DNA of 64,000 nucleotides, taken from NCBI RefSeq assembly GCF_001083785.1, contig NZ_LAVL01000001.1, forward strand, positions 62,001-126,000. Reading direction: 5' to 3'. This document shows positions 1 to 64,000 of this stretch, piece after piece. Position 1 is the first letter of the stretch. Every line of letters begins with the position of its first letter. Under the pieces are notes generated by a model. The model was not told the origin of the DNA and did not search any database. It saw nothing but the letters and a program-made list of their open reading frames with translations. The stretch is from Nonomuraea sp. SBT364 (GTDB lineage Bacteria > Actinomycetota > Actinomycetes > Streptosporangiales > Streptosporangiaceae). The position numbers and the translations under genes are program-made.

Positions 1-2
1 GT

Positions 3-899
3 GCCACCCGGACCGCGACCGACCACGCGAAGCAGGAGTTCGCCGAGCTCAGAGCGTTCGCCGTGGAACTGTCCGAAAGACCGGACGACGACCTCCGCTC
101 CTACGCCCTTCCCGTGGCGGCCGATCACGGCGACGCGGCGTTCAGCCAGACGTCGACCAAGGCCCGCAAGCCCAAGCGGCCCGGCTCCCGCAAGGTCCAG
201 ATCATCCTCCGGCAGGGGCCCTGGCTGGTCAAGATCGAATATCGCGGCACGGAGGAGGACGGCGAACTGCCCGCCGAAGCCGAACTCCGCCGCGGCGCGG
301 ACCAGGTCGCACGGGTCTTCAGCGCGGAAATGGCCAGGGACCCCGGCACCGTCGCCCCCGTCGACAGCGGGGTGTGCGGCGCCCTCTCGATCGCGGACGT
401 GGCCTCGGCCTTCTACCCGTCCGTCACGGAGATGAGCAGCAGCGGCGACGCTGACGAAACCCTCTGCACCTGGACGATCCGGGACGAGGACCGGCGGGCG
501 CCCGAGGTACCGGGAGGCGGCTACTGCGGCGGCGGAAAGATCACCCCGGAGGTCTTCGTCCCCCGCTGCGGCGACCTACGCGTCCACGTCATCGACCTCG
601 GAGAGTCCGGCCGTCAGAACCATGAGACCTGGTTCGGCGACAGGTCCGAGAAGTACGACCACCACGCGTCTTTCCGGCGCCTCACCGGCATCGGGGACCG
701 GGCGTTCGTCGTCGGCGACCAAGCTCATGTCCTGACCGGAGACCACCTCCTCGAGTTCGACTACTGGGGCGAGAACATCGGCGGCGGCAGCCGCGACGCC
801 CTGGGCTTCCGGGAGCCGAGCCTCGACGAAGCCGCCCTCCGCAAGTCCTTGATCCGGCTTGCCCCGATCTTCGTGTCCGGCTTGTCCGCCCGCGCGTGA
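3..899 (+). CDS. Hypothetical protein, 5' end outside window
   Basis: The reading frame is open from the first complete codon in the window (base 3) to a TGA at 897-899, so the start lies upstream. The visible part (about 298 residues) has a basic stretch near residue 60, then a mixed alpha/beta region with two Cys-containing segments (GVCGALS, TLCTWTI) and an aromatic C-terminal part (LLEFDYWGE). The CxW element followed by a late beta region is reminiscent of DUF3558-type actinobacterial proteins, but I cannot confirm this. No membrane segment is visible in this part. Function unknown. Confidence 0.7.
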   Translation, partial: ATRTATDHAKQEFAELRAFAVELSERPDDDLRSYALPVAADHGDAAFSQTSTKARKPKRPGSRKVQIILRQGPWLVKIEYRGTEEDGELPAEAELRRGADQVARVFSAEMARDPGTVAPVDSGVCGALSIADVASAFYPSVTEMSSSGDADETLCTWTIRDEDRRAPEVPGGGYCGGGKITPEVFVPRCGDLRVHVIDLGESGRQNHETWFGDRSEKYDHHASFRRLTGIGDRAFVVGDQAHVLTGDHLLEFDYWGENIGGGSRDALGFREPSLDEAALRKSLIRLAPIFVSGLSARA

Positions 900-988
900 G
901 GCGTCCCTTGCTCCTCGTCGTGGCCCCGCGCGGGACGGCCGGCTCGTCGGAACCCGCTGCCGGTGACGATCGTGACCTGAGCGCGGGT

Positions 989-1921
989 TCACACGCCCGA
1001 GCGATGACGGCTCGGCGACACTCCGTGGGCGCGCTTGAAGGCCACGCTCAGCGAGAAGGGATTGGCGTAGCCGACGCGCTGGGCGACCACGTCGATCGTG
1101 GCGTCGGAGGAGCGCAGCAGATCGGCGGCGAGCGCCATGCGCCAGCCGGTGAGGTAGGTCATGGGCGGCTCCCCCACGAGCGTGGCGAACCGGCGGGCGA
1201 ACGCCGCCCGTGAGGCGCCCACCCTGCTCGCCAGCAGAGCCACCGTCCAGGGGTGGGCCGGGTCGCCGTGGATCAGCCCCAGCGCCGGGCCGATCAGCGG
1301 ATCGCTCTGCGCCCGGTACCAGCCGGGCGCGTGGGCGTCGGGGCGCGAGAACCAGGCGCGCAGCGTCGCGATCAGCGCCAGGTCCAGAAGCCTGTCGAGG
1401 ACGACCTGCTGTCCGGGCCCTTCGCCGTCGACCTCCTGCGCCAGCAGTTCCATGATCGGGGACCGTACGCTCGACCGGGGCACGAGCACGATCTCCGGCA
1501 GCGCGTTCAGGAGCCGCTCGCTCACCTCCCCGACGACGTTGTACGTGCCGCTGGCCACGATCGCCGACCCGCTGGAACTGTATCCGCTCGTACGCGGCCC
1601 GAGCCGTAGCTGGTCGGTGACGTCGAGGCCGTCCATCGTGGTCAGGCGGTTGCCCGGCCTGACGATGATCTCCGGCGGGGTCGCCGGGTCGTCGCCGATC
1701 GTGTACGGCTCCGGCCCTTTGATGATGGTCACGTCACCGGTGCGCATCAGCACCGGCTCTCCCACGTCGGGCACGATCCAGGCGTGCCCGCGCATGGCGG
1801 TGGCCAGGGCGAGCGTGGACTCGTCGGCGATCCGGAGCGACCACGGTGGTTCGAGGACGGCCTGGCAGAACGCCGCGCTGCGGGCACGGACACCGTCGAG
1901 GAGATCGGCGAGCGGGTCCAC
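989..1921 (-). CDS. AraC-family transcriptional regulator with cupin-like N-terminal domain
   Basis: About 310 residues. The N-terminal half is a beta-rich sensor of the type found in many actinobacterial AraC regulators. The C-terminal ~100 residues form the double helix-turn-helix DNA-binding domain, with PWTVALLASRVGASRAAFAR and VVAQRVGYANPFSLSVAFKR as the two recognition units. I chose the GTG at 1919-1921, which begins the conserved DPLADLL segment, over a TTG ten codons upstream. It is divergent from the NmrA-like oxidoreductase at 2037 across a ~115 bp shared promoter region, a common arrangement when such a regulator controls its neighbour. The ligand is unknown. Confidence 0.88.
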   Translation of the reverse strand: MDPLADLLDGVRARSAAFCQAVLEPPWSLRIADESTLALATAMRGHAWIVPDVGEPVLMRTGDVTIIKGPEPYTIGDDPATPPEIIVRPGNRLTTMDGLDVTDQLRLGPRTSGYSSSGSAIVASGTYNVVGEVSERLLNALPEIVLVPRSSVRSPIMELLAQEVDGEGPGQQVVLDRLLDLALIATLRAWFSRPDAHAPGWYRAQSDPLIGPALGLIHGDPAHPWTVALLASRVGASRAAFARRFATLVGEPPMTYLTGWRMALAADLLRSSDATIDVVAQRVGYANPFSLSVAFKRAHGVSPSRHRSGV

Positions 1922-2036
1922 GCCACCAGAGTAGACGAACAGAAATGCCAACGAGCGGACGGAATATGGATCGTCTTTCCGCGGGCGCTTTTACTGAGTG
2001 GTGACTCACCTCGACGGATCACCGGGAAGGAATCTG

Positions 2037-2903
2037 ATGTACGCGATAACCGGAGTGACAGGCCACGTCGGCGGCGCGGCGGCCCGGGAACTTCTGGCCA
2101 GGGGAGCAGCGGTGCGGGCCGTGGTCCGCGACGAGGCCAAGGGCGCAGCCTGGTCGCGGGCCGGCGCCGAGATCGCCGTCGCGGACTTCGGCGACAGGGC
2201 GGCGCTCGCGGAGGCGTTCCGCGGCTGCCGCGCGGCGTTCGTCATGCTGCCGACCGACCCGGCACTGGCCGACGCCGACGCCGGCCACCGGCGGCTGGCC
2301 GACTCGATCGCCGGAGCGGTGCTCGGCAGCGGGGTCCCGCACGTGGTCATGCTCTCGTCGATCGGGGCGGAGCTGGCCGAGGGCACGGGCCCGATCCGCT
2401 GGCTCCACCACCTGGAGAACCGGCTGCGGAAGACGGGCGTGACCCTGACCGCGATCCGGCCGCCGCACTTCCAGGAGAAGGTCGAGACCGTGCTCGGCGC
2501 CGCCCGCGAGCTCGGCGTCTATCCGGTCTTCGCCGACTCGGCCGACGTGCCCACCCCGATGGTCGCGACGCGCGACGTCGGCGCGGTGGTCGCCGAGGCG
2601 CTGTCGGCGCCGTCCCCGGTCGAGGAGGTCATCGGCCTGGACGGCCATCACTACACCGAGCGGCAGGTGGCCGAGGAGCTGGGGAACGTGCTCGGCAGGC
2701 CGCTGGAGGTGGTCACCGTCCCGCGGCCGGAATGGGCCGGTCTGATGGCGCGGGCCGGAGTCCCGCCCGAGTTCGCCGAGGAGCTCGCCGCCCTGTACGA
2801 CGCCGAGGGGCGCGGCATCCTCCGGCCCGGTGGCGACAGGCGGGTCACGTGCGCGACCGAGCTGGGCGAGACGCTGCGCCGGCTGGTGAAGACCGCCTCC
2901 TGA
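2037..2903 (+). CDS. NAD(P)-binding NmrA-like oxidoreductase/regulator
   Basis: 288 residues. It starts at ATG 2037 behind a GGGAAGG ribosome site at 2023-2029. The N-terminus YAITGVTGHVGG is the glycine-rich nucleotide-binding motif of atypical short-chain dehydrogenases (NmrA/quinone oxidoreductase 2 type). These proteins bind NAD(P) and may be reductases or redox sensors; the classical YxxxK pair is not obvious. IRPPHFQEKV matches the conserved IRPxxF segment of the group. Transcribed away from the AraC regulator, which is its likely controller. Probably cytoplasmic; substrate unknown. Confidence 0.85.
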   Translation: MYAITGVTGHVGGAAARELLARGAAVRAVVRDEAKGAAWSRAGAEIAVADFGDRAALAEAFRGCRAAFVMLPTDPALADADAGHRRLADSIAGAVLGSGVPHVVMLSSIGAELAEGTGPIRWLHHLENRLRKTGVTLTAIRPPHFQEKVETVLGAARELGVYPVFADSADVPTPMVATRDVGAVVAEALSAPSPVEEVIGLDGHHYTERQVAEELGNVLGRPLEVVTVPRPEWAGLMARAGVPPEFAEELAALYDAEGRGILRPGGDRRVTCATELGETLRRLVKTAS

Positions 2904-3117
2904 CGGCGCACCGGCTGCCGCCGGCGCAGCAGGCGTACGGCCGCAGGTCACGATTCGATATCGCCCGTAACCGTCGGCCTTGACGGGTTCCTCCCGGAGG
3001 AGCGATCGTCTAGGACATCGTTGAACCGGTTCGCCACCGACGCCGAGACCAAGTGCATCGCGCACAGCCGGACACCTGCCGATCTTGGCCTGCCATGGAG
3101 CGATCCCGGCACATCTG

Positions 3118-3131
3118 TCGAACCGGTTCGA
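3118..3131. promoter_or_regulatory. LacI-type operator before the sugar regulator gene
   Basis: TCGAACCGGTTCGA is a perfect 14 bp palindrome centred on CG, ending 16 bases before the GTG start of the LacI-family gene. A second copy of its core, GAACCGGTTC, lies at 3023-3032, about 95 bp upstream. Two spaced palindromes with a central CG suit a LacI-family dimer, so autoregulation is likely. Binding is inferred. Confidence 0.6.
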
Positions 3132-3147
3132 AACTTTGGAGGTGGGA

Positions 3148-4170
3148 GTGGCGACGATCGGGGACGTGGCCCGGGAGGCCGGGGTCAGCCGCAGCACGGC
3201 GTCGTACGCGCTGTCCGGCAAGCGCCGCATCTCGGAGGAGGTCCGGCAGCGGGTGCTGGCGGCGGCCGAGGCCCTGGCGTACACGCCGAACGCGGGCGCC
3301 CGCGCGCTGGCCACCGCCCAGACCAAGGTCCTCGGCCTGCTCGCCCAGTTCCACGAGGACGAGTTCGCGCCCGCGATGATGCAGTACATCCTGGGGGTCA
3401 CGAACACCGCCCGCGACCTGGGCTACGACACGCTGCTGGTCACGGAGGCCGACGGGGTGCGGGCGCTGCGCCGCGTCACCGACTCGCGGATGGTGGACGG
3501 CGTGGTGCTGATGAACATCGCGCACGACGACGCCCGCCTGCCCATCCTGCGGGCCGCGCCGCAGCCGGGCGCGCTGGTGGGCCTGCCCGGCGACTGTTCG
3601 GGGCTGGACGTGTTCGACCTCGACTTCGAGGAGGCCGGCCGGCTCATGGTCGACCACCTGCACCGGCTCGGCCACCGTGAGCTCATCCTCGTCTCGCAGC
3701 CCGAGCACGTGGTGGAGCGGGGCGGCGCGTACGTGTGGCGCCTGCGCGACGCCGCGCTCGAACGCGCCCGCCAGCGCGGCGTCGTCCTGCACGCCGTCTA
3801 CGGCGAGTCCCGGCAGCCGGCCGTGGGACGCCTGCTCAACCACCTGCTCGACATCCATCCCGAAGCCACCGGCCTGCTGATCAACAATGAGGCGGCCGCG
3901 GCCGCGCTGCCCTCCGTGACCCATGCGCGGGGGCTGCGGGTGCCCGAGGACCTGTCGGTCATCGGGCGCTATTCCGCCGAGTTCGCCGCGACGTTCTCCC
4001 TGCCCTACTCCCACATCGAGAGCGCGCCCGACCGCCTGGGCGCCATGGCGGTGCGCCACCTCGTGCGCCGCGTGGAGTCCCAGGCGGCGCACGAGGAGCC
4101 GTTCGTCGTGCGCTTCATCTCTCCCGAACTGGCCTCGCCCGGCAGTACCGCACCCCCGCTCCCCCGCTGA
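3148..4170 (+). CDS. LacI-family transcriptional regulator of the arabinoside operon
   Basis: 340 residues. The N-terminal HTH reads TIGDVAREAGVSRSTASYAL, followed by the hinge helix region (NAGARALATAQT) and a periplasmic-binding-protein-like effector domain to the C-terminus. I selected the GTG at 3148 because GGAGGTGGG lies just upstream (3138-3146). It precedes the importer and glycosidase genes in the same direction, so it is the obvious local regulator and probably senses the imported sugar. Its likely sites are the palindromes at 3023-3032 and 3118-3131, and possibly the different palindrome at 4210. Confidence 0.93.
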   Translation: MATIGDVAREAGVSRSTASYALSGKRRISEEVRQRVLAAAEALAYTPNAGARALATAQTKVLGLLAQFHEDEFAPAMMQYILGVTNTARDLGYDTLLVTEADGVRALRRVTDSRMVDGVVLMNIAHDDARLPILRAAPQPGALVGLPGDCSGLDVFDLDFEEAGRLMVDHLHRLGHRELILVSQPEHVVERGGAYVWRLRDAALERARQRGVVLHAVYGESRQPAVGRLLNHLLDIHPEATGLLINNEAAAAALPSVTHARGLRVPEDLSVIGRYSAEFAATFSLPYSHIESAPDRLGAMAVRHLVRRVESQAAHEEPFVVRFISPELASPGSTAPPLPR

Positions 4171-4209
4171 CCCCGGGGAAGACAGCCCTGCCCGTTCCAC
4201 AGCAATCAA

Positions 4210-4223
4210 TGTGAGCGCTAACA
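4210..4223. promoter_or_regulatory. LacI/CRE-like operator before the ABC importer
   Basis: TGTGAGCGCTAACA is a near-perfect palindrome (one mismatched pair) of the classic LacI/GalR type with an AGCGCT core, like CebR- or BxlR-type sites known upstream of actinobacterial sugar importers. It ends 12 bases before the binding-protein start and overlaps the expected promoter region. Its core differs from the AACCGGTT palindromes before the regulator gene. Confidence 0.65.
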
Positions 4224-4235
4224 ATGGAGAATCGG

Positions 4236-5489
4236 ATGAAACACCCGTCCGCGAAGGCCACCCTGCTCGGTGCCGCCGCTCTGGCGCTGGCCGCCTGTGC
4301 CTCCACGCCGCCGCAGGGCGGCACGAGCGCCGCCGGGACCGAGGGCGGCGCCTACACCTGGTGGGACCCGTACCCGCAGCATGATTCGAGCTCCGCGTGG
4401 GCCAAGCGGGTGGGCGCCTGCGGGCAGGAGGCCGGCGTCACCATCGAGCGCACCGCCTACGACACCACCGCGCTGACCAACCAGGCCCTGCTGGCCGGCC
4501 AGGAGGGCAACGCGCCCGACGTCATCCTCCTCGACAACCCGGCCGTCTCGACCCTGGCGGACGCCGGCATGCTGACCGCGATGGCCGACTTCGGCCTTGA
4601 GGTGAACCGGTTCGACAAGAACCTCGTCGCCGCCGGCGAGCTGGACGGCAATACGTACGGCATCCCCATCGGCGCCAACACGCTCGCCCTCTACTACAAC
4701 AAGAAGATCCTCGACGACGCGGGCGTGGATCCCGCGACGATCAAGGACTGGGCGTCGCTGGACGCGGCCCTGAAGAAGGTCAAGGCCGCGGGCAAGAAGC
4801 CGATCACGTTCGCCGCGATCGGCACCGAGGAGGGCTCGTTCCAGTTCCTGCCCTGGTTCTGGGGCGCCGGAGCGCAGCTCACCCAGCTCGACTCGCCGCA
4901 GGCCGTCGAGGCCCTCCAACTGTGGAGCTCCTGGCTCAAGGACGGGCTCGCGCCCAACTCGGTCATCAGCAACTCCCAGAACACCACCTGGGAGGAGTTC
5001 CTGACCGGCGAGTTCGCCTTCGCCGAGAACGGCACCTGGCAGATCAACAGTGCCGCCGAGGCGGACTTCCCGACGGGCATCGTGCAGATCCCCGGCAAGG
5101 ACGGCGGGACCGCGCCCACGCCCACGGGCGGCGAGTTCATCACCGTCCCGGTGCAGAAGGACACCCAGCGGTACGCCGTCACCAAGAAGATCCTGGAGTG
5201 CATGACCACGCCGGAGGGACTGGTCGAGACCGGCACGACCTTCGCGTACTACATCCCCTCCACCGCCGACGGCCAGCAGGCGATCCTGGCCAAGGAGCCG
5301 AGCCTGAAGCCGTGGGTGACGGCGGTGCAGTCGGCCAAGGGCCGTACCAGTGACAACCTCGGGACTGACTACCCCAAGATCTCCGAGGCCCTGTGGACCG
5401 GCGTGCAGAAGGCGCTGAGTGGCGCGGCGAGCCCGGCCGACGCGCTCAAGGACGCCCAGGCGCAGGTCGAGCAGGCCACCGGCGACTGA
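4236..5489 (+). CDS. ABC sugar importer, solute-binding lipoprotein
   Basis: 417 residues. It has a lipoprotein signal peptide with lipobox LAAC (Cys21), then a family-1 solute-binding fold. Typical marks are YGIPIGANTLALYYNKKILD and the C-terminal segment before helical repeats. ATG 4236 is preceded by GGAGA at 4226-4230. It is first in the operon with two permeases and two glycosidases and should deliver a mono- or oligosaccharide, plausibly an arabinoside given the GH127 partner. No ATPase gene is present, as is usual where a shared MsiK-type ATPase serves many importers. Confidence 0.93.
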   Translation: MKHPSAKATLLGAAALALAACASTPPQGGTSAAGTEGGAYTWWDPYPQHDSSSAWAKRVGACGQEAGVTIERTAYDTTALTNQALLAGQEGNAPDVILLDNPAVSTLADAGMLTAMADFGLEVNRFDKNLVAAGELDGNTYGIPIGANTLALYYNKKILDDAGVDPATIKDWASLDAALKKVKAAGKKPITFAAIGTEEGSFQFLPWFWGAGAQLTQLDSPQAVEALQLWSSWLKDGLAPNSVISNSQNTTWEEFLTGEFAFAENGTWQINSAAEADFPTGIVQIPGKDGGTAPTPTGGEFITVPVQKDTQRYAVTKKILECMTTPEGLVETGTTFAYYIPSTADGQQAILAKEPSLKPWVTAVQSAKGRTSDNLGTDYPKISEALWTGVQKALSGAASPADALKDAQAQVEQATGD

Positions 5490-5500
5490 TCGGAAACTCC

Positions 5501-6436
5501 ATGGGTGCAACTCGCACGGCCGGGGTGCTCTCGCCCCCCGCGCACCGGGCGGCGCGGCGGCCCCTCCGGTGGACGACACCGGCCTTCCTCGCGCCGCTGA
5601 TCGTCTACCTGCTGCTGTTCTACGCCTATCCGCTCTACCGCAACATCGAGCTCAGTCTCCACGACTACACGCCCCGCGCCTTCATCCAGGGCAACCCGGA
5701 GTTCACCGGCCTGGAGAGCTACGCCAAGATCCTTTCCGACGACGCGTTCCTGCGCGCGCTGGGCAACACGGCACTGTTCACGCTCGGCTCCATCGCCGTG
5801 CAGTACGCGCTCGGCCTGGCCCTGGCGGTCTTCTTCCACCGGAGCTTCCGGCTGTCGGCGGTGCTGCGCGCGATGTTCCTGGTGCCGTGGCTGCTGCCGC
5901 TGATCGTGTCCGCCTCGACGTGGTCGTGGATGCTCAACAGCGAGAACGGGATCGTCAACGCGGCCCTGCAGGCGTTCGGGATCGGCCAGATCAATTGGCT
6001 GACCTCGCCGGACACCTCGCTGCTGGCGGTCACGATCGCCAACATCTGGCTCGGCATCCCGTTCAACCTGGTCATCCTGTACGCGGGGCTGCAGAACATC
6101 CCGGCACCCCTGTACGAGGCCGCCGGGCTGGACGGCGCGACCGCCTGGCAGCAGTTCTGGCGCATCACGTTCCCGCTGCTGCGCCCGGTGTCGGCGATCA
6201 CGCTGCTGCTCGGCCTGATCTACACGCTCAAGGTCGTCGACATCATCTGGATCATGACCAGGGGCGGCCCGGCCGACGCCTCGACGACCCTGGCGATCTG
6301 GTCCTACCGGGAGGCGTTCGGCACCGGGCAGCCCGACTTCTCTCCCGCGGCGGCGGTCGGCAACCTGCTCATCCTCATCGCCTTCGCCGCCGGGCTCGTG
6401 CACGTACGCCTGCAACGCGGGGAGGAGCGGTCATGA
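5501..6436 (+). CDS. ABC sugar importer, permease subunit 1 (MalF-like)
   Basis: 311 residues with six predicted membrane helices. The first follows a short Arg-rich tail. It carries the EAA motif of binding-protein-dependent permeases, EAAGLDGATAWQQFWRITFP, which contacts the ATPase. Starts at ATG 5501, 11 bases after the binding-protein gene; the ribosome site is weak, so translational coupling is likely. Its stop overlaps the next permease start (ATGA). Confidence 0.93.
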   Translation: MGATRTAGVLSPPAHRAARRPLRWTTPAFLAPLIVYLLLFYAYPLYRNIELSLHDYTPRAFIQGNPEFTGLESYAKILSDDAFLRALGNTALFTLGSIAVQYALGLALAVFFHRSFRLSAVLRAMFLVPWLLPLIVSASTWSWMLNSENGIVNAALQAFGIGQINWLTSPDTSLLAVTIANIWLGIPFNLVILYAGLQNIPAPLYEAAGLDGATAWQQFWRITFPLLRPVSAITLLLGLIYTLKVVDIIWIMTRGGPADASTTLAIWSYREAFGTGQPDFSPAAAVGNLLILIAFAAGLVHVRLQRGEERS

Positions 6437-7242
6437 GGACCCGGTGGAAGACCGCGCTCGGCGTCGTCCTGGTGGCCGTGATGCTCTTCCCGGTCTACTG
6501 GATGGTCAACGTCTCGCTCACCCGGACGAGCGACATGCGGGCCGACCCGCCTCACTGGTTCCCCTGGAACCCCACGTTCGAGGGGTACGCCGCGGCCTTC
6601 GGCCAGCAACTGCCGGCCCTGGCCACCAGCCTGTTCATCGGGCTCGGCACGGTCGTGCTCACGCTGGCGGTCTCCCTGCCCGCCGGCTACGCGCTGGCCA
6701 AGCTCCGCCCGCGCGGCGGCCGGGCGATCGACTTCCTGCTGCTGGTCGCGCAGATGATCCCCGCGGTCGTCATGGCCATGGGCTTCTACGCGATCTACAT
6801 CAGGCTCGGCCTGCTCAACACCGTCCCCGGGCTCATCGTGGCCGACTCGACGCTCGCCGTGCCGTTCGGGGTGCTGCTGTTCCGGGCGTTCATGGCGGGC
6901 ATCCCGGGTGAGCTGCTGTCGGCGGCGCAGATCGACGGGGCGAGCACGTGGCGGACGTTCCGCTCGATCATCCTGCCGCTGAGCCGCAACTCGGCGATCA
7001 CCGTGTCGCTGTTCACGTTCCTGTGGGCCTGGTCGGACTTCATCTTCGCCTCGACGCTCAACCGCAACAGCGACGTCATCCCCATCACGCTCAGCATCTT
7101 CCGCTACATCGGCAACAACACCACGCAATGGAACTCGATCATGGCGACCGCCGTGATCGCGTCCATCCCCGCGGCCTTCCTGCTGATCCTCGCGCAGCGC
7201 TACATCGCCGCCGGGGTCACCGCGGGCGCCGTGAAGGACTGA
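6433..7242 (+). CDS. ABC sugar importer, permease subunit 2 (MalG-like)
   Basis: 269 residues, six predicted membrane helices and the EAA-type loop SAAQIDGASTWRTFRSIILP. Start ATG 6433 overlaps the preceding stop and is served by GGAGGAG at 6421-6427. It pairs with the 5501 permease to form the membrane pore. A glycosidase gene follows after 17 bases, so import and intracellular hydrolysis are co-expressed. Confidence 0.93.
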   Translation: MRTRWKTALGVVLVAVMLFPVYWMVNVSLTRTSDMRADPPHWFPWNPTFEGYAAAFGQQLPALATSLFIGLGTVVLTLAVSLPAGYALAKLRPRGGRAIDFLLLVAQMIPAVVMAMGFYAIYIRLGLLNTVPGLIVADSTLAVPFGVLLFRAFMAGIPGELLSAAQIDGASTWRTFRSIILPLSRNSAITVSLFTFLWAWSDFIFASTLNRNSDVIPITLSIFRYIGNNTTQWNSIMATAVIASIPAAFLLILAQRYIAAGVTAGAVKD

Positions 7243-7259
7243 CAGAAAGGTTTCGCCCT

Positions 7260-9170
7260 ATGAGCAGCCCTGTGCTGCCCACCCGCGGCCGGGTGCGCCC
7301 GCTCGGGCTCGCCCGGGTGTCCCTCACCGGCGGCTTCTGGCACGAGCGGCAGGCCGTGAACGCGACGGCCACGCTCGCCCACTGCGAAGCGTGGATGGAG
7401 CGCCTCGGCTGGCTGGCCAACTTCGACCGGGTGGCGGCCGGGAGCACCGGCCCCGACCGGCCCGGCTGGCCGTTCTCCGACTCCGAGGTCTACAAGCTGC
7501 TGGAAGCCCTTGCCTGGGAGGCCGCGCGGACCGGCGCCCCGGAGGCCGAGGCCGCGATCAAGCGGCTCACGGCCCGCGTCGCCCGCGCCCAGGACCCGGA
7601 CGGCTATCTGAACACCTGTTTCGGGCACGGCGACCAGCCGTCCCGCTACAGCGATCTGGAGAACGGGCACGAGCTCTACAACACCGGCCACCTGCTCCAG
7701 GCCGCCGTCGCCCGGCTGCGCACGCACGGCGAGGACGACCTGGTACGCGTCGCGCGCCGGGCCGCCGACCACGTCTGCCGCACCTTCGGCGCCGACGGCC
7801 GGGCCGGGATCTGCGGCCATCCGGAGATCGAGGTCGGCCTGGCCGAGCTGGGCCGCGCCCTGGGCGAGGACCGCTATGTCGAGCAGGCCCGCCTGTTCCT
7901 CGACCGGCGCGGTCACGGGACGCTTCGTGACATCCCGCTCGGCCGCGCCTACTTCCAGGACGACATCCCCATCAGGCAGGCGCAGGTGTGGCGCGGCCAC
8001 GCCGTCCGGGCCCTCTACCTCACCGCTGCCGCCGTGGACGTGGCGGTCGAGCGCAGTGACGACGAGTTGCTGCACGCGGTGGAACGGCAGTGGGAGCGCT
8101 CGGTCGCGCGCCGCACGTACATCACCGGCGGCATGGGCTCGCGGCACCAGGACGAGGGCTTCGGCGAGGACTGGGAGCTGCCGCCGGACCGGGCCTACTG
8201 CGAGACCTGCGCCGGCGTCGCCTCGATCATGGTGTCCTGGCGGCTCCTGCTGGCCACCGGGAACGCGCGCTACGCCGACCTGATCGAGCGCACGCTCTAC
8301 AACGTCATCGCCGCCTCGCCGAGCCCCGACGGCCGGGCCTTCTTCTACGCCAACCCCCTCCACCAGCGCACGCCCGGCACGTCCGCCGACCCGGACGAGG
8401 TGAGCCCGCGCGCCGAAGGCGGCACCCGGGCCGCCTGGTTCGACGTCTCCTGCTGCCCCACCAACGTCGCCCGCACCCTGGCCTCCCTGCACGGCTACCT
8501 CGCCACCGGCGACGACGACGGCCTCCAGCTCCACCAGTACGTCCCCTGCGCGATCAGCGCCGAGCTCCCGGACGGCGGCCGGCAGGCGGCCGTGGAGGTC
8601 GAGACCGGCTACCCGCGGACCGGGACCGTCCGCGTGCGGATCGCCTCCGACGCCGCGGCGCCCTGGACGCTGACCCTGCGCGTCCCCGCCTGGGCCGCCG
8701 GGGCCACCCTGACCGACGAAGGCCGCACCCGCGAGGTCACCCCAGGTGTGGCCGAGATCCGGCGGGCCTTCCGCGCGGGGGAGATCATTACGCTCGACCT
8801 GCCGGTGGCGCCCCGCTTCACCTGGCCCGACCCACGCATCGACGCGGTACGCGGCTGCGTCGCCGTCGAACGCGGGCCCGAGGTCCTCTGCGCCGAGTCC
8901 CGCGACCTGCCCGATCCCGCCGCGCTCGACGCCCTCGTGATCGACACCCGCGCCGGGCTCAAGGACGGTGACGACACGACCCTCGTCCGCGCCCTGCTCC
9001 CCGCCCACCCGCGGGGAGCCTGGCCCTATCTGCCCCATCGGGCGGCCCCTGAGGGCGACGCCGGATGGCTCAATCTCCCGCTGCGGCCCTACCGCTCCTG
9101 GGCTCAGCGGGGCCCGACGGGCATGCGCGTCTGGCTGCCCGTCTCCACCCCCCACCCAGAAGGAGAGTGA
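7260..9170 (+). CDS. GH127-family beta-L-arabinofuranosidase
   Basis: 636 residues, no signal peptide, so cytoplasmic. The Zn/thiolate catalytic set of GH127 (Bifidobacterium HypBA1: Glu338, Cys340, Cys417, Cys418) is intact here as Glu315 and Cys317 in YCETCAG, and Cys398 and Cys399 in SCCPTN. Spacing is close to the reference enzyme. The family uses a cysteine nucleophile to remove beta-L-arabinofuranose. ATG 7260 follows AGAAAGG. It lies directly behind the importer, so it should act on imported arabino-oligosaccharides or glycopeptide sugars. Family assignment is firm; the exact linkage is not. Confidence 0.93.
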   Translation: MSSPVLPTRGRVRPLGLARVSLTGGFWHERQAVNATATLAHCEAWMERLGWLANFDRVAAGSTGPDRPGWPFSDSEVYKLLEALAWEAARTGAPEAEAAIKRLTARVARAQDPDGYLNTCFGHGDQPSRYSDLENGHELYNTGHLLQAAVARLRTHGEDDLVRVARRAADHVCRTFGADGRAGICGHPEIEVGLAELGRALGEDRYVEQARLFLDRRGHGTLRDIPLGRAYFQDDIPIRQAQVWRGHAVRALYLTAAAVDVAVERSDDELLHAVERQWERSVARRTYITGGMGSRHQDEGFGEDWELPPDRAYCETCAGVASIMVSWRLLLATGNARYADLIERTLYNVIAASPSPDGRAFFYANPLHQRTPGTSADPDEVSPRAEGGTRAAWFDVSCCPTNVARTLASLHGYLATGDDDGLQLHQYVPCAISAELPDGGRQAAVEVETGYPRTGTVRVRIASDAAAPWTLTLRVPAWAAGATLTDEGRTREVTPGVAEIRRAFRAGEIITLDLPVAPRFTWPDPRIDAVRGCVAVERGPEVLCAESRDLPDPAALDALVIDTRAGLKDGDDTTLVRALLPAHPRGAWPYLPHRAAPEGDAGWLNLPLRPYRSWAQRGPTGMRVWLPVSTPHPEGE

Positions 9171-9171
9171 C

Positions 9172-10875
9172 ATGCGTCCACGCGTCCGAGCGCTCCTGTT
9201 AGCGCTCACAACCGCCACTGCCTCCACAACGGCCGCCTCGCCCGCCGCCACCGCAGCCGCCGGCGCCACGCTCACCGTCAACGTCGGCCAGCCGATCCGC
9301 CCCGTCACCCACGCCGCCTCCGGCGGGCTGTACGGCCTGGCGGAGAACTCCCGCCCCGCCGACTCCACGCTGCTGCCCCTCAAGGTGAACTCGCTGACGC
9401 AGCCCGCCCCCGGCGTCGGCCAGAAGCCCAACGGCCAGCCCCCGGGCGGCGACTCCCTTCTGATCGCCCCGCAGGCCACCCGCGTCGGGGCGGGCCAGTA
9501 CATCCGGATGCCGGACATCTACCCCGACTTCCCCTACCGGTGGGTGAGCTGGAACGACTGGCTGGCCAAGGTGGACACCATGGTCCGCGCCCGGCTCAAC
9601 GCCACCACCGTGACCAACGTCATCGGCTGGGAGCTGTGGAACGAGCCCGACTGGACCTGGAACACCGCCGCCGCGGGCGGCTTCAACGACGGCTGGGTGC
9701 GTACCTACCGGGCCGTCCGCGCGCTCGACGCGCAGACCCCGATCGTCGGCCCGAGCACGGCCGTCTACAACCGCTCCTGGATGCAGTCGTTCCTCATCCG
9801 CGCCCGGGACACCGGCACCCTGCCCGACATCATCTGCTGGCACGAGCTGGAGAACCCGGCCAGGATCGCCGGCGACATCGCCGACTACCGCAACCTGGAG
9901 GCGTCGCTGGGCATCAGCCCGCGCCGCATCTCCATCAACGAGTACGCCGCCCCCGCCGAGGTGGACGTGCCCGGCCGGATCGCCGGCTACGTCGCCAAGC
10001 TGGAGCGCGGCGGCGTCGAGTCGGCCCACCGGGCCTTCTGGTACGAGTACGGCACCATGAACGGCCTGGTCGTGAACAACAACCAGCCGACGGGCACCTG
10101 GTGGCTGTACAAGTGGTACGGCGACATGGCCGGCAACATGGTCAGCACCACGCCGGGAGGCCAGAGCGGCCTGGACGGCTTCGCCTCCTACGACCCCACC
10201 CGCAAGATCGTCAACGTCGTGTTCGGTGACGAGGCCGGCACCAACACGGTGAACCTGACCGGCCTCGGCGCGCTCGGCTCCAGCGTCCGCGTCACGCTCC
10301 TGTCCACCCCCTCCAGGGGCCGCTTCACCGCCGTGACCGCCCCCACCACCGTCTCCGCCGGCACCCGCACGATCAGCGACGGCCGGCTCAGCGTCTCCGT
10401 GCCGGACATGGTGGCGACCAGCGCCTACCAGCTCGTCGTGGAACCCGCCTCCGGCGTGCCCGCCTACCAGCAGCGTTACGAGGCCGAGAACGCCTCGGTC
10501 TTCCGCGCCCAGCGGCTGAGCAGCACGAGCGCGTCCGGCGGCGGATACGTCGGCCGCATCGACAACTCCGGCACCCCGCGCACCGACAGCTATGTCGACT
10601 TCGTGGTCAACGTTCCCGCGGCCCGCGCGTACACGATGACGATCGGCTACGCCAACGCCACCGGCGCGACCGCGACCCAGGGCCTGGCCTACAACGGCGG
10701 CGCCTGGAGCACGGTCAGCTACCCGCCGACGGCCGCCTGGGGCCAGTTCGGCGCCACGGTCAGCACGACCGTCAGCCTGCGCGCCGGGTACAACGTGATT
10801 CGCCTGGCCAAGGGCTCGCCGTTCTTCGCGGGCGGCACCGGTTACGCCGAACTGGACTACATCCAGCTCACCTGA
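9172..10875 (+). CDS. Secreted clan GH-A glycoside hydrolase with C-terminal CBM35
   Basis: 567 residues. A Sec signal peptide is followed by a TIM-barrel hydrolase with acid/base Glu158 in ELWNEPDW and probable nucleophile Glu257 in SINEYAAPAE, the paired Glu pattern of clan GH-A. A beta-sandwich linker precedes residues ~439-567, which start YEAENAS and end AELDYIQLT, a typical CBM35-like module. ATG 9172 is one base after the GH127 stop, with AAGGAGAG overlapping that gene's end. It probably releases arabinose-containing oligosaccharides outside the cell for the upstream importer. A GH39-like family is possible; I cannot assign it. Confidence 0.85.
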   Translation: MRPRVRALLLALTTATASTTAASPAATAAAGATLTVNVGQPIRPVTHAASGGLYGLAENSRPADSTLLPLKVNSLTQPAPGVGQKPNGQPPGGDSLLIAPQATRVGAGQYIRMPDIYPDFPYRWVSWNDWLAKVDTMVRARLNATTVTNVIGWELWNEPDWTWNTAAAGGFNDGWVRTYRAVRALDAQTPIVGPSTAVYNRSWMQSFLIRARDTGTLPDIICWHELENPARIAGDIADYRNLEASLGISPRRISINEYAAPAEVDVPGRIAGYVAKLERGGVESAHRAFWYEYGTMNGLVVNNNQPTGTWWLYKWYGDMAGNMVSTTPGGQSGLDGFASYDPTRKIVNVVFGDEAGTNTVNLTGLGALGSSVRVTLLSTPSRGRFTAVTAPTTVSAGTRTISDGRLSVSVPDMVATSAYQLVVEPASGVPAYQQRYEAENASVFRAQRLSSTSASGGGYVGRIDNSGTPRTDSYVDFVVNVPAARAYTMTIGYANATGATATQGLAYNGGAWSTVSYPPTAAWGQFGATVSTTVSLRAGYNVIRLAKGSPFFAGGTGYAELDYIQLT

Positions 10876-10894
10876 CAGCAAGCGGATGGTCCGC

Positions 10895-10937
10895 CCGGGT
10901 GGGCTCGCGCCTTCGCAACGGCGGCGAGCCCGCCCGG
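10895..10937 (+). terminator. Strong hairpin terminator of the arabinoside operon
   Basis: An inverted repeat with arms CCGGGTGGGCTCGC (10895-10908) and GCGAGCCCGCCCGG (10924-10937) gives a 14 bp stem with one G-T pair and a 15-base loop, starting 20 bases after the last stop. There is no long U tract, which is normal for high-GC terminators. Confidence 0.75.
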
Positions 10938-10998
10938 TCACCGGCTTCTTCCTCATCTTCTCGATGGCCGCGAGGTTCCGGAGCCCGGCTTCGACTCA

Positions 10999-11406
10999 TC
11001 AGCAATGGTCGAAGTAGCGTTTGTTGACGATGCGTTCGCGAACCCGATTCCGAGCGTGCTCCGCGGAGCTGGAGGAATTCGATATCGCCGTCACCGTGAA
11101 ATGAATCCTGGAGAAGCTCCCGGGGTTGTAGCTTGTCTGCGCCGGAGCGTACGACACCTCCACCATGGTGGTGCCGTTGCTGCCGAGAACGGCATTCGGC
11201 GGCGTGTATGCCGTGCGGTAGCCGTGCTGGTTCAGAGCGCTGGTGGCGAACGAGCGGGCGTCCTTGTAGCACATCTCCTTGACGAACCATCCTGAGTGCC
11301 ACGACAGCGGGGCGGCCGATTTCGTCTCGGTCACGACGCCGCCGGCGGTCAGAGTGGCGATCGCGGTGGCCGTGAGCGCCGCACATGCCTTTTTCCTGAT
11401 CTCCAT
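10999..11406 (-). CDS. Small secreted protein, unknown function
   Basis: 135 residues. It has a basic N-terminus (MEIRKKAC) and a hydrophobic stretch suggesting a Sec signal peptide ending near residue 32. The mature part has one Cys in KEMCYKDA and one at the very C-terminus (FDHC), which could pair. ATG 11404-11406 follows a strong GAGGAGGGG site. One of several small exported orphans in this window; no family recognised. Confidence 0.75.
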   Translation of the reverse strand: MEIRKKACAALTATAIATLTAGGVVTETKSAAPLSWHSGWFVKEMCYKDARSFATSALNQHGYRTAYTPPNAVLGSNGTTMVEVSYAPAQTSYNPGSFSRIHFTVTAISNSSSSAEHARNRVRERIVNKRYFDHC

Positions 11407-11459
11407 CGTTACCCCTCCTCTTCAAGGAGTTCGGCGGTACGCGCCTTGGGTGTGTTCAC

Positions 11460-11960
11460 TCACCTCACGACTTCCGCGTTGACCTGGATCCAGACGACGG
11501 GCGACAGGCGGGTGCACTTGGACCGGCCTCCCCAGCTGCCTCGATTGCAGGCTTGGACCGTGATTCCGTAGGCTCGCGGATCGGAGCCTGAGACGCGGAA
11601 GGTGGTCACCCGCCTCGCGCCACCGGGCACATCGCGCTGCTTTCCGTACCCGCCGATGTTGTAATGGGTCGAGGTATATCCTCCGTAGTACACCTTGATG
11701 GTGCCGGCGCATGAGTCGTAGAGGACTCCCAGATACGGGCTGTCGCCGTACCGGTACCGCGGGGGGTAACCCCCGGTGTTCTGTCCTCCCGCCCCGTAGG
11801 GAGGACTGCCCACATTGACGTAGCAGTCGGCCGGCCTGAGCGGGGAAGACGTATGAGCCGCATACTCGGCGGACGCCGCGCTCGGCGGAATGCCCGCTAC
11901 CGAGAGAATGCCTGACAGTATCACCATCGCGCCGCGATGGCACTGACGGAGATTCGACAT
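11460..11960 (-). CDS. Small secreted cysteine-containing protein, unknown function
   Basis: 166 residues from ATG 11958-11960. A hydrophobic N-terminal segment ends in SAASAEYA, a plausible signal-peptidase site. The mature protein is rich in Gly and Tyr (GGYPPRYRYG, YYGGYTSTHY) and has four Cys (ADCY, DSCAG, QACNR, SKCTR), suggesting two disulfides. An upstream in-frame extension lacks a good ribosome site. It precedes the similarly oriented small secreted gene at 10999. Function unknown. Confidence 0.7.
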   Translation of the reverse strand: MSNLRQCHRGAMVILSGILSVAGIPPSAASAEYAAHTSSPLRPADCYVNVGSPPYGAGGQNTGGYPPRYRYGDSPYLGVLYDSCAGTIKVYYGGYTSTHYNIGGYGKQRDVPGGARRVTTFRVSGSDPRAYGITVQACNRGSWGGRSKCTRLSPVVWIQVNAEVVR

Positions 11961-12226
11961 GTCCGCATCACGCTCCCTGTCTTCACGAGCCGAACGAGAG
12001 ACTCGATGAATTGTGGAGACCGAAATGTCCTTTCTCTTGATTAAGCGTCCTGCCATTGGAGATCGTCAAGCGGGGTCCGGCAAAATGAAATTCAATCGAG
12101 GTTCCGACCGGATCGGCATTCCTTTTCCACCCGGCACCTCCATGGCCGATGCAGAGTCCCCTCCCGAAAGCATCGCGTGAGAGCAAGAGCGCGAGAATTC
12201 GCCGCGGATTCCTCCTCGTCGCAGGG

Positions 12227-14125
12227 CTAATCGAGCGGGTCGGGGGCGCGACCGGCGAGTCCCGCGGCGTACATCTCTTCGTTCAGACGCGTCAACGCGC
12301 TACGCACGCCCACGCCGTTCGCGGCGGCGCGCGACGGGAGAGTTCTCGAAGGCGTGAAGGCGGCGAGTTCTCCTGACTGCGGTGACACGGGCGGGGCCAT
12401 GGCCTGCCCGGTCGAGCCGAAGGCGGCGATGAGTTGTTCCAGGAGCACACGGACGTCGACCGGCGGTGTCAGGCCGGTGACGACAGGCCCCAGAGCGCGC
12501 AGGGCATCCGGTATCCCGGCACCGGTCCGATGCGGGTCGCCGAGGTCGAGTTTCGTGCAACTCGCTCTGAGAATCTCGAACAGCCGGTCCACCCGGCGCG
12601 CGTCGCGGCCTCGGAACTCGTCGAGGAACTCCTGGCGGTGGGCGAGCACAAGAGCGGCCAGGCCGGCGACGTGAGGAGCCGCCATCGAGGTTCCGTCCCA
12701 GGCCGCGTAGCCGCCGTCCGGCACAGACGAGAGAATCGCCACGCCCGGCGCGCACACATCGATCTCAGGACCATGGCAACTGAATTTCGCGGCGAAGAAG
12801 CCATCCTGGGTCGCCGGCCCCAGAGCCTCTCCGCCATGAGAGCTCTCAGGATGGTAGGTGTCGAGCCTGCCGACGGCTGCCACGGTCAGGACCGTCGGCA
12901 AGGTGCCGGGGAAGTTGACCGGGCCTCCGGTGTTGCCGGCGGCCACGATGCACGCCACACCTGCCTCGCGTGCTTCGTTGATCTTGTCCTCGACGAAGGC
13001 GCCCGGCTCCAGGGTGCCCAGGCTGAGGTTGACGACATCGATCTGCTGGGCGATGCAGTAGTCGAGCGCCACGATGAGGTCGCTGAACCAGCCGCCCGGA
13101 AATATCTTGCAGGCGTGTACCTCGGCTTCGGTGGCGAAGCCGAGGATGCCCACGCCATTGTCGGCTCCCGTGATGACCCCGCCGCAGTGCGAGCCGTGCC
13201 GTACCGTGTCGACGGTCCAGCCGTTGTCGGCGGCGTCGACGAGATCAACGCCCTGGGTTATCTGGCCGCGAAGGTCGGGATGGCTGGTGTCGGCGCCCGA
13301 GTCGATGATGGCGATCTTGACGCCCTTCCCGCGCATGGTCGGGGCTACTCGATCCAGCGACATCGCCCGCTGACCCCACCCGAAAATCTGCTGCTCCGGG
13401 AAATCGGGAAAGACGTCGGACAGCTTCCTCAGCCTGGCCACGTTGTCGCGGCCGAGCTCGAGGGCAGGCAGGTCCAGCTTCAGGTTCCAGTGGCCGGAGG
13501 GCGGGTCGAACAACACCGACTGGACCATTTCCGGGGCTTCCCCGATCAGCGTCACCGTAGCTCGTCCGTCGCGTCCGGTGATTCCCTGGGCGTAGCCCCG
13601 GCTTCCCGTGACCGTGATGGTCACGCCCGGGAACGGCTCCGCGTCGGCATCCTGGACGAGAAAGCCGAAGGCGGATTGCTGGCTCAGCGGCTGCACGAAT
13701 CCGGCGGTGGCAGGTTGTTTCGGCACCGGCGTCGCCCTGGCGTAGGTGAGCGGCCGGTCCCGTTCGATGCGCACCTGCGGGAGGGATCGGCGCAGGACCT
13801 TGGCGTGCTCGATGTCCATATCAGCGACCAGAATCTCCGGTACGAGCGCGCCGGCCGAGCTGAAGGGCGTTACCCGCGATGACACCAGGCGGCGCCGTAC
13901 TTCCACACGCGGGTCGTTCTCGAGCATGCCCAGTACGGTGGCGGGGCTGAGAGGAGGCATGCTGACGCCCATCGCCATCAGCTGCGTCGGCGGCAGAGCG
14001 GCGACCATGTACCGCTGAGGGCGAGCCGCCACCTCTACCTGGTGAGGCTGTGAGGACGGCTTCGCCCGCCCGCGGGCCGGGGATTTCGGTTTCTCTTTGT
14101 CGGACTTTCCTTTGTTGTCGCTCAC
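12227..14125 (-). CDS. S8 (subtilisin-family) serine protease without signal peptide
   Basis: 632 residues. The catalytic triad is complete: Asp275 (AIIDSGADTSHPDL), His310 (RHGSHCGG) and Ser480 (DGTSMAAPHVAG), with oxyanion Asn398 (AAGNTGG). The N-terminus is polar and basic (Lys/Ser/Pro-rich) with no signal peptide, so it should be cytoplasmic or exported by a non-Sec route. Residues ~60-130 resemble a propeptide/inhibitor-I9-like domain. Residues ~150-230 look like a carboxypeptidase-regulatory beta-sandwich (ITGRDGRATVTL). The GTG start at 14123-14125 overlaps the upstream stop. The small protein encoded just before it resembles its own N-terminal domain. Confidence 0.92.
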   Translation of the reverse strand: MSDNKGKSDKEKPKSPARGRAKPSSQPHQVEVAARPQRYMVAALPPTQLMAMGVSMPPLSPATVLGMLENDPRVEVRRRLVSSRVTPFSSAGALVPEILVADMDIEHAKVLRRSLPQVRIERDRPLTYARATPVPKQPATAGFVQPLSQQSAFGFLVQDADAEPFPGVTITVTGSRGYAQGITGRDGRATVTLIGEAPEMVQSVLFDPPSGHWNLKLDLPALELGRDNVARLRKLSDVFPDFPEQQIFGWGQRAMSLDRVAPTMRGKGVKIAIIDSGADTSHPDLRGQITQGVDLVDAADNGWTVDTVRHGSHCGGVITGADNGVGILGFATEAEVHACKIFPGGWFSDLIVALDYCIAQQIDVVNLSLGTLEPGAFVEDKINEAREAGVACIVAAGNTGGPVNFPGTLPTVLTVAAVGRLDTYHPESSHGGEALGPATQDGFFAAKFSCHGPEIDVCAPGVAILSSVPDGGYAAWDGTSMAAPHVAGLAALVLAHRQEFLDEFRGRDARRVDRLFEILRASCTKLDLGDPHRTGAGIPDALRALGPVVTGLTPPVDVRVLLEQLIAAFGSTGQAMAPPVSPQSGELAAFTPSRTLPSRAAANGVGVRSALTRLNEEMYAAGLAGRAPDPLD

Positions 14126-14436
14126 GGCGATGTGCCTTCCTGAGGATGTCTGATGTCGGGGCCACGCTCGAGCGGGTTCAATGGCAGATCCCGCTCGATG
14201 GTGACCTGTGGTCCCAGGAGCTCGCGCAGCTCTTCCGCGTGCACGGGGGACGTCTCCACGACGAACAGGCTCGGCGCATTTCGGCTCCCCAGTTCGCGTA
14301 CGACCTCTACTTCCGGATCAGCGGAAAGGACCTCGGCAAGCTGAGCGCCAAGGGCGGGATCCTTGCCGCCGATGAGGTGCGGAACGCGTCCGGACGGATC
14401 CTGACCCGATCCGGACGCGTCTGTGGCTTCGCTCAT
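14122..14436 (-). CDS. Stand-alone propeptide-like protein matching the adjacent protease N-terminus
   Basis: 104 residues. The segment DPEVEVVRELGS, then FVVETSPVHAEELRELLGP, then VTIERDLPLNPL closely parallels DPRVEVRRRLVSS, LVADMDIEHAKVLRRSLP and VRIERDRPLTYA in the protease at 12227-14125. This suggests a duplicated propeptide or I9-like domain acting in trans as inhibitor or folding helper. Its start (cat at 14434-14436) overlaps the upstream stop and its own stop overlaps the protease GTG, so the three genes are translationally coupled. The homology is read by eye; the function is inference. Confidence 0.75.
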   Translation of the reverse strand: MSEATDASGSGQDPSGRVPHLIGGKDPALGAQLAEVLSADPEVEVVRELGSRNAPSLFVVETSPVHAEELRELLGPQVTIERDLPLNPLERGPDIRHPQEGTSP

Positions 14437-14729
14437 CGTGGCGCGGGAACCGGATAGCCGACGCGTTCCAGTATGTCCATCGCCTTTTGCGACTGGTCCA
14501 TCGATGCCTGGTATTGGCCGGCACGGTAGAGCTGCAGAGCCTCGCACACCACCGGGATGATGCGGCTGATCTGCGGCTCCCGGGGAGCGGTAACCTGCAA
14601 CCAATCGTTGAGGTTCTCGAGAAGAGCGCGACTCCGGTCCTGAGGTGATTCTTGGGACAGCACCGGGTCAGCATCTGACCTGCCGGACGCACTCCGGGAT
14701 GTGGGTGTTTGCATGGCTATTCGCACCAT
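14433..14729 (-). CDS. Small helical protein of the protease operon
   Basis: 98 residues with a polar N-terminus and a C-terminal helical part (LLENLNDWLQ, ALQLYRAGQYQASMDQSQKA) that resembles a single TPR-like helix pair. No signal peptide or membrane helix. Start ATG 14727-14729; the ribosome site is weak. An internal ATG five codons later is possible. It sits between the repeat protein and the propeptide-like gene with overlapping ends, so it is likely part of the same functional unit, perhaps an adaptor. No known family. Confidence 0.65.
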   Translation of the reverse strand: MVRIAMQTPTSRSASGRSDADPVLSQESPQDRSRALLENLNDWLQVTAPREPQISRIIPVVCEALQLYRAGQYQASMDQSQKAMDILERVGYPVPAPR

Positions 14730-14749
14730 TTTCGCTTCAGCGGCCTGAT

Positions 14750-15325
14750 TCAGTAGCGCCCGTTGACCTGCCGGCCACCCTGCTGCTTCTGGAACAGGTC
14801 GAAGAAGTCCTCGACCAGACCGGGACCGTACTCGACACCCAGGTTGATCAGCGACCCCACCAGGTTGGCCGGAATCATCTGACCCTGCTGACCCTGACCC
14901 TGACCCGGAGCACCCGCCGACATCGGCCGAACCGACTGAGGCCGAGCCTGCTGACCACCCTGCTGCTTCTGGAACAGATCGAAGAAGTCCTCGACCAGAC
15001 CGGGACCGTACTCGACACCCAGGTTGATCAGCGACCCCACCAGGTTGGCCGGAATCATCTGACCCTGCTGACCCTGACCCTGACCCGGAGCACCCGCCGA
15101 CATCGGCCGAACCGACTGAGGCCGAGCCTGCTGACCACCCTGCTGCTTCTGGAACAGATCGAGAAGTCCCTCAGCGATCGAAGGGCCGAAGGTGACACCG
15201 AGCCCGACCAGTGTGCTGATCAGTTCTGCGGGCACCATCTGGCCTTCACCGGGCTGCCCCGGCTTGCCTCCGTGACCAGCGGCGGCAGCAGACGGCGCGC
15301 CGGCCGCGATCGTTGCGCTACTCAT
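14750..15325 (-). CDS. 60-residue tandem-repeat protein with helical units and Gly/Gln linkers
   Basis: 191 residues from ATG 15323-15325 behind GGGGGAAA. After an Ala/Gly-rich leader come three units of exactly 60 residues. Each has a helical, mostly hydrophobic block (IPANLVGSLINLGVEYGP, then LVEDFFDLFQKQQGG) and a flexible linker (ARPQSVRPMSAGAPGQGQGQ). Units two and three are almost identical; the first is diverged in the helical block. No signal peptide. It heads the protease operon. The linkers look protease-accessible, so it may be a scaffold or substrate, but this is conjecture. Confidence 0.75.
   Translation of the reverse strand: MSSATIAAGAPSAAAAGHGGKPGQPGEGQMVPAELISTLVGLGVTFGPSIAEGLLDLFQKQQGGQQARPQSVRPMSAGAPGQGQGQQGQMIPANLVGSLINLGVEYGPGLVEDFFDLFQKQQGGQQARPQSVRPMSAGAPGQGQGQQGQMIPANLVGSLINLGVEYGPGLVEDFFDLFQKQQGGRQVNGRY
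14776..15165. repeat. 180-bp tandem DNA repeat inside the repeat protein gene
   Basis: Bases 14821-14940 and 15001-15120 are identical, and flanking blocks differ by only a few bases, giving a 180 bp period. Near identity at the DNA level, not only in protein, implies recent duplication or gene conversion. Confidence 0.9.
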
Positions 15326-15638
15326 ATTTCCCCCTGAGTGAACCGCCAGAACATATGTCATGCCCCGGCTTCAGAAAGTCCCGCGGCGAGATGAACGCGG
15401 AACTCGATTACTTGAGTGTGTTGTCGGCGCGCATGTCGAGATGCAGCATTTCCTTTTGAGCCGGTACCCCGGCATGCGCTCCGGCGCCACCCCAGCAGCT
15501 TCCCCCCTCGGGCTCCACCTTGTCGCATATCGGCTCGGAACCGCAAGGACACGTCTTTCGTATGAAAAGGCATCCTAGGAAAGACATTCATAGACGACCC
15601 TCCGAAGGAAAGCCGAGCAAGGATGCGACAATCGCGTT

Positions 15639-16529
15639 GTGCATCACAAGAAGGACGGCAGTGGTCGCGGTCCGCTAGGAGACTTTCTCGTTGCCCGGCG
15701 GTCCTCGCTCAGCGCGGCCGAGGCCGGACTGCCCGAAACCGGACAAGCTCGACGCGTACCAGGCTTGCGCTGCGAAGAGGTAGCAGTACTGGCCAGGATC
15801 AGCACCGACTACTACCGCCGCCTGGAGCAAGGGCGCGTGCGCACCGCCTCACGCACTGTGGTGAACTCCCTCGGGCAGGCGCTCCAACTGAATGGGGATC
15901 AGCAGCGCTACCTCGCCCGACTCGCCAACGTCGAGGTGGGCGAAGACAACGGAGGCGCGGACCTGGACCAGCACATCAGGCCGCAGGTCGCCCGGTTGTT
16001 GACCAGGCTCGCCGATACCCCAGCGTTGGTCACAACCCCATATCTGGACATCCTGGCCTGGAATCGCCTGGCTGCGGCACTGCTGGGAGACCTTGCCGCG
16101 ATGAAACCGCAGCAGCGTAATTATGTCCGGATGGTCTTCCTTGATCCGCATATAAGGTCGCTACTGGTGGACTGGAAAGTACGCGCGCAGGAGGCCGTGT
16201 CCCGGTTCCGGCTGGCCATCGGCGCAGCCCCCAGGCACGCCAGAATACGAGAGTTGATCAACGAGCTCACGGCCTGCGATGGCGACTTCCGAACATGGTG
16301 GAATCAGCATCTGATCACTACCCGCACCTGGGGGCGGAGCCGCCTCAATCATCCGATAGCCGGGCAGTTCAGTGTGGACTGGTACGTGCTTGCGAATGTC
16401 GATGACAACGAACAGGACGTCTTGCTGCTCAGCGCACCCGAGGGAACTTCGTCGCATGCCGCCATTCGGCGCCTGGACGCCTGGGCGGCAGAACAGGGCC
16501 TTGCGCACAGCGTTGACTCGCACCAGTGA
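15639..16529 (+). CDS. XRE-type regulator with MmyB-like ligand-binding domain
   Basis: 296 residues. The N-terminal XRE HTH carries the family signature RRVPGLRCEEVAVLARIS, then DYYRRLEQGR. The C-terminal ~190 residues form the MmyB-like ligand-binding domain (TPYLDILAWNRLAAALLGD, and later WGRSRLNHPIAGQFSVDWY). This family is very common in actinomycetes, usually next to an oxidoreductase; here it lies between two repeat-protein genes instead. Start is GTG 15639 without a clear ribosome site, so leaderless translation is possible. Divergent from the protease operon, it is a candidate regulator of both flanking repeat genes. Confidence 0.88.
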   Translation: MHHKKDGSGRGPLGDFLVARRSSLSAAEAGLPETGQARRVPGLRCEEVAVLARISTDYYRRLEQGRVRTASRTVVNSLGQALQLNGDQQRYLARLANVEVGEDNGGADLDQHIRPQVARLLTRLADTPALVTTPYLDILAWNRLAAALLGDLAAMKPQQRNYVRMVFLDPHIRSLLVDWKVRAQEAVSRFRLAIGAAPRHARIRELINELTACDGDFRTWWNQHLITTRTWGRSRLNHPIAGQFSVDWYVLANVDDNEQDVLLLSAPEGTSSHAAIRRLDAWAAEQGLAHSVDSHQ

Positions 16530-16802
16530 GAGGGCCTGCGTCTCGACGCGCTCTTCGCCACCCGGCCGACTCGGGGGTTCTCTCACCGGGTGCGCCTGTT
16601 CATCAATTCCGTTGGAGCAACAATGGAGCTTTCCTTGACGGCTCGTAGATTCATCAAACGCTCTGGCAAGCTTTTCGGCGCGCGGATTCGATCGTCCTCC
16701 ATAGGGGACGAATCGGGGAGTGGCTGACGTGCCGTAGATTTCGCGGCCGCCCTGGCGCGGCCCTCGCGCGACTTGACCAACGAATACTGAGAGGTAACGA
16801 CT

Positions 16803-17324
16803 ATGTCCAGAGAACTATTGTTCTACCGTTCCGGTGACGGGGGAATCTCAACGGCCAGGGTCGACGACCAGGGCACCTTCACCGGCCTCAAGGACGGCCG
16901 AGTCAACCCCAACTGGACCCACATCATCCCCACCAACAACAACCTCCTCTTCTACCGATCCAACGACGGAGGAATCTCCACCGCCAAAATCGACGACCAA
17001 GGCACCTTCACCGGCCTCAAAGACGGCCGAGTCAACCCCAACTGGACCCACATCATCCCCACCAACAACAACCTCCTCTTCTACCGATCCAACGACGGAG
17101 GAATCTCCACCGCCAAAATCGACGACCAAGGCACCTTCACCGGCCTCAAAGACGGCCGAGTCAACCCCAACTGGACCCACATCATCCCCACCAACAACAA
17201 CCTCCTCTTCTACCGATCCAACGACGGAGGAATCTCCACCGCCAAAATCGACGACCAAGGCACCTTCACCGGCCTCAAAGACGGCCGAGTCAACCCCGAC
17301 TGGACCCACATCATTTCCGCCTAG
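16803..17324 (+). CDS. Four-unit, 43-residue perfect-repeat protein, possible beta-propeller lectin
   Basis: 173 residues made almost wholly of four copies of a 43-residue unit. Each contains LLFYRSNDGGISTAKI, DDQGTFTGLKDGRVNPNW and THIIPTNNN. The unit length, FYR..DGG opening and W near the end resemble blades of tachylectin-2/PLL-type beta-propeller lectins, but family membership is uncertain. Four blades are fewer than usual, so oligomerisation might close the ring. No signal peptide. ATG 16803 follows GAGAGG. The three inner copies are nearly identical in DNA. Confidence 0.75.
   Translation: MSRELLFYRSGDGGISTARVDDQGTFTGLKDGRVNPNWTHIIPTNNNLLFYRSNDGGISTAKIDDQGTFTGLKDGRVNPNWTHIIPTNNNLLFYRSNDGGISTAKIDDQGTFTGLKDGRVNPNWTHIIPTNNNLLFYRSNDGGISTAKIDDQGTFTGLKDGRVNPDWTHIISA
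16812..17322. repeat. 129-bp tandem DNA repeat
   Basis: Units beginning at 16941, 17070 and 17199 are identical or nearly so over 129 bp, and a diverged first unit begins near 16812. The period equals 43 codons. Codon choice inside the repeats is uniform, which points to recent amplification. Confidence 0.92.
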
Positions 17325-17478
17325 TGATACGCGGGCCACGGCATGCCCGCCCTGCAGATCCTCCGGCCGGGGATGCGCAGCCGGAACACGCGTCCGCCCG
17401 GCCGACGACGGCTGTGGCTCGGCACGTTGAGCATGCCGAGGTGATCGAGCCGTCCGTGGCCGGCGGAGGTACGCAAAC

Positions 17479-17972
17479 ATGTCATCCATGCCGCCCCCCC
17501 AGCATGTGCCCGGAACCGCCTCGTCGGACGAGTCCGGACGTTCACCAAGAGCTCGCCGGATCGGCTGCCTGCTCTGGGCGCTGGCGCCGTTGGTCCTGCT
17601 AGGAGCGATCGTCATGTCTCCTACCTGGATCGACGACTATCGGCTGGCGCGCATGGCGGAGCGCATCCGGGAGTATCCACTGCCGGACGGAGCACAGTTC
17701 GGGCTGTTCGAGCCGCAGGCCGAAACGTATGGCGGTGACTCCGGCGACTGCTGGTACACGATTCGTTTCCCGCTCTCCACCGACCGGCCCGTCCACGAGG
17801 TGCTCGGCCACTACCGCCAAGCCGAGATCGAAGACCCTGACGGAGAGCTCGGCGACTTCTCCGTCACGGCCTGGGTGACGACCGGGCAGACGGGACCACG
17901 ACCACAGGTCCGGTGATCATCGATGTGAGCGGCACCTACTCCGGCGCCTTCCTGGACGGTCGCTGCTGGTGA
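17479..17972 (+). pseudogene. Membrane-anchored unknown protein with probable C-terminal frameshift
   Basis: The uninterrupted frame (17479-17916, 145 residues) has a basic Pro/Ser-rich N-terminus, one membrane helix (IGCLLWALAPLVLLGAIVM) and an extracytoplasmic domain containing GDCWYTIRFPL. Near 17878 the sense seems to move to the -1 frame, which continues as GPVIIDVSGTYSGAFLDGRC and stops at 17970-17972. The continuation supplies a second Cys that could pair with the first. A one-base deletion, sequencing error or programmed shift are all possible. Unknown family. Confidence 0.55.
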
Positions 17973-18023
17973 AAGGGGGAACGAGGTTCGCCCCGGTGCC
18001 CCGCGTGGGGAGGGAGGCGACCG

Positions 18024-18467
18024 TCAGGGCCAGATATCCGGGTTCCCCTGTGACCAGCAATCCTCCCGCATGTTGATGCGGATGGGGACGGTCTGTTCCA
18101 CGGTCCCGTCCGAGGCCCACAGTTCGGCGACGTACACGGCCGGCGGGGCCGGTGCGATGGATATGTGGACGAACCCGAGAATGGCGTTGCCGTGATTCTC
18201 CCCGGGCCAGATCGCGCCGCCGTCGCTGTACGAGCCGGCAGGCAGGTTCCGAATCCCGAGCGTGATCTTGTTCTCCCACTTCCCGAAGACAGGACCGACG
18301 AAGTACGTACTGGGATGGCCGCCGGGCGCGCACATGCGCTGCCCGTAGTCGCGCAGCTCCCACGTCGCCCCGGTCGTGGCCGCCGAGGCCGGTAAGGCGG
18401 ACAGCGTCAGCGCCAGGCCGGCGGCGACGCCCAGCAGCAGCCTGACAGCACGTCGGACAGATTTCAT
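18024..18467 (-). CDS. Small secreted protein, unknown function
   Basis: 147 residues with a clear Sec signal peptide (basic start MKSVRRAVR, hydrophobic core, ASA cleavage region near residue 29). The mature part is beta-rich and has two Cys (RMCAPG, EDCWSQG). ATG 18465-18467 follows GGGAGGTTCG. It is monocistronic and exported; no family recognised. Confidence 0.8.
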   Translation of the reverse strand: MKSVRRAVRLLLGVAAGLALTLSALPASAATTGATWELRDYGQRMCAPGGHPSTYFVGPVFGKWENKITLGIRNLPAGSYSDGGAIWPGENHGNAILGFVHISIAPAPPAVYVAELWASDGTVEQTVPIRINMREDCWSQGNPDIWP

Positions 18468-18651
18468 CGAACCTCCCGATCATAGATGCGAAGGCGCTCG
18501 ACACCTTGTCCGATCATTGTCATTCGAATGGTTGCAAATTCAAGAGTTGAAGTTTTGTCGATCCCCGCGGCCGGCGGGTGGTCTGGCCTTTCACCCGCGC
18601 GCTCGTGAAAGTTTCAACTCCGGGCAGGCTGGCGGCCGTGCGGCAAGAGGA

Positions 18652-19392
18652 TCAGGAGAAGCGGCGGCCCTCGTCGCGGCGGTAGGCCCAGGCCGCGGCG
18701 GCCGCGGCGAGGACGATCCAGCCGGCGAAGGCGGCCAGGGAGACGGGGGACGGGGTGCGGCCCGCCACCGCGGCCCACATGAGCTCGATCGCGCCCCGGC
18801 TCGGCACGAACGGCGCCAGCGACTGCACGAAACCCGGCATGACCTCCAGCGGCACCAGCAGCCCGCCCAGCGCGGCGATCGGGAAGTACGCCACCTGCGA
18901 CACCGCGATCGCCGCCTTGGGCGACGCCGCGTACCCGATGAACAGCCCCAGCAGCATGAACGGCACCGAGCCCACCAGCAGCGCGCCGATGCCCAGCGCC
19001 AGGCGGAGCGGGGAGATGGCGGCGGCGGTGAGGAAGGCCGAGATGAGCAGGACCGGCACCACCGACAGCAGCATGCCGGCCATCGTGGTCAGGATGCGGC
19101 CGGCGAAGCGCGGCAGCGGGCCGGCGGGCAGCGTGCGCAGGTAGGGGTCCCAGGGCTGCTCACGGTCCTGTGCCACGTTGATGCTCAGCCCGATCAGCGC
19201 CGCCGACATGGCGCCGAACAGCATCATCCCGGCCGTCGCCGACGTGGCGCTCGCCGGATCGGATCCGGCGAAGGGCACCACGAGCGCCAGCATCGCCGCC
19301 GCGGGGAAGAACGCGCTCGCCACCAGCGCGATCGGGACGCGCAACTGCTCCAGGAACTGGTAGCGGGTGTGGACGAGAATGAGATCAAACAC
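18652..19392 (-). CDS. ABC-2 type exporter permease
   Basis: 246 residues with about six membrane helices and the ABC-2 pattern of a helix pair, a long loop (QDREQPWDPYLRTLPAGP) and a C-terminal helical block. GTG 19390-19392 follows GGAGGAGG, which lies inside the end of the ATPase gene, so the two overlap by 8 bases. It pairs with the ATPase at 19385-20272 as an exporter of drug or lipid type; cargo unknown. Confidence 0.9.
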   Translation of the reverse strand: MFDLILVHTRYQFLEQLRVPIALVASAFFPAAAMLALVVPFAGSDPASATSATAGMMLFGAMSAALIGLSINVAQDREQPWDPYLRTLPAGPLPRFAGRILTTMAGMLLSVVPVLLISAFLTAAAISPLRLALGIGALLVGSVPFMLLGLFIGYAASPKAAIAVSQVAYFPIAALGGLLVPLEVMPGFVQSLAPFVPSRGAIELMWAAVAGRTPSPVSLAAFAGWIVLAAAAAAWAYRRDEGRRFS

Positions 19393-20272
19393 GAGCCTCC
19401 TCCTCGGAGGTGATGGTGATGAAGGCCTCTTCCAGCGAGGTCGGCCGCACCTCCAGGTCGGCGAAGGCCGTCCCGGCGCGTACCAGCTCGGTGACCAGCA
19501 GGTCGGAGTCGGTGGTGAGCAGGTGCACCCGGCCGTCCTCGACCGAGCTCCGCAGGATCCCGGGCAGGTCGGGTACGGCCGGCGCCGCGAAGGAGACCCG
19601 GCGCACGCCCACCACGTCGCGCACCTCCCGTACCGTGCCGTCAGCCAGCACCCGGCCCCGGCCGATCACCACCACCCGCTGCGCCAGCGCCTCGATCTCC
19701 TCCAGGTAGTGGCTGGTCAGCACCACCGTGCCGCCGTCGGCGTGGAAGCTCCTGATCCCCTCCCACAGAGTTCGCCTGGCCTCCACGTCCAGGCCGGTGG
19801 TGGGCTCGTCGAGGAACACCAGCCTCGGCCGGCCCGCGAAGGCCAGCGCCACGGCCAGCCGCCGCCGCTGCCCGCCGGACAGTCCCCCGACCTGCCGCCT
19901 GACCAGGTCGCCGAGGCCGACCCTGGCCAGCAGCTCCGCCGTACCGTAGCGCTCGGGGAAGTGCGCGGAGACGAAGTCGACGATCTCGCCGACGCGCAGC
20001 GACTCCGGCAGCCCGGTCTCCTGGGGGGTCACGCCGATGCCCCGCCGTACGGCAGGGTCGGAAGGCGAGCCGCCGAACAGCTCCACCGTGCCCGACGTCG
20101 GCCGGCGCAGCCCGACCAGGAGGTTCATCAGGGTGGACTTGCCGGCGCCGTTCGGGCCGAGCAGCCCGACCAGCTCGCCCGCCCCGATGTCGAGCGAGAC
20201 GCGGTCGAGCGCGAGCACGTCACCGTAGCGGCGGGTGGCCTCGATCGCTCTGGCGAGGACAGGGGGGTTCAT
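19385..20272 (-). CDS. ABC exporter ATP-binding protein
   Basis: 295 residues. It has Walker A GPNGAGKST, signature LSGGQRRRLAVA and Walker B RLVFLDEPTTGLD, followed by the C-terminal regulatory extension usual for drug/antibiotic-type ABC-2 ATPases. ATG 20270-20272 overlaps the preceding stop (ATGA). It energises the adjacent ABC-2 permease. A sensor kinase pair is divergently encoded just upstream, so the operon is probably induced by a cell-envelope or antibiotic signal. Confidence 0.94.
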   Translation of the reverse strand: MNPPVLARAIEATRRYGDVLALDRVSLDIGAGELVGLLGPNGAGKSTLMNLLVGLRRPTSGTVELFGGSPSDPAVRRGIGVTPQETGLPESLRVGEIVDFVSAHFPERYGTAELLARVGLGDLVRRQVGGLSGGQRRRLAVALAFAGRPRLVFLDEPTTGLDVEARRTLWEGIRSFHADGGTVVLTSHYLEEIEALAQRVVVIGRGRVLADGTVREVRDVVGVRRVSFAAPAVPDLPGILRSSVEDGRVHLLTTDSDLLVTELVRAGTAFADLEVRPTSLEEAFITITSEEEARV

Positions 20273-20643
20273 CGCCGCGCCAGCCCCGGGACGAGCACGG
20301 CGCCGACGACCAGGTGCATCAGGACCAGCACCAGCGTCGTGGCGATTCCGACGGCGCTGCCGAGCGGCCCGAGCAGGGACAGGACGAGTACGGTCAGGGC
20401 GACGACCGTCCAGATCCGGCCGGGCCGGGACGCGAACCGCTCCAGGACGGCCAGCAGCGCCCAGCCCGCCAGCCCGACCAGCAGGCTGACCACCAGGACC
20501 GATCCCGGTTCGATCGGCTGCGTGCCGGCGCCCATGCGGACGGTCAGAGTGGTTCCGGCGACCGGCACGGCCACGGCCCAGACGGCCAGGGCGGCCGCGG
20601 AGGCGCCGGCGACGGTGAGGATTCGTTCGGCTGAGGTGTTCAT
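20269..20643 (-). CDS. Small four-helix membrane protein (DUF6069-like)
   Basis: 124 residues with four predicted membrane helices and little else. It has the length and layout of DUF6069-type actinobacterial membrane proteins, which often sit beside ABC-2 exporters. ATG 20641-20643. It is first in the exporter operon and overlaps the ATPase start by four bases. Role unknown. Confidence 0.75.
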   Translation of the reverse strand: MNTSAERILTVAGASAAALAVWAVAVPVAGTTLTVRMGAGTQPIEPGSVLVVSLLVGLAGWALLAVLERFASRPGRIWTVVALTVLVLSLLGPLGSAVGIATTLVLVLMHLVVGAVLVPGLARR

Positions 20644-20774
20644 GCCGCTCAGCTTGGCCCGGTCCCCCCAGCCGCCACATCGGGCGCGCGGTCGCTCCGC
20701 GTTCTCCCCCGGTGGGGTACGGGTCCTCCTTTGGTAGGTGATGGCGCCCGCGAACCGGCGATTACCCTGACCCG

Positions 20775-21908
20775 GTGAACAAGACCCGAGCCCCGTATCC
20801 GATCGCGGTGGCCATGGTGGTCCTCGGGGCGGGCGGCCTGAGCGCCCTGACGCTGTGGAGCCTGGCCGACGGGCCCATGTGGGGCCTGGACGTCGTCGTC
20901 GCGGCGGTGAGCCTGGTGGCGGCGATCGCCCAGCTGTGGTGGCCGGCGCCGGGAGCGCTGGCCGCCACCCTCCTGGCCACCCTCTCCCCCGCGGCCACTC
21001 CGGCGGCGACGATGGGGGCGCTGCAGGTGGCCCAGCGCAGGCGCTTCCCCGTCGCGGCGGCGGTGGCGGCCGCGGGCGTCGCGGCGCACGTGGTCCAGGG
21101 GCTGTGGCGGCCGAATTCCGGCATCTCCCAGCAATGGTGGTTGCTGCTGATCTGCGCCTCCTACGGCGCACTGCTCGGCTGGGGCGCGCTGGCCCGCTCG
21201 CGCCGCGCCCTGCTCATCTCCCTGCACGAACGTGCCAACCGCGCCGAGGCCGAGCAGGGCAGGCGGGTCGCAGAGGCCCGCATGGCCGAACGCCGCCGGC
21301 TCGCCATGGAGATGCACGACGTGCTGGCCCACCGCCTGTCCCTGGTGGCCACCCACGCCGGAGCGCTGGAATACCGCCCGGACTCCTCCCCCGAGCAGCT
21401 CACCCGGGCCGCCGGGGTGGTCCGCACCGGGGTCCACCAGGCGCTGGAGGAGCTCCGCCAGGTGATCGGCCTGCTGCGCGAGCAGGACGACGACCAGTTG
21501 GACGAGCTGGAGCCCCGGCCGGCGCTGGCCGACCTGCCCGGCCTGATCGCCGACGCACGGGAGGCCGGCCAGGAGGTACGGCTCCGCGACGAGGTCACCG
21601 ACGACGGCGCCTTGCCGCAGGCCGCGTCCCGGACCGCCTATCGCGTCGTCCAGGAGGGGCTCACCAACGCCCGCAAACACGCCCCCGGCCGGCCCGTGGA
21701 CGTGCTGCTGCGCGGCGCTCCCGGCACGCCCCTGCTGATCGACATCCGCAACCCGCTGGCCCCGGCGGGCACCGCCCCACTCACGCCCGGCAGCGGCCTC
21801 GGCCTGGTCGGGCTCACCGAGCGGGTACGGCTGGCCGGCGGGCAACTGGACCACCACGGTGCCGAAGGAGAGTTCCGGCTCCGGGCCCGGCTACCATGGC
21901 CCGCGTGA
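20775..21908 (+). CDS. NarL-family sensor histidine kinase
   Basis: 377 residues. Four to five N-terminal membrane helices precede a HisKA_3 dimerisation domain with phospho-acceptor His181 in MEMHDVLAHRLSLVATHAG. The ATPase domain has N-box GLTNARKH and G-box GSGLGLVGLTERV. GTG 20775 start. It overlaps its response regulator by 13 bases and is divergent from the ABC exporter operon, the usual arrangement for exporter-regulating systems. No extracytoplasmic sensor domain, so it likely senses within the membrane. Confidence 0.93.
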   Translation: MNKTRAPYPIAVAMVVLGAGGLSALTLWSLADGPMWGLDVVVAAVSLVAAIAQLWWPAPGALAATLLATLSPAATPAATMGALQVAQRRRFPVAAAVAAAGVAAHVVQGLWRPNSGISQQWWLLLICASYGALLGWGALARSRRALLISLHERANRAEAEQGRRVAEARMAERRRLAMEMHDVLAHRLSLVATHAGALEYRPDSSPEQLTRAAGVVRTGVHQALEELRQVIGLLREQDDDQLDELEPRPALADLPGLIADAREAGQEVRLRDEVTDDGALPQAASRTAYRVVQEGLTNARKHAPGRPVDVLLRGAPGTPLLIDIRNPLAPAGTAPLTPGSGLGLVGLTERVRLAGGQLDHHGAEGEFRLRARLPWPA

Positions 21909-22549
21909 TCCGCGTGTTACTGGTCGACGACGATGCCCTCGTCCGCGCAGGGCTGTCCATGATGCTGGACGGCGCTGCCGGCATCACGGTCGTCGGTGAG
22001 GCGGCCGACGGCCAGGAGGCGATCACGGCCACCGACGCCCACGCCCCTGACGTCGTCCTGATGGACCTGCGGATGCCACGTGTCGACGGCATCACCGCCA
22101 CCCGCCGGCTGCGCGCCCGTGCCCGCCCGCCCGAGGTGATCGTGCTGACCACGTTCGACACCGACGAGAACGTCCTGCACGCCCTCCGCGCGGGAGCCGC
22201 CGGGTTCCTGCTGAAGGACACCCCGCCGCCGCAGATCGTGGAGGCGGTCACCCGGGTCGCCGCGGGCGATCCGATCCTGTCCCCGCGCATCACCCGGCGG
22301 CTGATGGAGCGCACCGTCGCGCAGGCCGGCGCCTACGAGCGGGCCCGTGCCGCGCTGGCCGCCCTCACCCCTCGCGAGCACGAGGTCGCCCTGGCGATCG
22401 CGCGCGGCCGGACGAACGCCGACATCGCCGCGGACCTGGCCATGGGCATCACGACCGTGAAAGCGCACGTCTCCAGCATTCTCACCAAGCTCGACATGGA
22501 CAACCGCACCCAGATCGCCATCCTCGCCCACGACGCCGGTCTGGCCTGA
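21896..22549 (+). CDS. NarL/LuxR-family response regulator
   Basis: 217 residues. The receiver domain has phospho-acceptor Asp57 (VVLMDLRMPRVDG) and the conserved Lys in FLLKDTPPPQ. The C-terminal LuxR-type HTH reads LTPREHEVALAIARGRTNAD and ends in VSSILTKLDMDNRTQ. Start ATG 21896, or a GTG three codons later. Partner of the overlapping kinase; its likely target is the divergent ABC exporter operon. Confidence 0.95.
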   Translation: MARVIRVLLVDDDALVRAGLSMMLDGAAGITVVGEAADGQEAITATDAHAPDVVLMDLRMPRVDGITATRRLRARARPPEVIVLTTFDTDENVLHALRAGAAGFLLKDTPPPQIVEAVTRVAAGDPILSPRITRRLMERTVAQAGAYERARAALAALTPREHEVALAIARGRTNADIAADLAMGITTVKAHVSSILTKLDMDNRTQIAILAHDAGLA

Positions 22550-22762
22550 CCAGCCCGGAGCCCGCCCTGCGGGAAGACGGTCCGGGCGCTCGGCGAAGGA
22601 CTCACGCGCGACGGCCGGCGCTGGTCGTCGATCCTGAGACCGCTCAGGCGACGCGCACCGCCTGTCTCTGCGGCAATGACGGAGGCGTGCCGCCGAGCAC
22701 AGAAGGCATCTGGGACCAGCCTCCCCGATAGGGCGTACACCGGCCCTCTGGACAGAATATGC

Positions 22763-22812
22763 AGACCGGTCTATTTTAGCTTGGCGAGCACCAAAATATA
22801 TAGATCGGTCTA
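22763..22812. promoter_or_regulatory. Paired TetR-like operators before the SDR-hydrolase fusion gene
   Basis: AGACCGGTCT (22763-22772, perfect palindrome) and TAGATCGGTCTA (22801-22812, one mismatch) share the same half site. They lie about 39 bp apart in an AT-rich stretch just before the ribosome site AGGAA (22816-22820). Such paired palindromes suit a TetR-family dimer or pair of dimers. The nearest TetR gene (24971) has a different palindrome, so the true regulator may be elsewhere. Confidence 0.6.
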
Positions 22813-22826
22813 GATAGGAACGTGTG

Positions 22827-24686
22827 ATGCGGCAGAACGCGACCGGCGCACCGGACACCCTGATCTTCGGCGCAACCGGCTTCCTCGGCAGATGGACCCT
22901 GCTGCACCTGCTCGAACAGGGCCGCGACGTCGCGGCAGTGGTCCGCGACCCCACCCGCGACCACGAACTACGCGCCTGGCTCCGGGAGCACGGGACACCG
23001 GCCGAGCAACTCACGGTCCTGGGCGGTGACCTCACGAGCGGGCGCGGCGTCGGGCTGAGCCCCGCGGACGACGAGCGACTCGCAGGCGTACGCGATGTGT
23101 TCAACACCGCGGCCCTCTACCGGTTCGGCCTCCGGCGTGAGGAGGCCAGAGCGGTCAACGTCGAGGGCGCACTCAACGTGCTGCGCTGGGCCGCCACCCG
23201 GCCCGCCCTGCGCAGGCTCGTGCACGTGACGGGCTACCGGGCGGGGCTCGAACCGCACCCGCGCCATCCCCTGCCGGAGGCCGAGCTGGTGGAGCTCTAC
23301 CGCGACAAGGGAGCCTACGAAGGATCGAAGATCGAGGGGGACGCGGCCCTGCGGGTCGTCGCCGCGCAACTGGGAACCCCGCTGACCGTGGTCAACCCGA
23401 GCAGCGTGATCGGCCACTCGGCCACGGGAGAGGCAGGTCAGTACATCGGCCTGGCCGAACTGGTCCGCGATCTGTGGCAGGGCGGACTGCCCGTCCTGCC
23501 CGGGACCGCCCGCACCTTCGTGCCCGTGGTGAGCGTGGATCACTTCGCGAAGTTCATGGCCTCGCTCCCCGAGCACGACCCCGAACCCGGCGGCCTGCAC
23601 TGGGTCCTCGACCGGAACACTCCGGACCTGCCCGACCTGCTCCGGCTGCTCGCCGGCCACCTCGGCGTCCGCGCACCGAGAACCCACGTACCCGTGAGCC
23701 TGATCCGCCGCCTCCCCACCGCGCTCACCGGGGCCAACCCCGAAACGCTCACCTTCCTGACCGAGGACCGCTACGACACGGCCTCGGCCGAAAGGGTCGC
23801 CGAAACCGCCGGCCTCCGCCCGCCTCCCGTACAGACCGCGCTACGCCGCTGGGCCGACCGCCTGGTGGCGGACCGGTTCGGGGCAGCCCCGGCCACGTTC
23901 CCCGGCGGCTTCCACGGCATCGGAGGGTCCCGGACCTACCTCGCCGGCGACCGCACTTCGCCCGATTTCGTCCTCCTGCACGGCATCCCCCTCGACGGCG
24001 AGTCCTGGCAGCCCCTGCTCAGCGAACTGAACGCGCCCGCCCTCGTCGCCGACCTGCCGGGGCTCGGCCGCTCGACCCCCTCCGACGGCACTCCTCTGGA
24101 CTGGCTCACCCAGTTGCTCGCCCCCGTACGCACCCGGCCCGTCATCGTCGCCCATTCAGCGGCCGCCGCACCGGCGCTCCGCTACGCCGCCGCCCACCCC
24201 GGCCGCGTCGCGGGCCTGCTGCTGATCTCTCCCTACTTCCTCCAGAAGCCGGCGCCACGGCTGCTCCGCACGCCACGGCTCGCCGCGCCCCTGCTCGCGA
24301 AGGTTTCCGCCGAACGTCTCGCGACCTCACTTCTCGGCCCGGACAGCCACCTGTGCCCGAACGCGGCCCGCGACGCCGTCGAGAGCGCCGCCGCCCAGCT
24401 GCGCCGCCCCCGCGTCGCCCACCGCACGGCCACGTGGCTCCGGGCCGCCAACCGCCCTGCCGAACGCGCCGCCCTCCGAGCCCTGCTCAGCGAGGCCGCC
24501 TCGGTCCCGGTCCCCCTCCACCTCGTCGCCGGGCAACTGGACCCGCTGATCGCCGACCCTGGCCCGGCCACCGTCACGACCATCCCCGGCACCGGACACC
24601 ACCCCCACCTCACCCACCCGTCCGCCATCGCCGACCTCATGACCGGCGGCCCGTTCAACGCGCCGGCCCTGAGGACGACGCCGTAG
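22827..24686 (+). CDS. Fusion of extended SDR (epimerase-like) and alpha/beta-hydrolase
   Basis: 619 residues. Residues ~10-340 form an extended short-chain dehydrogenase with Rossmann motif GATGFLG (15-21), catalytic YxxxK as YEGSK, and the conserved VNPSSVIG segment. Residues ~355-619 are an alpha/beta-hydrolase with oxyanion region LLHGIPLDGESW, nucleophile elbow VAHSAAAA and late catalytic His in GTGHHPHL. The elbow has Ala where Gly is usual. A single chain holding both enzymes suggests sequential steps on a lipid or polyketide-like substrate. ATG 22827 follows AGGAA. Confidence 0.88.
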   Translation: MRQNATGAPDTLIFGATGFLGRWTLLHLLEQGRDVAAVVRDPTRDHELRAWLREHGTPAEQLTVLGGDLTSGRGVGLSPADDERLAGVRDVFNTAALYRFGLRREEARAVNVEGALNVLRWAATRPALRRLVHVTGYRAGLEPHPRHPLPEAELVELYRDKGAYEGSKIEGDAALRVVAAQLGTPLTVVNPSSVIGHSATGEAGQYIGLAELVRDLWQGGLPVLPGTARTFVPVVSVDHFAKFMASLPEHDPEPGGLHWVLDRNTPDLPDLLRLLAGHLGVRAPRTHVPVSLIRRLPTALTGANPETLTFLTEDRYDTASAERVAETAGLRPPPVQTALRRWADRLVADRFGAAPATFPGGFHGIGGSRTYLAGDRTSPDFVLLHGIPLDGESWQPLLSELNAPALVADLPGLGRSTPSDGTPLDWLTQLLAPVRTRPVIVAHSAAAAPALRYAAAHPGRVAGLLLISPYFLQKPAPRLLRTPRLAAPLLAKVSAERLATSLLGPDSHLCPNAARDAVESAAAQLRRPRVAHRTATWLRAANRPAERAALRALLSEAASVPVPLHLVAGQLDPLIADPGPATVTTIPGTGHHPHLTHPSAIADLMTGGPFNAPALRTTP

Positions 24687-24715
24687 CCACTGCCGGCGAC
24701 AGCCCCGCGTCCTGA

Positions 24716-24900
24716 TCAACCTGGAGAACGCGGGGTTCCACGGCCGTCTCGGGCTGCTGGAGCAGCGGTGTGGACGTCGACGCGATGCCGCCAGTCCCGG
24801 GCGACCTGGCGGAGGTCCGGGCGGCCGGCGAGGTCGGGGGCGAAGGTACCGGTCAGCGGGTGGTTGGCGCCGTTCATGATGAACCGCACGCCCTCGCCCA
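24716..24900 (-). pseudogene. Remnant of FAD-dependent aromatic monooxygenase C-terminus
   Basis: On the minus strand the stretch GVRFIMNGANHPLTGTFAPD, then AGRPDLRQVARDWRHRVDV, resembles the C-terminal thioredoxin-like part of class A flavin monooxygenases (HPLVGRFAPDL followed by a DLAGRPDL..A..W..RVD region). It joins them with an apparent internal deletion. No N-terminal FAD domain remains. It is divergent from a TetR gene, the usual arrangement for such monooxygenases, so this looks like a decayed partner. Confidence 0.4.
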
Positions 24901-24937
24901 ACGCGCGGAACTTGCCGATGACCAGCTTCACTGTCAA

Positions 24938-24955
24938 GTACGGCACGTGCCGTAC
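24938..24955. promoter_or_regulatory. TetR operator, 18-bp perfect palindrome
   Basis: GTACGGCACGTGCCGTAC is a perfect 18 bp palindrome located 15 bases before the TetR ATG and between it and the divergent monooxygenase remnant. Position and symmetry suit autoregulation by the TetR protein. Confidence 0.75.
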
Positions 24956-24970
24956 CGATAAGGTGACGGC

Positions 24971-25555
24971 ATGACCGACACACCTCACCGTCGCGGCGCC
25001 GACCGGACCGAGGCCATCATGCGGGCCACGCTGGAGCTGGGCCAGGAGATCGGCTACGCCAAACTCAGCATCGAAGCCGTCGCGGCCCGCGCCGGCGCGG
25101 GCAAGCACACCGTCTACCGGCGATGGTCATCCAAGGGAGCCCTGCTGCTCGACTCGCTCCTGTCGCTGAACGAGCCCGGCCTGGGCTATCCCGACACCGG
25201 CGACATCGTCGCCGATCTGCGCGTACAGATCTACGCGGCCGTCGACCTGCTCACCCGGCCACCGTTCGGCCCGTTGTTCCAGGCCCTGATCGGCGAGGCC
25301 CAGCACGCCCCCCAGGTCGCCACCGCACTCAACGAGCGCTTCATCGCCCCGCAGACGGCCAGGACCGTCGCCCGCCTGGAGGCGGCCCGCGACCAGGGCC
25401 AGCTCTCGCCTGACTTCGACCTCGACCTGGCCATGTCGATCTTGTCCGGCCCGCTGTACTTCCAGCTCCTGATCACTCAGGAACCACTGACCCACGAGTA
25501 TGTCGACCGGATACTCGACGCCCTCTTCACGGGGATGGGCCCCGGCCACCGCTGA
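24971..25555 (+). CDS. TetR-family transcriptional regulator
   Basis: 194 residues. The N-terminal TetR HTH reads YAKLSIEAVAARAGAGKHTV then YRRWSSKGALL. The C-terminal half is an all-helical ligand domain with the TetR_C-type pattern (LLTRPPFGPLFQALIGEAQ). ATG 24971 follows AAGGTGA. Its likely operator is the palindrome at 24938-24955. Its original target may have been the decayed monooxygenase upstream, leaving it an orphan repressor. Confidence 0.92.
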   Translation: MTDTPHRRGADRTEAIMRATLELGQEIGYAKLSIEAVAARAGAGKHTVYRRWSSKGALLLDSLLSLNEPGLGYPDTGDIVADLRVQIYAAVDLLTRPPFGPLFQALIGEAQHAPQVATALNERFIAPQTARTVARLEAARDQGQLSPDFDLDLAMSILSGPLYFQLLITQEPLTHEYVDRILDALFTGMGPGHR

Positions 25556-25573
25556 GCTCATCGGGCCGGCCTG

Positions 25574-25599
25574 TTCAGGTGCGACCGCCCGCACCTGAA
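25574..25599. terminator. Hairpin terminator after the TetR gene
   Basis: TTCAGGTGC and GCACCTGAA form a perfect 9 bp stem with an 8-base loop, beginning about 18 bases after the TetR stop. Confidence 0.7.
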
Positions 25600-25714
25600 A
25601 GTTTCAGCCTTGACGTGCGCGGATGCCTGACCGTACCCCCGGCGCTGGGCGCTCCGGTCCGCCCGGTCGTATGGTGACGATCTCGAACCTCCGGCCTCCC
25701 GCGAGAGGGACACC

Positions 25715-26050
25715 ATGGCACTCAGCGTTCGTCATCCTGCCCGGGTCTTGCGCCTTGCCCTCGTCCTCGCGCTGGCGCTGACCGCCGGCGCGGCGCTGTC
25801 CGCTCCCCCCGCGCTCGCCGCCACCTACCGTTCGGCCACCTCCTCGGGATGGGGTCCCAGCCCGCAGGCGGGGAAGACGGCCGCCGAAGGCAACGCCCGC
25901 ACCGCGCTGAACCAGCAGGCCGCCGCGGCGGGCGAGGTCTGCTCGGGCGTGTCCGTCACCACCAGGCACCTCTACACCGCGCCCGACGGTTCGGCGTGGA
26001 TCTATGAGGCGACCGCGTCGGGCTATTGCGTGGCCCCGGCGCCGCTGTAG
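25715..26050 (+). CDS. Small secreted protein, unknown function
   Basis: 111 residues. A Sec signal peptide (VRHPARVLR, hydrophobic core, ALAAT cleavage region near residue 35) precedes a ~75-residue mature domain with two Cys (EVCSGV, GYCVAP), probably one disulfide. The pattern GKTAAEGNARTALNQQAA resembles other small DUF-type actinobacterial exported proteins. ATG 25715. Function unknown. Confidence 0.75.
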   Translation: MALSVRHPARVLRLALVLALALTAGAALSAPPALAATYRSATSSGWGPSPQAGKTAAEGNARTALNQQAAAAGEVCSGVSVTTRHLYTAPDGSAWIYEATASGYCVAPAPL

Positions 26051-26095
26051 TGCACCGGGACCCTCGGGGCATCGGTCAACGGCTGTTCAGCCGGC

Positions 26096-26491
26096 TCAGC
26101 GCAACTCGCCCGTGAGGATCCACAGGTGGCCGAACGGGTCACGGATGCGGCCCGAGCGCTTGCCGTAGGGCCGGTTCTCGATCGGCACGACCACCTCAGC
26201 GCCGTGCGCGATCATGCGTTCGCCGACCGCGTCCGGATCGTCCACCTCGACCTCCAGGAGGACCGCGGATCCGCCGAGATCATCGGGTGACAGCCACCCC
26301 CACGAGGAGACGGCCGGCGAGACCCGGAAGGCCGATCCGCCGACGCGAAGATCGACGACGCTGGGCCGGCCATCGTCGTTCCGGGGCGCGCTGAACACCC
26401 TCTCGGCGCCGAGGGCGACCTGGTAGAACGCCGACGCACGGTCCGGGTCGGGCACGATGAGACGGGGGCGAAGATGAATTTCAGGCGTCAT
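26096..26491 (-). CDS. VOC-family (glyoxalase-fold) protein
   Basis: 131 residues with the paired beta-alpha-beta-beta-beta modules of the VOC superfamily. The N-terminal PRLIVPDPDRASAFYQVALG and the C-terminal RDPFGHLWILTGE are typical of PhnB/glyoxalase-like proteins. The metal-ligand positions are not complete by eye, so it may be a binding protein rather than an enzyme. Its start is 60 bases downstream of the AraC gene stop on the same strand, so both may be co-transcribed. Confidence 0.88.
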   Translation of the reverse strand: MTPEIHLRPRLIVPDPDRASAFYQVALGAERVFSAPRNDDGRPSVVDLRVGGSAFRVSPAVSSWGWLSPDDLGGSAVLLEVEVDDPDAVGERMIAHGAEVVVPIENRPYGKRSGRIRDPFGHLWILTGELR

Positions 26492-26551
26492 GGCCCCATC
26501 GTCCGGCCCGACGGCGGCAGGGGTCTTGAAGATATGGGAACGCTTGCGCCG

Positions 26552-27391
26552 TCAGCCGGACGCCGGTGGCCTGTCGCCGGCTGATCGCCCCCAAGCAGCC
26601 GGTCCTTCGGCACGTAGCCACTCGGTAGGCGTACACCCGGCCATGGCCCGCCATTCCCGGGTGAGGTGCGCCTGGTCGGCGAATCCCGACGCCGCGGCCA
26701 CTGCCGCCAGACTGCCCGTCCCCGCGCGGGCGGCGGCCACGAGCCCGCCGCGGGCGGCCTCGAACCGAAGGAGCCGCTGGTACTCCTTCGGCGTCACCCC
26801 CAACGCGGTGCGGACCGTACCGCTCAGGTGACGCCGGGAGCAGCCGAGAAGCCGAGCCGCCTCCTGCACCCGATCGGCCCGGGACAGTGCCGCCAGCGTG
26901 GCCCGCAGTTCCTGGCCTCCGATGTTCTTCTCGTGCCGGGCCCGGCCGGCGACCAGGGCGTCTTCGACGAGAGCTCGCCGTTGCGGCCAGGACCGGCAGG
27001 CCGCCAGCCGCTCCGGCAGGTCCGCCATCGCCGGGGCCACGTCGGCGAGATCGGCGACCTGCCCGGACAGCGCCGACGCCGGGACCCCCAGCAGCGCGCC
27101 GGCACCCAGCGGGCTGAGCGTCAACCACACGCCGCGCGTGCCGCCCTCCTGCCTCAACTCGGCCGCGTCCAGGTGAAGCCCGGCGACGACGGCCCGGAAC
27201 CGTTTCGGCGCGCCGGGCCGCCCGAGCCACGCGATCTCCATCGAGTCCGCCTCCGGGATCGTGATCGACACCGTGGACGAGGGCAGCCCGCGATGAACGC
27301 CGACCGGACCCGGGCCGAGCTCGTACGCGCTCAGTGTCGCCACGAAGGGCGCCAGAGCCGCGGACCTCTGATGAGCAGGCACGATGGTCAC
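26552..27391 (-). CDS. AraC-family transcriptional regulator
   Basis: 279 residues. A ~150-residue N-terminal effector domain (DUF6597-like) is followed by an AraC HTH domain. Recognition helices occur around VQEAARLLGCSRRHLSGTVR and VAAASGFADQAHLTREWRAM. GTG 27389-27391 start. The neighbouring VOC protein in the same direction is a common target of this group. Effector unknown. Confidence 0.88.
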   Translation of the reverse strand: MTIVPAHQRSAALAPFVATLSAYELGPGPVGVHRGLPSSTVSITIPEADSMEIAWLGRPGAPKRFRAVVAGLHLDAAELRQEGGTRGVWLTLSPLGAGALLGVPASALSGQVADLADVAPAMADLPERLAACRSWPQRRALVEDALVAGRARHEKNIGGQELRATLAALSRADRVQEAARLLGCSRRHLSGTVRTALGVTPKEYQRLLRFEAARGGLVAAARAGTGSLAAVAAASGFADQAHLTREWRAMAGCTPTEWLRAEGPAAWGRSAGDRPPASG

Positions 27392-27617
27392 CCCTCCACA
27401 GTACGGCGGCCCTGCAAGCCGACCGGCGTCCCGGCCGTGCGGGTGCCGCCGGGTACTCCTGGGCGTTCAGCGCAACATGAGGAGTTTTCACTACAAGTAG
27501 CAGCACGATAACAAACAGTGGCCAGGTGGGCGGCGAATTCCCCGCTTCATGGAGGATCGCCCCCCGTCATCCCTAGCGGTGCGTGCATGTGCATTCCGAT
27601 CGGAAAGGCGCACACTC

Positions 27618-27944
27618 ATGAGAAACCTCTCCCGTCCTCTGGCCGCGCTGTCCCTCGCCCTGGCCGTGACCGGCGCGGCCTCGACCATGGCGGCCCCGGC
27701 CCTCGCGGCTTCGAACGCGTCGGGCACGTTCTACTACACCGACCTGATCGGCGGCAGCCAGCAGATCCACAACCCCACCCTCGGCCCCTGTCACCTGGTC
27801 TCCACCGTGGGCACCAGCGCCAACAACCTGACCGACGCCACCGCGGTCCTCTACACGGACCTCAGCTGCGCGCTGCTCGCCAACCCGGTGCCGCCGGGCA
27901 GCAACATCACCTTCGTCTTCAAGTCCTTCCGCTTCATCCAGTGA
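27618..27944 (+). CDS. Small secreted protein, unknown function
   Basis: 108 residues. Start ATG 27618 gives a clean signal peptide (MRNLSRPLAALSLALAV, cleavage after PALAA). The mature ~75 residues are beta-rich with two Cys (GPCHLV, LSCALL) that probably form one disulfide. GAAAGG precedes the start. An upstream in-frame ATG at 27549 would spoil the signal peptide. No known family. Confidence 0.75.
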   Translation: MRNLSRPLAALSLALAVTGAASTMAAPALAASNASGTFYYTDLIGGSQQIHNPTLGPCHLVSTVGTSANNLTDATAVLYTDLSCALLANPVPPGSNITFVFKSFRFIQ

Positions 27945-28005
27945 CCCTGCTGAGGGCAGGATGGGGGTGACCGCGTCCTGATTCGCCGCAGTGAGAGGCC
28001 CGCTG

Positions 28006-28476
28006 GTGTCGACCATCTACACGCTCCATCTCCCGGCCAGTGTCGGAGTCACCGCGCCCATGGAATTCGTCACCGCGGCGCTCGGGACGCGGCGGACGGG
28101 ACTGATCTTCTGGGAGGACGACCTCGACGAGCGCGACATCCAGGACAGTGCCGAAGACGACGTGTTCTACGACATCAACGAGAGCCTGGTGGGCGAGCGG
28201 CTGACCGTAGGAGTGACGTTCCAGCTCAAGGGTGGCGGCGCCCGGCGCGACTTCCCGGACATGATCGCCACGTCTCTGGCGTTCCTGACCACGCACCCTG
28301 ACGTGCCCGGCTTCTTCGCCTTCAACGGCGAGGTCATCCTGTTCCAGCGCCTGCCCGGCGGCGAGCTGATGCTGGACGAGAGCTGGCGTGAGTACGCGGC
28401 AGAGGACGACGACCCCGATCTCGACGCGGTCGCCGGCGCGCTCCCGGTCCGCCGGCTGGAGCAGGCCTGGCTGTAA
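28006..28476 (+). CDS. SitI3-like hypothetical protein
   Basis: 156 residues from GTG 28006 (GAGAGG seven bases before it), acidic, with no signal peptide. The pattern of an N-terminal beta strand (YTLHLPAS), a central GVTFQLKGG segment and a late FFAFNGEVILFQRLPGGEL resembles the SitI3 family, whose founding member is a Myxococcus immunity-type protein. No toxin gene is evident beside it. Assignment is tentative. Confidence 0.65.
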   Translation: MSTIYTLHLPASVGVTAPMEFVTAALGTRRTGLIFWEDDLDERDIQDSAEDDVFYDINESLVGERLTVGVTFQLKGGGARRDFPDMIATSLAFLTTHPDVPGFFAFNGEVILFQRLPGGELMLDESWREYAAEDDDPDLDAVAGALPVRRLEQAWL

Positions 28477-28615
28477 AGAGATGATCGATCGACCACGGAC
28501 GTTAACCAGCCATCGGCGGTTCAAGGACGAGCGGGAACCCTGGAGGCCATGGCGGGCCGGAACGGTGCGGCGGCTCTCCTGCTCGCCCGGATAGGCGAGC
28601 AGGCCCGCCTCGGCG

Positions 28616-29869
28616 TTACCGTTGTGGCTCCCGTCTGAAGGTGACGTTCGAGCTGTAGCCGAACCCGCCACCCCGGACTGTGTTCGCGTAGACCGCGACA
28701 TCGCTGACCGGGAGCTGGGCGTTGGTGGCATTCACCCCGATCGCGGGACGGGTCGACCCGTCGACCAGCGTGACGTCGTTGCCCATGATGTCGACCGTCT
28801 CGTTCGGATTCGGGTTGATCGACTTCACGTAGACGCCGCCCCAGCACGCCCTGATCGTGTTCTCGCGGATGACGACCCGGGAGGTGTTCATCGGGCCGAT
28901 CGCGTCCCACTTCGCGTGCTCGATCAGGTTGCGTTCGATCCACACATCGCTGTGCACCGCGCCGGCAGCGCCGGTGTGCGAGCCGGTGAGCTTGCCCCAG
29001 CCCGGATGGTCCCGCGACGGTCCGCAGTAGTTGTCGATGATCCGGATGTCGGTGGTCGGGGTGTTGTCGGCGACCCCGCCCCAGGTGATGCCGGCGAAGG
29101 CCAGGTCGAGCTGGATCGCCTCGCCGTGCCACAGCCCGGCCGTCGGCGCCTCGACCCAGCCTTCGAACCGGCATTCGCTGACGGTCGCCGTGCGGACGGC
29201 GTTCAGCTCGACCCCGTGCCACCATTTGACGTTGCGTACGGTGACTCCGGACAGCTCGACGTGGTGGGTGTGTTCGAAGGTGATCGCGTTCATCGGCGGC
29301 GCGGCCGTCGCCCGGGCGCGATCATCACCGGCCGCGTTCCGTACGAAGTGCGCCGTCGGGTCCCAGATGCCGCCCTCCAGCCGGATGTTGCCGGCCGCCT
29401 GGTGGCCGGTGCAGTCGTCGGGCACGTCGTTGATCAGTAACGTTGCCTCGCGGGAGTTCACCACCCCGACGCTGACGAACGAATCCGGGTAGGTAGGCTC
29501 CGGGGAGTGCTGGTTCTTGTCCTTGTGGTACGTCTGCGGCTTGACCGCCACGTCGGAGGTGAAGGTGGCGCCGTCCGCCCGCAGCGTGGTGTTCCCGCCG
29601 ATCACCAGGGGCCGTTTCAGCACGTGGACGCCCGCCGGGGCGATCACGACACAACGCCCACCGGCGTCGCGTTCCAGGCTCCGGTCGCCGCGGGCGGCGA
29701 GGTTGAGCAGCCGGCGCAGCTTGCGCACGCTGTCGGACTCGCCCGCTACCGCCGGGTTCGGGTCGCGCCCGCTCGGTGCGGCCTGCGCCGCCGAGGCGCC
29801 GCCGGTCGTCAACACCGTGGCTCCGCCCAGTACACCGGCCGCGAGCGCGGCCCGTCGACTCACTGGCAT
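28616..29869 (-). CDS. Tat-exported right-handed beta-helix protein, putative polysaccharide lyase/hydrolase
   Basis: 417 residues. The Tat signal (SRRAALAAGVLGG) precedes a pectate-lyase-like parallel beta-helix with repeated N/D-rich turns (VSECRFEG, IRIIDNYCGP, VVIRENTIRACWGG, VAVYANTVRGG). ATG 29867-29869 follows AAGGGGAACGAC. It is homologous to the cytoplasmic-looking beta-helix protein at 33679. The two share LEGGIWD/VEGGIWD, then EAIQLDLA/EAVSLDLA, then IRIIDN/VRVIDN. It lies downstream of the importer genes on the same strand, so it probably degrades an extracellular polysaccharide. Catalytic residues not identified. Confidence 0.82.
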   Translation of the reverse strand: MPVSRRAALAAGVLGGATVLTTGGASAAQAAPSGRDPNPAVAGESDSVRKLRRLLNLAARGDRSLERDAGGRCVVIAPAGVHVLKRPLVIGGNTTLRADGATFTSDVAVKPQTYHKDKNQHSPEPTYPDSFVSVGVVNSREATLLINDVPDDCTGHQAAGNIRLEGGIWDPTAHFVRNAAGDDRARATAAPPMNAITFEHTHHVELSGVTVRNVKWWHGVELNAVRTATVSECRFEGWVEAPTAGLWHGEAIQLDLAFAGITWGGVADNTPTTDIRIIDNYCGPSRDHPGWGKLTGSHTGAAGAVHSDVWIERNLIEHAKWDAIGPMNTSRVVIRENTIRACWGGVYVKSINPNPNETVDIMGNDVTLVDGSTRPAIGVNATNAQLPVSDVAVYANTVRGGGFGYSSNVTFRREPQR

Positions 29870-29904
29870 GTCGTTCCCCTTCTGAGGTTGAGAAATGGCG
29901 GTGG

Positions 29905-31605
29905 TCAGCTCCGCTTCAGCTGCTCCTGGAACTCCCTGCGGATCTGGTCGCCTCCCTGGCCGCGCCAGGCCTGGCGGTACTTCTCGATGTCGCTCAGCGG
30001 CCTGGAGCCGACCACGATCTGGTTGATGTAGGTGGTGAAGAGCTGATCGAGCTGGGCGCCGCGCGCGCTCTGGGTCTCCGACTGAAGCCCTTCGACCGGG
30101 CTGGCGACGGACTGGCGGACCATCTGGGAGTTGATCTCCACGCAGTCCTCGGCGGCCGGGAAGATCCAGCTCTGCGGTGTCAGCCCGTAGGCGATGGCTC
30201 CCTTGTCCGCGTCGAGGTTGGTGCCCTCGACCGGGACCGGCTCCCCGTCGGCCCCACGGGTGAAGTAGTCGCCGTCGGCTCCCCAGCCCTGGTAGTACCA
30301 CTCCTCACTGCCCACGGGGCCGCGCCGCCAGTTGAACAGCCGCAGGATCTCGGCCAGCCGATCCTTGTCCTGGGCGGCCTTGGCCGAGATCGCGTTGATG
30401 CCGAAGGCCCCGGCCGTCCTGCGGAAGACCGCCTTGGCCGCCCCGTCGTGACCGGGCGGGACGAACGCGGCGAAGGCGCCGTCCAGCTTGGCGACCACCT
30501 TGCCGAACTGGGAGTTCGGACGGTAGAAGTTCGCCGCCGAGTCCACCGCCATGCCGACCTGGCCTTGTACGACGAAGGCCCGGTAACGGTCGGTCTGGCT
30601 GCCCAGCGCCAGCGCGTCGGGATGCATCCCGCCGTTCTTCCACAGCTTGACCAGCCAGGCGATCGCCGCCTCGAACTGCGGGGTCTCGAAGGCATGGGTG
30701 AGCGTGCCGCCTTCGTACGCCCAGTTGTTGGGCACGCCGAACATGCCGTAGGCCAGGTCAAGGGCCATCCCCGGAAACGCCGTCAGTCCCCAGGTCTTCT
30801 TGGCCCCCTCCGGCGCCCCCTTCGTCATCGCGACCAGGAGCTCAGCCGTCTCGTCGGCGTCGGCAGGCGGCTTGGGGAAGCCGAGCTTCTCCGCCCAGTC
30901 CTTTCGATACCGGAACTCGAGCAGCTCAACGGGTACGTCGATCGGGACGCCCCACAACCCGCCGTTGATGGTGCAGGCCCGCCACTGCTCGGTACGGACG
31001 TTGGCCAGGTTGGCGTACTCCAGCACCTTGTCGCCGGACAGGATCTCGCTCAGGTCGGCGAACGCGCCCTGTTTGATGGCTTTCAGGCAGCCCGCGGAGA
31101 AGATCTCGCCGTACCGGCCGCCCGCGAGCTGGACCACCTCGGGCAGGTCGCCGCCGGCCAGCATGGTGGCGAACTTCGCGTCGTAGTTGCCGGCCGACGC
31201 CTCCGTCACCTTGAAGTCGACGCCGAGACGTTCGTTGAGCCCCTGCCACCACCGGTTGCCGTCGAGCGGGGTCGCCGGCGGCCCCCAGGTCAGGTGGAAA
31301 TGCCGGACGGTGCCGCCTCGGCCGGGTATCTCGGCGACGGTCCTGGTCAGCTTCTCCGGCATCGACGGATAGGCCGTCGGGACACCGGGCACGTCCGGGA
31401 CGATGGCCCCCGGATAGACCGGCGGCGCGACGTACTTCGGTGGCGGCACCGCTGCCTTCTTCGCGCCGGACGGTGCGGCGCCACCGGACGCGCAGCCGGT
31501 CAGGGCGGCCCCGGCGACGGCGCCCAGCCCGAGGCCGAGCGCGGCCCGCCGGCTCATCATGGGGACGCCACCTCCGGCGCGCGGGAACTTGAACTGTGCG
31601 GACAT
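29905..31605 (-). CDS. ABC polysaccharide importer, solute-binding lipoprotein (LplA-like)
   Basis: 566 residues, long for a binding protein and typical of the LplA/YtcQ group. An N-terminal Tat-like RR motif (SRRAALGLGLG) and lipobox LTGC (Cys38) suggest a Tat-exported lipoprotein. ATG 31603-31605 follows GGGAG. It lies with permeases at 31672 and 32559 and the exported beta-helix enzyme, so it should bind oligosaccharides released by that enzyme. Confidence 0.9.
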   Translation of the reverse strand: MSAQFKFPRAGGGVPMMSRRAALGLGLGAVAGAALTGCASGGAAPSGAKKAAVPPPKYVAPPVYPGAIVPDVPGVPTAYPSMPEKLTRTVAEIPGRGGTVRHFHLTWGPPATPLDGNRWWQGLNERLGVDFKVTEASAGNYDAKFATMLAGGDLPEVVQLAGGRYGEIFSAGCLKAIKQGAFADLSEILSGDKVLEYANLANVRTEQWRACTINGGLWGVPIDVPVELLEFRYRKDWAEKLGFPKPPADADETAELLVAMTKGAPEGAKKTWGLTAFPGMALDLAYGMFGVPNNWAYEGGTLTHAFETPQFEAAIAWLVKLWKNGGMHPDALALGSQTDRYRAFVVQGQVGMAVDSAANFYRPNSQFGKVVAKLDGAFAAFVPPGHDGAAKAVFRRTAGAFGINAISAKAAQDKDRLAEILRLFNWRRGPVGSEEWYYQGWGADGDYFTRGADGEPVPVEGTNLDADKGAIAYGLTPQSWIFPAAEDCVEINSQMVRQSVASPVEGLQSETQSARGAQLDQLFTTYINQIVVGSRPLSDIEKYRQAWRGQGGDQIRREFQEQLKRS

Positions 31606-31671
31606 GCTGAACTCCCAACAAGTCGGTCAGGGGCACGAACTGGCGGCAGGTGACAGCAGCGCTGCGGGTGG

Positions 31672-32559
31672 TCAGCCCTTGACGGCGCCGGTCAGCACAC
31701 CCTTGGTGAAGTACTTCTGCAGGAACGGGTAGACGATCAGGATCGGGACCGTGGCCATCACGACAACCGCCATCTGCACGGACTGGCTGGAGGGCAGGTT
31801 GTACATCTCGGTGTTGTTCATCGAGCTCATCGACGCCCCCTGGAGGACGTACGAGTTCAGCACGAGCTGAATCGGCCACTTCGAGGAGTCGTTGAGGTAG
31901 AGCATCGCGTTGAAGAACGAGTTCCAGTAGGACACGGCGTAGAACAGGCCGATCACGGCCAGCACCGCCTTGGACAGCGGCAGCACGATCTTGATGAAGA
32001 TGCTCAACTCCCCCGCGCCGTCCATCCGCGCGGCCTCGAAGAGCTCCCGCGGCAACTGCATGAAGAAGTTGCGCATGACCACGACGTTGAAGGCCGACGC
32101 CAGCACGGGGATGATCAGCGCCCAGTAGGAGTCGAGCAGTCCGAACGCCTTCACCACCAGGTAGTTCGGGATGATGCCGGCGCTGAAGATCATCGTCAGC
32201 AGGACCAGGTAGAGGGCCGCCCGGACCCCCGGGACCTGCCGGGTCTTGGTGAGCCCGTAGGCGAGGGTCGCGGTGACGGCCAGCGACAGCGCCGTGCCGA
32301 CCAGCGTGATCAGAGTGGAGACGATCAGCGACCGCAGTACGATCCCACCCTCGAAGATCGTGCTGTAGGACGAGAAGCTCCACTCGCTCGGGATCAGGCC
32401 GGCCGTCGTCGTGGCGTCCGGGCCGGCGAACGAGTTCAGGATCACGTAGGCCAACGGGTAGATCATGACCAGCAGGATCAGGCCGATCAGGATCCCCTTG
32501 ATCGTCGTCACGAAACGGTTCGGCGGTTCGACCCAGGCCGGCCGAGTGGATGACGTCAT
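31672..32559 (-). CDS. ABC polysaccharide importer, permease (YtcP-like)
   Basis: 295 residues, six predicted membrane helices. The EAA-type loop reads FEAARMDGAGELSIFIKIVL. ATG 32557-32559 overlaps the upstream stop by one base (TGATG). It forms the importer pore with the 32559 permease. No ATPase is encoded nearby, so a shared one is expected. Confidence 0.93.
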   Translation of the reverse strand: MTSSTRPAWVEPPNRFVTTIKGILIGLILLVMIYPLAYVILNSFAGPDATTTAGLIPSEWSFSSYSTIFEGGIVLRSLIVSTLITLVGTALSLAVTATLAYGLTKTRQVPGVRAALYLVLLTMIFSAGIIPNYLVVKAFGLLDSYWALIIPVLASAFNVVVMRNFFMQLPRELFEAARMDGAGELSIFIKIVLPLSKAVLAVIGLFYAVSYWNSFFNAMLYLNDSSKWPIQLVLNSYVLQGASMSSMNNTEMYNLPSSQSVQMAVVVMATVPILIVYPFLQKYFTKGVLTGAVKG

Positions 32560-33545
32560 CAGAACAGTCCTTCGCTGCCGGCGCGCCGCGCGATCCGATT
32601 CGCGGCGACGATCATCAGGGTGCCGATGGCGCCTTTGAGCAGGCCGGCGGCCGCGCCGATGCCCCAGTCGCCGCCGAGCACCCCGCGGTAGTAGACGAAC
32701 GTGTCCAGCACCTGCGCCGCTTCGGCTCCGACGGAGGGCTGTTGCAACAGGATCTGCTCGAACCCGACGGACAGAACGTCGCCCAGTTTGAGGATGAGCA
32801 GCAGCACCATCACCGGCAGGATCCCCGGAAGGGTGATGTGCCAGGTGCGGCGCAGGGATCCCGCCCCGTCCACGGCGGCCGACTCGTACAACTGAGGGGG
32901 GATCGAGGCGATGGCGGCGAAGAAGATGATCGTCCCCCACCCCACGTCCTTCCAGATCACCTGTGAGGTCAGCAGGATCTTGAACGTGTCGGCGTTCGCC
33001 ATCACGTTGACGCTGCCGAGCCCCAGTTGCTGGAACAGATCGGCCAAGGCGCCCGCACCGCCCAGAACCTGTTGCCAGACGGCGATCACGATCACCCAGG
33101 ACAGGAAGTGCGGCAGGTACACGACGGTCTGCACCATGCGCTTGATCCGCTCGCTGAGCAGCGAGTTGAGCAGCAGCGCCAGCACGATCGGCGCGGGGAA
33201 GGCGAACGCGATCTGCAGGAACGAAATGATCAGGGTGTTGCGGACGGTGCTGACGAACTCCGGATCGCCGAACAGCTTGGCGAAGTTGTCCAGCCCGGAC
33301 CACGTCGAGCCGCTCAGCCCCAGGAACGGCGAGTAGTCCATGAAGGCGATCGAGACGCCGGCCAACGGAAGGTAGTGAAAGGCCAGGAAGTAGAGCATTC
33401 CCGGCAACAGCAGCAGGTAGATCACCTTGTGCCGTCGCAGGGCCCGCGCAAGTCGTCGCATCCGTCCGGAGGGCGGGGACGACCGCGGGTTCGGACGGAT
33501 CGGGGGCGTCGCGCCGGGATGAGCGACGACGGCCGCACGGTCCAT
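32559..33545 (-). CDS. ABC polysaccharide importer, permease (LplB-like)
   Basis: 328 residues with a ~40-residue basic cytoplasmic N-terminus, six helices and the EAA loop YESAAVDGAGSLRRTWHITL. Characteristic LplB segments are HKVIYLLLLPGMLYFLAFHY and VYLPHFLSWVIV. ATG 33543-33545 follows GGGAGGGACAGG. First gene of the importer operon, divergent from the 33679 beta-helix gene. Confidence 0.93.
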   Translation of the reverse strand: MDRAAVVAHPGATPPIRPNPRSSPPSGRMRRLARALRRHKVIYLLLLPGMLYFLAFHYLPLAGVSIAFMDYSPFLGLSGSTWSGLDNFAKLFGDPEFVSTVRNTLIISFLQIAFAFPAPIVLALLLNSLLSERIKRMVQTVVYLPHFLSWVIVIAVWQQVLGGAGALADLFQQLGLGSVNVMANADTFKILLTSQVIWKDVGWGTIIFFAAIASIPPQLYESAAVDGAGSLRRTWHITLPGILPVMVLLLILKLGDVLSVGFEQILLQQPSVGAEAAQVLDTFVYYRGVLGGDWGIGAAAGLLKGAIGTLMIVAANRIARRAGSEGLF

Positions 33546-33605
33546 CCTGTCCCTCCCCTGAATGGACGTCACGGCATCATCCTCTGTCTCGACCACCACG
33601 TACTT

Positions 33606-33630
33606 CAACGTTACAGTTGGCACGTTAACA
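33606..33630. promoter_or_regulatory. Possible shared operator region between divergent polysaccharide operons
   Basis: The 133 bp region between the divergent starts (33545 and 33679) contains AACGTTAC and CACGTTAAC. Their ACGTTA cores are direct repeats 14 bases apart (33608 and 33622), and each has partial dyad symmetry. It is a candidate site for the LacI-family protein at 34719. Weak evidence. Confidence 0.35.
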
Positions 33631-33678
33631 CCGGCCGGACGAGCCGTAAATAACAGTTTCGGCAAGACGGAGGCGTAC

Positions 33679-34719
33679 GTGACAGATCGAGCCGTGGTCG
33701 AGGTCGTTCGGCGGAGCGGGGCGCAGGACGAGCGCGTGTTGCAGCAGGCACTGGACGAGATGGCCAGGTCCGCAGGTGGGCGGGTGATCGTCGGCCCCGG
33801 GGAGTGGCAGCTCCGCGAGGCGCCGTTGCGGGTGCACGCCGGCACTCGTCTGACGCTCACACCCGCGACGCGCCTCGTGCGGACCGGACCGATCGAGACG
33901 ATGCTGACCAACGGCCCGTACGGCTCCGGCCGGACCGTCGGCGCTCATGACGGGCCCGGGAACATCGTGGTCGAGGGCGGCATCTGGGATGTGAACGGCT
34001 TCGACAATCCCCTGCCGTCCTTCGGCATGGTGTTCAACCACGCGAGGGACGTCCAGGTTCGCGATCTGGAGATCCGGAACATGCCCGAGTGGCACGCCAT
34101 CGAGACGAACTCGACCTGCAACGTGACGATCTCCGGCTGTCGCTTCGTCACCGGCATCGCTCGCCGGCCGCACGCCTACCAGACGGAGGCGGTGAGCCTC
34201 GATCTGGCCGCCCCGGGGCTGACGGCCTGGGGCGCCGAGGACGACACCCACAGCAGTCACGTCCGTGTGATCGACAACTTCTGCTCCGGCTATCCGACCT
34301 TCGTCGGCTGTCACACGGGGCATCCGGGTCTCCAGCACAGTTCGGTCGTGATCGCGAACAACACCGCCACCGACCTGTCGTGCTGGGCGGTCAACCTGAC
34401 CAACACCAGCACCGTTTCGATCACCGCGAACGCCTTCACCGGTACCGCCGCCGGGATCCGGATCAGGACCGGCGGTGACCGGCGGGTGACCGGCGTCGCG
34501 ATCACCGGCAACGTGGTGAGCTGCACCAGCGGGCCTGCGGTCCACCTGGACGCCGCGATCGGCGGGAAGATCGCGGCGACGGTCGTCAGCGGCAACTCGC
34601 TCAGCTCGCCGACGCTGCCGATCATCGAGCGCAGTGGCACAATAGAAGCCGTGCTGGGACCCAACGCGGGAGACTCCAACGCCGACGAGGGCGAGCCGAT
34701 GGCGAGCCGGGGCGCCTGA
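33679..34719 (+). CDS. Beta-helix protein without signal peptide, intracellular homologue of the exported one
   Basis: 346 residues. I chose GTG 33679, preceded by ACGGAGGC; a longer frame reaches upstream into the promoter region. It shares with the exported protein at 28616 the order GGIWD, NMPEWHAIE (NVKWWHGVE there), EAVSLDLA and VRVIDNFCSG. It lacks any export signal, so it may process imported fragments. Its stop overlaps the LacI gene start by one base. Confidence 0.8.
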   Translation: MTDRAVVEVVRRSGAQDERVLQQALDEMARSAGGRVIVGPGEWQLREAPLRVHAGTRLTLTPATRLVRTGPIETMLTNGPYGSGRTVGAHDGPGNIVVEGGIWDVNGFDNPLPSFGMVFNHARDVQVRDLEIRNMPEWHAIETNSTCNVTISGCRFVTGIARRPHAYQTEAVSLDLAAPGLTAWGAEDDTHSSHVRVIDNFCSGYPTFVGCHTGHPGLQHSSVVIANNTATDLSCWAVNLTNTSTVSITANAFTGTAAGIRIRTGGDRRVTGVAITGNVVSCTSGPAVHLDAAIGGKIAATVVSGNSLSSPTLPIIERSGTIEAVLGPNAGDSNADEGEPMASRGA

Positions 34720-35732
34720 TGCCCAGGATGTCCAGCGGTCCGACCCTCAAGGGGCTGGCGGCGATCATCGGCATCAGCCCGACCGCGGTCAGCATGGCCC
34801 TCAACGGGCGCCCCGGGGTGAGTGACGAGCTTCGGGAGCGCGTGCGAGCGGTCGCCGAGGAGCAGGGCTACCGGCCGAACTTCGCCGCGCGCGCGCTCCG
34901 GGTCGAGCGCTCCAACATGCTCGGACTGATCAGCCGCAACCTGAGCAACCCCGGCTATCTGCGCCTGATCGACGGCTTCAGCGGTGCGGCCGAGGAGCGC
35001 GGCTATCAGGTCCTGGTCGGCACCTCGGACCTCGACCGGTCACGCGAGATCAGCATGATCAGGGCCATGACGAACCGGCAGCTCGACGGGCTGGCGATCG
35101 CGCCGATCGACGGCGAGGCCGTGCTGGCGACCTGGCAGGGCGAATCCGACCGTCCCATGGTGCTGGTCAACTCGGCACGCAGCGCCAGGTCGTCGGCGGT
35201 GATGAGCATCAGCGGCAACGCGTCCCAGGCGGTCCGGTCGGCCGTTGACCATCTTCTCGGACTCGGGCATCGCCGGATCGGTCTGCTCACCAATCCGGGA
35301 CTGTCGTCGGCATCGGAACGGGTGTCCCTGTTCCGTCGGATGATGAGGACCGCGGGGCTTCCGTCTCGGGTCATCTCCGGCAGCACCGCCGACGAAACGG
35401 TCGAGCGAGTGGTGCGCGCACTCGCCAGAGATGATCGTCCGACCGCCGTCTTCACCGACAGCGACCTGCTGGCGCACTACGTCTACGATGCCGCGATCGA
35501 AGCCGGGCTCCGGATCCCGCACGACCTCAGCGTCGTCGGTCATGACGATCTGCCGACGTCGCACCTGCTCGGCCCGGCGCTGACGACAGTCGCGGTCGAT
35601 CGGTTCGAGATCGGACGGCAGGCGGCGACGATGCTGATCGGCGCCCTGAACGGGGACGAGATCGAGCGACCCCATCGAGAGCTCCCGGTCGAGCTCAAGA
35701 TCCGGAAGTCAACGGCCCAGCCGGCCGGCTGA
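34719..35732 (+). CDS. LacI-family transcriptional regulator of the polysaccharide locus
   Basis: 337 residues. HTH segment LKGLAAIIGISPTAVSMALN, hinge NFAARALRVERSNMLG, then a full sugar-binding effector domain ending in the LacI-typical VVGHDDLPTSHLLGPALTTV. ATG 34719 overlaps the upstream stop. It is placed to control both divergent polysaccharide operons. Confidence 0.93.
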   Translation: MPRMSSGPTLKGLAAIIGISPTAVSMALNGRPGVSDELRERVRAVAEEQGYRPNFAARALRVERSNMLGLISRNLSNPGYLRLIDGFSGAAEERGYQVLVGTSDLDRSREISMIRAMTNRQLDGLAIAPIDGEAVLATWQGESDRPMVLVNSARSARSSAVMSISGNASQAVRSAVDHLLGLGHRRIGLLTNPGLSSASERVSLFRRMMRTAGLPSRVISGSTADETVERVVRALARDDRPTAVFTDSDLLAHYVYDAAIEAGLRIPHDLSVVGHDDLPTSHLLGPALTTVAVDRFEIGRQAATMLIGALNGDEIERPHRELPVELKIRKSTAQPAG

Positions 35733-35828
35733 TCCCGCCGGACAGACAAGACCTCACAGCACCAGCCGCGTCGCGACAGACGCAGGCTGTTCGAGTCACG
35801 CGCCGGCACGACAGGAGAAGCAGCCTCG

Positions 35829-37166
35829 ATGCGCATCGCCCACATCACCGACATACATCTCCGAAGCCATATCCCTGGACATCCCACGCTGCCGGTCCGG
35901 CGGAGTCGTACGGCTCCCGAGCTGCTGGCAGCCGCGCTCGACGACGCCCGCCGTCGTGGCGCCGAGCTGATCGTGATCACCGGTGACGTGGTGGACGTGC
36001 CGGGATACCTGTTCGATCCCGAGCGTGACGCCGCCCGGGACGCGCTGGTCTGGCAACGGGTACGAGCGGACTATCGCCTCGTGCGACGGATGCTGGACGA
36101 TTGCGGCCTCGAGTGGATCGCCGTTCCCGGCAACCACGACAGCTATCGCGTCCACGCCGAGGAACTGGGAGCCGGCCCCTTCGTCCGTGACGTCGGCGGG
36201 CTACGCCTCGTCAGCTTCTGGGATCGCGAGTCGACCGGCAATGTGCCTCGTCGCACGCTGACCGAACGGGAGCGGTTCGACTCGTCGTTACTCGACCCGG
36301 GCACACGTCCGCAGGTCCATCTCCAGCACTTCGTCATCACGCCACGGCTGGACGAGGACTACCCGCACACCTACGCGGAAGGTGAAGAGCTCCAGCGGCG
36401 GACCAGCGACTCCGGCCGGGTCGTGCTGTCCCTGTCCGGGCACTACCACCCGGGGGCCGGGCCGACCACGATCGGGCCCACCACCTTCAGTGTCACGCCG
36501 GCACTCGTCGAGCACCCCCACCCGTACCGGATCTTCGACATCGCGCTCGACGGCGGTCGGGGCGAGGCGGTCCGGCACACACAGGTCGATCTCGCAGGTG
36601 ACGCCCCCGCCCGCAAGGCGGTGTTCCTGGATCGGGACGGTTGCATCAACACGCTTCCGACCTACCGGCACGGTCCGGAGGCGATGCAACTGCTGCCGGC
36701 CGCGGCACCCGCGCTCCGGCTCCTGCGTGATCACGGTTACGCCCTGGTGGTCGTGACGAACCAATCCTGCGTCGGCCTCGGCTACGCGGAGCCGGGAACC
36801 CTGGACGAGGTGCACGATCGCATGTCCGAGCTGCTGGCCGACGAGGGCGTCAGCGTGGATGCGATCTACAGCAGTCCGCTGGCCGGGGAGCACGCGATCT
36901 CCGATCGGTACAACCTGGGTGACGCGCCGAAGCCCAGCCCGGCCATGATCAGACGCGCGGCGGCCGAGCTGAACCTCGACCTGTCCAGGAGCTGTCTGAT
37001 CGGCGACCGGTCATCGGACATCGCGGCCGCGCAGGCCGCCGGCGTTCGGCCGATCCTGGTTCGCACCGGCGACGGGCGGGCCACGGAGCAGTCCTGGGGC
37101 GCCGATCCTGTCTGCTCCGTCGCCGACGATCTCGTAGCCGCGGCCGCCGAGGTGGTCGGCGGCTGA
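35829..37166 (+). CDS. Fusion of metallophosphoesterase and HAD-IIIA phosphatase
   Basis: 445 residues. Residues 1-~255 are a calcineurin-like phosphoesterase with motifs TDIH, TGDVVD, GNHDS and GHYH, giving a dinuclear metal site. Residues ~262-445 are an HAD-IIIA (GmhB/histidinol-phosphatase-like) domain with nucleophile Asp268 and acid Asp270 (FLDRDGCIN), then VTNQS, KPSP and GDRSSD. The ATG at 35829 follows AGGAGAAG. Two unrelated phosphatases in one chain, co-oriented with the LacI gene, suggest removal of two phosphates from a sugar or nucleotide-sugar intermediate. Substrate unknown. Confidence 0.88.
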   Translation: MRIAHITDIHLRSHIPGHPTLPVRRSRTAPELLAAALDDARRRGAELIVITGDVVDVPGYLFDPERDAARDALVWQRVRADYRLVRRMLDDCGLEWIAVPGNHDSYRVHAEELGAGPFVRDVGGLRLVSFWDRESTGNVPRRTLTERERFDSSLLDPGTRPQVHLQHFVITPRLDEDYPHTYAEGEELQRRTSDSGRVVLSLSGHYHPGAGPTTIGPTTFSVTPALVEHPHPYRIFDIALDGGRGEAVRHTQVDLAGDAPARKAVFLDRDGCINTLPTYRHGPEAMQLLPAAAPALRLLRDHGYALVVVTNQSCVGLGYAEPGTLDEVHDRMSELLADEGVSVDAIYSSPLAGEHAISDRYNLGDAPKPSPAMIRRAAAELNLDLSRSCLIGDRSSDIAAAQAAGVRPILVRTGDGRATEQSWGADPVCSVADDLVAAAAEVVGG

Positions 37167-37201
37167 CCTCATCCGCCTGCCGGGCGCAGCGCGGCGGCCG
37201 C

Positions 37202-38512
37202 TCACTCCCGCGTCTGTACGGCGAGGACACCGGCCAGCAGCGTGTCGTCGTGCTCGGCCGGCACCGAACGCAGGTCGAGCAGGCATCGGTCGTTCTCCAC
37301 GCGGGCGAGGACGGGCGGCTCCGCCCGGCGTAGCGCGGCGGCCATCCGCCTGTCCAGCGCCACGGCGGCGCTCGGCAGGGACACCCCGGGCGCCCCGCCG
37401 CCGCCGACCACGCTCCGGCTGCCGACGGCCTCGGCGTCGATCCCCTTGTCACGCATCCGCGCCGCCAGGCTCTCGGCGCGGGACCTCAGCGTCTCCTGAT
37501 CGGCGTGCAGGCTCTCCCAGGTCGGGGTGCGCGGGCCGGCGACGGTGGCCTCCAGAGCCGCCAACGTGACCTTGTCCACCCGAAGCGCACGTGCGAGGGG
37601 ATGGCGACGCAGCCGGTCCACGAGGTCGGCGCGGCCGAACAGCAGTCCGCATTGAGGGCCGCCGAGTAGTTTGTCCCCGCTGGTGGTGACGAGGTCCGCA
37701 CCGTCGTTCAACCAGCTCGTGACGTCGGGCTCGCGGGGCAGCAGCGGCTCGGGACTCAGCAGTCCCGACCCGGCATCGCCGACGAGAGGGACGTCACGCT
37801 CACGGCACAGCGCCGACAAACGCGCCACCGAGACGTCATCCGTGAACCCCTCGATCCGGTAGTTGGAAGGGTGCACCTTCAACACCATGCCTGTCCGCGG
37901 CCCGATCGCGTCGGCGTAGTCGGCGATGGCGGTGCGATTGGTCATGCCGACCTCCCGCAGCCGCGCCCCCGTGGAGACGAGCAGGTCGGGCAGCCGGAAA
38001 CCGTCACCGATCTCGATGAGCTCGCCGCGGCTGATCACGATCTCGCCTCCCGCCGCCAGCGCGGTGGCCGCCAGCGCGAGCGCGGCGGCGTTGTTGTTCA
38101 CCACGTGAACCGCCTCGGCGGAGGGCACCGCGGCGGCCAGCGCGGCCAGCGCGGTACGTCCCCGGCGGCCACGGCCACCCGTGTCGAGGTCGAGCTCGAC
38201 GTCGGTGACCCCGGCGGCCAGCTCCACTGCCTGGCGGGCGGCGGCCGAGAGCGGAGCGCGGCCCAGATTGGTGTGGAGCAGCACGCCGGTGGCGTTGATC
38301 ACCGGGCGGAGGCCGGAAGCGGAGGCGGGCAGCGCCGCCAGCACGGCGGTCAGCACTTCCTTCGGTGGGAGGTCTCCCTCTCTGGCACGCCGCTGCGCCG
38401 CGACGATCGCGGCCTTGACCTGCGCGTGGCCGAGCCGCCGCCGCGCCTCGGCCAGCCGGGGGTCGGCGAGCAACGTGTCCGTGCGCGGGATGGTCCGACG
38501 ATGGTCTGCCAC
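37202..38512 (-). CDS. selA: L-seryl-tRNA(Sec) selenium transferase
   Basis: 436 residues, normal length. This PLP enzyme converts seryl-tRNA(Sec) to selenocysteyl-tRNA(Sec) using selenophosphate. PLP Lys281 is present in TTSGDKLLGGPQCG, and the family segments RPVINATGVLLHTNLGRAPL and MVLKVHPSNYRIEGF are intact. GTG 38510-38512. It is divergent from selD across a 170 bp region. With selD, tRNA-Sec and selB the pathway is complete in this window. Confidence 0.97.
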   Translation of the reverse strand: MADHRRTIPRTDTLLADPRLAEARRRLGHAQVKAAIVAAQRRAREGDLPPKEVLTAVLAALPASASGLRPVINATGVLLHTNLGRAPLSAAARQAVELAAGVTDVELDLDTGGRGRRGRTALAALAAAVPSAEAVHVVNNNAAALALAATALAAGGEIVISRGELIEIGDGFRLPDLLVSTGARLREVGMTNRTAIADYADAIGPRTGMVLKVHPSNYRIEGFTDDVSVARLSALCRERDVPLVGDAGSGLLSPEPLLPREPDVTSWLNDGADLVTTSGDKLLGGPQCGLLFGRADLVDRLRRHPLARALRVDKVTLAALEATVAGPRTPTWESLHADQETLRSRAESLAARMRDKGIDAEAVGSRSVVGGGGAPGVSLPSAAVALDRRMAAALRRAEPPVLARVENDRCLLDLRSVPAEHDDTLLAGVLAVQTRE

Positions 38513-38581
38513 GCTAAGGACGTCCGATCAGCGTGAGGAGCAAGGGTTCTCCAGGTCTCGTCCGGGGCTGATCACGCATCA

Positions 38582-38691
38582 TATGATCATGGGCCTTCGG
38601 CGGCATAGAGGGTCACCGGCCGTCGCGGAGCCCCGGCGGGGAAGGGGGATCGACCATGACAGGCCCTTCGCCGCCCTAAAGTATGATCATG
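38582..38691. repeat. TATGATCATG repeated exactly 100 bp apart in the selA-selD intergenic region
   Basis: The 10-mer TATGATCATG, with palindromic core ATGATCAT, occurs at 38582-38591 and 38682-38691. The second copy contains the selD start codon. Between them, GGCCTTCGGCGG and GGCCCTTCGCCGC form a second imperfect pair. A regulatory role is possible but unproven. Confidence 0.4.
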
Positions 38692-39681
38692 AAAAGGCTC
38701 ACACAGTATGCCCAGGGCGGCGGCTGCGCCTGCAAGATCCCCGCGGAAGACCTGGAACTGCTCCTGGGCGGGTCGGAGATGCCTTTCCCGCGAACTTCCG
38801 AAGCTGAGCTCCTGGTGGGGCTGGAATCCGGCGACGACGCCGCCGTGGTCCGCACACAGGACGGAACCGTGATCATCAGCACGGCCGACTTCTTCACCCC
38901 GGTGGTCGACGACCCCTACGACTGGGGCCGGATCGCCGCGGCCAACGCCCTCTCCGACGTCTACGCCATGGGCGGGCGTCCTGTGGTCGCGCTCAACCTG
39001 CTGTGCTGGCCTCCCGACCGCTTGCCGTACGAGCTGGCCTCCGAGGTGCTGCGGGGCGGCGCGGAGGTGGCCTCGCGGGCCGGATGTCATCTGGCCGGCG
39101 GGCACAGCGTCATCGACGCCGAACCCAAGTACGGGCTGGCCGTCACCGGCATCGCCGACCCCGGCCGGCTGCTCCGGAACGACACCGGCCGCCCCGGCCT
39201 GCCGCTGTCCCTGACCAAGCCGCTCGGCCTGGGAGTGCTCAACAATCGGCACAAGAGCACCGGTGAGATGTTCCCGCATGCCGTGGAGACCATGACGCGG
39301 CTCAACGCGGACGCCTCACGCGAAGCCCTGGCCGCCGGGATACGGTGCGCCACCGACGTCACCGGTTTCGGCCTGCTGGGCCACCTGCACAAACTCGCCC
39401 GCGCCTCCGGTGTCACCGCCGTGATCAACGCCTCGGCCGTTCCGATGCTGGACGGCGCGGCGCGGGCCGTACAGGAAGGGTTCGTCCCGGGGGGCTCCCG
39501 GCGCAATCTCGACTGGGTGGCTCCCCACCTCGACCGCGGCGACGTCCCGGAGGAGACCTTGCTGCTCCTCGCCGACGCTCAGACCTCCGGGGGCCTGCTC
39601 GTCGCCGGGGAGATCCCCGGCGCCCCGGTGATCGGTGAGCTCGTCGCGCACACCGGGCACACCGTGGTCGTCCGCCGCTGA
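38683..39681 (+). CDS. selD: Selenide, water dikinase (selenophosphate synthetase)
   Basis: 332 residues. It makes selenophosphate from selenide and ATP. The active-site loop is GGGCACKIP with Cys15 and Lys18, matching Cys17/Lys20 of E. coli SelD, so this enzyme uses cysteine rather than selenocysteine. ATP-binding GDDAAVV and the C-terminal ADAQTSGGLL segment are intact. ATG 38683 (or 38689) has no clear ribosome site. tRNA-Sec and selB follow in the same direction. Confidence 0.97.
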   Translation: MIMKRLTQYAQGGGCACKIPAEDLELLLGGSEMPFPRTSEAELLVGLESGDDAAVVRTQDGTVIISTADFFTPVVDDPYDWGRIAAANALSDVYAMGGRPVVALNLLCWPPDRLPYELASEVLRGGAEVASRAGCHLAGGHSVIDAEPKYGLAVTGIADPGRLLRNDTGRPGLPLSLTKPLGLGVLNNRHKSTGEMFPHAVETMTRLNADASREALAAGIRCATDVTGFGLLGHLHKLARASGVTAVINASAVPMLDGAARAVQEGFVPGGSRRNLDWVAPHLDRGDVPEETLLLLADAQTSGGLLVAGEIPGAPVIGELVAHTGHTVVVRR

Positions 39682-39765
39682 ACGGGCTTGAGCCCCGCCG
39701 GTGACGGCGCTGCCGGCGCCGTATCGCGGCTATTCGGTGCCGTTCACAGGTCTATGATCTCTTTC

Positions 39766-39858
39766 GGAGGCGTTTGGGAGTCTGGTGACCCTCCTGGTCT
39801 TCAAAACCAGTGGCGCCGAGCATCTCGGCGCGGCGGGTTCGATTCCCGTCCGCCTCCG
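39766..39858 (+). tRNA. selC: tRNA-Sec (anticodon TCA)
   Basis: Bases 39766-39772 (GGAGGCG) pair with 39851-39857 (CGCCTCC), giving a long acceptor stem with discriminator G. The anticodon loop CTTCAAA holds TCA at 39801-39803 on a CTGGT/ACCAG stem. The long variable arm GCGCCGAG (39813-39820) / CTCGGCGC (39824-39831) has eight pairs. The T arm contains GGGTTCGATTCCC. TCA reads UGA, and the large variable arm and extended acceptor are diagnostic of tRNA-Sec. The eighth acceptor pair (T-C) appears mismatched. CCA is not encoded. Confidence 0.96.
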
Positions 39859-39933
39859 CTGATCAGCCGAATCGGGGAATCGTTTGCGAGTGGATCGACG
39901 CAGACCCGGGCCGACGGCCGCCGTGGAGCGCGT

Positions 39934-41670
39934 GTGCACGTGATCGCGACCGCCGGTCACGTGGACCACGGCAAGTCGACGCTGGTCCGGGCGCTGACCG
40001 GCATGGAGCCCGACCGCTGGGCCGAGGAGCGCCGCCGCGGCATGACGATCGACCTCGGGTTCGCCTGGACGACGCTGGGGTCGGGTGAGCGGATCGCGTT
40101 CGTCGACGTCCCCGGGCACGAGCGGTTCGTCACCAACATGCTGGCCGGCGTGGGGCCGTGCCCGGCGGCGATGATCGTCGTGGCCGCCGACCAGGGCTGG
40201 CAGGCCCAGTCGGCCGAGCACCTGGCCGCGCTCGACGCCCTGGGCGTACGGCACGGCCTCGCGGTCGTCACCCGGGCCGACCTCGCGGACCCCGAGCCCG
40301 CCCTGAAGCAGGTGCACGGCCACCTCCGGGAGACCGGCCTGGCGGGGATCGACGTCGTGGTCGCCAGCGGCCGGACCCGGCAGGGGCTCGACGAACTGGA
40401 GGCCGCCCTGGCCCGGCTCGCCGCCACGCTTGCCGAACCGGACGCCGAAGCTGCCGTCCGGTTGTGGATCGACCGGGTGTTCACCATCACGGGGGCCGGG
40501 ACCGTCGTCACGGGAACGCTGACCGGAGGGACGCTCCGCGTCGGCGACGAACTGGAGGCGGACGGTAACCGGGTCAGGATCCGGGGGCTCCAGACACTCG
40601 GCGAGAAGGCGGACCAGGTCTCCGCGACCGCCCGCGTCGCCGTCAACCTCCGGGGCGCCGAGCGCGACGACCTGTCTCGCGGCATGGCGCTGGTGACGCC
40701 GAAAGCCTGGATGCCGGCCCACGTCATCGACGTACGGCTGAGTCCCGCCGCGAGTCCTCCCGGGGGGACGGCGATTCTCCACCTGGGATCGGCGGCCGTT
40801 CCCGTCAGGATCCGCCCGCTGGGCGCGGACACCGCCAGGGTCACCCTCAGCCGCCCCCTGCCCCTCAGGACGGGAGACCGGGGCCTGCTCCGCGACCCCG
40901 GCAGGCGGGAGATCGTCGCCGGGCTGCGCGTGCTGGACGTCCGTCCCGCCCCGTTACGGCGCCGGGGTGCCGCGGCGGCCAGGGCGGCGGCGCTCGACGA
41001 GGTGTCCCTGCCGGACTCCGCGGCCCTGCTGCGCTGGCACGGCCTGCTGACGGGAAGCGAGCTCAGGGCGATGGGCTGCCCTCCCGGCACGGCGCCGGTG
41101 ACGGGCGACTGGTACGCCGACCCCGGATACTGGTCGTCGCTGTCGCGCCGTCTGGCCGGCCACGTCTCACGACGGCCCCCGCTCGATCCGGGGATCACCG
41201 TGGACGCCGCTGCCCAACTGCTCGGGCTGCCCGATCGGCGGCTGGCCGAGGCACTGGTCGCACCGCCGCTGGTGATCGAGGGCGGGCGGATCCTGCCCGC
41301 CGGCCGATCGCTGCCTCCCGCCATCGCCAGGGCGGTCTCGGAGCTGGCCGCCGACCTCGCCGAACGCCCCTTCGACGCGCCCACCGCCGAACGCCTGGAC
41401 GAACTCGGCCTCACGGGCAAGGCGCTCGCGGCCGCGCTCCGTACGGGCGCGGTGATGTCGATCGGCAAGAACGTCGTGCTCCTGCCCGACGCGCTGGACA
41501 AGGCCGCCGGCGCGCTCGCAGGACTTCCCTCACCTTTCACCGTCAGCGACGCGCGGGTCGCCCTGGCCACCAGCCGGCGCGTCGCCCTGCCTGTCTTGGA
41601 GTGTCTCGATGTCCGGGGAATCACCCAGCGTGTCGACAATGACCGGCGAGTGTTCCGCGCGCGCGGCTGA
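39934..41670 (+). CDS. selB: Selenocysteine-specific elongation factor
   Basis: 578 residues. An EF-Tu-like GTPase begins at once (ATAGHVDHGKSTLVRAL, DVPGHERFVTNMLAG). Beta-barrel domains and C-terminal winged helices (to VDNDRRVFRARG) follow, which bind the SECIS hairpin. GTG 39934 has GGAG five bases upstream. It lies 75 bases after tRNA-Sec and overlaps the rhodanese gene by 61 bases. It delivers Sec-tRNA to UGA codons, so the genome must encode selenoproteins; two candidates lie 3-6 kb downstream. Confidence 0.97.
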   Translation: MHVIATAGHVDHGKSTLVRALTGMEPDRWAEERRRGMTIDLGFAWTTLGSGERIAFVDVPGHERFVTNMLAGVGPCPAAMIVVAADQGWQAQSAEHLAALDALGVRHGLAVVTRADLADPEPALKQVHGHLRETGLAGIDVVVASGRTRQGLDELEAALARLAATLAEPDAEAAVRLWIDRVFTITGAGTVVTGTLTGGTLRVGDELEADGNRVRIRGLQTLGEKADQVSATARVAVNLRGAERDDLSRGMALVTPKAWMPAHVIDVRLSPAASPPGGTAILHLGSAAVPVRIRPLGADTARVTLSRPLPLRTGDRGLLRDPGRREIVAGLRVLDVRPAPLRRRGAAAARAAALDEVSLPDSAALLRWHGLLTGSELRAMGCPPGTAPVTGDWYADPGYWSSLSRRLAGHVSRRPPLDPGITVDAAAQLLGLPDRRLAEALVAPPLVIEGGRILPAGRSLPPAIARAVSELAADLAERPFDAPTAERLDELGLTGKALAAALRTGAVMSIGKNVVLLPDALDKAAGALAGLPSPFTVSDARVALATSRRVALPVLECLDVRGITQRVDNDRRVFRARG

Positions 41671-42076
41671 GGTCGACCGGCTGCTGGCCAAGGCTCGCAC
41701 GGGACTCCCGCGCCTGCGGCCCGTGGAGGCGTGGGCCGCCGCGGGCCGTGGCGCGAGGATCGTCGACACCCGGCCCGAGCATCAGCGCAGGGCCGCGGGC
41801 GAGATCGCCGGAGCCGTCGTGGTCGAACGCAATCACCTGGAGTGGCGGCTCGATCCCACCTGCGGGTCCCGCATCCCCGAGGCGGACTCCCCCCACATCG
41901 AGTGGATCGTGATCTGCGCCGAGGGGTATTCATCCTCGCTGGCCGCGGCGGCGCTGCGGGAGCTCGGGTTGTACAACGCCACCGATGTCATCGGCGGCTT
42001 CGACGCCTGGGTGGAGGCCGGGCTGCCGACGGTCCACCCGGCCCGGCCCACGGCTCCGCGCGGGCCGGGAGAGTGA
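41609..42076 (+). CDS. Rhodanese-like protein of the sel locus
   Basis: 155 residues. A rhodanese domain with probable catalytic Cys103 in VICAEGYSSSLAAAAL. ATG 41609 with GGAG upstream overlaps the selB 3' end; ATG 41639 is an alternative lacking a ribosome site. Fusion-like placement in the sel operon suggests handling of sulfur or selenium as persulfide/perselenide. The loop CAEGYSS fits the C-x4-5 rhodanese active site. Role inferred from context. Confidence 0.88.
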   Translation: MSGESPSVSTMTGECSARAAEVDRLLAKARTGLPRLRPVEAWAAAGRGARIVDTRPEHQRRAAGEIAGAVVVERNHLEWRLDPTCGSRIPEADSPHIEWIVICAEGYSSSLAAAALRELGLYNATDVIGGFDAWVEAGLPTVHPARPTAPRGPGE

Positions 42077-42098
42077 GACCCCTCGGCGGGATCCGGAC

Positions 42099-42521
42099 TC
42101 AGCTGCAGTGCTCCCAGCCGCTCAGCGTCTGGAAGGTCTGGCCGGTGTAGTCGGAGAACCTGCCACCCCACTGCACACACTTGTTGTTGGCGTACACCCG
42201 CACCGGCCCGGCGTAGCTCTTGTACTGGCCGCTGTCACGGTGGATGGTGGACGACCCCGCCACCTGGATGCGCGCCTCGGTGAACGTCGAGCTGCCCGCT
42301 CCCCTGTCCTTCATCGCGACGACGCAGTTGTGACCGTTGCTGCCGTTGTAGAGCAGGTAGTACGTGCCCCAGGGCGAATCCGTCATCCGGTCGATGATCC
42401 GGTAGCCGGACCCGCAGACGCTCTCAGGGCTGGCCGCGCTGGCAGGCAGGGCCGGGGCCGCGAAGACCGCGCCGAGCGCGGTCACCATGGCGGCACGGAC
42501 CAAGACACGGGAAACAGTCAT
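42099..42521 (-). CDS. Spore-associated protein A-like secreted protein
   Basis: 140 residues. Signal peptide MTVSRVLVRAAM.. ends near ASAAS. The mature part matches the SapA-type pattern of Streptomyces: VCGSGYRIIDR, then TYYLLYNGSNGHNCVVAM, then SYAGPVRVYANNKCVQWGG. Four Cys are present. ATG 42519-42521 follows GAAAGG. An external coat- or surface-associated protein of unknown activity. It is convergent with the sel genes and unrelated to them in function as far as can be seen. Confidence 0.82.
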   Translation of the reverse strand: MTVSRVLVRAAMVTALGAVFAAPALPASAASPESVCGSGYRIIDRMTDSPWGTYYLLYNGSNGHNCVVAMKDRGAGSSTFTEARIQVAGSSTIHRDSGQYKSYAGPVRVYANNKCVQWGGRFSDYTGQTFQTLSGWEHCS

Positions 42522-42868
42522 GACAAAGAAACCTTTCGGGTTCATCCACAGTGGGGGCGGTGGGCGACGTGCCGGTGTGCGTCTGTGCTGGCGCTCGTCA
42601 GGCCGGGTCGCCGGGCTGAGGTGAGCGTAGCCGAGTTGATCTCTGTTCGGTAGAGGGGTGAAGGGTCGTGTCAGAGCGCGACGCGAGCCTCCTGACCGCG
42701 AGGGCGGCACAACTCACAGAAGATCCATTGTTCGGCGACGCCTCCTATGTTTAACTGTTGATCAGTACCTCGGCTCGCCGAGCCCGTGGGGCCCTCGACT
42801 TCACCTATCGATTAATTCCTGTGCCGCACCATGGCATATCCGATTAGCGAAAAGCCGAGCGGAGTCGT
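42522..42868. other. 347-bp intergenic region before redox module A
   Basis: Lies between the divergently transcribed SapA-like gene and module A. It is more AT-rich than its surroundings (for example CTATGTTTAACTGTTGATC and CTATCGATTAATTCC near 42745-42815), so it should hold the promoter of module A. No convincing coding frame, RNA gene or operator palindrome seen. Confidence 0.5.
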
Positions 42869-43390
42869 ATGAACACAGTGCAACAAGGCCAACCGATCGG
42901 AACCCTCCGGGTCCGCCGTGCGCGAAAGCTCACGGAATTGACCACCCGGCTGAACGCGGACACCGCGGAGCCCGTGACCACCGTCGTCACCAGATACGCC
43001 CCCGAATTACTCCTCCAGATACAGGTCGCCGCGCCGGCCCTGGCGGACGTGCTCAAGACCTGGCACGCAGAGACGCCGCAGAAGACCAAGACCGTCACCC
43101 GCGCGCAGAACTCGGCGGCGCCCCCCGAGGTGGACCGCTACGCGAGCCCCGGGGCCTCCTACCGGGCCGGCGACGTGGTCCTGTGCACCGGACCCGACGG
43201 GGAGTTGCCGGCCGACCCGCAGCTCGCCGTCTTCCTCACCGACGTCGCCGGCATCCAGCCCGAGGCGCCGGTCGTCGGCCACATCGACGATCTCACCACG
43301 CTCCGCCGGGTCGCCGAGGTCGTCGCGGCGCAACCGGCGGCCGACGAACTGCTCACCACGCAGGTCACCACGACCCTCGTCGTCCTCTGA
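42869..43390 (+). CDS. Hypothetical protein, first gene of redox module A
   Basis: 173 residues, acidic toward the C-terminus, no signal peptide or membrane helix. It starts at ATG 42869 with GGAG five bases upstream. Helical N-terminal half (LRVRRARKLTELTTRLNADT, TRYAPELLLQIQVAAPALAD) and a C-terminal alpha/beta part. One Cys only (VVLCTGP). Its position at the head of module A corresponds to the 48970-49650 gene in module B, though the two proteins are not evidently homologous. Unknown function. Confidence 0.7.
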   Translation: MNTVQQGQPIGTLRVRRARKLTELTTRLNADTAEPVTTVVTRYAPELLLQIQVAAPALADVLKTWHAETPQKTKTVTRAQNSAAPPEVDRYASPGASYRAGDVVLCTGPDGELPADPQLAVFLTDVAGIQPEAPVVGHIDDLTTLRRVAEVVAAQPAADELLTTQVTTTLVVL

Positions 43391-43401
43391 CGCGGGGCCC
43401 G

Positions 43402-43953
43402 ATGACCTCTTATCTGCTCGCCGTGCTGGCGTGCGCCCCGCTGGTCGCCTCCACCCTCGCCAAGAGCTGGGACTGGGTGTGGGGTGAACGCCCCCGCGGC
43501 ATCCTGTCCGCGCCCGTCGACCACACGCTGACCGTCGTACAGGCGCTGGCCTGCCTCGCCTTCGTCCTGTCGGGCACGCCCGCCGCCCTGTACGCGATCT
43601 CCGGTCTGTACGCGGTGATGGGCCTCGCCGTCCTGTGGCTGCGGGCACGGCGCGGCCGGGCCGACTGCGGATGCTGGGGCCGGTCCCGGTCGGGGCGGCT
43701 CGGATTCCCCCTCGGTTTCGCCAACCTGGCTCTCGCCGCGTACGCGGGCGGCGTGGCCTACACCGCCGCGGCCTCCCCCGGCCTGGCGGCGCGGGTCTTC
43801 GTCTTCGGCGCGGTGGCGATCGTGCTCTTCCACACAATGGTGATCATGCCCGTCTACCGGCCCGTCCTGCGGACGTACCGGCTGCGGGCCGACCGCTATC
43901 GGCCATGGTTCCAGGGCTTTCCCGACCTGAGACCCGCCGACGGCGACGCGTGA
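43402..43953 (+). CDS. MauE-like redox membrane protein (module A)
   Basis: 183 residues with about five membrane helices. The cytoplasm-edge motif ADCGCWG supplies the CxC pair typical of MauE/DoxX-like redox proteins, which in methylamine-utilisation loci are needed to form disulfides in the small subunit. ATG 43402 follows the preceding stop by 11 bases. The counterpart in module B is at 46717-47250 with VPCGCLDE. Confidence 0.82.
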   Translation: MTSYLLAVLACAPLVASTLAKSWDWVWGERPRGILSAPVDHTLTVVQALACLAFVLSGTPAALYAISGLYAVMGLAVLWLRARRGRADCGCWGRSRSGRLGFPLGFANLALAAYAGGVAYTAAASPGLAARVFVFGAVAIVLFHTMVIMPVYRPVLRTYRLRADRYRPWFQGFPDLRPADGDA

Positions 43954-43969
43954 GAGGAACCAGCGAGAC

Positions 43970-44548
43970 ATGTCGACCCTGGGCATAGTGATCGTCGCGG
44001 TCTGCCTGATCGTGACCGCCGTGAACCTGATCCTCACCGCGGTGCTGTTCCGGCAGCTCGGGCTGATGGTCATGGGCAGCGCCAGAGGCGCCGACGACAG
44101 CGGCATCTCCATCGGCAGGAAGCTGCCGGCACTCGACCTGATCGACGCGCGTACCGGCGCCACGGTGAACGTCCACGACCAACGGCGAGCCCAGCTCGTC
44201 TTCTTCGGGTCCACCACCTGCCACGAGTGCGCGGAGATCTACCCGGACATCCGATACCTCGAAGACCACTACGACCTGCGAGTCGTCAACTTCCTGTTCG
44301 GCTCGGACCTCGCGGACGTCGTCAGCTACGCGGGCGAGCGCGGGATCAAGGGGCCCGTCGTCGTGGCGACGGAGGACCTGGCCACGACGTTCGACGTCGA
44401 GGTCAGCCCCTTCGCGTTCGTCGTCGACCAGCGCGGGCTCATCGTCTCGAAGGGGCTGCTCAACAGCCGCGGACGACTCATCGACATGCTCGCCCCGGTC
44501 CAGGGGGTCGACTTCGACAAGGAGACGGTAAGTGAAAACGTCGCGTGA
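43970..44548 (+). CDS. MauD/TlpA-like membrane-anchored thioredoxin (module A)
   Basis: 192 residues. One N-terminal membrane helix (IVIVAVCLIVTAVNLILTAV) anchors an extracytoplasmic thioredoxin fold with CHEC (Cys84 and Cys87) in FFGSTTCHECAEIYP and a cis-Pro segment VSPFAFVVD. MauD-type proteins pass electrons or disulfides to exported cysteine-rich subunits. The stop overlaps the next GTG start by 17 bases. The module B partner is at 48459. Confidence 0.88.
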   Translation: MSTLGIVIVAVCLIVTAVNLILTAVLFRQLGLMVMGSARGADDSGISIGRKLPALDLIDARTGATVNVHDQRRAQLVFFGSTTCHECAEIYPDIRYLEDHYDLRVVNFLFGSDLADVVSYAGERGIKGPVVVATEDLATTFDVEVSPFAFVVDQRGLIVSKGLLNSRGRLIDMLAPVQGVDFDKETVSENVA

Positions 44549-44936
44549 CGAGAAGTTCCAGCTGGGGGCCGGGAAGGCCACCAGACGGATCGGCCGGCGC
44601 AAGTTCCTCGGCAAGTCGGGAGCCGTGGCGGCGGCCGTGGCCAGCATCGTCATGGGGGTGAACGCGCGCCCCGCCTTCGCCCACGGCACCTGCTACCCGC
44701 CGTACGGCCGGTACTGCTCGGGGTGCGGCGCGAGCTCCTCCTGCCCCAGCGGCAAGGTCACCTGTACGCCCAGCTACGACCGCGGCTGCAACGTCTGCCC
44801 GTACAGCACCGGCTGGTGGTACACCGGCACCAGCCCGAACCGGCACAGGTGCCGGGACTGCATCTCCAACATCTACGGCCCCATCGCCTGTAACGGCACT
44901 TATGTCTGCGGCTGCAAGTCGACGACCCACTACTGA
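44532..44936 (+). CDS. Tat-exported 12-cysteine protein (module A), MADH light-chain-like
   Basis: 134 residues. GTG 44532 follows AAGGAG. Tat motif GRRKFLGKSG (Arg22-Arg23), hydrophobic core, cleavage after PAFA near residue 50. The ~85-residue mature protein has 12 Cys, enough for six disulfides, the number found in methylamine dehydrogenase light chain. Local patterns (SCPSGKVTC, YDRGCNVC, RHRCRDC, CNGTYVCGC) recall that family, but the two Trp that form TTQ are not in the expected places; Tyr occupies them. A likely client of the module's disulfide relay. Homology is tentative. Confidence 0.75.
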   Translation: MKTSRDEKFQLGAGKATRRIGRRKFLGKSGAVAAAVASIVMGVNARPAFAHGTCYPPYGRYCSGCGASSSCPSGKVTCTPSYDRGCNVCPYSTGWWYTGTSPNRHRCRDCISNIYGPIACNGTYVCGCKSTTHY

Positions 44937-44963
44937 TCAGGCCCGGTCCGCGGAAAGGCGCCC

Positions 44964-45599
44964 ATGACGTATTTCACGATTCTTCTCGCCGGTGTCGCCG
45001 GAATTCTCTCCTTCGCCACCGCTTGAGGAATGAACGCGGCCGGCACGCTGTACGCGTCGCCACGTAACACCATTCCCCGATTCGTCGGCGGATTGGCCAT
45101 CGGTTCCGGAATGCTAGCCGTCGTGGTCGTTTCTCTTTCCGCCCTGTCGTGGCTGCTGCCGCTGGATCACGGCACGCGGAATGTGGCATTGGCCGTCGTT
45201 CTCGGCGCCTTCACGTTCAGCGAATGGGTGGGCGGCTTCCACCGGAGGATGTCTTTCCGGTGGCTGGTCCCGACCGAGTTCGTCAACATGAACAACGCCG
45301 ACGCGGTGACGCGGTGGGGAAGGGCTCTCGGCTTCGGGTTCCTGACCGACGCCCCGTACGGGGTGTTTCATGTCGCCCTGGCCATTCCGATGGTGCTCGG
45401 GGACGTGTTCCTCGCTCTCGTGACGGTCCTGGCGTTCGTGAGCGCGCGGGCGGTCCCGTACCTGGTGGCGCCGATCGGCCGTAACGCGGCGGAGATCAGC
45501 GACTTCGCGATCCGGGGACGAAGTGTGATCTTCCAGGCGGCGCGGGTGCTGTCGCTCGCCGCTGTGTCCGTGGCGTTCGTCCGGGTGCTGATGGCATGA
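44964..45599 (+). CDS. Putative selenocysteine-containing membrane protein (module A)
   Basis: 211 residues if TGA 45024-45026 (codon 21) is read as Sec. ATG 44964 has GGAAAGG at 44952-44958. Codons 1-20 encode a hydrophobic helix (TYFTILLAGVAGILSFATA) ending at the TGA, and the same frame then runs to TGA 45597-45599. A conventional start at ATG 45030 would lose that helix and the good ribosome site. About five to six helices in all and no Cys, so Sec would be the only chalcogen redox residue. Homologous to 47251-47964 with TGA aligned (UGMNAA against USLNSA). Possible MauF/CcdA-like role. The main alternative is a nonsense mutation. Confidence 0.72.
45034..45057 (+). promoter_or_regulatory. 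Candidate SECIS hairpin, module A
   Basis: Starting eight bases after the TGA, ACGCG (45034-45038) pairs with CGCGT (45053-45057). The 14-base loop can form a short inner CGG/CTG stem (with a G-U pair) capped by CACG, and opens with G. Loop centre ~20 bases from the UGA, in the range known for bacterial SECIS elements. High-GC DNA forms such hairpins easily, so this is supporting evidence only. Confidence 0.4.
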
Positions 45600-46156
45600 G
45601 CAAGCCGGCGCCGATGAAGGCCGTGGTGGCCGCCGTGGTGGCCGCCATGGTGGCCACCTCGGCCCTCGCCGGCTGTGCCTCCGGCCAGGCCCCTACGCCG
45701 GCGGCCCTGCCCTCCGTCGCCCCGGGGGGTGACTGCCCGGTCACCCGTGCCGTGACGCGGCCGACAGCGCGCGGCGGCGACACGCTCGGGGAGGGCCCGG
45801 CCCGGCCGGTCATGGGGCCCGTGCTGGAGTACACGGCGGCCGAGCCCGGCACGCTGTTCGCGGACAGCGGCTGGGGCGGCGCGAAGGTGCTCTGGTTCGC
45901 CGCGCCCGGCCTGCGCGACCCCGTCGTCATCAAGGGACGGCGGCTGGACGGCGACAGTCCCGTCGCGTTCGACGGCACGCAGGGAGAGCCGCTCAAGAAC
46001 GAGATCGTCATCCCGCCCGACCCGGTGGCCGGGGACTGGCGCGACCGTCCCAGCTACGTCCGGTTGAAGGCGCCCGGCTGTTACGCCTTCCAGGTCGACA
46101 CCCCGGACAGTTCCACCGTCCTGGTCTTCGAGGCCGTCGGCGCCACCGTGTCCTGA
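45596..46156 (+). CDS. Lipoprotein of module A, unknown function
   Basis: 186 residues. Lipoprotein signal with lipobox LAGC (Cys27). The mature part has two further Cys (GDCPVT, PGCYAFQVD) and a beta-rich C-terminal domain (WRDRPSYVRLKAPGCYAFQV) like small ligand-binding lipoproteins. ATG 45596 overlaps the previous stop (ATGA). It ends 11 bases from the convergent module B lipoprotein gene. Function unknown. Confidence 0.78.
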   Translation: MSKPAPMKAVVAAVVAAMVATSALAGCASGQAPTPAALPSVAPGGDCPVTRAVTRPTARGGDTLGEGPARPVMGPVLEYTAAEPGTLFADSGWGGAKVLWFAAPGLRDPVVIKGRRLDGDSPVAFDGTQGEPLKNEIVIPPDPVAGDWRDRPSYVRLKAPGCYAFQVDTPDSSTVLVFEAVGATVS

Positions 46157-46167
46157 ACCCGCGTCTG

Positions 46168-46686
46168 CTACGACGACAGGCCGTCCAGATGGAGGCGCGC
46201 GGTCTCCGCGAACGACCGGAGCTGCTCGTCGGAGACGGTGCCGCCGAGGACGCCGCCGAGGACGACGAACCTGTCCTTCGACATCGCCGCCACCTCCAAC
46301 TCGCCGTCGTGGCGCGCGACGTTCTTGGGGCCGGCCATCGAGTCGACACTGCCGACCGCGCCGCATTCCGCGTAGAAGCGCTTGAACGCGTCCATGGCGT
46401 CCACGTCCTCCACCACGACCTGCGTCACCATGGCCCCGTCCGCCGCGGTGAAGGACCGCCACTGGACCGGGGCCGCCACCGGCGCGATGTCGCGGTTCCC
46501 GCAGGGCACCAGATCCGCGTCCAGGTCGCGCCAGGTCCCGTGCGAGGTGCCCGCCACCGTCCAGGTGCGGCCGTCCTTGAGCTGGTCCGGGCTCAGGAGC
46601 GGCGACGGAGGATCGGCCTTCTGCGCCGTCGCCGCGCCGCAGGCGGTGCACAGCAGCACGGCGATGATCGCGATCGTGCGGTTCAT
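46168..46686 (-). CDS. Lipoprotein/sensor-like protein of module B
   Basis: 172 residues. A short signal ends in CTAC (lipobox Cys16). The mature domain (DGRTWTVAGTSHGTWRDLD ... VVVLGG-type strands) resembles the extracytoplasmic PknH-like sensor fold, with two Cys (LVPCGN, AECGAV) that could pair. ATG 46684-46686. Last gene of module B, equivalent in position to the module A lipoprotein. Confidence 0.75.
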   Translation of the reverse strand: MNRTIAIIAVLLCTACGAATAQKADPPSPLLSPDQLKDGRTWTVAGTSHGTWRDLDADLVPCGNRDIAPVAAPVQWRSFTAADGAMVTQVVVEDVDAMDAFKRFYAECGAVGSVDSMAGPKNVARHDGELEVAAMSKDRFVVLGGVLGGTVSDEQLRSFAETARLHLDGLSS

Positions 46687-46716
46687 GTCTCGTCCTCCCG
46701 GGGGTCGTCGGAATGG

Positions 46717-47250
46717 TTACTGCCCGTGGACCGCGGAGGTTCCCCGGAGGTCGGCCACCTTGCCCGCGACGACCAGGAACCCCGCCATGAAGGCGGCCAG
46801 CCCGCAGGCGGCCAGCCGCGCGCCCGTCTCGGCCGGTATCGGCGGCCAGCCGGCCGTGAGCGGCGCCGTCGCCAGAGCCAGCAGCACGGCGCGGCCGACC
46901 TTGACCGGTGACGCCGGGCTGGTCTCGTCCAGGCATCCGCACGGCACCCTGCCCTTACGCCGCAGCAGGACGGCCAGGTAGCCGGCCAGCGCCAGATACC
47001 AGAGCGCCACCGCGAAGGCGGCGAACCGCAGCAGCACCGCTTCCCCGCTCACCCAACCGGCCAGTACGGCGGCACCGGCCAGGCCCTCGGCGGGGCCGAT
47101 CAGCGGCGCGAGCCGTACCGAGAACGCGGGAAGCAGGCCGTGCGCTTCGATCACCGCCGTCAGGTCGCCGCGGCGGCTCACCGCGGCGACCACCAGCAGC
47201 ACCGCGCCCGTCAGCGCGAAGCAGGCGGGAAGCGTGTCATAGACGGTCAT
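46717..47250 (-). CDS. MauE-like redox membrane protein (module B)
   Basis: 177 residues, four to five membrane helices and the motif VPCGCLDE, the CxC pair shared with the module A protein and with MauE. ATG 47248-47250 directly abuts the TAA stop of the preceding membrane-protein gene (TAAATG), so they are translationally coupled. It probably exchanges electrons with the module's thioredoxin-like protein across the membrane. Confidence 0.82.
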   Translation of the reverse strand: MTVYDTLPACFALTGAVLLVVAAVSRRGDLTAVIEAHGLLPAFSVRLAPLIGPAEGLAGAAVLAGWVSGEAVLLRFAAFAVALWYLALAGYLAVLLRRKGRVPCGCLDETSPASPVKVGRAVLLALATAPLTAGWPPIPAETGARLAACGLAAFMAGFLVVAGKVADLRGTSAVHGQ

Positions 47251-47964
47251 TTACCACCAGATGAGCGCGAGAGACAGCAGGAACCCGGTGGCGCACAGGC
47301 GACCCACCCAGGCCGTCGAGGCCAGCAACCTCGTGTCCCACCGGCGCGGATCGCCGCTGAGCGCACGGGAGAGCGGCATGAGCGTCCTGCCCACGCCGAA
47401 GCCCAGCCCGGCCAGCAAGCCCGGCCCCAGTCCCCCGGCCAGCACGATGACCAGGACGAGCAGCTGAGGCAACGCCGTCGGGGTGAAGGTACGCACGCCC
47501 GTGCCCATCTCGAAGCCGAACTGCAGGGGCCCCGCGAAGTCCGCGCGAGGGATGACGTCCTGCGGCACGAGCCGGCGGTTCTGCGGCAGCGACAGCGGCC
47601 GCCCGGCCAGTTCGAACAGCATGACGACGGCGACGACCGGCGTGAGCGTCCACAACCGCACCGCTTCCGGGATGATCGAGGCCAGCCCGCCGAGCGCCCC
47701 GGTGATGAGCCCGGCCAGCAGCGCGCCGAGCATGAGTCCGGTGCTGAACACCGGCAACTTGCCTCGCCAGACCGACGAGGTCAGCAGGTCCGCTGAGTTG
47801 AGGCTTCAAACGGAGCCGGACAGCGAGAACCCGGCCGTCACCCCCATCAGCGTCCAGGCGAGCAGGGCGAACGACGGGGTCCAGACCTGGTGAGCGGCCA
47901 CCACCAGGGCCGTGCTCAGCGCGATGCCGAGCGCGACCCGGGTGGCGGCGAAGGTGTTGCCCAT
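47251..47964 (-). CDS. Putative selenocysteine-containing membrane protein (module B)
   Basis: 237 residues if TGA at 47806-47808 (codon 53) is read as Sec. ATG 47962-47964 lies seven bases after the stop of the cysteine-rich gene, with AGGACAGG before it. Coding sense is strong on both sides: helices VALGIALSTALVVAAHQV and LLAWTLMGVTAGFSLSGSV precede the TGA, and SLNSADLLTSSVWRGKLPVF follows. The only other in-frame starts downstream are weak (TTG 47757). About six helices. Aligns with 44964-45599, including LVP and LGFGF/LQFGF blocks. Sec plus one Cys. A nonsense mutation is the main alternative. Confidence 0.72.
47781..47796 (-). promoter_or_regulatory. Candidate SECIS hairpin, module B
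   Basis: Reading down the minus strand, nine bases after the TGA, TCAGC (47796-47792) pairs with GCTGA (47785-47781) around the six-base loop GGACCT. The loop opens with GG and its centre is ~17-18 bases from the UGA, both as in known bacterial SECIS elements. An alternative fold uses GCCTC/GAGGC further out. Confidence 0.45.
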
Positions 47965-47970
47965 CCTGTC

Positions 47971-48462
47971 CTACAGAGCCCAGGAGCAGATGTAGAAGGT
48001 GGTTCCGCCGCAGGTGGCGACGTTTCCGTCGGCACAGCGGTAGCTCCTGCCGCTGTGCGTCCACCGCCAGGCGTTCCTGTCGGCCAGGCTGCCCGCACCG
48101 CACGCCTTGATCGCGTAGCTGTTGTAGCAGGTGCCGGAGGAGCGCAGGAACCAGCCGTCGGAGCCGCAGTAGCTCCTGGAGTAGGGGGCGCCCACGCAGA
48201 CCTTGGTGTTGTTGTTGTAGCCGGAGTAGTTCCCGTAGCCGGCGCAGTTGGTGTACTCGCTGCCCACCGCGGCCTGGGCGCTGTTGTTCCTGCCCGGCAG
48301 GGCGGACAGCACGTTCAGGGCCAAGGCGCCGCCCAGCACACCGATGCTCTTGAAGACGGTCCGGCGAGAGGGAGCCGGCCGTGACGGGCGGCGCCCGCCG
48401 GTGTCGGGCTCGTCCTCCACGGAAGGCACGTCGGCCCAGTAACGGTCGACATCGACTGTCAT
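47971..48462 (-). CDS. Tat-exported eight-cysteine protein (module B)
   Basis: 163 residues. ATG 48460-48462 overlaps the thioredoxin stop (ATGA) and follows GAGAGG. A long acidic N-region precedes the Tat motif SRRTVFKSIG and cleavage near AQAA. The ~95-residue mature protein is rich in Tyr, Gly and Asn with eight Cys and several Trp. Its C-terminal part (WRWTHSGRSYRCADG, CGGTTFYICSW) parallels the module A protein (WWYTGTSPNRHRCRDC, CNGTYVCGC), so the two are probably homologous clients of the two relays. Confidence 0.75.
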   Translation of the reverse strand: MTVDVDRYWADVPSVEDEPDTGGRRPSRPAPSRRTVFKSIGVLGGALALNVLSALPGRNNSAQAAVGSEYTNCAGYGNYSGYNNNTKVCVGAPYSRSYCGSDGWFLRSSGTCYNSYAIKACGAGSLADRNAWRWTHSGRSYRCADGNVATCGGTTFYICSWAL

Positions 48463-48965
48463 GCGCTTAACCTCTCTGAGGGGCTGATGGCGAGGAAGGC
48501 GTCGAGGTCGTCGTCGGAGCCGACGACCCTGCGCCATTCCTCTGTCCCGTCGGCGGAATACTTGACCAGCGTCGGGGTCGCCCCGACGGCGACCGTGCCG
48601 AGAAGCGCCGCGTCGATGACGGGCTCGACCTGACTATCGGCCACCCACTCGGCGCAACGGTCGGCGGAGGCCAGCAGCACGGCGTGCCCGGCCAGGCCGG
48701 GCCCGGCCACGGCGGCGAGGCGCCGCGACCGCTCCTGGCAGTTGGGGCAGCGCTCGGACACCACCAGGACGAACGTGGGCAGGCCGTCCTCGGAACCGAA
48801 CCTGGCCACCGATCTGACCGCGGGCGCCGCGGGAGCGGCCGCCTGCGCCTGCAACAGCTTTGCCTGCAGCTCGCGAATCATGTTCAGCAGCGCGGCGAAG
48901 GCGAACAACAGCAGCACCGTCCCCAGGAAGGACAGAACCGCCAGCGAATCCAGGAACGCCCTCAT
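48459..48965 (-). CDS. Membrane-anchored thioredoxin-fold protein (module B)
   Basis: 168 residues. One N-terminal membrane helix (LSFLGTVLLLFAFAALLNMI), a short coiled-coil-like Ala/Gln linker, then a thioredoxin fold with CPNC in VVSERCPNCQERS and cis-Pro region GATPTLVKY. Equivalent to MauD in methylamine loci and to 43970 in module A. ATG 48963-48965, four bases after the preceding stop. Confidence 0.85.
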   Translation of the reverse strand: MRAFLDSLAVLSFLGTVLLLFAFAALLNMIRELQAKLLQAQAAAPAAPAVRSVARFGSEDGLPTFVLVVSERCPNCQERSRRLAAVAGPGLAGHAVLLASADRCAEWVADSQVEPVIDAALLGTVAVGATPTLVKYSADGTEEWRRVVGSDDDLDAFLAISPSERLSA

Positions 48966-48969
48966 CGTG

Positions 48970-49650
48970 CTAGCTCAGCCTGCACGAGATGGACTCGACG
49001 ACGTCGATGAATCGCGCGTCGTCCGGGCGGGCGGCGACGACCGTCGTCGCCGCGGTGTCGTTGACCATGAAGACCGAGCGGGTCTGCACGCCGCCGGCCT
49101 CGTTCCGCTCGTCGACACGCCACATCGCGCCACCGCGCACGCGCTTGCCCGACGAGCGGGGGATCGACTCCGACGCCTCCGCGACCGGCTTGACCTGGAC
49201 GTTGCAGACCTGGTCGATGGTGTTGACCGCCAGCAGGTTGCCGAGCGTCAGGCCCGAACCCGCCCTCGGCAACATGGTCAGGCCCTCGGGGGTGTCCTGG
49301 ATGTCGAACTTGGCCAGGAGGTCCATGAACGTCTCGAAGGGCACACCCGTGCCGTTGAAGAAGGTGGCGACCTCGTTGTGCGGTCCCACCCACACCATGT
49401 TGGTGGTGCCGTGCTCCGGGTCCTCCATGGACAGGATGCGGCCGCCGTTCCACTGGGCCTCACGCACGGTGAAACGCGACCAGTCGCCCAGTTCCTTGGA
49501 GACGACCTCGGCGGATCCCGCCGGTGTGACCTGGAAGCGGGTGCCCCCGGTGGGGCCGTGCGCCCAGATGAGATAGGCCCAGCCGCCGATGAAAGGCTGG
49601 GAATTGCCGTCGACGACGAGACTCTGTCCGTTCGGTGCACGCACTTGCAT
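48970..49650 (-). CDS. Hypothetical protein, first gene of module B
   Basis: 226 residues from ATG 49648-49650 (GGAAGG seven bases before). No signal peptide or membrane helix. The N-terminal half is beta-rich with many Trp and Gly (QPFIGGWAYLIWAHGPTGGT, NMVWVGPHNEVATFFNG). Two Cys (QVCNVQV, ISCRLS). It occupies the same leading position as the 42869 gene in module A. Large-subunit or chaperone roles are conceivable but unsupported. Confidence 0.75.
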   Translation of the reverse strand: MQVRAPNGQSLVVDGNSQPFIGGWAYLIWAHGPTGGTRFQVTPAGSAEVVSKELGDWSRFTVREAQWNGGRILSMEDPEHGTTNMVWVGPHNEVATFFNGTGVPFETFMDLLAKFDIQDTPEGLTMLPRAGSGLTLGNLLAVNTIDQVCNVQVKPVAEASESIPRSSGKRVRGGAMWRVDERNEAGGVQTRSVFMVNDTAATTVVAARPDDARFIDVVESISCRLS

Positions 49651-50046
49651 GTCGTTGCCTTCCGCGGGGGGAGCGGGCACGCCAAAATGGCGCCTACCTG
49701 GGGCTTTGTGTTGGGAGAAGGGTGTACGCGCCGGACGACTCGCCTGGCACCATCAAGATCGATCGGAATATCTCACGGCGCCCTACAAACGGTCAAGATC
49801 TTGCTCAAGTGGTGGATCGGGGGTAATTTCCGGACATGTGATTGAGGCGAAAACGGGCTTCGGCGGCGGCGCCGAGCGAGAAGCTGGGCGTCCCAGGATC
49901 CAGGAGTCCCCGGTCAGGGTGTAGCCGCGAACTCCTGGACCGCCGCCCGGTGGCATTCCGCCGGGCTTCGCCCCCAGAGCTCCTGACCTGATCGCCGCCA
50001 CCAATGAGGACGGTGACCTCAACCGCGGTCACCCGCGGCCACACCG
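49651..50046. other. 396-bp intergenic region after the broken kinase and before module B
   Basis: Contains the module B promoter region near 49690-49850 (AT-richer, for example CGGAATATCTCACGG). I see no convincing coding frame, RNA gene or repeat in it. Confidence 0.5.
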
Positions 50047-51006
50047 TCATCCGGCCGGACCGGTGAACCGGAGGTGTGCCGTCTGCACCTGGTCGTCCCC
50101 CAGGTGTCCGAGTGCGGCGAGCCAGCTCGCTGCGCCCGGGCCGTTCTGAGCGGTGCCGAGGCTGGTCACCACCGGTAAGGCCGGTACGGGGTCGGGTCCG
50201 GTCAACAACCGCAGGACCGCTCGGCGGACCGGGCCGTCGTTGGCCAGGACGCCGCCTGCCACCACGATCGGCCCTGCGCGGTGCACCCGGCAGGCCAGGG
50301 CCACCAGGCGTTCCGCGGCCTCGCGGACGATCGCGAGCGCGCGTGGGTCGCCCAGGTCGGCCGCGTGCCCGACCAGAGGGGCGCCGGCCGCCAGCATCAT
50401 CCTGTCCGCCTGGGCAACCCTGACGATGTGCTCGGCTCGCCGTCGTGGCGAACCGGACGCGCCGAAGCGCTCGCAGACGAGCTCGATCAGGGGGCCGCAC
50501 GGCGAGCCGGCGTCCAGGGCGCGGACGGCGGCCCGTACTCCCGCCCGGCCGATCCAGAAGCCGCCTCCCTCGTCGCCCAGCAGCCAGCCGAGCCCGTCGG
50601 CGACGCCGTCGATCTGCCGTGCCGCGAACCGGGCCGCGGCGGCCCCCGTCCCGGCGAGCAACAGCGTGCCGGACAGGGCGGGTGTGCCGGCGGCGTAGGC
50701 GATCGTCAGATCGCTGATCAGCCTGGGCTGGTGGGTCAGGCCGTGCTCGGCCTAGATCCGGCACAGAACGGGGGCGAACGTGTCGTCGGCGCCGGCGACG
50801 CCGGCCACAGACGCGGTGACCGTGGCGGCGGGGAGGCCGTCGATCGCCCGGCGCAGGGCCGAGGCGATCGCCTCGGCCGCCGCGGCGGGCCCTTGGGCGG
50901 CCGGGTTGCCCCGGCGCGCCGTGCCGTAGCCGACCCTGGCGCCGGAGGCGGTGTGCACGGCGACGCGGGTAGAGGTGCCACCCGCGTCGACGCCTGCGAA
51001 GAGCAT
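50047..51006 (-). pseudogene. BadF/BcrA-type N-acetylglucosamine/MurNAc kinase interrupted by TAG
   Basis: The frame from ATG 51004-51006 reads FAGVDAGGTSTRVAV, the phosphate-1 motif of BadF/BcrA-type sugar kinases, and continues to GVAGADDTFAPVLCRI. There a TAG (50752-50754, codon 85) interrupts it. Beyond it the same frame continues with family-like sequence (DLTIAYAAGT, LLLAGTGAAAA, GWLLGDEGGGFWIG) to 50047. Total 320 codons, normal length. One nonsense change has probably inactivated it. TAG is not read by the selenocysteine system. It was part of the amino-sugar operon, overlapping the next gene by one base. Confidence 0.8.
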
Positions 51007-52103
51007 CAGGATTCCAGGCGTAGCAGCCGTGCGGCACCGGGATCGAGGGTGAAGGCCGAGGGGCACGGGTCGTACGACCGGGTGGCGGGGTCGAAGGCGG
51101 CGGCCCGGGCGGCGAGCGTGACGTCGGTGGCGGCGTCGTGGCGGGCGTTGCACACGAACAGGTGCCGCTCGCCGTACCGGCCCGCCACGACCTCGCCTGA
51201 GACGACGAGGCCGTGCTGCAGGGGGCGTGCTCCGTCGGGAACCGGGCCCGTGTGCCCCGCCGAGCCCCACGGCCGGGACTTCAGTTCCTCGCCCACCGGA
51301 CGCAGCCAGCGGGTGTTCAGCTCGCGTACGGCGTCGTAGCGTTCGGTGGGCAGCCCGTCGTCGATCAGGGCGGGCCGGAAGCCTTCGCCGCGCGAGGGGT
51401 CGGGTGTCCAGTAGGTGAAGTACTGGATGCCGGTGTAGCCGTAGGCCAGCGCGGTGTTGACCTGCCAGGCCAGTTCCGCGGCCGTGGGCGTGCGGTGCCC
51501 GTCGTAGGCGAGCGTCTGGACGTACATCCAGGCCGGCACCTCGGCCTCGGCGGCGTGGGCGCGGATCGTGGCCAGATCGGCGAAGTAGCCGGCGTCCTCA
51601 CCGGAGGAGAGAAACGGATAGCGGTCGAAGGAGAGCAGCGCGGGCCGGACGATCGACACGAAGTCGCGCACGTACTCGTCGTAAGGGCCGGTGGCATGGC
51701 TCGGGAGGAGGTTGACGTACGGGAGGTAGCCGTGCGACCGCACGGCGGACACGCCGGTCGCCAGACGCTCGAAGCGGTCGGGCAGCGGCTCGTCCATCAG
51801 GCTGATGCCGCGGAAGGAACGGTGGGCGCGGTAGTCGCCGATCACCCGGCCGATCAGCGCCACGGTCTGCTCCTCGCCGGGGTCGAGGTCGCGCATGAGC
51901 ACGTCGATGCGCGGGTCGGAGGCCACCAGCACGTCGAGCCCGGCCTCGTCGGCGCGGCGAAGCGCGTGCTTGACGGCGACCGGGTCGTTGACGTAGTTGC
52001 CGGTGATGACCAGGTCGATGCCGGCGTCCGCGATCTGCCGGTAGCGTGCCTCGGTGGTCTCGTGCGGTGGCGGCGGCCAGAAGGCCGCGATGGTCAGGGT
52101 CAC
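51006..52103 (-). CDS. Cytoplasmic TIM-barrel glycoside hydrolase-like protein
   Basis: 365 residues, no signal peptide. Strand-end motifs LVITGNYVND, GISLMDEPLPDRF (possible acid/base Glu) and YTGIQYFTYWTPDP suggest a (beta/alpha)8 hydrolase related to clan GH-A, with a C-terminal small beta domain (AGRYGERHLFVCNA). GTG 52101-52103 overlaps the SIS gene stop. It would act on an imported amino-sugar glycoside. Family not identified. Confidence 0.72.
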   Translation of the reverse strand: MTLTIAAFWPPPPHETTEARYRQIADAGIDLVITGNYVNDPVAVKHALRRADEAGLDVLVASDPRIDVLMRDLDPGEEQTVALIGRVIGDYRAHRSFRGISLMDEPLPDRFERLATGVSAVRSHGYLPYVNLLPSHATGPYDEYVRDFVSIVRPALLSFDRYPFLSSGEDAGYFADLATIRAHAAEAEVPAWMYVQTLAYDGHRTPTAAELAWQVNTALAYGYTGIQYFTYWTPDPSRGEGFRPALIDDGLPTERYDAVRELNTRWLRPVGEELKSRPWGSAGHTGPVPDGARPLQHGLVVSGEVVAGRYGERHLFVCNARHDAATDVTLAARAAAFDPATRSYDPCPSAFTLDPGAARLLRLES

Positions 52104-52846
52104 AGCGCGCCGATCCTGATCCGTCCGGCGTACCGGGCCTGCAGGGCGTCGTTGTGCGCGTCGGCGCCGGGAATGTTGGCCGACAGGTAGGTGGGCGGGA
52201 CCATCCCCGCCGCACTCAGCAGGCCGATCGCCTCGGCGACCATCAGTTGGACGGCCAGGGCCGAAGTGATCGAGGAGATGCCGCACACCGGACCGTGCTC
52301 GGTCTCCAGCACTGCGTCACCGTACGGCGCGAGGTTGTCGATCACGACGTCGGCCAGTTCGAACAGCCGCTCGCCTGACGGGTGGCGTGAGGTGATCGCG
52401 CTCGTGTGCGCCATCGACGTGATCGCGATGAGCGGCAGCCCGCGCTGCTTGACCAGCTTCGCCATCTCCACGGTCGAGCCGTTGCCACCGGAATTGGAAG
52501 CGATCATGAAAACGTCGTGCGGGCCGATCGTGTGCAGGGCCAGCACGTGGTGAGCGGTCTTCGGATCGCGCTCGGCCAACGGGTCGAAGTCTCCGGGGCT
52601 CGCCGAGCCGAGTACCACCGGGTCGCGCAGGGCGAGCCGGTTGGCCGGGATCAGGCCGCCGGCACGTCCGGCCAGCTCCAGCGCGGCTGCCTCGGAATGG
52701 CCGGTGCCGTAGGCGTGGACCACCCCGCCCGCCCGCACCGCGTCGGCGATCAGCGCTCCCGCACGCCTGATGGCCGGCGACTGGGTCGCGACCAGTTGAT
52801 CGACGCGTTCGCGCGTCGCCTCGGCGAAAGCTGTCACAAGGTCCAC
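52100..52846 (-). CDS. SIS-domain protein, sugar isomerase/etherase-like
   Basis: 248 residues. The SIS fold shows VVHAYGTGHSEAAALELAGR and the second phosphosugar loop IASNSGGNGSTVEMAKLV. Such proteins isomerise or cleave phosphosugars (AgaS/MurQ-like). Here it sits with an RpiR regulator, importer and sugar kinase, all typical of GlcNAc or MurNAc use. GTG 52844-52846. Substrate inferred, not shown. Confidence 0.88.
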   Translation of the reverse strand: MDLVTAFAEATRERVDQLVATQSPAIRRAGALIADAVRAGGVVHAYGTGHSEAAALELAGRAGGLIPANRLALRDPVVLGSASPGDFDPLAERDPKTAHHVLALHTIGPHDVFMIASNSGGNGSTVEMAKLVKQRGLPLIAITSMAHTSAITSRHPSGERLFELADVVIDNLAPYGDAVLETEHGPVCGISSITSALAVQLMVAEAIGLLSAAGMVPPTYLSANIPGADAHNDALQARYAGRIRIGAL

Positions 52847-52856
52847 AGGGTGCTCC

Positions 52857-53666
52857 TCAACGGTTCATGCCGGCGGTGAGGCCGGCGACGATCTGGCGCG
52901 TGGCGAGGACGAAGAGGACGACGAGGGGGATCGTCGTCATCACCAGCCCGGCGAAGAGCGTCCCCCAGTCGTTCTGGAACTCGCCGAAGAAGTGGGTGAG
53001 CCCGACAGGCAGCGTCAGCTTGCTCTCGTCGCGCATCAGGACGAGCGGGTAGAAGAAGTCATTCCACAGAGGGACGAACTGGAAGACGATCACGGTCGCG
53101 ATGGCGGGCCGTACCAGAGGCAGCATCACGTGCCAGAACGTCGCCAGCGGCCCCGCCCCGTCCAGCGAGGCCGCCTCGTCGAGCTCGTACGGCAGTTGCC
53201 GGAAGAACGCGGTGAGCACGAAGACGTTGAACGGGATGGACCCCGCCGCGTAGACGAGGATCAGGCCGAGCAGCGAGTCGATCAGCCCCAGGCTCTCCAG
53301 CAGGTAGAACAGCGGCAGCACGCCGAGGTGCGCGGGCAGCGTCATGCCGGAGATGAAGTAGGCGGCGAACAGCCCGCGCCCGGCGAAGCGCCTGCGCCCG
53401 AGCGGATAGGCCGCCAGCAGCGACACGGCGGCGCCAAGCAGCACCGCCGACACCACGACGATCAGCGAGTTGACGACGTAGGTGGAGAAGGAAGCCTCGG
53501 TCCAGGCCTTGGCGTAGTTGCCGAGATCCGGCCCCGTGGGCAGTCCGAGCGGATCATCGAAGATGTCCGCGGTCGGCCGGAAGGAGCTCAGCAGCATCAC
53601 CAGGAGGGGCGCCATGGAGAAGACGGCGTAGCCCCACAGCAGCAGTTTGATCCACAGAGTCTTCAC
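52857..53666 (-). CDS. ABC sugar importer, permease subunit 2
   Basis: 269 residues, six predicted helices and EAA loop DEAASLDGAGPLATFWHVML. GTG 53664-53666 overlaps the upstream permease stop. It pairs with 53663-54559; the SIS gene starts 11 bases downstream of it. Confidence 0.93.
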   Translation of the reverse strand: MKTLWIKLLLWGYAVFSMAPLLVMLLSSFRPTADIFDDPLGLPTGPDLGNYAKAWTEASFSTYVVNSLIVVVSAVLLGAAVSLLAAYPLGRRRFAGRGLFAAYFISGMTLPAHLGVLPLFYLLESLGLIDSLLGLILVYAAGSIPFNVFVLTAFFRQLPYELDEAASLDGAGPLATFWHVMLPLVRPAIATVIVFQFVPLWNDFFYPLVLMRDESKLTLPVGLTHFFGEFQNDWGTLFAGLVMTTIPLVVLFVLATRQIVAGLTAGMNR

Positions 53667-54559
53667 GCCTTCCTCCTCAGTACGCGTTGCAGCAGGAGGG
53701 TCGAGCCGAAGATGAAGGTGAACATGAGGACCGCCAGGGACGAGGACGTGCCCATGGCGTTGACGTCGCCCGAGGCGAACGCCGCGCGGTAGAACAGCAG
53801 GCCCAGGACGTCGGTGGCGCCCGCCGGCGCGCCGTTCGAGCCGCCGAGGGCGTACACGAGGGCGAAGGTGTTCATGCTGCCGATGAAGCTCAGGATCGTG
53901 ATGGTGCCCATCGCGGGACGCAGCAGCGGCAGCGTGATGCGCCAGAACACCTGCGAGGAGCCGGCCCCGTCGGTCCTGGCCGCTTCCGCGTACTCCTGCG
54001 GGATGCCGCCGAGGGCGGCGCTGAACAGCAGCATCGGGAAGCCGACCCACTGCCACGTCATGATCACGATGACGGTCGGCAGGGCCGTGGCGGGATCGCC
54101 CAGCCACGGCATCGCGAGCCCGTCCATGCCCGCCCCGCTCAGCAGCGCGTTGACCGGCCCGAAGGTCGGGCTCAGCAGCAGCGTCCAGAGGTAGCCGATG
54201 ACGAGCGGGTTGACCAGGTACGGCAGGGCGAACATCGTCTGCAGGAGGCGTTTGCCCCGCCGGGCCCGCGACAACGCCAGTGCGAACGCCAGCCCCAGCG
54301 TATTCTGCACGAGCATGGTGCCGGCGAACAGCAGGAAGTTGTGGCCGAGCGCGGGCAGGAGCTGGTCAAGAAAAGACTCGGTGAGCAGCGCCGCGTAGTT
54401 GGCGAAACCGGCGAAGGTGTCGCGCAGCGTGCCCTTCCAGGTGAACACGCTGTAGCTCAGACCGGTGAACAGCGGATAGATGACGAAGACGGAGTACAGC
54501 AGGAAGGCGGGGATCAGGAACAGGTACGACGACCCCCGCCGGGTGGTGCTCAGAGCCAT
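53663..54559 (-). CDS. ABC sugar importer, permease subunit 1
   Basis: 298 residues, six predicted helices and EAA loop AEAARTDGAGSSQVFWRITL. ATG 54557-54559 overlaps the end of the binding-protein gene by ten bases. Part of the amino-sugar-type importer; no ATPase in the operon. Confidence 0.93.
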   Translation of the reverse strand: MALSTTRRGSSYLFLIPAFLLYSVFVIYPLFTGLSYSVFTWKGTLRDTFAGFANYAALLTESFLDQLLPALGHNFLLFAGTMLVQNTLGLAFALALSRARRGKRLLQTMFALPYLVNPLVIGYLWTLLLSPTFGPVNALLSGAGMDGLAMPWLGDPATALPTVIVIMTWQWVGFPMLLFSAALGGIPQEYAEAARTDGAGSSQVFWRITLPLLRPAMGTITILSFIGSMNTFALVYALGGSNGAPAGATDVLGLLFYRAAFASGDVNAMGTSSSLAVLMFTFIFGSTLLLQRVLRRKA

Positions 54560-55806
54560 GTGGCCACGCTCTGGTCGAGCCGTTCGGCCGCTTGCTGTGC
54601 CGTGATGCGGCCCAGCAGCATCTCCTGCAGCGCCTTGGAGAAGACGGTCTGCGAGGACGGGTTGCCGTACGCGAACTCGTTCATGAAGTACGTGGCGCCC
54701 TGCTGGTCGAAGGTGGTGGAGACCTCCTTGAGCAGCGGGTCGGTCGGCGTGACGCCCGGTACGGCGGAGAAGACCCGCAGCGTGTCGGTGTAGAGCTGGC
54801 CGTAATCCTTGGAGGCGAGCCAGGCGGCGAACTTCAGCGCCTCCGCCTTGTACTTGGTCTTGGCGCTGACGCCGTACGACCCGTCGGTGAAGCCGGGCAT
54901 CAGGCCCTGCCCGCCCTTGGGCGCGGGCGGGGTGAAAACGCCCAGTTCGATGCCCTCGGCGTTCTCGGTGAAGAAGTTCAGCTCCCACAGGCCGCCGGGG
55001 AACATGGCCGCCTTGCCGGAGGAGAAGAGGATCTGGGCGTCGGTGTAGGAGACTCCCGTCATGTCGTCGGGGAAGTAGGGCCGGAGCTTGTTGAGCTGGT
55101 CGATGCCCTCGACGAACGCCGGGTCGGTGAACTTCTTCGTCTTGGCCCTGACCTCGTCGAGGAAGGCGTCCCCGCCCCAGTTGGCGGTCCCGAAGACGCC
55201 GGCCACGATGGGCAGCATCCAGTCGTCCTTGCCGCCGAACGCGAACGGGATGATCTCCTTGGCCTTCAGCTTCTCCGCAGCCGCGATCATGTCGGCCCAG
55301 GTCCGCGGCGGGGAGATGCCATGGTCAGCGAAGATCTTCTTGTTGTAGATCACTTGCAGGGTCTGCACGGCGAACGGCACCCCGTAGACCTTGCCGTCCT
55401 TGTCGCCCTTGGCGGAGCGCAGCACGCCCTCGTCGTAGTCCTTGAGCCCGGGGATGTCGGCGGCCTCCAGCGGCAGCAGCCTGCCCGCCTCGACGAGCGG
55501 CTGCAACTTGGGGCCGGCGCGTAGCCACGCCAGGTCGGGGCCGCTGTCGCCGGCCAGGCCCGTGGCGAGGATCGTGTCGTACTCAGTAGCGGTGGTGAAG
55601 GACCGGGCGTCGACGTCGATGCCCGGGTTGAGTTTCTCGTACGCCGCGAACATCTTGTCGAAGTTCTCCTCCGGCCCCCATCCCCAGACGGACAGGGTGA
55701 CCTTGTCCTGGGACTGGGATGGTGACAGGGCGGAGGACGAGGTAGAGCTGGGCGCGCAGGCGGCGACCGACAGCAGGACGACGGCGGCAAGGGGGGCCAG
55801 ACGCAT
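54550..55806 (-). CDS. ABC sugar importer, solute-binding lipoprotein
   Basis: 418 residues. Lipobox VAAC, then Ser-rich linker and the family-1 binding fold (VTLSVWGWGPEENFDKMF, VYGVPFAVQTLQVIYNKKIF, FGGKDDWMLPI). It is the first importer gene after the RpiR regulator, 12 bases away. It should bind an amino sugar or its oligomer, judged by neighbours. Confidence 0.92.
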   Translation of the reverse strand: MRLAPLAAVVLLSVAACAPSSTSSSALSPSQSQDKVTLSVWGWGPEENFDKMFAAYEKLNPGIDVDARSFTTATEYDTILATGLAGDSGPDLAWLRAGPKLQPLVEAGRLLPLEAADIPGLKDYDEGVLRSAKGDKDGKVYGVPFAVQTLQVIYNKKIFADHGISPPRTWADMIAAAEKLKAKEIIPFAFGGKDDWMLPIVAGVFGTANWGGDAFLDEVRAKTKKFTDPAFVEGIDQLNKLRPYFPDDMTGVSYTDAQILFSSGKAAMFPGGLWELNFFTENAEGIELGVFTPPAPKGGQGLMPGFTDGSYGVSAKTKYKAEALKFAAWLASKDYGQLYTDTLRVFSAVPGVTPTDPLLKEVSTTFDQQGATYFMNEFAYGNPSSQTVFSKALQEMLLGRITAQQAAERLDQSVATWL

Positions 55807-55818
55807 GAAGGCTCCTGG

Positions 55819-56703
55819 TCAGCGTTGGGGCAGGCGGTGCTTGGCGACCGCCTCCGTGGCGGCGGTCAGCAACTGGTCACTGGTCTCGTGGGTGCGCTGG
55901 ACCACGCCGATGTACAGGCAGTCCAGGACGAGCATCTGGCTGTGGCGGGCGGCCACCCCTCCGGCGCGGAAGGGGGTGTCACGCGCCGCGGTGGTCAGAA
56001 CGATGTCGGCGATCTCCCCGAGCGGGCTGCGGGGGAAGTTGGTTACGGCGATGGTGATCGCGCCGCGCTCCTTGGCGATGGACAGCGGCTCGACGACCTC
56101 GGACGTGGTGCCCGAATGCGAGATGCCGAGCGCCACGTCGCGATGGTCGCGCGCGTTGGCGCTGCAGACGGCGTTGTGGACGTCGGTCCACAACGCGCAC
56201 GGCCGGCCGATGGCGTGCAGCCTGAGGTGCAGATCCATGGCCACCCCGGCACTGCCCGCGACGGCGAAGACATCGATGAACCTGGCCCGCACGAGGGCGG
56301 AGACCGCCCGGTCCACGGCGGTGACGTCCAGGTGCGCCGCGGTCTCCTCCATGGCGCGCACATCACTGGCCAGCAGGCTGCGCAGCACCACGCTCGCCGG
56401 GTCGTCGGGAGAGAAGGCGATGAGCGCGGTGTCGCGCGGGTTGGCGGTGGTGCGCCCCTGTTCTGCCGCGAGGGCCAGCCTGAGCTCAGGATAGCCGGCC
56501 AGGCCCAGCTCCCGGCAGAACCGGGTGATGGTGGTCAGCGAGGTGGCGCAGCGTTCGGCCAGCTCGGTGATGGTGGACGCGGCCACGGCGGCGGGCTCGG
56601 CGAGGATCATCTCGGCGATGCGCCGATGGGCGGCGGTCAACGTGGGCTCGATCCCGCGGATACGAGTGAGGATGAAGGAATAGTTCTCTGCCGGCTCGGC
56701 CAT
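55819..56703 (-). CDS. RpiR/MurR-family regulator with SIS domain
   Basis: 294 residues. N-terminal HTH_6 (TITELAERCATSLTTITRFC) and C-terminal SIS effector domain binding a phosphosugar (DVALGISHSGTTSEVVEPLS). Such regulators control MurNAc/GlcNAc or related phosphosugar genes. It heads the operon that contains the importer, SIS protein, hydrolase and broken kinase, and probably senses the kinase product; loss of the kinase could therefore disturb control. Confidence 0.94.
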   Translation of the reverse strand: MAEPAENYSFILTRIRGIEPTLTAAHRRIAEMILAEPAAVAASTITELAERCATSLTTITRFCRELGLAGYPELRLALAAEQGRTTANPRDTALIAFSPDDPASVVLRSLLASDVRAMEETAAHLDVTAVDRAVSALVRARFIDVFAVAGSAGVAMDLHLRLHAIGRPCALWTDVHNAVCSANARDHRDVALGISHSGTTSEVVEPLSIAKERGAITIAVTNFPRSPLGEIADIVLTTAARDTPFRAGGVAARHSQMLVLDCLYIGVVQRTHETSDQLLTAATEAVAKHRLPQR

Positions 56704-56880
56704 GGGAGAAATTTCCTCTATCCATGCTCAGTATGTCAATAGTTCACCAAGATGAGCTGGATCGGACGCCGTGTTGATGTGAATAATTCCCTTGAGTAGA
56801 CCTCGTCGCGAGAGTCTTTACTTTTCGACATGCGCGTGGCTACGCTCGCCCCCCGACAGACACCCCCCGAAGGGACGCAC

Positions 56881-58536
56881 ATGCGTAACTTGCTCGCCAC
56901 GCTGCTGCTGGGCGGAACGGCCCTGCTGCCCGGCCAGGCCGCCACCGCCACCACGACCGGCACGGTCGACATCCAGCTGCTGGGGATCAACGACTTCCAC
57001 TCGGCGCTGTCCTCGAGCTTCGCCATGACGCCTGACGGCCCGGTCGAGGCGGGCGGCGGCGAATACCTGGCGGCCCACCTGAACCGGCTCCAGCGGGACA
57101 ACCCGAACGGCACGCTACGGCTCTCCGCCGGCGACAACATCGTCAACAGCCCTGCTTCGGCCGTTCTGCACGACGAGCCAGCCATCGAGGCACTGTCCCT
57201 CATGCGCCTGGACGCCTCCAGCGTCGGCAACCACGAGTTCGACCGCGGCCTGACCGAACTACGCAGGCTACGGGAGGGCGGCTGCCATCCCATCGACGGC
57301 TGCGCCCTGGGCCGCTTCAAGGGCGCTTCGTTCCCCTACCTGGGCGCGAACATCGTCGACACCACCACGGGCAAGCCCGCCTTCGACCCCTACTACGTCA
57401 AGACGGTGAAGGGCGTCAAGGTCGGCGTCATCGCCGTGACGCACAAGAGATCCCTGTTCGAGGCCCCCTCCCCCACCGCCCCGCTGGAGGGCCGCGACGA
57501 GGCCGAGGCCGTCAACACCTACGTCGGCGAGCTCAAGGCCAAGGGTGTGCGCACCATCGTCGTCCTGCTCCACCAGGGCGGCGGCCAGACCGGCGGCGGC
57601 CTTCCCAACGAGTGCGGCAACCTGGCCGGGCCGGTCAAGGACATCGTGGCGAGGTTCGACACCGAGGTCGACGCCGTGTTCTCCGCCCACACCCACAACC
57701 CGTACAACTGCGTGATCAACGGAATCCCCGTCACCCAGACGTCGGGATTCGGCCGCGAGATCACCCGCCTCAACCTCACCGTTGACAGTGCCACGGGCAA
57801 CCCGGTCGCTGCGAAGGCCGACAACATCACCGTCTCCCACGACATCCGGCCCGATGCGCGAGTCGCCGCCCTGCGCCGCCGGGCCGACGAGCAGGCCCAC
57901 CGGCTGATGAACCGGCCCGTCGGCCTGATCACACGCGACCTCACGGCGGCCAGGAACGCCGCCGGCGAGTCCACGATCGGCCACGTTCTCGCCGATGCCC
58001 GCCTCACCGCCACCTCCTCCGCCGAGACCGGCGGCGCCCAGATCGCCATCCAGCCCCCGTACGGCGGAGGCATCGGCGGCGACCTGTACGTCTCGGCCAC
58101 CGGCAACGACCTGCCCAACCTGGTCACCCACGGTGAGGCCATTCGTGTCCAGCAGTTCGGCAACATGCTGGTGACGATGACGCTGACCGGAGAGCAGGTC
58201 GAGCGACTCCTGGAGCAGCAGTGGTGCGGCCAGACCACGGCCAGGGTCCTCGGCGTCTCCCAGGGCTTCACCTTCACCTACGACAACGCCAGGCCCGCCT
58301 GCGACAAGATCGACCCGGCGACCATCAAACTCGGCGGCACCGCCATCAGCCCCACGGGGAACTACCGCCTGACGGCCAACTCCTTCATCGCCGGCGGCGG
58401 GGACGGATTCAGCGTGCTGACCGAAGGAACCGACCGGGTGGAGAAGGTGCGCGACATCGAGGCGCTGGAGGCCCACATCCGCGCCAACAGCCCGCTCCAG
58501 CCCCCGGCGCTGGGCCGCATCACCCGCCTGAACTAG
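56881..58536 (+). CDS. Secreted 5'-nucleotidase/UshA-family phosphoesterase
   Basis: 551 residues. Signal peptide MRNLLATLLLGGTALLPGQA, then a metallophosphoesterase domain with motifs GINDFHSAL, AGDNIVNS, GNHEFDRG, LLHQGGG and FSAHTHNPYN. The 5_nucleotid_C substrate domain follows (GESTIGHVLADA, FGNMLVTMTLTGEQV). ATG 56881 follows GAAGGGA. It hydrolyses extracellular nucleotides or sugar nucleotides to supply phosphate or nucleosides. Divergent from the RpiR gene. Confidence 0.94.
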   Translation: MRNLLATLLLGGTALLPGQAATATTTGTVDIQLLGINDFHSALSSSFAMTPDGPVEAGGGEYLAAHLNRLQRDNPNGTLRLSAGDNIVNSPASAVLHDEPAIEALSLMRLDASSVGNHEFDRGLTELRRLREGGCHPIDGCALGRFKGASFPYLGANIVDTTTGKPAFDPYYVKTVKGVKVGVIAVTHKRSLFEAPSPTAPLEGRDEAEAVNTYVGELKAKGVRTIVVLLHQGGGQTGGGLPNECGNLAGPVKDIVARFDTEVDAVFSAHTHNPYNCVINGIPVTQTSGFGREITRLNLTVDSATGNPVAAKADNITVSHDIRPDARVAALRRRADEQAHRLMNRPVGLITRDLTAARNAAGESTIGHVLADARLTATSSAETGGAQIAIQPPYGGGIGGDLYVSATGNDLPNLVTHGEAIRVQQFGNMLVTMTLTGEQVERLLEQQWCGQTTARVLGVSQGFTFTYDNARPACDKIDPATIKLGGTAISPTGNYRLTANSFIAGGGDGFSVLTEGTDRVEKVRDIEALEAHIRANSPLQPPALGRITRLN

Positions 58537-58767
58537 GACTGTTTCCTGGTTCATGTGACGGCGGGTTCCAGCACTTGACGAATATAGGATGAAAGACTCA
58601 TACGCATTCCCAGCAGTCAAAACGACAGAATCTAGATAGTAAATGACAGTTTTTCACTCTATCGACCTCCTTGCGTCGGGATAGTTTCAACGAAGAAGGG
58701 CCTCAGTTCGAGCTGTTCTGGACTGCGGCGGCGAGTTCAGCTGGAGCCCTCCGTCCCGAGAAAGGAA

Positions 58768-59042
58768 CGAAGATCCACGATCAGACGCAGTTTACGCGGG
58801 CTGGCACTCGCATCGATCATGGCTGCGGGTATCGGCATGGCGGCGGCGCCGGCGAGCGCGGCCATGACACCGCCCCGCAGCTCGTCGAGCGCACGTCAGC
58901 CGAGGTTCCGGGCCACTGGGAGCGCGCCGGCGAATACGCCACGTGGAGAGAATGCAACGACGCCGGCAAACTCTGGGGCGGTCGCTACACCTGCGAACGA
59001 AACGTTCTGAACAAATGGGTGCTTTTCGTCTGGGTCGAATAA
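58768..59042 (+). pseudogene. Frameshifted small secreted protein
   Basis: One frame encodes a signal-peptide-like segment (RRSLRGLALASIMAAGIGMA then AAPASAA, 58786-58860). A second frame encodes a protein-like end with two Cys (PGHWERAGEYATWRECNDAG, GRYTCERNVLNKWVLFVWVE, ending 59042). They are out of phase, with the switch around 58865-58905, and no good start codon precedes the signal frame. Probably a decayed member of the small exported proteins common here. Low certainty. Confidence 0.4.
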
Positions 59043-59197
59043 CGTCCTCGCGCGAGACTTGAAGAGCGGCACCGCTCCGGGACTGATGGGATCGAGTTAT
59101 GGCACGTCCGGCCGGACCACCCGGCTGAATGGGCCGCGATGAAAGCGGTGGCACGGCTTCGCCTTCATCGCGGCCCCGGCACAGCTGATCGGGACGG

Positions 59198-61555
59198 TCA
59201 GGAACCGCTCGCCTCGATGTCGGCCAGCGCCTGCCGAGTACGACGGGTCAGCGGGTGTTCGGGGCCCAGGAGCCGCTCGCGATCGGCCAGCACCCGGCGC
59301 AGCAGGTCGGCGGCCTCGCCTCGCAGCCCCTGCTCCGCCAGCAGCTCGCCCAGATTGTGCCGCGTGCGGAGCGTGCTGGGGTGGTCGACTCCCACCAGCC
59401 GTTCGCGATCGGCCAGCACCCGGCGGTACGACCTCGTCGCCTGCTGGAGGTCGCCGAGCCTGAACTGGGCCCAGGCCAGGCTGTGGCGCGTACGGAGCGC
59501 ACCGAGGTGTTCGGGACCCAGCGCCCGATCGTAGATCTCCAGGAGTTCCCGGTAGAGCTGCTCGGCCTGCGCGTAACGCCCTTGCTGGGCCATGGTCCAC
59601 GCGACGCCGTAGCGAGCGGACAACGTTTCCGAGTCCTCGGCGCCGAAGACGTTCTCGTTCCGTACCGCGAGCTCACGATAGAGGGCCTCGGCCTCCTCGT
59701 ACCGCCCCTGATCACCGAGCACCCAGGCCAGGCCGTGCAACGTGCGCAGGGTGTCCGGATGATCGAGCCCCATGGCGCGCTCCTGGTCGGCGAACAGCCG
59801 GCGGAAGTGCGTCTCCGACTCCTCGTACCGTCCCTCGGCCTCCAGGACGTCGGCAAGCCTCTGCCGGAGCGCGAGAACCGGCGGATGGGTGCCTTTCAGC
59901 GCCGCCCCGGTTCGCAGGGCCTCCTCCAGCAGGTGCTTGGCCTGCGGCAGTGAACCGCTCTGCCGCAGCGCGTCGGCGGTCGTGGAAGCGGCGAGCAGCA
60001 GGGCGTCAGCCGACCGGAATCGCCTCGGCAGACCGGGCGCCAGGAGCGCGAGGACATGACTGCCGAGCAACTGCCAGGTGGGCCAGTGCGTGGGGTCTCG
60101 CGGGTCCAGCCTCGTCGCGGCTCTGCTGACGAGTCGCACCGCGACCCGGTGGGCGGGATCCATGGCGAACCGCCGCCACAGGGTCAGCGGCCACAGGCGT
60201 CGAGCCGTGAGCTTGCTCCGGATCGTCGCGGCGATCAACGGGTGCATGGAGATCCCTCCACGGGGATTGGACGCATCGCGGTCGATGAGGCCCAGCTGAT
60301 CGAGGGCGGACAGCGCCTTGGCGACGTCGTCGGGCTCCCGCGCACCGACCGCGCCGGCGATAAAGGGGTAGTCCAGCACCTCTGCGGGGATCTGCGGCCC
60401 GGGCGCGAACCAGGCCAGGATCTCCATCAGTGGCCGGGCCGCGTGGACTCCCCTCGCCCCGATGGCGTCGAGACTGATCTCCCAGGTGCGAGTGATCATC
60501 ACGCGGTCCTCACTCGCCGCTCCGCGCAGGTCGCCTGCCCGCAGCTCGATCGTCTTGCCGAAGTCCGCGTCCAGGTCGCTTCGGTACGCGAGGAAGCTCC
60601 GGTGGCGAGCGTACGGCGAACGGAGATAGTTGCCCGCGATGTGCAGGGCCAGCGGCAGGTCTCCGAGCTTCCGCGCGAGCGATTCGGCATTCGACGGATC
60701 GGGCGCGGCGGGCACGAGGTCACGCAGGACCTCCCCGGCGTCGGCGTTCGCCAGCGGTTCGATCACGTGGACGTCGCAGAGCCGCCCCCAGCTCACCGGG
60801 TCCCGGTTGCGGCTGGTGACCACGACCATGCAGGAACGGCTCTGCCTGAGCCAGCCGGTGCCGTCGGCAAGGTCCCCTACCTCGTCGAGATTGTCCAGGA
60901 CCAGCAGGCAACCACTCGCCCCGGCGTCGGCGGCCGTCCAGAACAGGTCGGCGGCGTTCCGCCGCCCGCTCAGCGCTTCCTCCACCAGAAGCGCCGGCAC
61001 GCCGAGATCGTCGCGCGCGATGCGCATGAGCGTGGCCGTCACCGCCTGCTCGTCATCGGCGACCACCCACCAGACTCGCCGGCCTTCCCGCTGCCATTCG
61101 GCGGCGAACCGCAGCGCGATGGCCGACTTGCCGACTCCCCCGAGACCCGCCAGCACCTGAGGGGACATGAGGGTGCCGGCCGCCCTTCGCCGGAGCTCGT
61201 GGAATACCGGTTCGCGCCCGACGACCCTGACCGGCAGTCGCCCCGTCGGCGCGGTCACCGACAGGTCGCCTGTGACGACGTCGTCCGCGCCTCCGCTCTG
61301 CGGCGCGGGCCCGCGGCCGCGGTACTGGAACATCAGGGTGACGATCGCGATGCCAAGACTGGCAACGCCCGCGACCATGCTGATCACGCTCGCCCGTTTG
61401 TCCAGGGCATCCATCGGATCGGCCTGGGCGCCATCGGGAATGGCGAAGAAGGCGACCAGCCCGGCCGTCAGCAGTCCGATGGCGAGGACGCCGACGGCGA
61501 TCACGGCGACCGTCCCGGCCGCCCGGCGGGTCCTGCCGTACCGAGCAAACCTCAT
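59198..61555 (-). CDS. NB-ARC STAND ATPase with two membrane helices and TPR repeats
   Basis: 785 residues. I chose ATG 61553-61555. Two N-terminal helices (VAVIAVGVLAIGLLTAGLVA, SMVAGVASLGIAIVTLMF) precede an NB-ARC domain with P-loop AGLGGVGKSAIAL and Walker B CLLVLDNLDEV. Winged-helix and helical parts follow, then six or so ~42-residue TPRs of the kinesin-light-chain type (repeated DHPDTLRTLHGLAW patterns) to the C-terminus. NLR-like signalling ATPases of this layout act as ligand-triggered switches. Single gene with no evident effector domain or operon partner. Confidence 0.88.
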   Translation of the reverse strand: MRFARYGRTRRAAGTVAVIAVGVLAIGLLTAGLVAFFAIPDGAQADPMDALDKRASVISMVAGVASLGIAIVTLMFQYRGRGPAPQSGGADDVVTGDLSVTAPTGRLPVRVVGREPVFHELRRRAAGTLMSPQVLAGLGGVGKSAIALRFAAEWQREGRRVWWVVADDEQAVTATLMRIARDDLGVPALLVEEALSGRRNAADLFWTAADAGASGCLLVLDNLDEVGDLADGTGWLRQSRSCMVVVTSRNRDPVSWGRLCDVHVIEPLANADAGEVLRDLVPAAPDPSNAESLARKLGDLPLALHIAGNYLRSPYARHRSFLAYRSDLDADFGKTIELRAGDLRGAASEDRVMITRTWEISLDAIGARGVHAARPLMEILAWFAPGPQIPAEVLDYPFIAGAVGAREPDDVAKALSALDQLGLIDRDASNPRGGISMHPLIAATIRSKLTARRLWPLTLWRRFAMDPAHRVAVRLVSRAATRLDPRDPTHWPTWQLLGSHVLALLAPGLPRRFRSADALLLAASTTADALRQSGSLPQAKHLLEEALRTGAALKGTHPPVLALRQRLADVLEAEGRYEESETHFRRLFADQERAMGLDHPDTLRTLHGLAWVLGDQGRYEEAEALYRELAVRNENVFGAEDSETLSARYGVAWTMAQQGRYAQAEQLYRELLEIYDRALGPEHLGALRTRHSLAWAQFRLGDLQQATRSYRRVLADRERLVGVDHPSTLRTRHNLGELLAEQGLRGEAADLLRRVLADRERLLGPEHPLTRRTRQALADIEASGS

Positions 61556-61772
61556 GGCGCAAGCGTGCCGCCCCGGCCGCGAGTCCGCCAGGGCATGGAG
61601 CACCATCCGGCGCGGCTGACGAGTGCCGGCGTTCCTCGAACATGCGGGGTCGTTCGTCGACTGCCCAGGCCATGCATGCCCGCTGGCAGTTCGCGGACTG
61701 ACCGGCATCGGGCGGCGCGTGGATGGGATGGCCGTGAGCCCGGCCATCCCACCCACGGTGACGGTCGACGGC

Positions 61773-62465
61773 TCAGCCGGCGTCCGCCTCTCGCGCACCG
61801 GTCCGCGTGAAGTGGAACGGGCAGTGGGTACCGCCCAGGCCGATGGTGGTGACGCGCTCGAACTGGAAGCCGTCCTTGTCCGGGTCGATCGCCTCGATCC
61901 AGTTCCGGTCGAACGCGCACATCGCCGGCGTCAACTCGGGAGCGGAGTTCGCCACGAGGACGTCGTGATAGAAGCACCGGTGAACGTCCACCTGGTAACG
62001 CTGATCATCATCGGCAGGGCGCCGGAAGATGAATCCCTTCCCGAAGGCGTACTCCTCGCGGGACTTCGAGACGGCGACCAGGGCCTTGAACGGGTCCGGT
62101 GCGGCGTCCAGCATCGCGCGGGTGCCCGCGTGGACGGCGTCGCCGAGCGGCTCGACCAGCGCGGCCCGCACGATGCCGATGGCGGCGTCCCGCCCCAGCC
62201 GTGGCAGCAGAGACTCGTACCCCGCCACCAGGGCAAGGGTGATACGCAGGTTGTAGCGTGCGGGTTCGTCGACGACCATGTGCTCGTTCGCCTTCTCCAG
62301 CTCCGCGTGCCGGGCCCGCATCATGGTGACGAGGCCGCCGGGAAGCGCGTGCTTCCGCACCGCCGTGGAGATGTGGTCGAAGAAGCCGTCGATGAGCGCC
62401 GCCGTGTCGCGCTCGGGATCGGGGACGTAGTCGCCATCGGCGAGTCCGAACTGGTCGGTGGACAT
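61773..62465 (-). CDS. L-2-amino-thiazoline-4-carboxylate hydrolase-like protein
   Basis: 230 residues from ATG 62463-62465 behind GAAAGGA. The C-terminal signature FYHDVLVANSAPELTPAMCA, then FDRNWIEAI and GGTHCPFHF, matches the ATC-hydrolase-like family (PF14196) of the D,L-ATC to cysteine pathway, many members of which have unknown substrates. Conserved Cys and His residues are intact (MCAFDRNW, THCPFHF). No partner genes nearby. Confidence 0.8.
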   Translation of the reverse strand: MSTDQFGLADGDYVPDPERDTAALIDGFFDHISTAVRKHALPGGLVTMMRARHAELEKANEHMVVDEPARYNLRITLALVAGYESLLPRLGRDAAIGIVRAALVEPLGDAVHAGTRAMLDAAPDPFKALVAVSKSREEYAFGKGFIFRRPADDDQRYQVDVHRCFYHDVLVANSAPELTPAMCAFDRNWIEAIDPDKDGFQFERVTTIGLGGTHCPFHFTRTGAREADAG

Positions 62466-62720
62466 GAAGAGTCCTTTCGGGACGGGCTCGGTCCCGAACA
62501 CGGCCAGACATCGCGCAGAGCATGCCGACCGTGCTCGCACCAAGCGAGCACGCCGACGCACTCCACCGACCAACCAGGCGCCAACGTACTTCAACGAATT
62601 CTGATTTGCAGATCATGCCATACGGAGGCGAGTCCATCCAAAAACGTCTTTGCGTCCGCCGCCCCTGGGCCGCTATGGTCAGTCGGCCGGAAGCCGGCAA
62701 GATCCATCGTCGAGGGGGAG

Positions 62721-63686
62721 GTGTGCAGCAGATGCGCACGAGTGCTGAGCTGTCGAACTCGATCTCTATGTTCGCCACCTCTCGATGGAGTCATCCTGTC
62801 TGTTCACATCACCTCACTGATCGATCCTGAGCACGGTTCGTCCAGCCGCCGTCTTGTGTGGCTGGCGTCCGACGCCGACGGCATCCCTGTCGGGTCGGTG
62901 TTTCTGCGGCTGTTCACCACGCCGGGGCAGAAGCACTATGCGGAGATGGCTCTGCACGTCCACCCGTCCGAGCGCGGACACGGTACGGGGACGCTGCTGC
63001 TGGACGCCGCCGCGCACGCCGCCCGCGCGGACGGACGCCGCTCACTCGTGGCGCAGACCGAGCCCGGGTCACCCGGCGCGCGGTTCCTGACGGCCAGAGG
63101 CTTCGACGAAGCGGCGAGATTCACGTTCACCAGGCTGAACCTGGCCGACGCGGACCTGCCGGCGCTCACGGCGATCGCCGATCGGCCCCACTCCGGCTAT
63201 CGGCTGTCCTCGTGGGACGGCACCGTGCCGGACGACCTCGCCGACACGTTCGCGCTGTCCCGCCGCGCCATGGACGACATGCCGATGGGCGAGACCGACT
63301 ACGGGACCGTGAACTGGGACGTTGATCGCGTCCGTGCAGCCGCGGCGGCGGTCGCCCGCCGCGGCGATGAGCTGCACACCGTCGTCGCCATCGATGAGGC
63401 CGACGGCTCGGTCGCCGGATTCACCGAGCTGGTCGTCCCCGGCGACGGCACCGGCGAGGGCCAGCACTACGGCACCGGCGTCCTGCCCGGGCACCGCGGA
63501 CACGGCCTCGGCCGCTGGATGAAGGCAGCCGCCGTCGTCCAGGCCCGCACCCGTTACCCGGACCTCGACGCCCTGCGCACCGACACCGCCGACGACAACC
63601 TCCCGATGCGGGCGATCAACGACGCGCTCGGCTATACGCCGACTCATCGAGCCGTCCACTACAAGCTCGATCTCTCGCCGCACTAG
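62721..63686 (+). CDS. Two-domain GNAT acetyltransferase
   Basis: Up to 321 residues. Two GNAT folds: the first with acetyl-CoA loop HPSERGHGTGTLLLDAA, the second with VLPGHRGHGLGRWMKAAAVV. This double-GNAT pattern is common in actinomycetes. The start is uncertain: GTG 62721 follows GGGGGAG; GTG 62856 is a shorter alternative. The N-terminal lead before HITSLIDPEH is unusual, so the first domain may be truncated. Substrate unknown. Confidence 0.75.
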   Translation: MCSRCARVLSCRTRSLCSPPLDGVILSVHITSLIDPEHGSSSRRLVWLASDADGIPVGSVFLRLFTTPGQKHYAEMALHVHPSERGHGTGTLLLDAAAHAARADGRRSLVAQTEPGSPGARFLTARGFDEAARFTFTRLNLADADLPALTAIADRPHSGYRLSSWDGTVPDDLADTFALSRRAMDDMPMGETDYGTVNWDVDRVRAAAAAVARRGDELHTVVAIDEADGSVAGFTELVVPGDGTGEGQHYGTGVLPGHRGHGLGRWMKAAAVVQARTRYPDLDALRTDTADDNLPMRAINDALGYTPTHRAVHYKLDLSPH

Positions 63687-63831
63687 CCGGACCAGGACCG
63701 AACGCATCCGTTCGTGCCGTCCCGCTGGCATACCCAGCACTTTCGTCAGAAATATCAGGATCGACGGGCACTTTCGCAGGACTCCGACCCCGAGTGGAAC
63801 GAGATGCGCCCCGTCGTGGAAAGGCTTATAC

Positions 63832-64000
63832 GTGAATCGCGAACAAATCTCCCGTATCGCCCACGCCGATCACCCGATCAAGTCCCCGCTCGACGACGCC
63901 TCCGTGCGCCGGCTCCTGGAACGCGGGCTGCCCCGAGGTGACGAGCGGGTGCTGGATCTCGGTTGCGGCAGCGGGGAATGGCTCCTGCGTGCCCTGGCCG
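63832..64000 (+). CDS. SAM-dependent methyltransferase, 3' end outside window
   Basis: 56 codons visible, from GTG 63832 with GGAAAGG upstream. The early part (REQISRIAHADHPIKSPL) leads to motif I, VLDLGCGSGEW, which binds S-adenosylmethionine in class I methyltransferases. It runs off the window. Substrate not predictable. Confidence 0.82.
   Translation, partial: MNREQISRIAHADHPIKSPLDDASVRRLLERGLPRGDERVLDLGCGSGEWLLRALA

Follow-up and report, generated by a model that had tools for sequence, protein, structure and literature searches.

Two Membrane Protein Genes with an In-Frame TGA

The window (the whole stretch of DNA analyzed, 64,000 nucleotides of Nonomuraea sp. SBT364) encodes two membrane proteins on opposite strands, here designated U-protein A and U-protein B, together with selA, selD, selB, and a gene for tRNA-Sec, all of which lie 3–9 kb from the U-protein genes (table 1). 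The gene of A starts with ATG and has 211 codons, the sole internal TGA being codon 21; that of B likewise starts with ATG, has 237 codons, and its sole internal TGA is codon 53. Both frames are open around this single TGA, as the initial annotation had described. The host genome carries a third copy of the family, three in total.

Table 1. Coordinates of the Genes and RNA Features at the Locus
Feature	Position	Strand	Details
selA, L-seryl-tRNA(Sec) selenium transferase	37202..38512	-	NCBIfam TIGR00474, 444.1 bits, cut-off 267.9
selD, selenide water dikinase	38683..39681	+	NCBIfam TIGR00476, 380.8 bits, cut-off 125
tRNA-Sec, anticodon UCA	39766..39859	+	ARAGORN; Rfam RF01852, 78.4 bits, E 1.9e-14
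selB, selenocysteine-specific elongation factor	39940..41670	+	NCBIfam TIGR00475, 284.4 bits, cut-off 242.25; start codon chosen by the authors
MauE-like membrane protein, cluster 1	43402..43953	+	Pfam PF07291, E 7.3e-5, 23.5 bits, gathering score of 27 not reached
MauD-like protein of thioredoxin fold (CHEC), cluster 1	43970..44548	+	TIGR02661, E 2.9e-11, 43.2 bits, equivalog cut-off of 188.6 not reached
Tat-signal Cys-rich small protein, cluster 1	44532..44936	+	12 Cys; TIGR01409, 17.5 bits, cut-off 16.7
U-protein A, membrane protein	44964..45599	+	UGA at 45024-45026, very likely read as Sec
SECIS-like hairpin of A	45042..45061	+	Loop UGUAC at 45049-45053; 22 nt past UGA
MauE, cluster 2	46717..47250	-	Pfam PF07291, E 4.9e-13, 49.9 bits, above gathering score of 27
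U-protein B, membrane protein	47251..47964	-	UGA at 47808-47806, very likely read as Sec; motif SGSx-U-[ST]xNS
SECIS-like hairpin of B	47762..47780	-	7 bp; loop GGUCU at 47773-47769; 32 nt past UGA
Cys-rich protein CysR, cluster 2	47971..48462	-	Twin-arginine leader, 8 Cys, WxW motif
Thioredoxin-like protein	48459..48965	-	CPNC past hydrophobic N-terminus (authors' reading); relative in 76/80 related loci
Protein X, conserved in operon	48970..49680	-	Relative in 75/80 related loci

The sequences of A and B are too diverged for pairwise BLAST (E 0.24). A profile–profile comparison related them with a probability of 95.7% (E 9.5e-9) and aligned C21 of A with C53 of B, and a phmmer search with A against the B-type relative L152 as single target likewise aligned the U positions (domain E 2.3e-10). 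The U columns of the B type, the A type, and a deep actinobacterial clade of relatives coincided in 8/8 joint alignments, calculated with four MAFFT modes and with U written as C or masked as X; the deep clade was represented there by 19 TGA and 2 of 5 TGC sequences. The claim that A and B share an aligned TGA codon is thus borne out by profile, phmmer, and MAFFT alignments. The surrounding motif is ATAUGMNAAG in A, SGSxU[ST]xNS in the B family, and WSPUGxSM among the deep clade.

Conservation of the Codon and Its Exchange with Cysteine

Among close and medium relatives the codon is TGA in 112/112 spanning homologous gene copies (97 distinct proteins), a conservation that far exceeds chance. 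The codon is TGA in 4/4 A-type loci (L007, which is the window's own, L008, L009, and L150). A search of 200 genomes of the host's order returned 54 matches, 53 of them with one TGA and the remaining one a truncated copy. In the deep clade the aligned codon is TGA in 22 copies and TGC in 5, so that Cys is found in all five of the non-TGA copies read; seven matches of the phylum search in which the codon was not read, being cut off, masked, or without a locus, were left out (G507 with L121, G466 with the masked L129, G245, G420, G486, G508, and G388). Cys or TGA had been anticipated at this codon in homologues, and this is what we find in the gene copies, the one protein record with another residue being treated below.

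Could the UGAs be true stops, the genes then being pseudogenes or encoding a short peptide and a separately made, downstream-initiated protein? The family match starts downstream of the codon in 225/226 public protein records, which is also how gene callers would truncate a UGA gene, and two additional copies, L025 and L055, which are identical in sequence, are N-terminally truncated and lack the upstream part. We nonetheless regard this reading as very improbable: neither TAA nor TAG occurs at the codon among the 112 copies and the 22 deep copies, the residues flanking the TGA are conserved on both sides (SGSxU[ST]xNS), Cys takes its place in some distant relatives, and both the co-occurrence with tRNA-Sec and the hairpin of B described below speak against it.

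Co-occurrence with the Selenocysteine Machinery

Within the 200 genomes of the host's order, tRNA-Sec is present in 48/48 carriers of family B, and family B is found in 0/95 genomes without tRNA-Sec (Fisher 5e-17; the genomes are not independent, the carriers spanning 16 genera). Family B is missing from 57/105 of the genomes that do have tRNA-Sec, indicating that Sec has other uses in the order too. In the deep clade, Sec machinery was detected in 22/22 TGA genomes (21 by tRNA-Sec and 1 by SelB) compared with 1/5 TGC genomes, namely G299 (Fisher 2.8e-4); by tRNA-Sec alone the counts are 21/22 and 1/5 (Fisher 1.4e-3). The genome scored by SelB, G348, has a weak tRNA match of 51 bits and a SelB match of 284.8 bits, in a SelB search that covered this and nine other genomes. 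Two TGC genomes, G254 and G333, gave 49.7 and 48.7 bits in a permissive tRNA search, just above the Rfam cut-off, and were counted as negative because they fail E 1e-9 and their SelB is below cut-off. The expectation that TGA copies would be found only alongside sel genes therefore held in the sampled genomes.

These data also bear on decoding of the UGA as another residue, be it Trp or another residue inserted by near-cognate readthrough or under a reassigned code, a reading that we likewise consider very improbable. TGA is the terminator in 9/14 window genes examined, so a plain change of the genetic code does not account for it; where the deep clade lacks TGA, every copy read has Cys instead; and the family is associated with tRNA-Sec and SelB. 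One record would agree with it: in P0023, a protein from a metagenome, W occupies the Sec position, the sole sense-codon exception, known from the protein record. Such a W is expected where genes are called with TGA as W, and a genuine TGG is also possible.

The conserved selenocysteine that had been proposed for both TGAs is thus supported by codon conservation, by exchange with Cys, and by co-occurrence with the Sec machinery, and on these comparative grounds Sec incorporation at the UGA of A and B is strongly supported and very likely.

SECIS-Like Hairpins

The criteria given for SECIS elements in a recent inventory are a hairpin soon after the UGA, G at the first loop positions, and a spacing of 16–37 nt (PMC13188914). 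Generic criteria of this kind are passed by 81/83 B copies and 4/5 TGC copies, and also by 70% of control positions in this high-GC DNA, for which reason we do not count them alone as evidence. Downstream of the codon, B (p 3e-4; 45 of 83 sampled) and the deep TGA copies (p 0.009) have lower fold energies than control positions do, and A (n=2) and the deep TGC copies (n=5) do not.

The hairpin of B is recovered by covariance model R1 (47808-47755, 70.9 bits, E 2.8e-22), which was built from relatives with up to 94% protein identity. Its pairing is preserved through synonymous changes: the Ala codon GCG occurs with the Arg codon CGC in 23/23 cases and the Ser codon TCG with CGG or CGA in 49/50, so that 72/73 are paired, where 5000 permutations gave 41 on average and 56 at most. 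The Val codon of the loop is GTC in 53/57 copies, compared with 38% elsewhere in the same genes. In alignment A4, pair 31/45 is UA in 15, UG in 13, GC in 8, and other in 1; the outermost pair is open in 19/37, changes on both sides occur at one pair only, and on two of five measures shuffles do at least as well, the counts being inflated by relatedness. The alifold energy of the eight closest B relatives equals that of shuffles and is uninformative.

The hairpin of A differs from that of B and is less well supported. It folds at -10.8 kcal/mol in a chosen 30-nt segment and is present in 4/4 A-type loci and in their consensus at that segment; an automatic scan of A of the window with published SECIS criteria returned nothing, since longer segments of A fold differently, and model R1 gave no match above noise on A (45024-45064, 5.7 bits, E 3.2). 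At the corresponding place in the deep clade, single folds of the 22 TGA copies all give hairpins at -10.7 kcal/mol or lower, and the five TGC copies range from -4.5 to -10.1, the TGC copy L125 retaining a similar, shorter hairpin. The RNAalifold hairpin obtained from 21 deep TGA copies was equalled by shuffles and is not used.

Neighboring Genes and Operon Structure

Both U-protein genes lie next to genes for MauE-type membrane proteins, thioredoxin-like proteins, and exported Cys-rich proteins. In cluster 1, Pfam families of thioredoxin fold match the MauD-like protein, every one under cut-off, and the Cys-rich protein has no Pfam family above cut-off. In cluster 2, CysR has a relative in 78/80 related loci; R33, R34, five Cys, W132, and W134 are invariant in its alignment (A5), and its Pfam Tat signal reaches 13.3 bits, under the cut-off of 22.7. 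Pfam gave no match above cut-off for the thioredoxin-like protein, and protein X has no family match above cut-off. Relatives of X, the thioredoxin-like protein, and the Cys-rich protein occur together in 74/80 related loci and MauE in 48. Two fusions connect the components further: L140 joins a U-protein to MauE (E 2.3e-24), and L136 holds a MauE end and thioredoxin-like and Cys-rich parts within a single frame.

Comparison with Known Redox Systems and Selenoproteins

For A and B themselves, Pfam and NCBIfam returned nothing above cut-off, nor did NCBIfam release 20 for seven deep members. Pfam DsbD_2 weakly matches 11/21 deep-clade sequences (best E 2.1e-6) and DsbD_TM 6/21 (best E 4e-6), with the DsbD matches of L122 and L138 falling under the gathering score; no Pfam DsbD match was seen in A, in B, or in any of 62 B-type members. 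The B type is tied to the deep clade by profile comparison (alignments A1 to A3; hhalign E 2e-20), over the region after the codon only. The U-proteins resemble DsbD/CcdA in being small multi-helix membrane proteins with a thioredoxin-like partner. In CcdA, a Pro neighbors the redox residue where the first hydrophobic segment ends, an arrangement shared by most of the deep clade (WSP-U/C-G). The U-proteins differ in carrying one Sec only and lacking a further conserved Cys: the U column is the only one of alignment A1 with C in at least 15 of 62 rows, and Cys is missing from A altogether. Since they have no counterpart to the second transmembrane Cys of DsbD/CcdA, a conduit of the classical Cys-Cys kind is excluded.

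The methylamine utilization (mau) maturation set includes MauF, a membrane protein, besides MauE and MauD, and acts on the Cys-rich light chain MauA. The loci studied here share with it the clustering of MauE (above the Pfam cut-off in cluster 2) with MauD-like and small Cys-rich exported proteins, but their Cys-rich proteins are different: the Pfam amine dehydrogenase light chain had no match in 30 Cys-rich members, 6 deep members, or the window proteins. We know of no selenocysteine in mau systems, and none was reported among the literature matches listed.

A 2026 inventory counts 119 selenoprotein families and subfamilies (PMC13188914, Table 1). As in those known cases, the family combines an in-frame UGA, a downstream SECIS-like element, and sel genes in the genome. 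Two inventory entries share further traits with it: TsoB, a rhodanese/DsbD fusion-like protein with UxxxxU, also contains a DsbD-like part, and YeeE/YedE, with GUxSG, is a membrane family as well (PMC13188914). SGSxU[ST]xNS, ATAUGMNAAG, and WSPUGxSM are absent from Table 1 of the inventory, in which some entries carry no motif; the distinction from TsoB and other named families also draws on NCBIfam release 20, in which no model matched A, B, or seven deep members above cut-off. An earlier report of the family was not among the matches listed in open-licence literature, and a search of the PDB by sequence found no related solved structure, an ataxin-1 match at E 0.02 being taken as chance.

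Proposed Function of the U-Proteins

We assign a probability of roughly 0.8 to the reading that A and B represent a widespread, apparently undescribed family in which UGA very likely encodes Sec and whose members are predicted DsbD/CcdA-like conduits serving the disulfides of an exported Cys-rich protein. The predicted redox role is the weaker part of it. SelB would deliver Sec-tRNA to the UGA, as suggested by the conserved UGA, its exchange with Cys, and the B hairpin together with the adjoining sel genes and the co-occurrence with tRNA-Sec. Standing alone where a hydrophobic segment ends, the Sec may then enter a mixed selenenylsulfide, either with the CxxC of the thioredoxin-like protein or with the CGC of MauE, and electrons would cross the membrane, in one direction or the other, to form or correct disulfides in the Cys-rich protein.

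An unlikely but still appreciable alternative accepts the selenoprotein and gives it a role other than in a thiol-disulfide conduit: Sec would bind a metal or cofactor, or help turn Trp or Cys of the Cys-rich protein into a cofactor, in the manner of a mau-like maturation pathway. Such a role would suit an operon that encodes MauE, a MauD-like protein, and an exported Cys-rich protein bearing invariant Trp, and also a lone Sec with no conserved Cys partner; the missing Pfam light-chain match of the Cys-rich proteins argues against it, and the DsbD-type matches point to thiol chemistry.

We put at about even odds a more specific proposal, in which the lone transmembrane Sec is the electron gate of an X/thioredoxin/MauE system maturing the secreted Cys-rich protein and in which, in genomes like the host's, the Sec machinery is sustained by this pathway and not by formate dehydrogenase or SelD. 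The host SelD gene has one stop only, without in-frame UGA, and an in-frame TGA was found in 0/15 formate-dehydrogenase-like matches of the host genome; the family is for this reason offered as a candidate explanation for the retention of selA, selB, selD, and tRNA-Sec by such actinomycetes. It would add a selenoprotein family whose B type is present in 48/200 sampled genomes of the order, with further relatives in lineages that branch deep within the phylum, and whose genes annotation truncates at the UGA. Sec would thereby be placed in a transmembrane thiol-redox-like protein, within a defined operon that is open to genetics.

Two homologous membrane proteins with an aligned in-frame TGA

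The initial annotation had described two open frames, A and B, each with one TGA, and re-reading of both frames and of the TGA positions bore this out (see table). Pairwise BLAST of A against B is weak (E = 0.24); a profile comparison of the two families gave a probability of 95.7% and an E value of 9.5e-9 with the presumed selenocysteine (Sec, U) positions opposite each other, confirming the further claim that the TGA occupies the identical aligned codon in both paralogues. U also fell on U when A was aligned with a B-type protein from another genome of the genus. We consider it highly probable (about 0.97) that the UGA of the A and B families is read as Sec. The machinery for this (selA, selD, tRNA-Sec, and selB) is encoded in the same window, and A and B are each part of a redox-like cluster.

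Features of the window (window coordinates)
Feature	Position	Strand	Remarks
HAD-type fusion	35829-37166	+	Calcineurin-like phosphoesterase (N-terminal half, by reading) fused to HAD-type heptose/histidinol phosphatase domain (TIGR01656 over cut-off)
selA	37202-38512	-	Over curated cut-off
selD	38683-39681	+	Over curated cut-off
tRNA-Sec	39766-39859	+	Over curated cut-off
selB	about 39940-41670	+	Over curated cut-off
Rhodanese-like frame	41609-42076	+	Short, immediately 3' of selB (by reading of sequence)
Protein upstream of cluster 1 MauE-like gene	42868-43389	+	Zero NCBIfam matches; may correspond to protein X
Cluster 1		+	MauE-like (below cut-off), MauD-like, Tat Cys-rich protein (12 Cys), A
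A	44964-45599	+	Single in-frame TGA at 45024-45026
Cluster 2		-	Protein X, thioredoxin-like protein with CPNC, Cys-rich protein, B, MauE
B	47251-47964	-	Single in-frame TGA at 47808-47806
Hairpin of B	47780-47762	-	Seven pairs, loop GGUCU, 32 nt past UGA

Elsewhere in the genome there is a third B-type gene, also with TGA (L153, C111:198000-214000; TGA at L153:8511-8509), in a complete cluster of X, MauE, thioredoxin-like, Cys-rich, and U-protein.

Conservation of the codon

Copies were gathered in two ways: 200 genomes from the order Streptosporangiales were searched in six frames (up to 30 loci per search), and 84,980 species genomes were scanned with a pattern, the best 80 of 95 confirmed loci being taken. 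The annotation had named Cys or TGA at this codon in homologues as support for Sec. It is TGA in all 112 copies (109 B type, 3 A type) that span it, out of 114 alignments; the 112 include the window's own A and B and, because the two sources overlap, represent only 97 distinct proteins. Carriers include Nonomuraea, Herbidospora, Actinoplanes, Micromonospora, Streptomyces, Amycolatopsis, Pseudonocardia, Nocardioides, and an Acidimicrobiales MAG, with identities to the window protein down to approximately 36%. The B-type motif is SGSx-U-[ST]xNS, with S49, G50, S51, U53, N56, and S57 invariant in 62 diverse sequences. One further A-type gene, again with TGA, turned up among 54 genomes of the genus.

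The remaining two alignments represent one identical, N-terminally truncated B copy that starts past the codon and lacks the UGA-bearing part (L025 in genome G185; L055 in Nonomuraea sp. SYSU D8015). At L025 it is adjoined by a rhodanese-like frame comparable to that in the window (3099-3416, minus strand), and G185 has three tRNA-Sec matches over the cut-off, one approximately 1.6 kb from the truncated copy.

In the protein records, the family match starts past the codon in 225 of 226 among the matches listed (120 of 350 in one list); the sole spanning record, metagenome protein P0023, has W there. Every genomic copy readable at the codon has Cys or TGA. Searching 396 genomes from across the phylum with a profile (matches in 35, own genome included) recovered a deep clade of distant relatives, with 22 TGA and 5 TGC codons in the 27 readable of 29 loci fetched outside the own genome, mostly in the context [WFY]xP-U/C-G. 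The comparison of B type with this clade (E = 2e-20) covers only the part past the codon; the U columns of B type, A type, and deep clade coincide in 8/8 joint alignments, with U masked as well.

Codistribution with the Sec machinery

The annotation's test also asked that TGA occur only alongside sel genes. Within the order sample, tRNA-Sec occurs in 105 and the B family in 48 of the 200 genomes; all 48 carriers have tRNA-Sec, against 0/95 genomes without it that carry the family (Fisher 5e-17, kinship among genomes ignored), and the B family is missing from 57 of the 105. Deep TGA genomes encode tRNA-Sec in 21/22 cases (at an E threshold of 1e-9), and in the remaining one, an 87% complete genome, SelB scores over its cut-off, whereas four of the five TGC genomes lack both at the thresholds used and one has both (Fisher 2.8e-4; 1.4e-3 for tRNA-Sec alone). 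In both samples this holds for the TGA copies; the machinery is also present in that one TGC genome. Within the window's genus, five genomes (G050, G185, G147, G165, and G183) each contain two or three tRNA-Sec genes that score above the Rfam cut-off.

SECIS-like hairpins

At the fixed positions of the B hairpin, 76 distinct sequences form seven pairs (22), six (50), or fewer (4), three sequences having it displaced by one codon (by reading); GGUCU forms the loop in 52, as also in L153, and AGGUU in 15. An Ala (GCG) as the tenth residue past U goes with CGC for the Arg four residues further on in 23/23, and a Ser (TCG) there with CGG or CGA in 49/50. The Arg codon thus tracks the Ala/Ser codon, its third base going with the pairing partner, and this position is paired in 72/73 (mean 41, maximum 56 in 5000 permutations). 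The loop-forming Val codon is GTC in 53/57, against 38% elsewhere in the same genes. For 37 spread sequences the covariation score was higher than in any of 500 shuffles or any slid version, with both-side changes in one pair only and the outermost pair open in 19; in L153 a U-A replaces an outer C-G pair (by reading). The A type has a different hairpin (loop UGUAC/UGUAU, 22 nt past UGA) in 4/4 loci if folding is confined to 30 nt; an automatic scan of the window's A did not pick it up. In the deep clade, hairpins at that place reach -10.7 kcal/mol or better in all 22 TGA copies and are weaker in the five TGC copies, of which L125 keeps a similar, shorter one. Generic SECIS criteria alone say little here, being passed by 81/83 B UGAs versus 70% of control positions, and by 4/5 TGC copies.

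Novelty

Table 1 of a 2026 inventory, with 119 prokaryotic selenoprotein families, has no entry with the U-protein motifs (PMC13188914), and we found no earlier report in searches of open-licence papers. A, B, and seven deep members have no NCBIfam release 20 match over cut-off, and these same proteins none over cut-off in Pfam, except MauE in a fusion (L140). The genome's own SelD has no in-frame UGA, and an in-frame TGA is likewise absent from its 15 matches of formate-dehydrogenase type, all of them below the family cut-off, consistent with a remark in PMC5029168 that some Sec-using organisms appear to be without known selenoprotein genes.

Conserved operon and proposed role

Across the 80 loci from species genomes, each with up to 6 kb of flank on either side, relatives of the Cys-rich protein occur in 78, the thioredoxin-like protein in 76, X in 75, and all three in 74, always on the strand of the U gene; MauE (48), selA (18), selD (22), and selB (14) are less frequent. 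Scoring the nearest copy per locus and counting overlapping ends as not upstream, the Cys-rich protein, the thioredoxin-like protein, and X lie wholly upstream of the U gene in 65/78, 75/76, and 72/75 loci, respectively. One type of Cys-rich protein precedes the U/C gene in 8 of the 27 deep loci that could be read, ending at the start of that gene or just ahead of it (TGA in L138, L140, L143, L145, and L148; TGC in L136, L142, and L147). In L140 the U-protein is fused to MauE, and upstream of the TGC-form relative in L136 (1-1185) one frame joins the end of MauE (below cut-off, clipped by the locus edge) to thioredoxin-like and Cys-rich exported parts (both by reading).

Deep members match DsbD_2 in 11/21 (best E = 2e-6) and DsbD_TM in 6/21 (best E = 4e-6); DsbD-family matches were sought in B-type members and none found. 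A thiol-redox role for the U-protein seems moderately likely. Unlike in DsbD-type proteins, the classical membrane Cys pair is missing, the sole widely conserved C/U column being U itself; with no second conserved membrane Cys, we therefore propose a one-residue membrane redox site. The lone membrane U would react with either the thioredoxin-like protein (at its CxxC) or MauE (at its CGC), and would thereby help to form or correct disulfides of the Cys-rich protein that is exported, with direction, partner, and substrate all putative.
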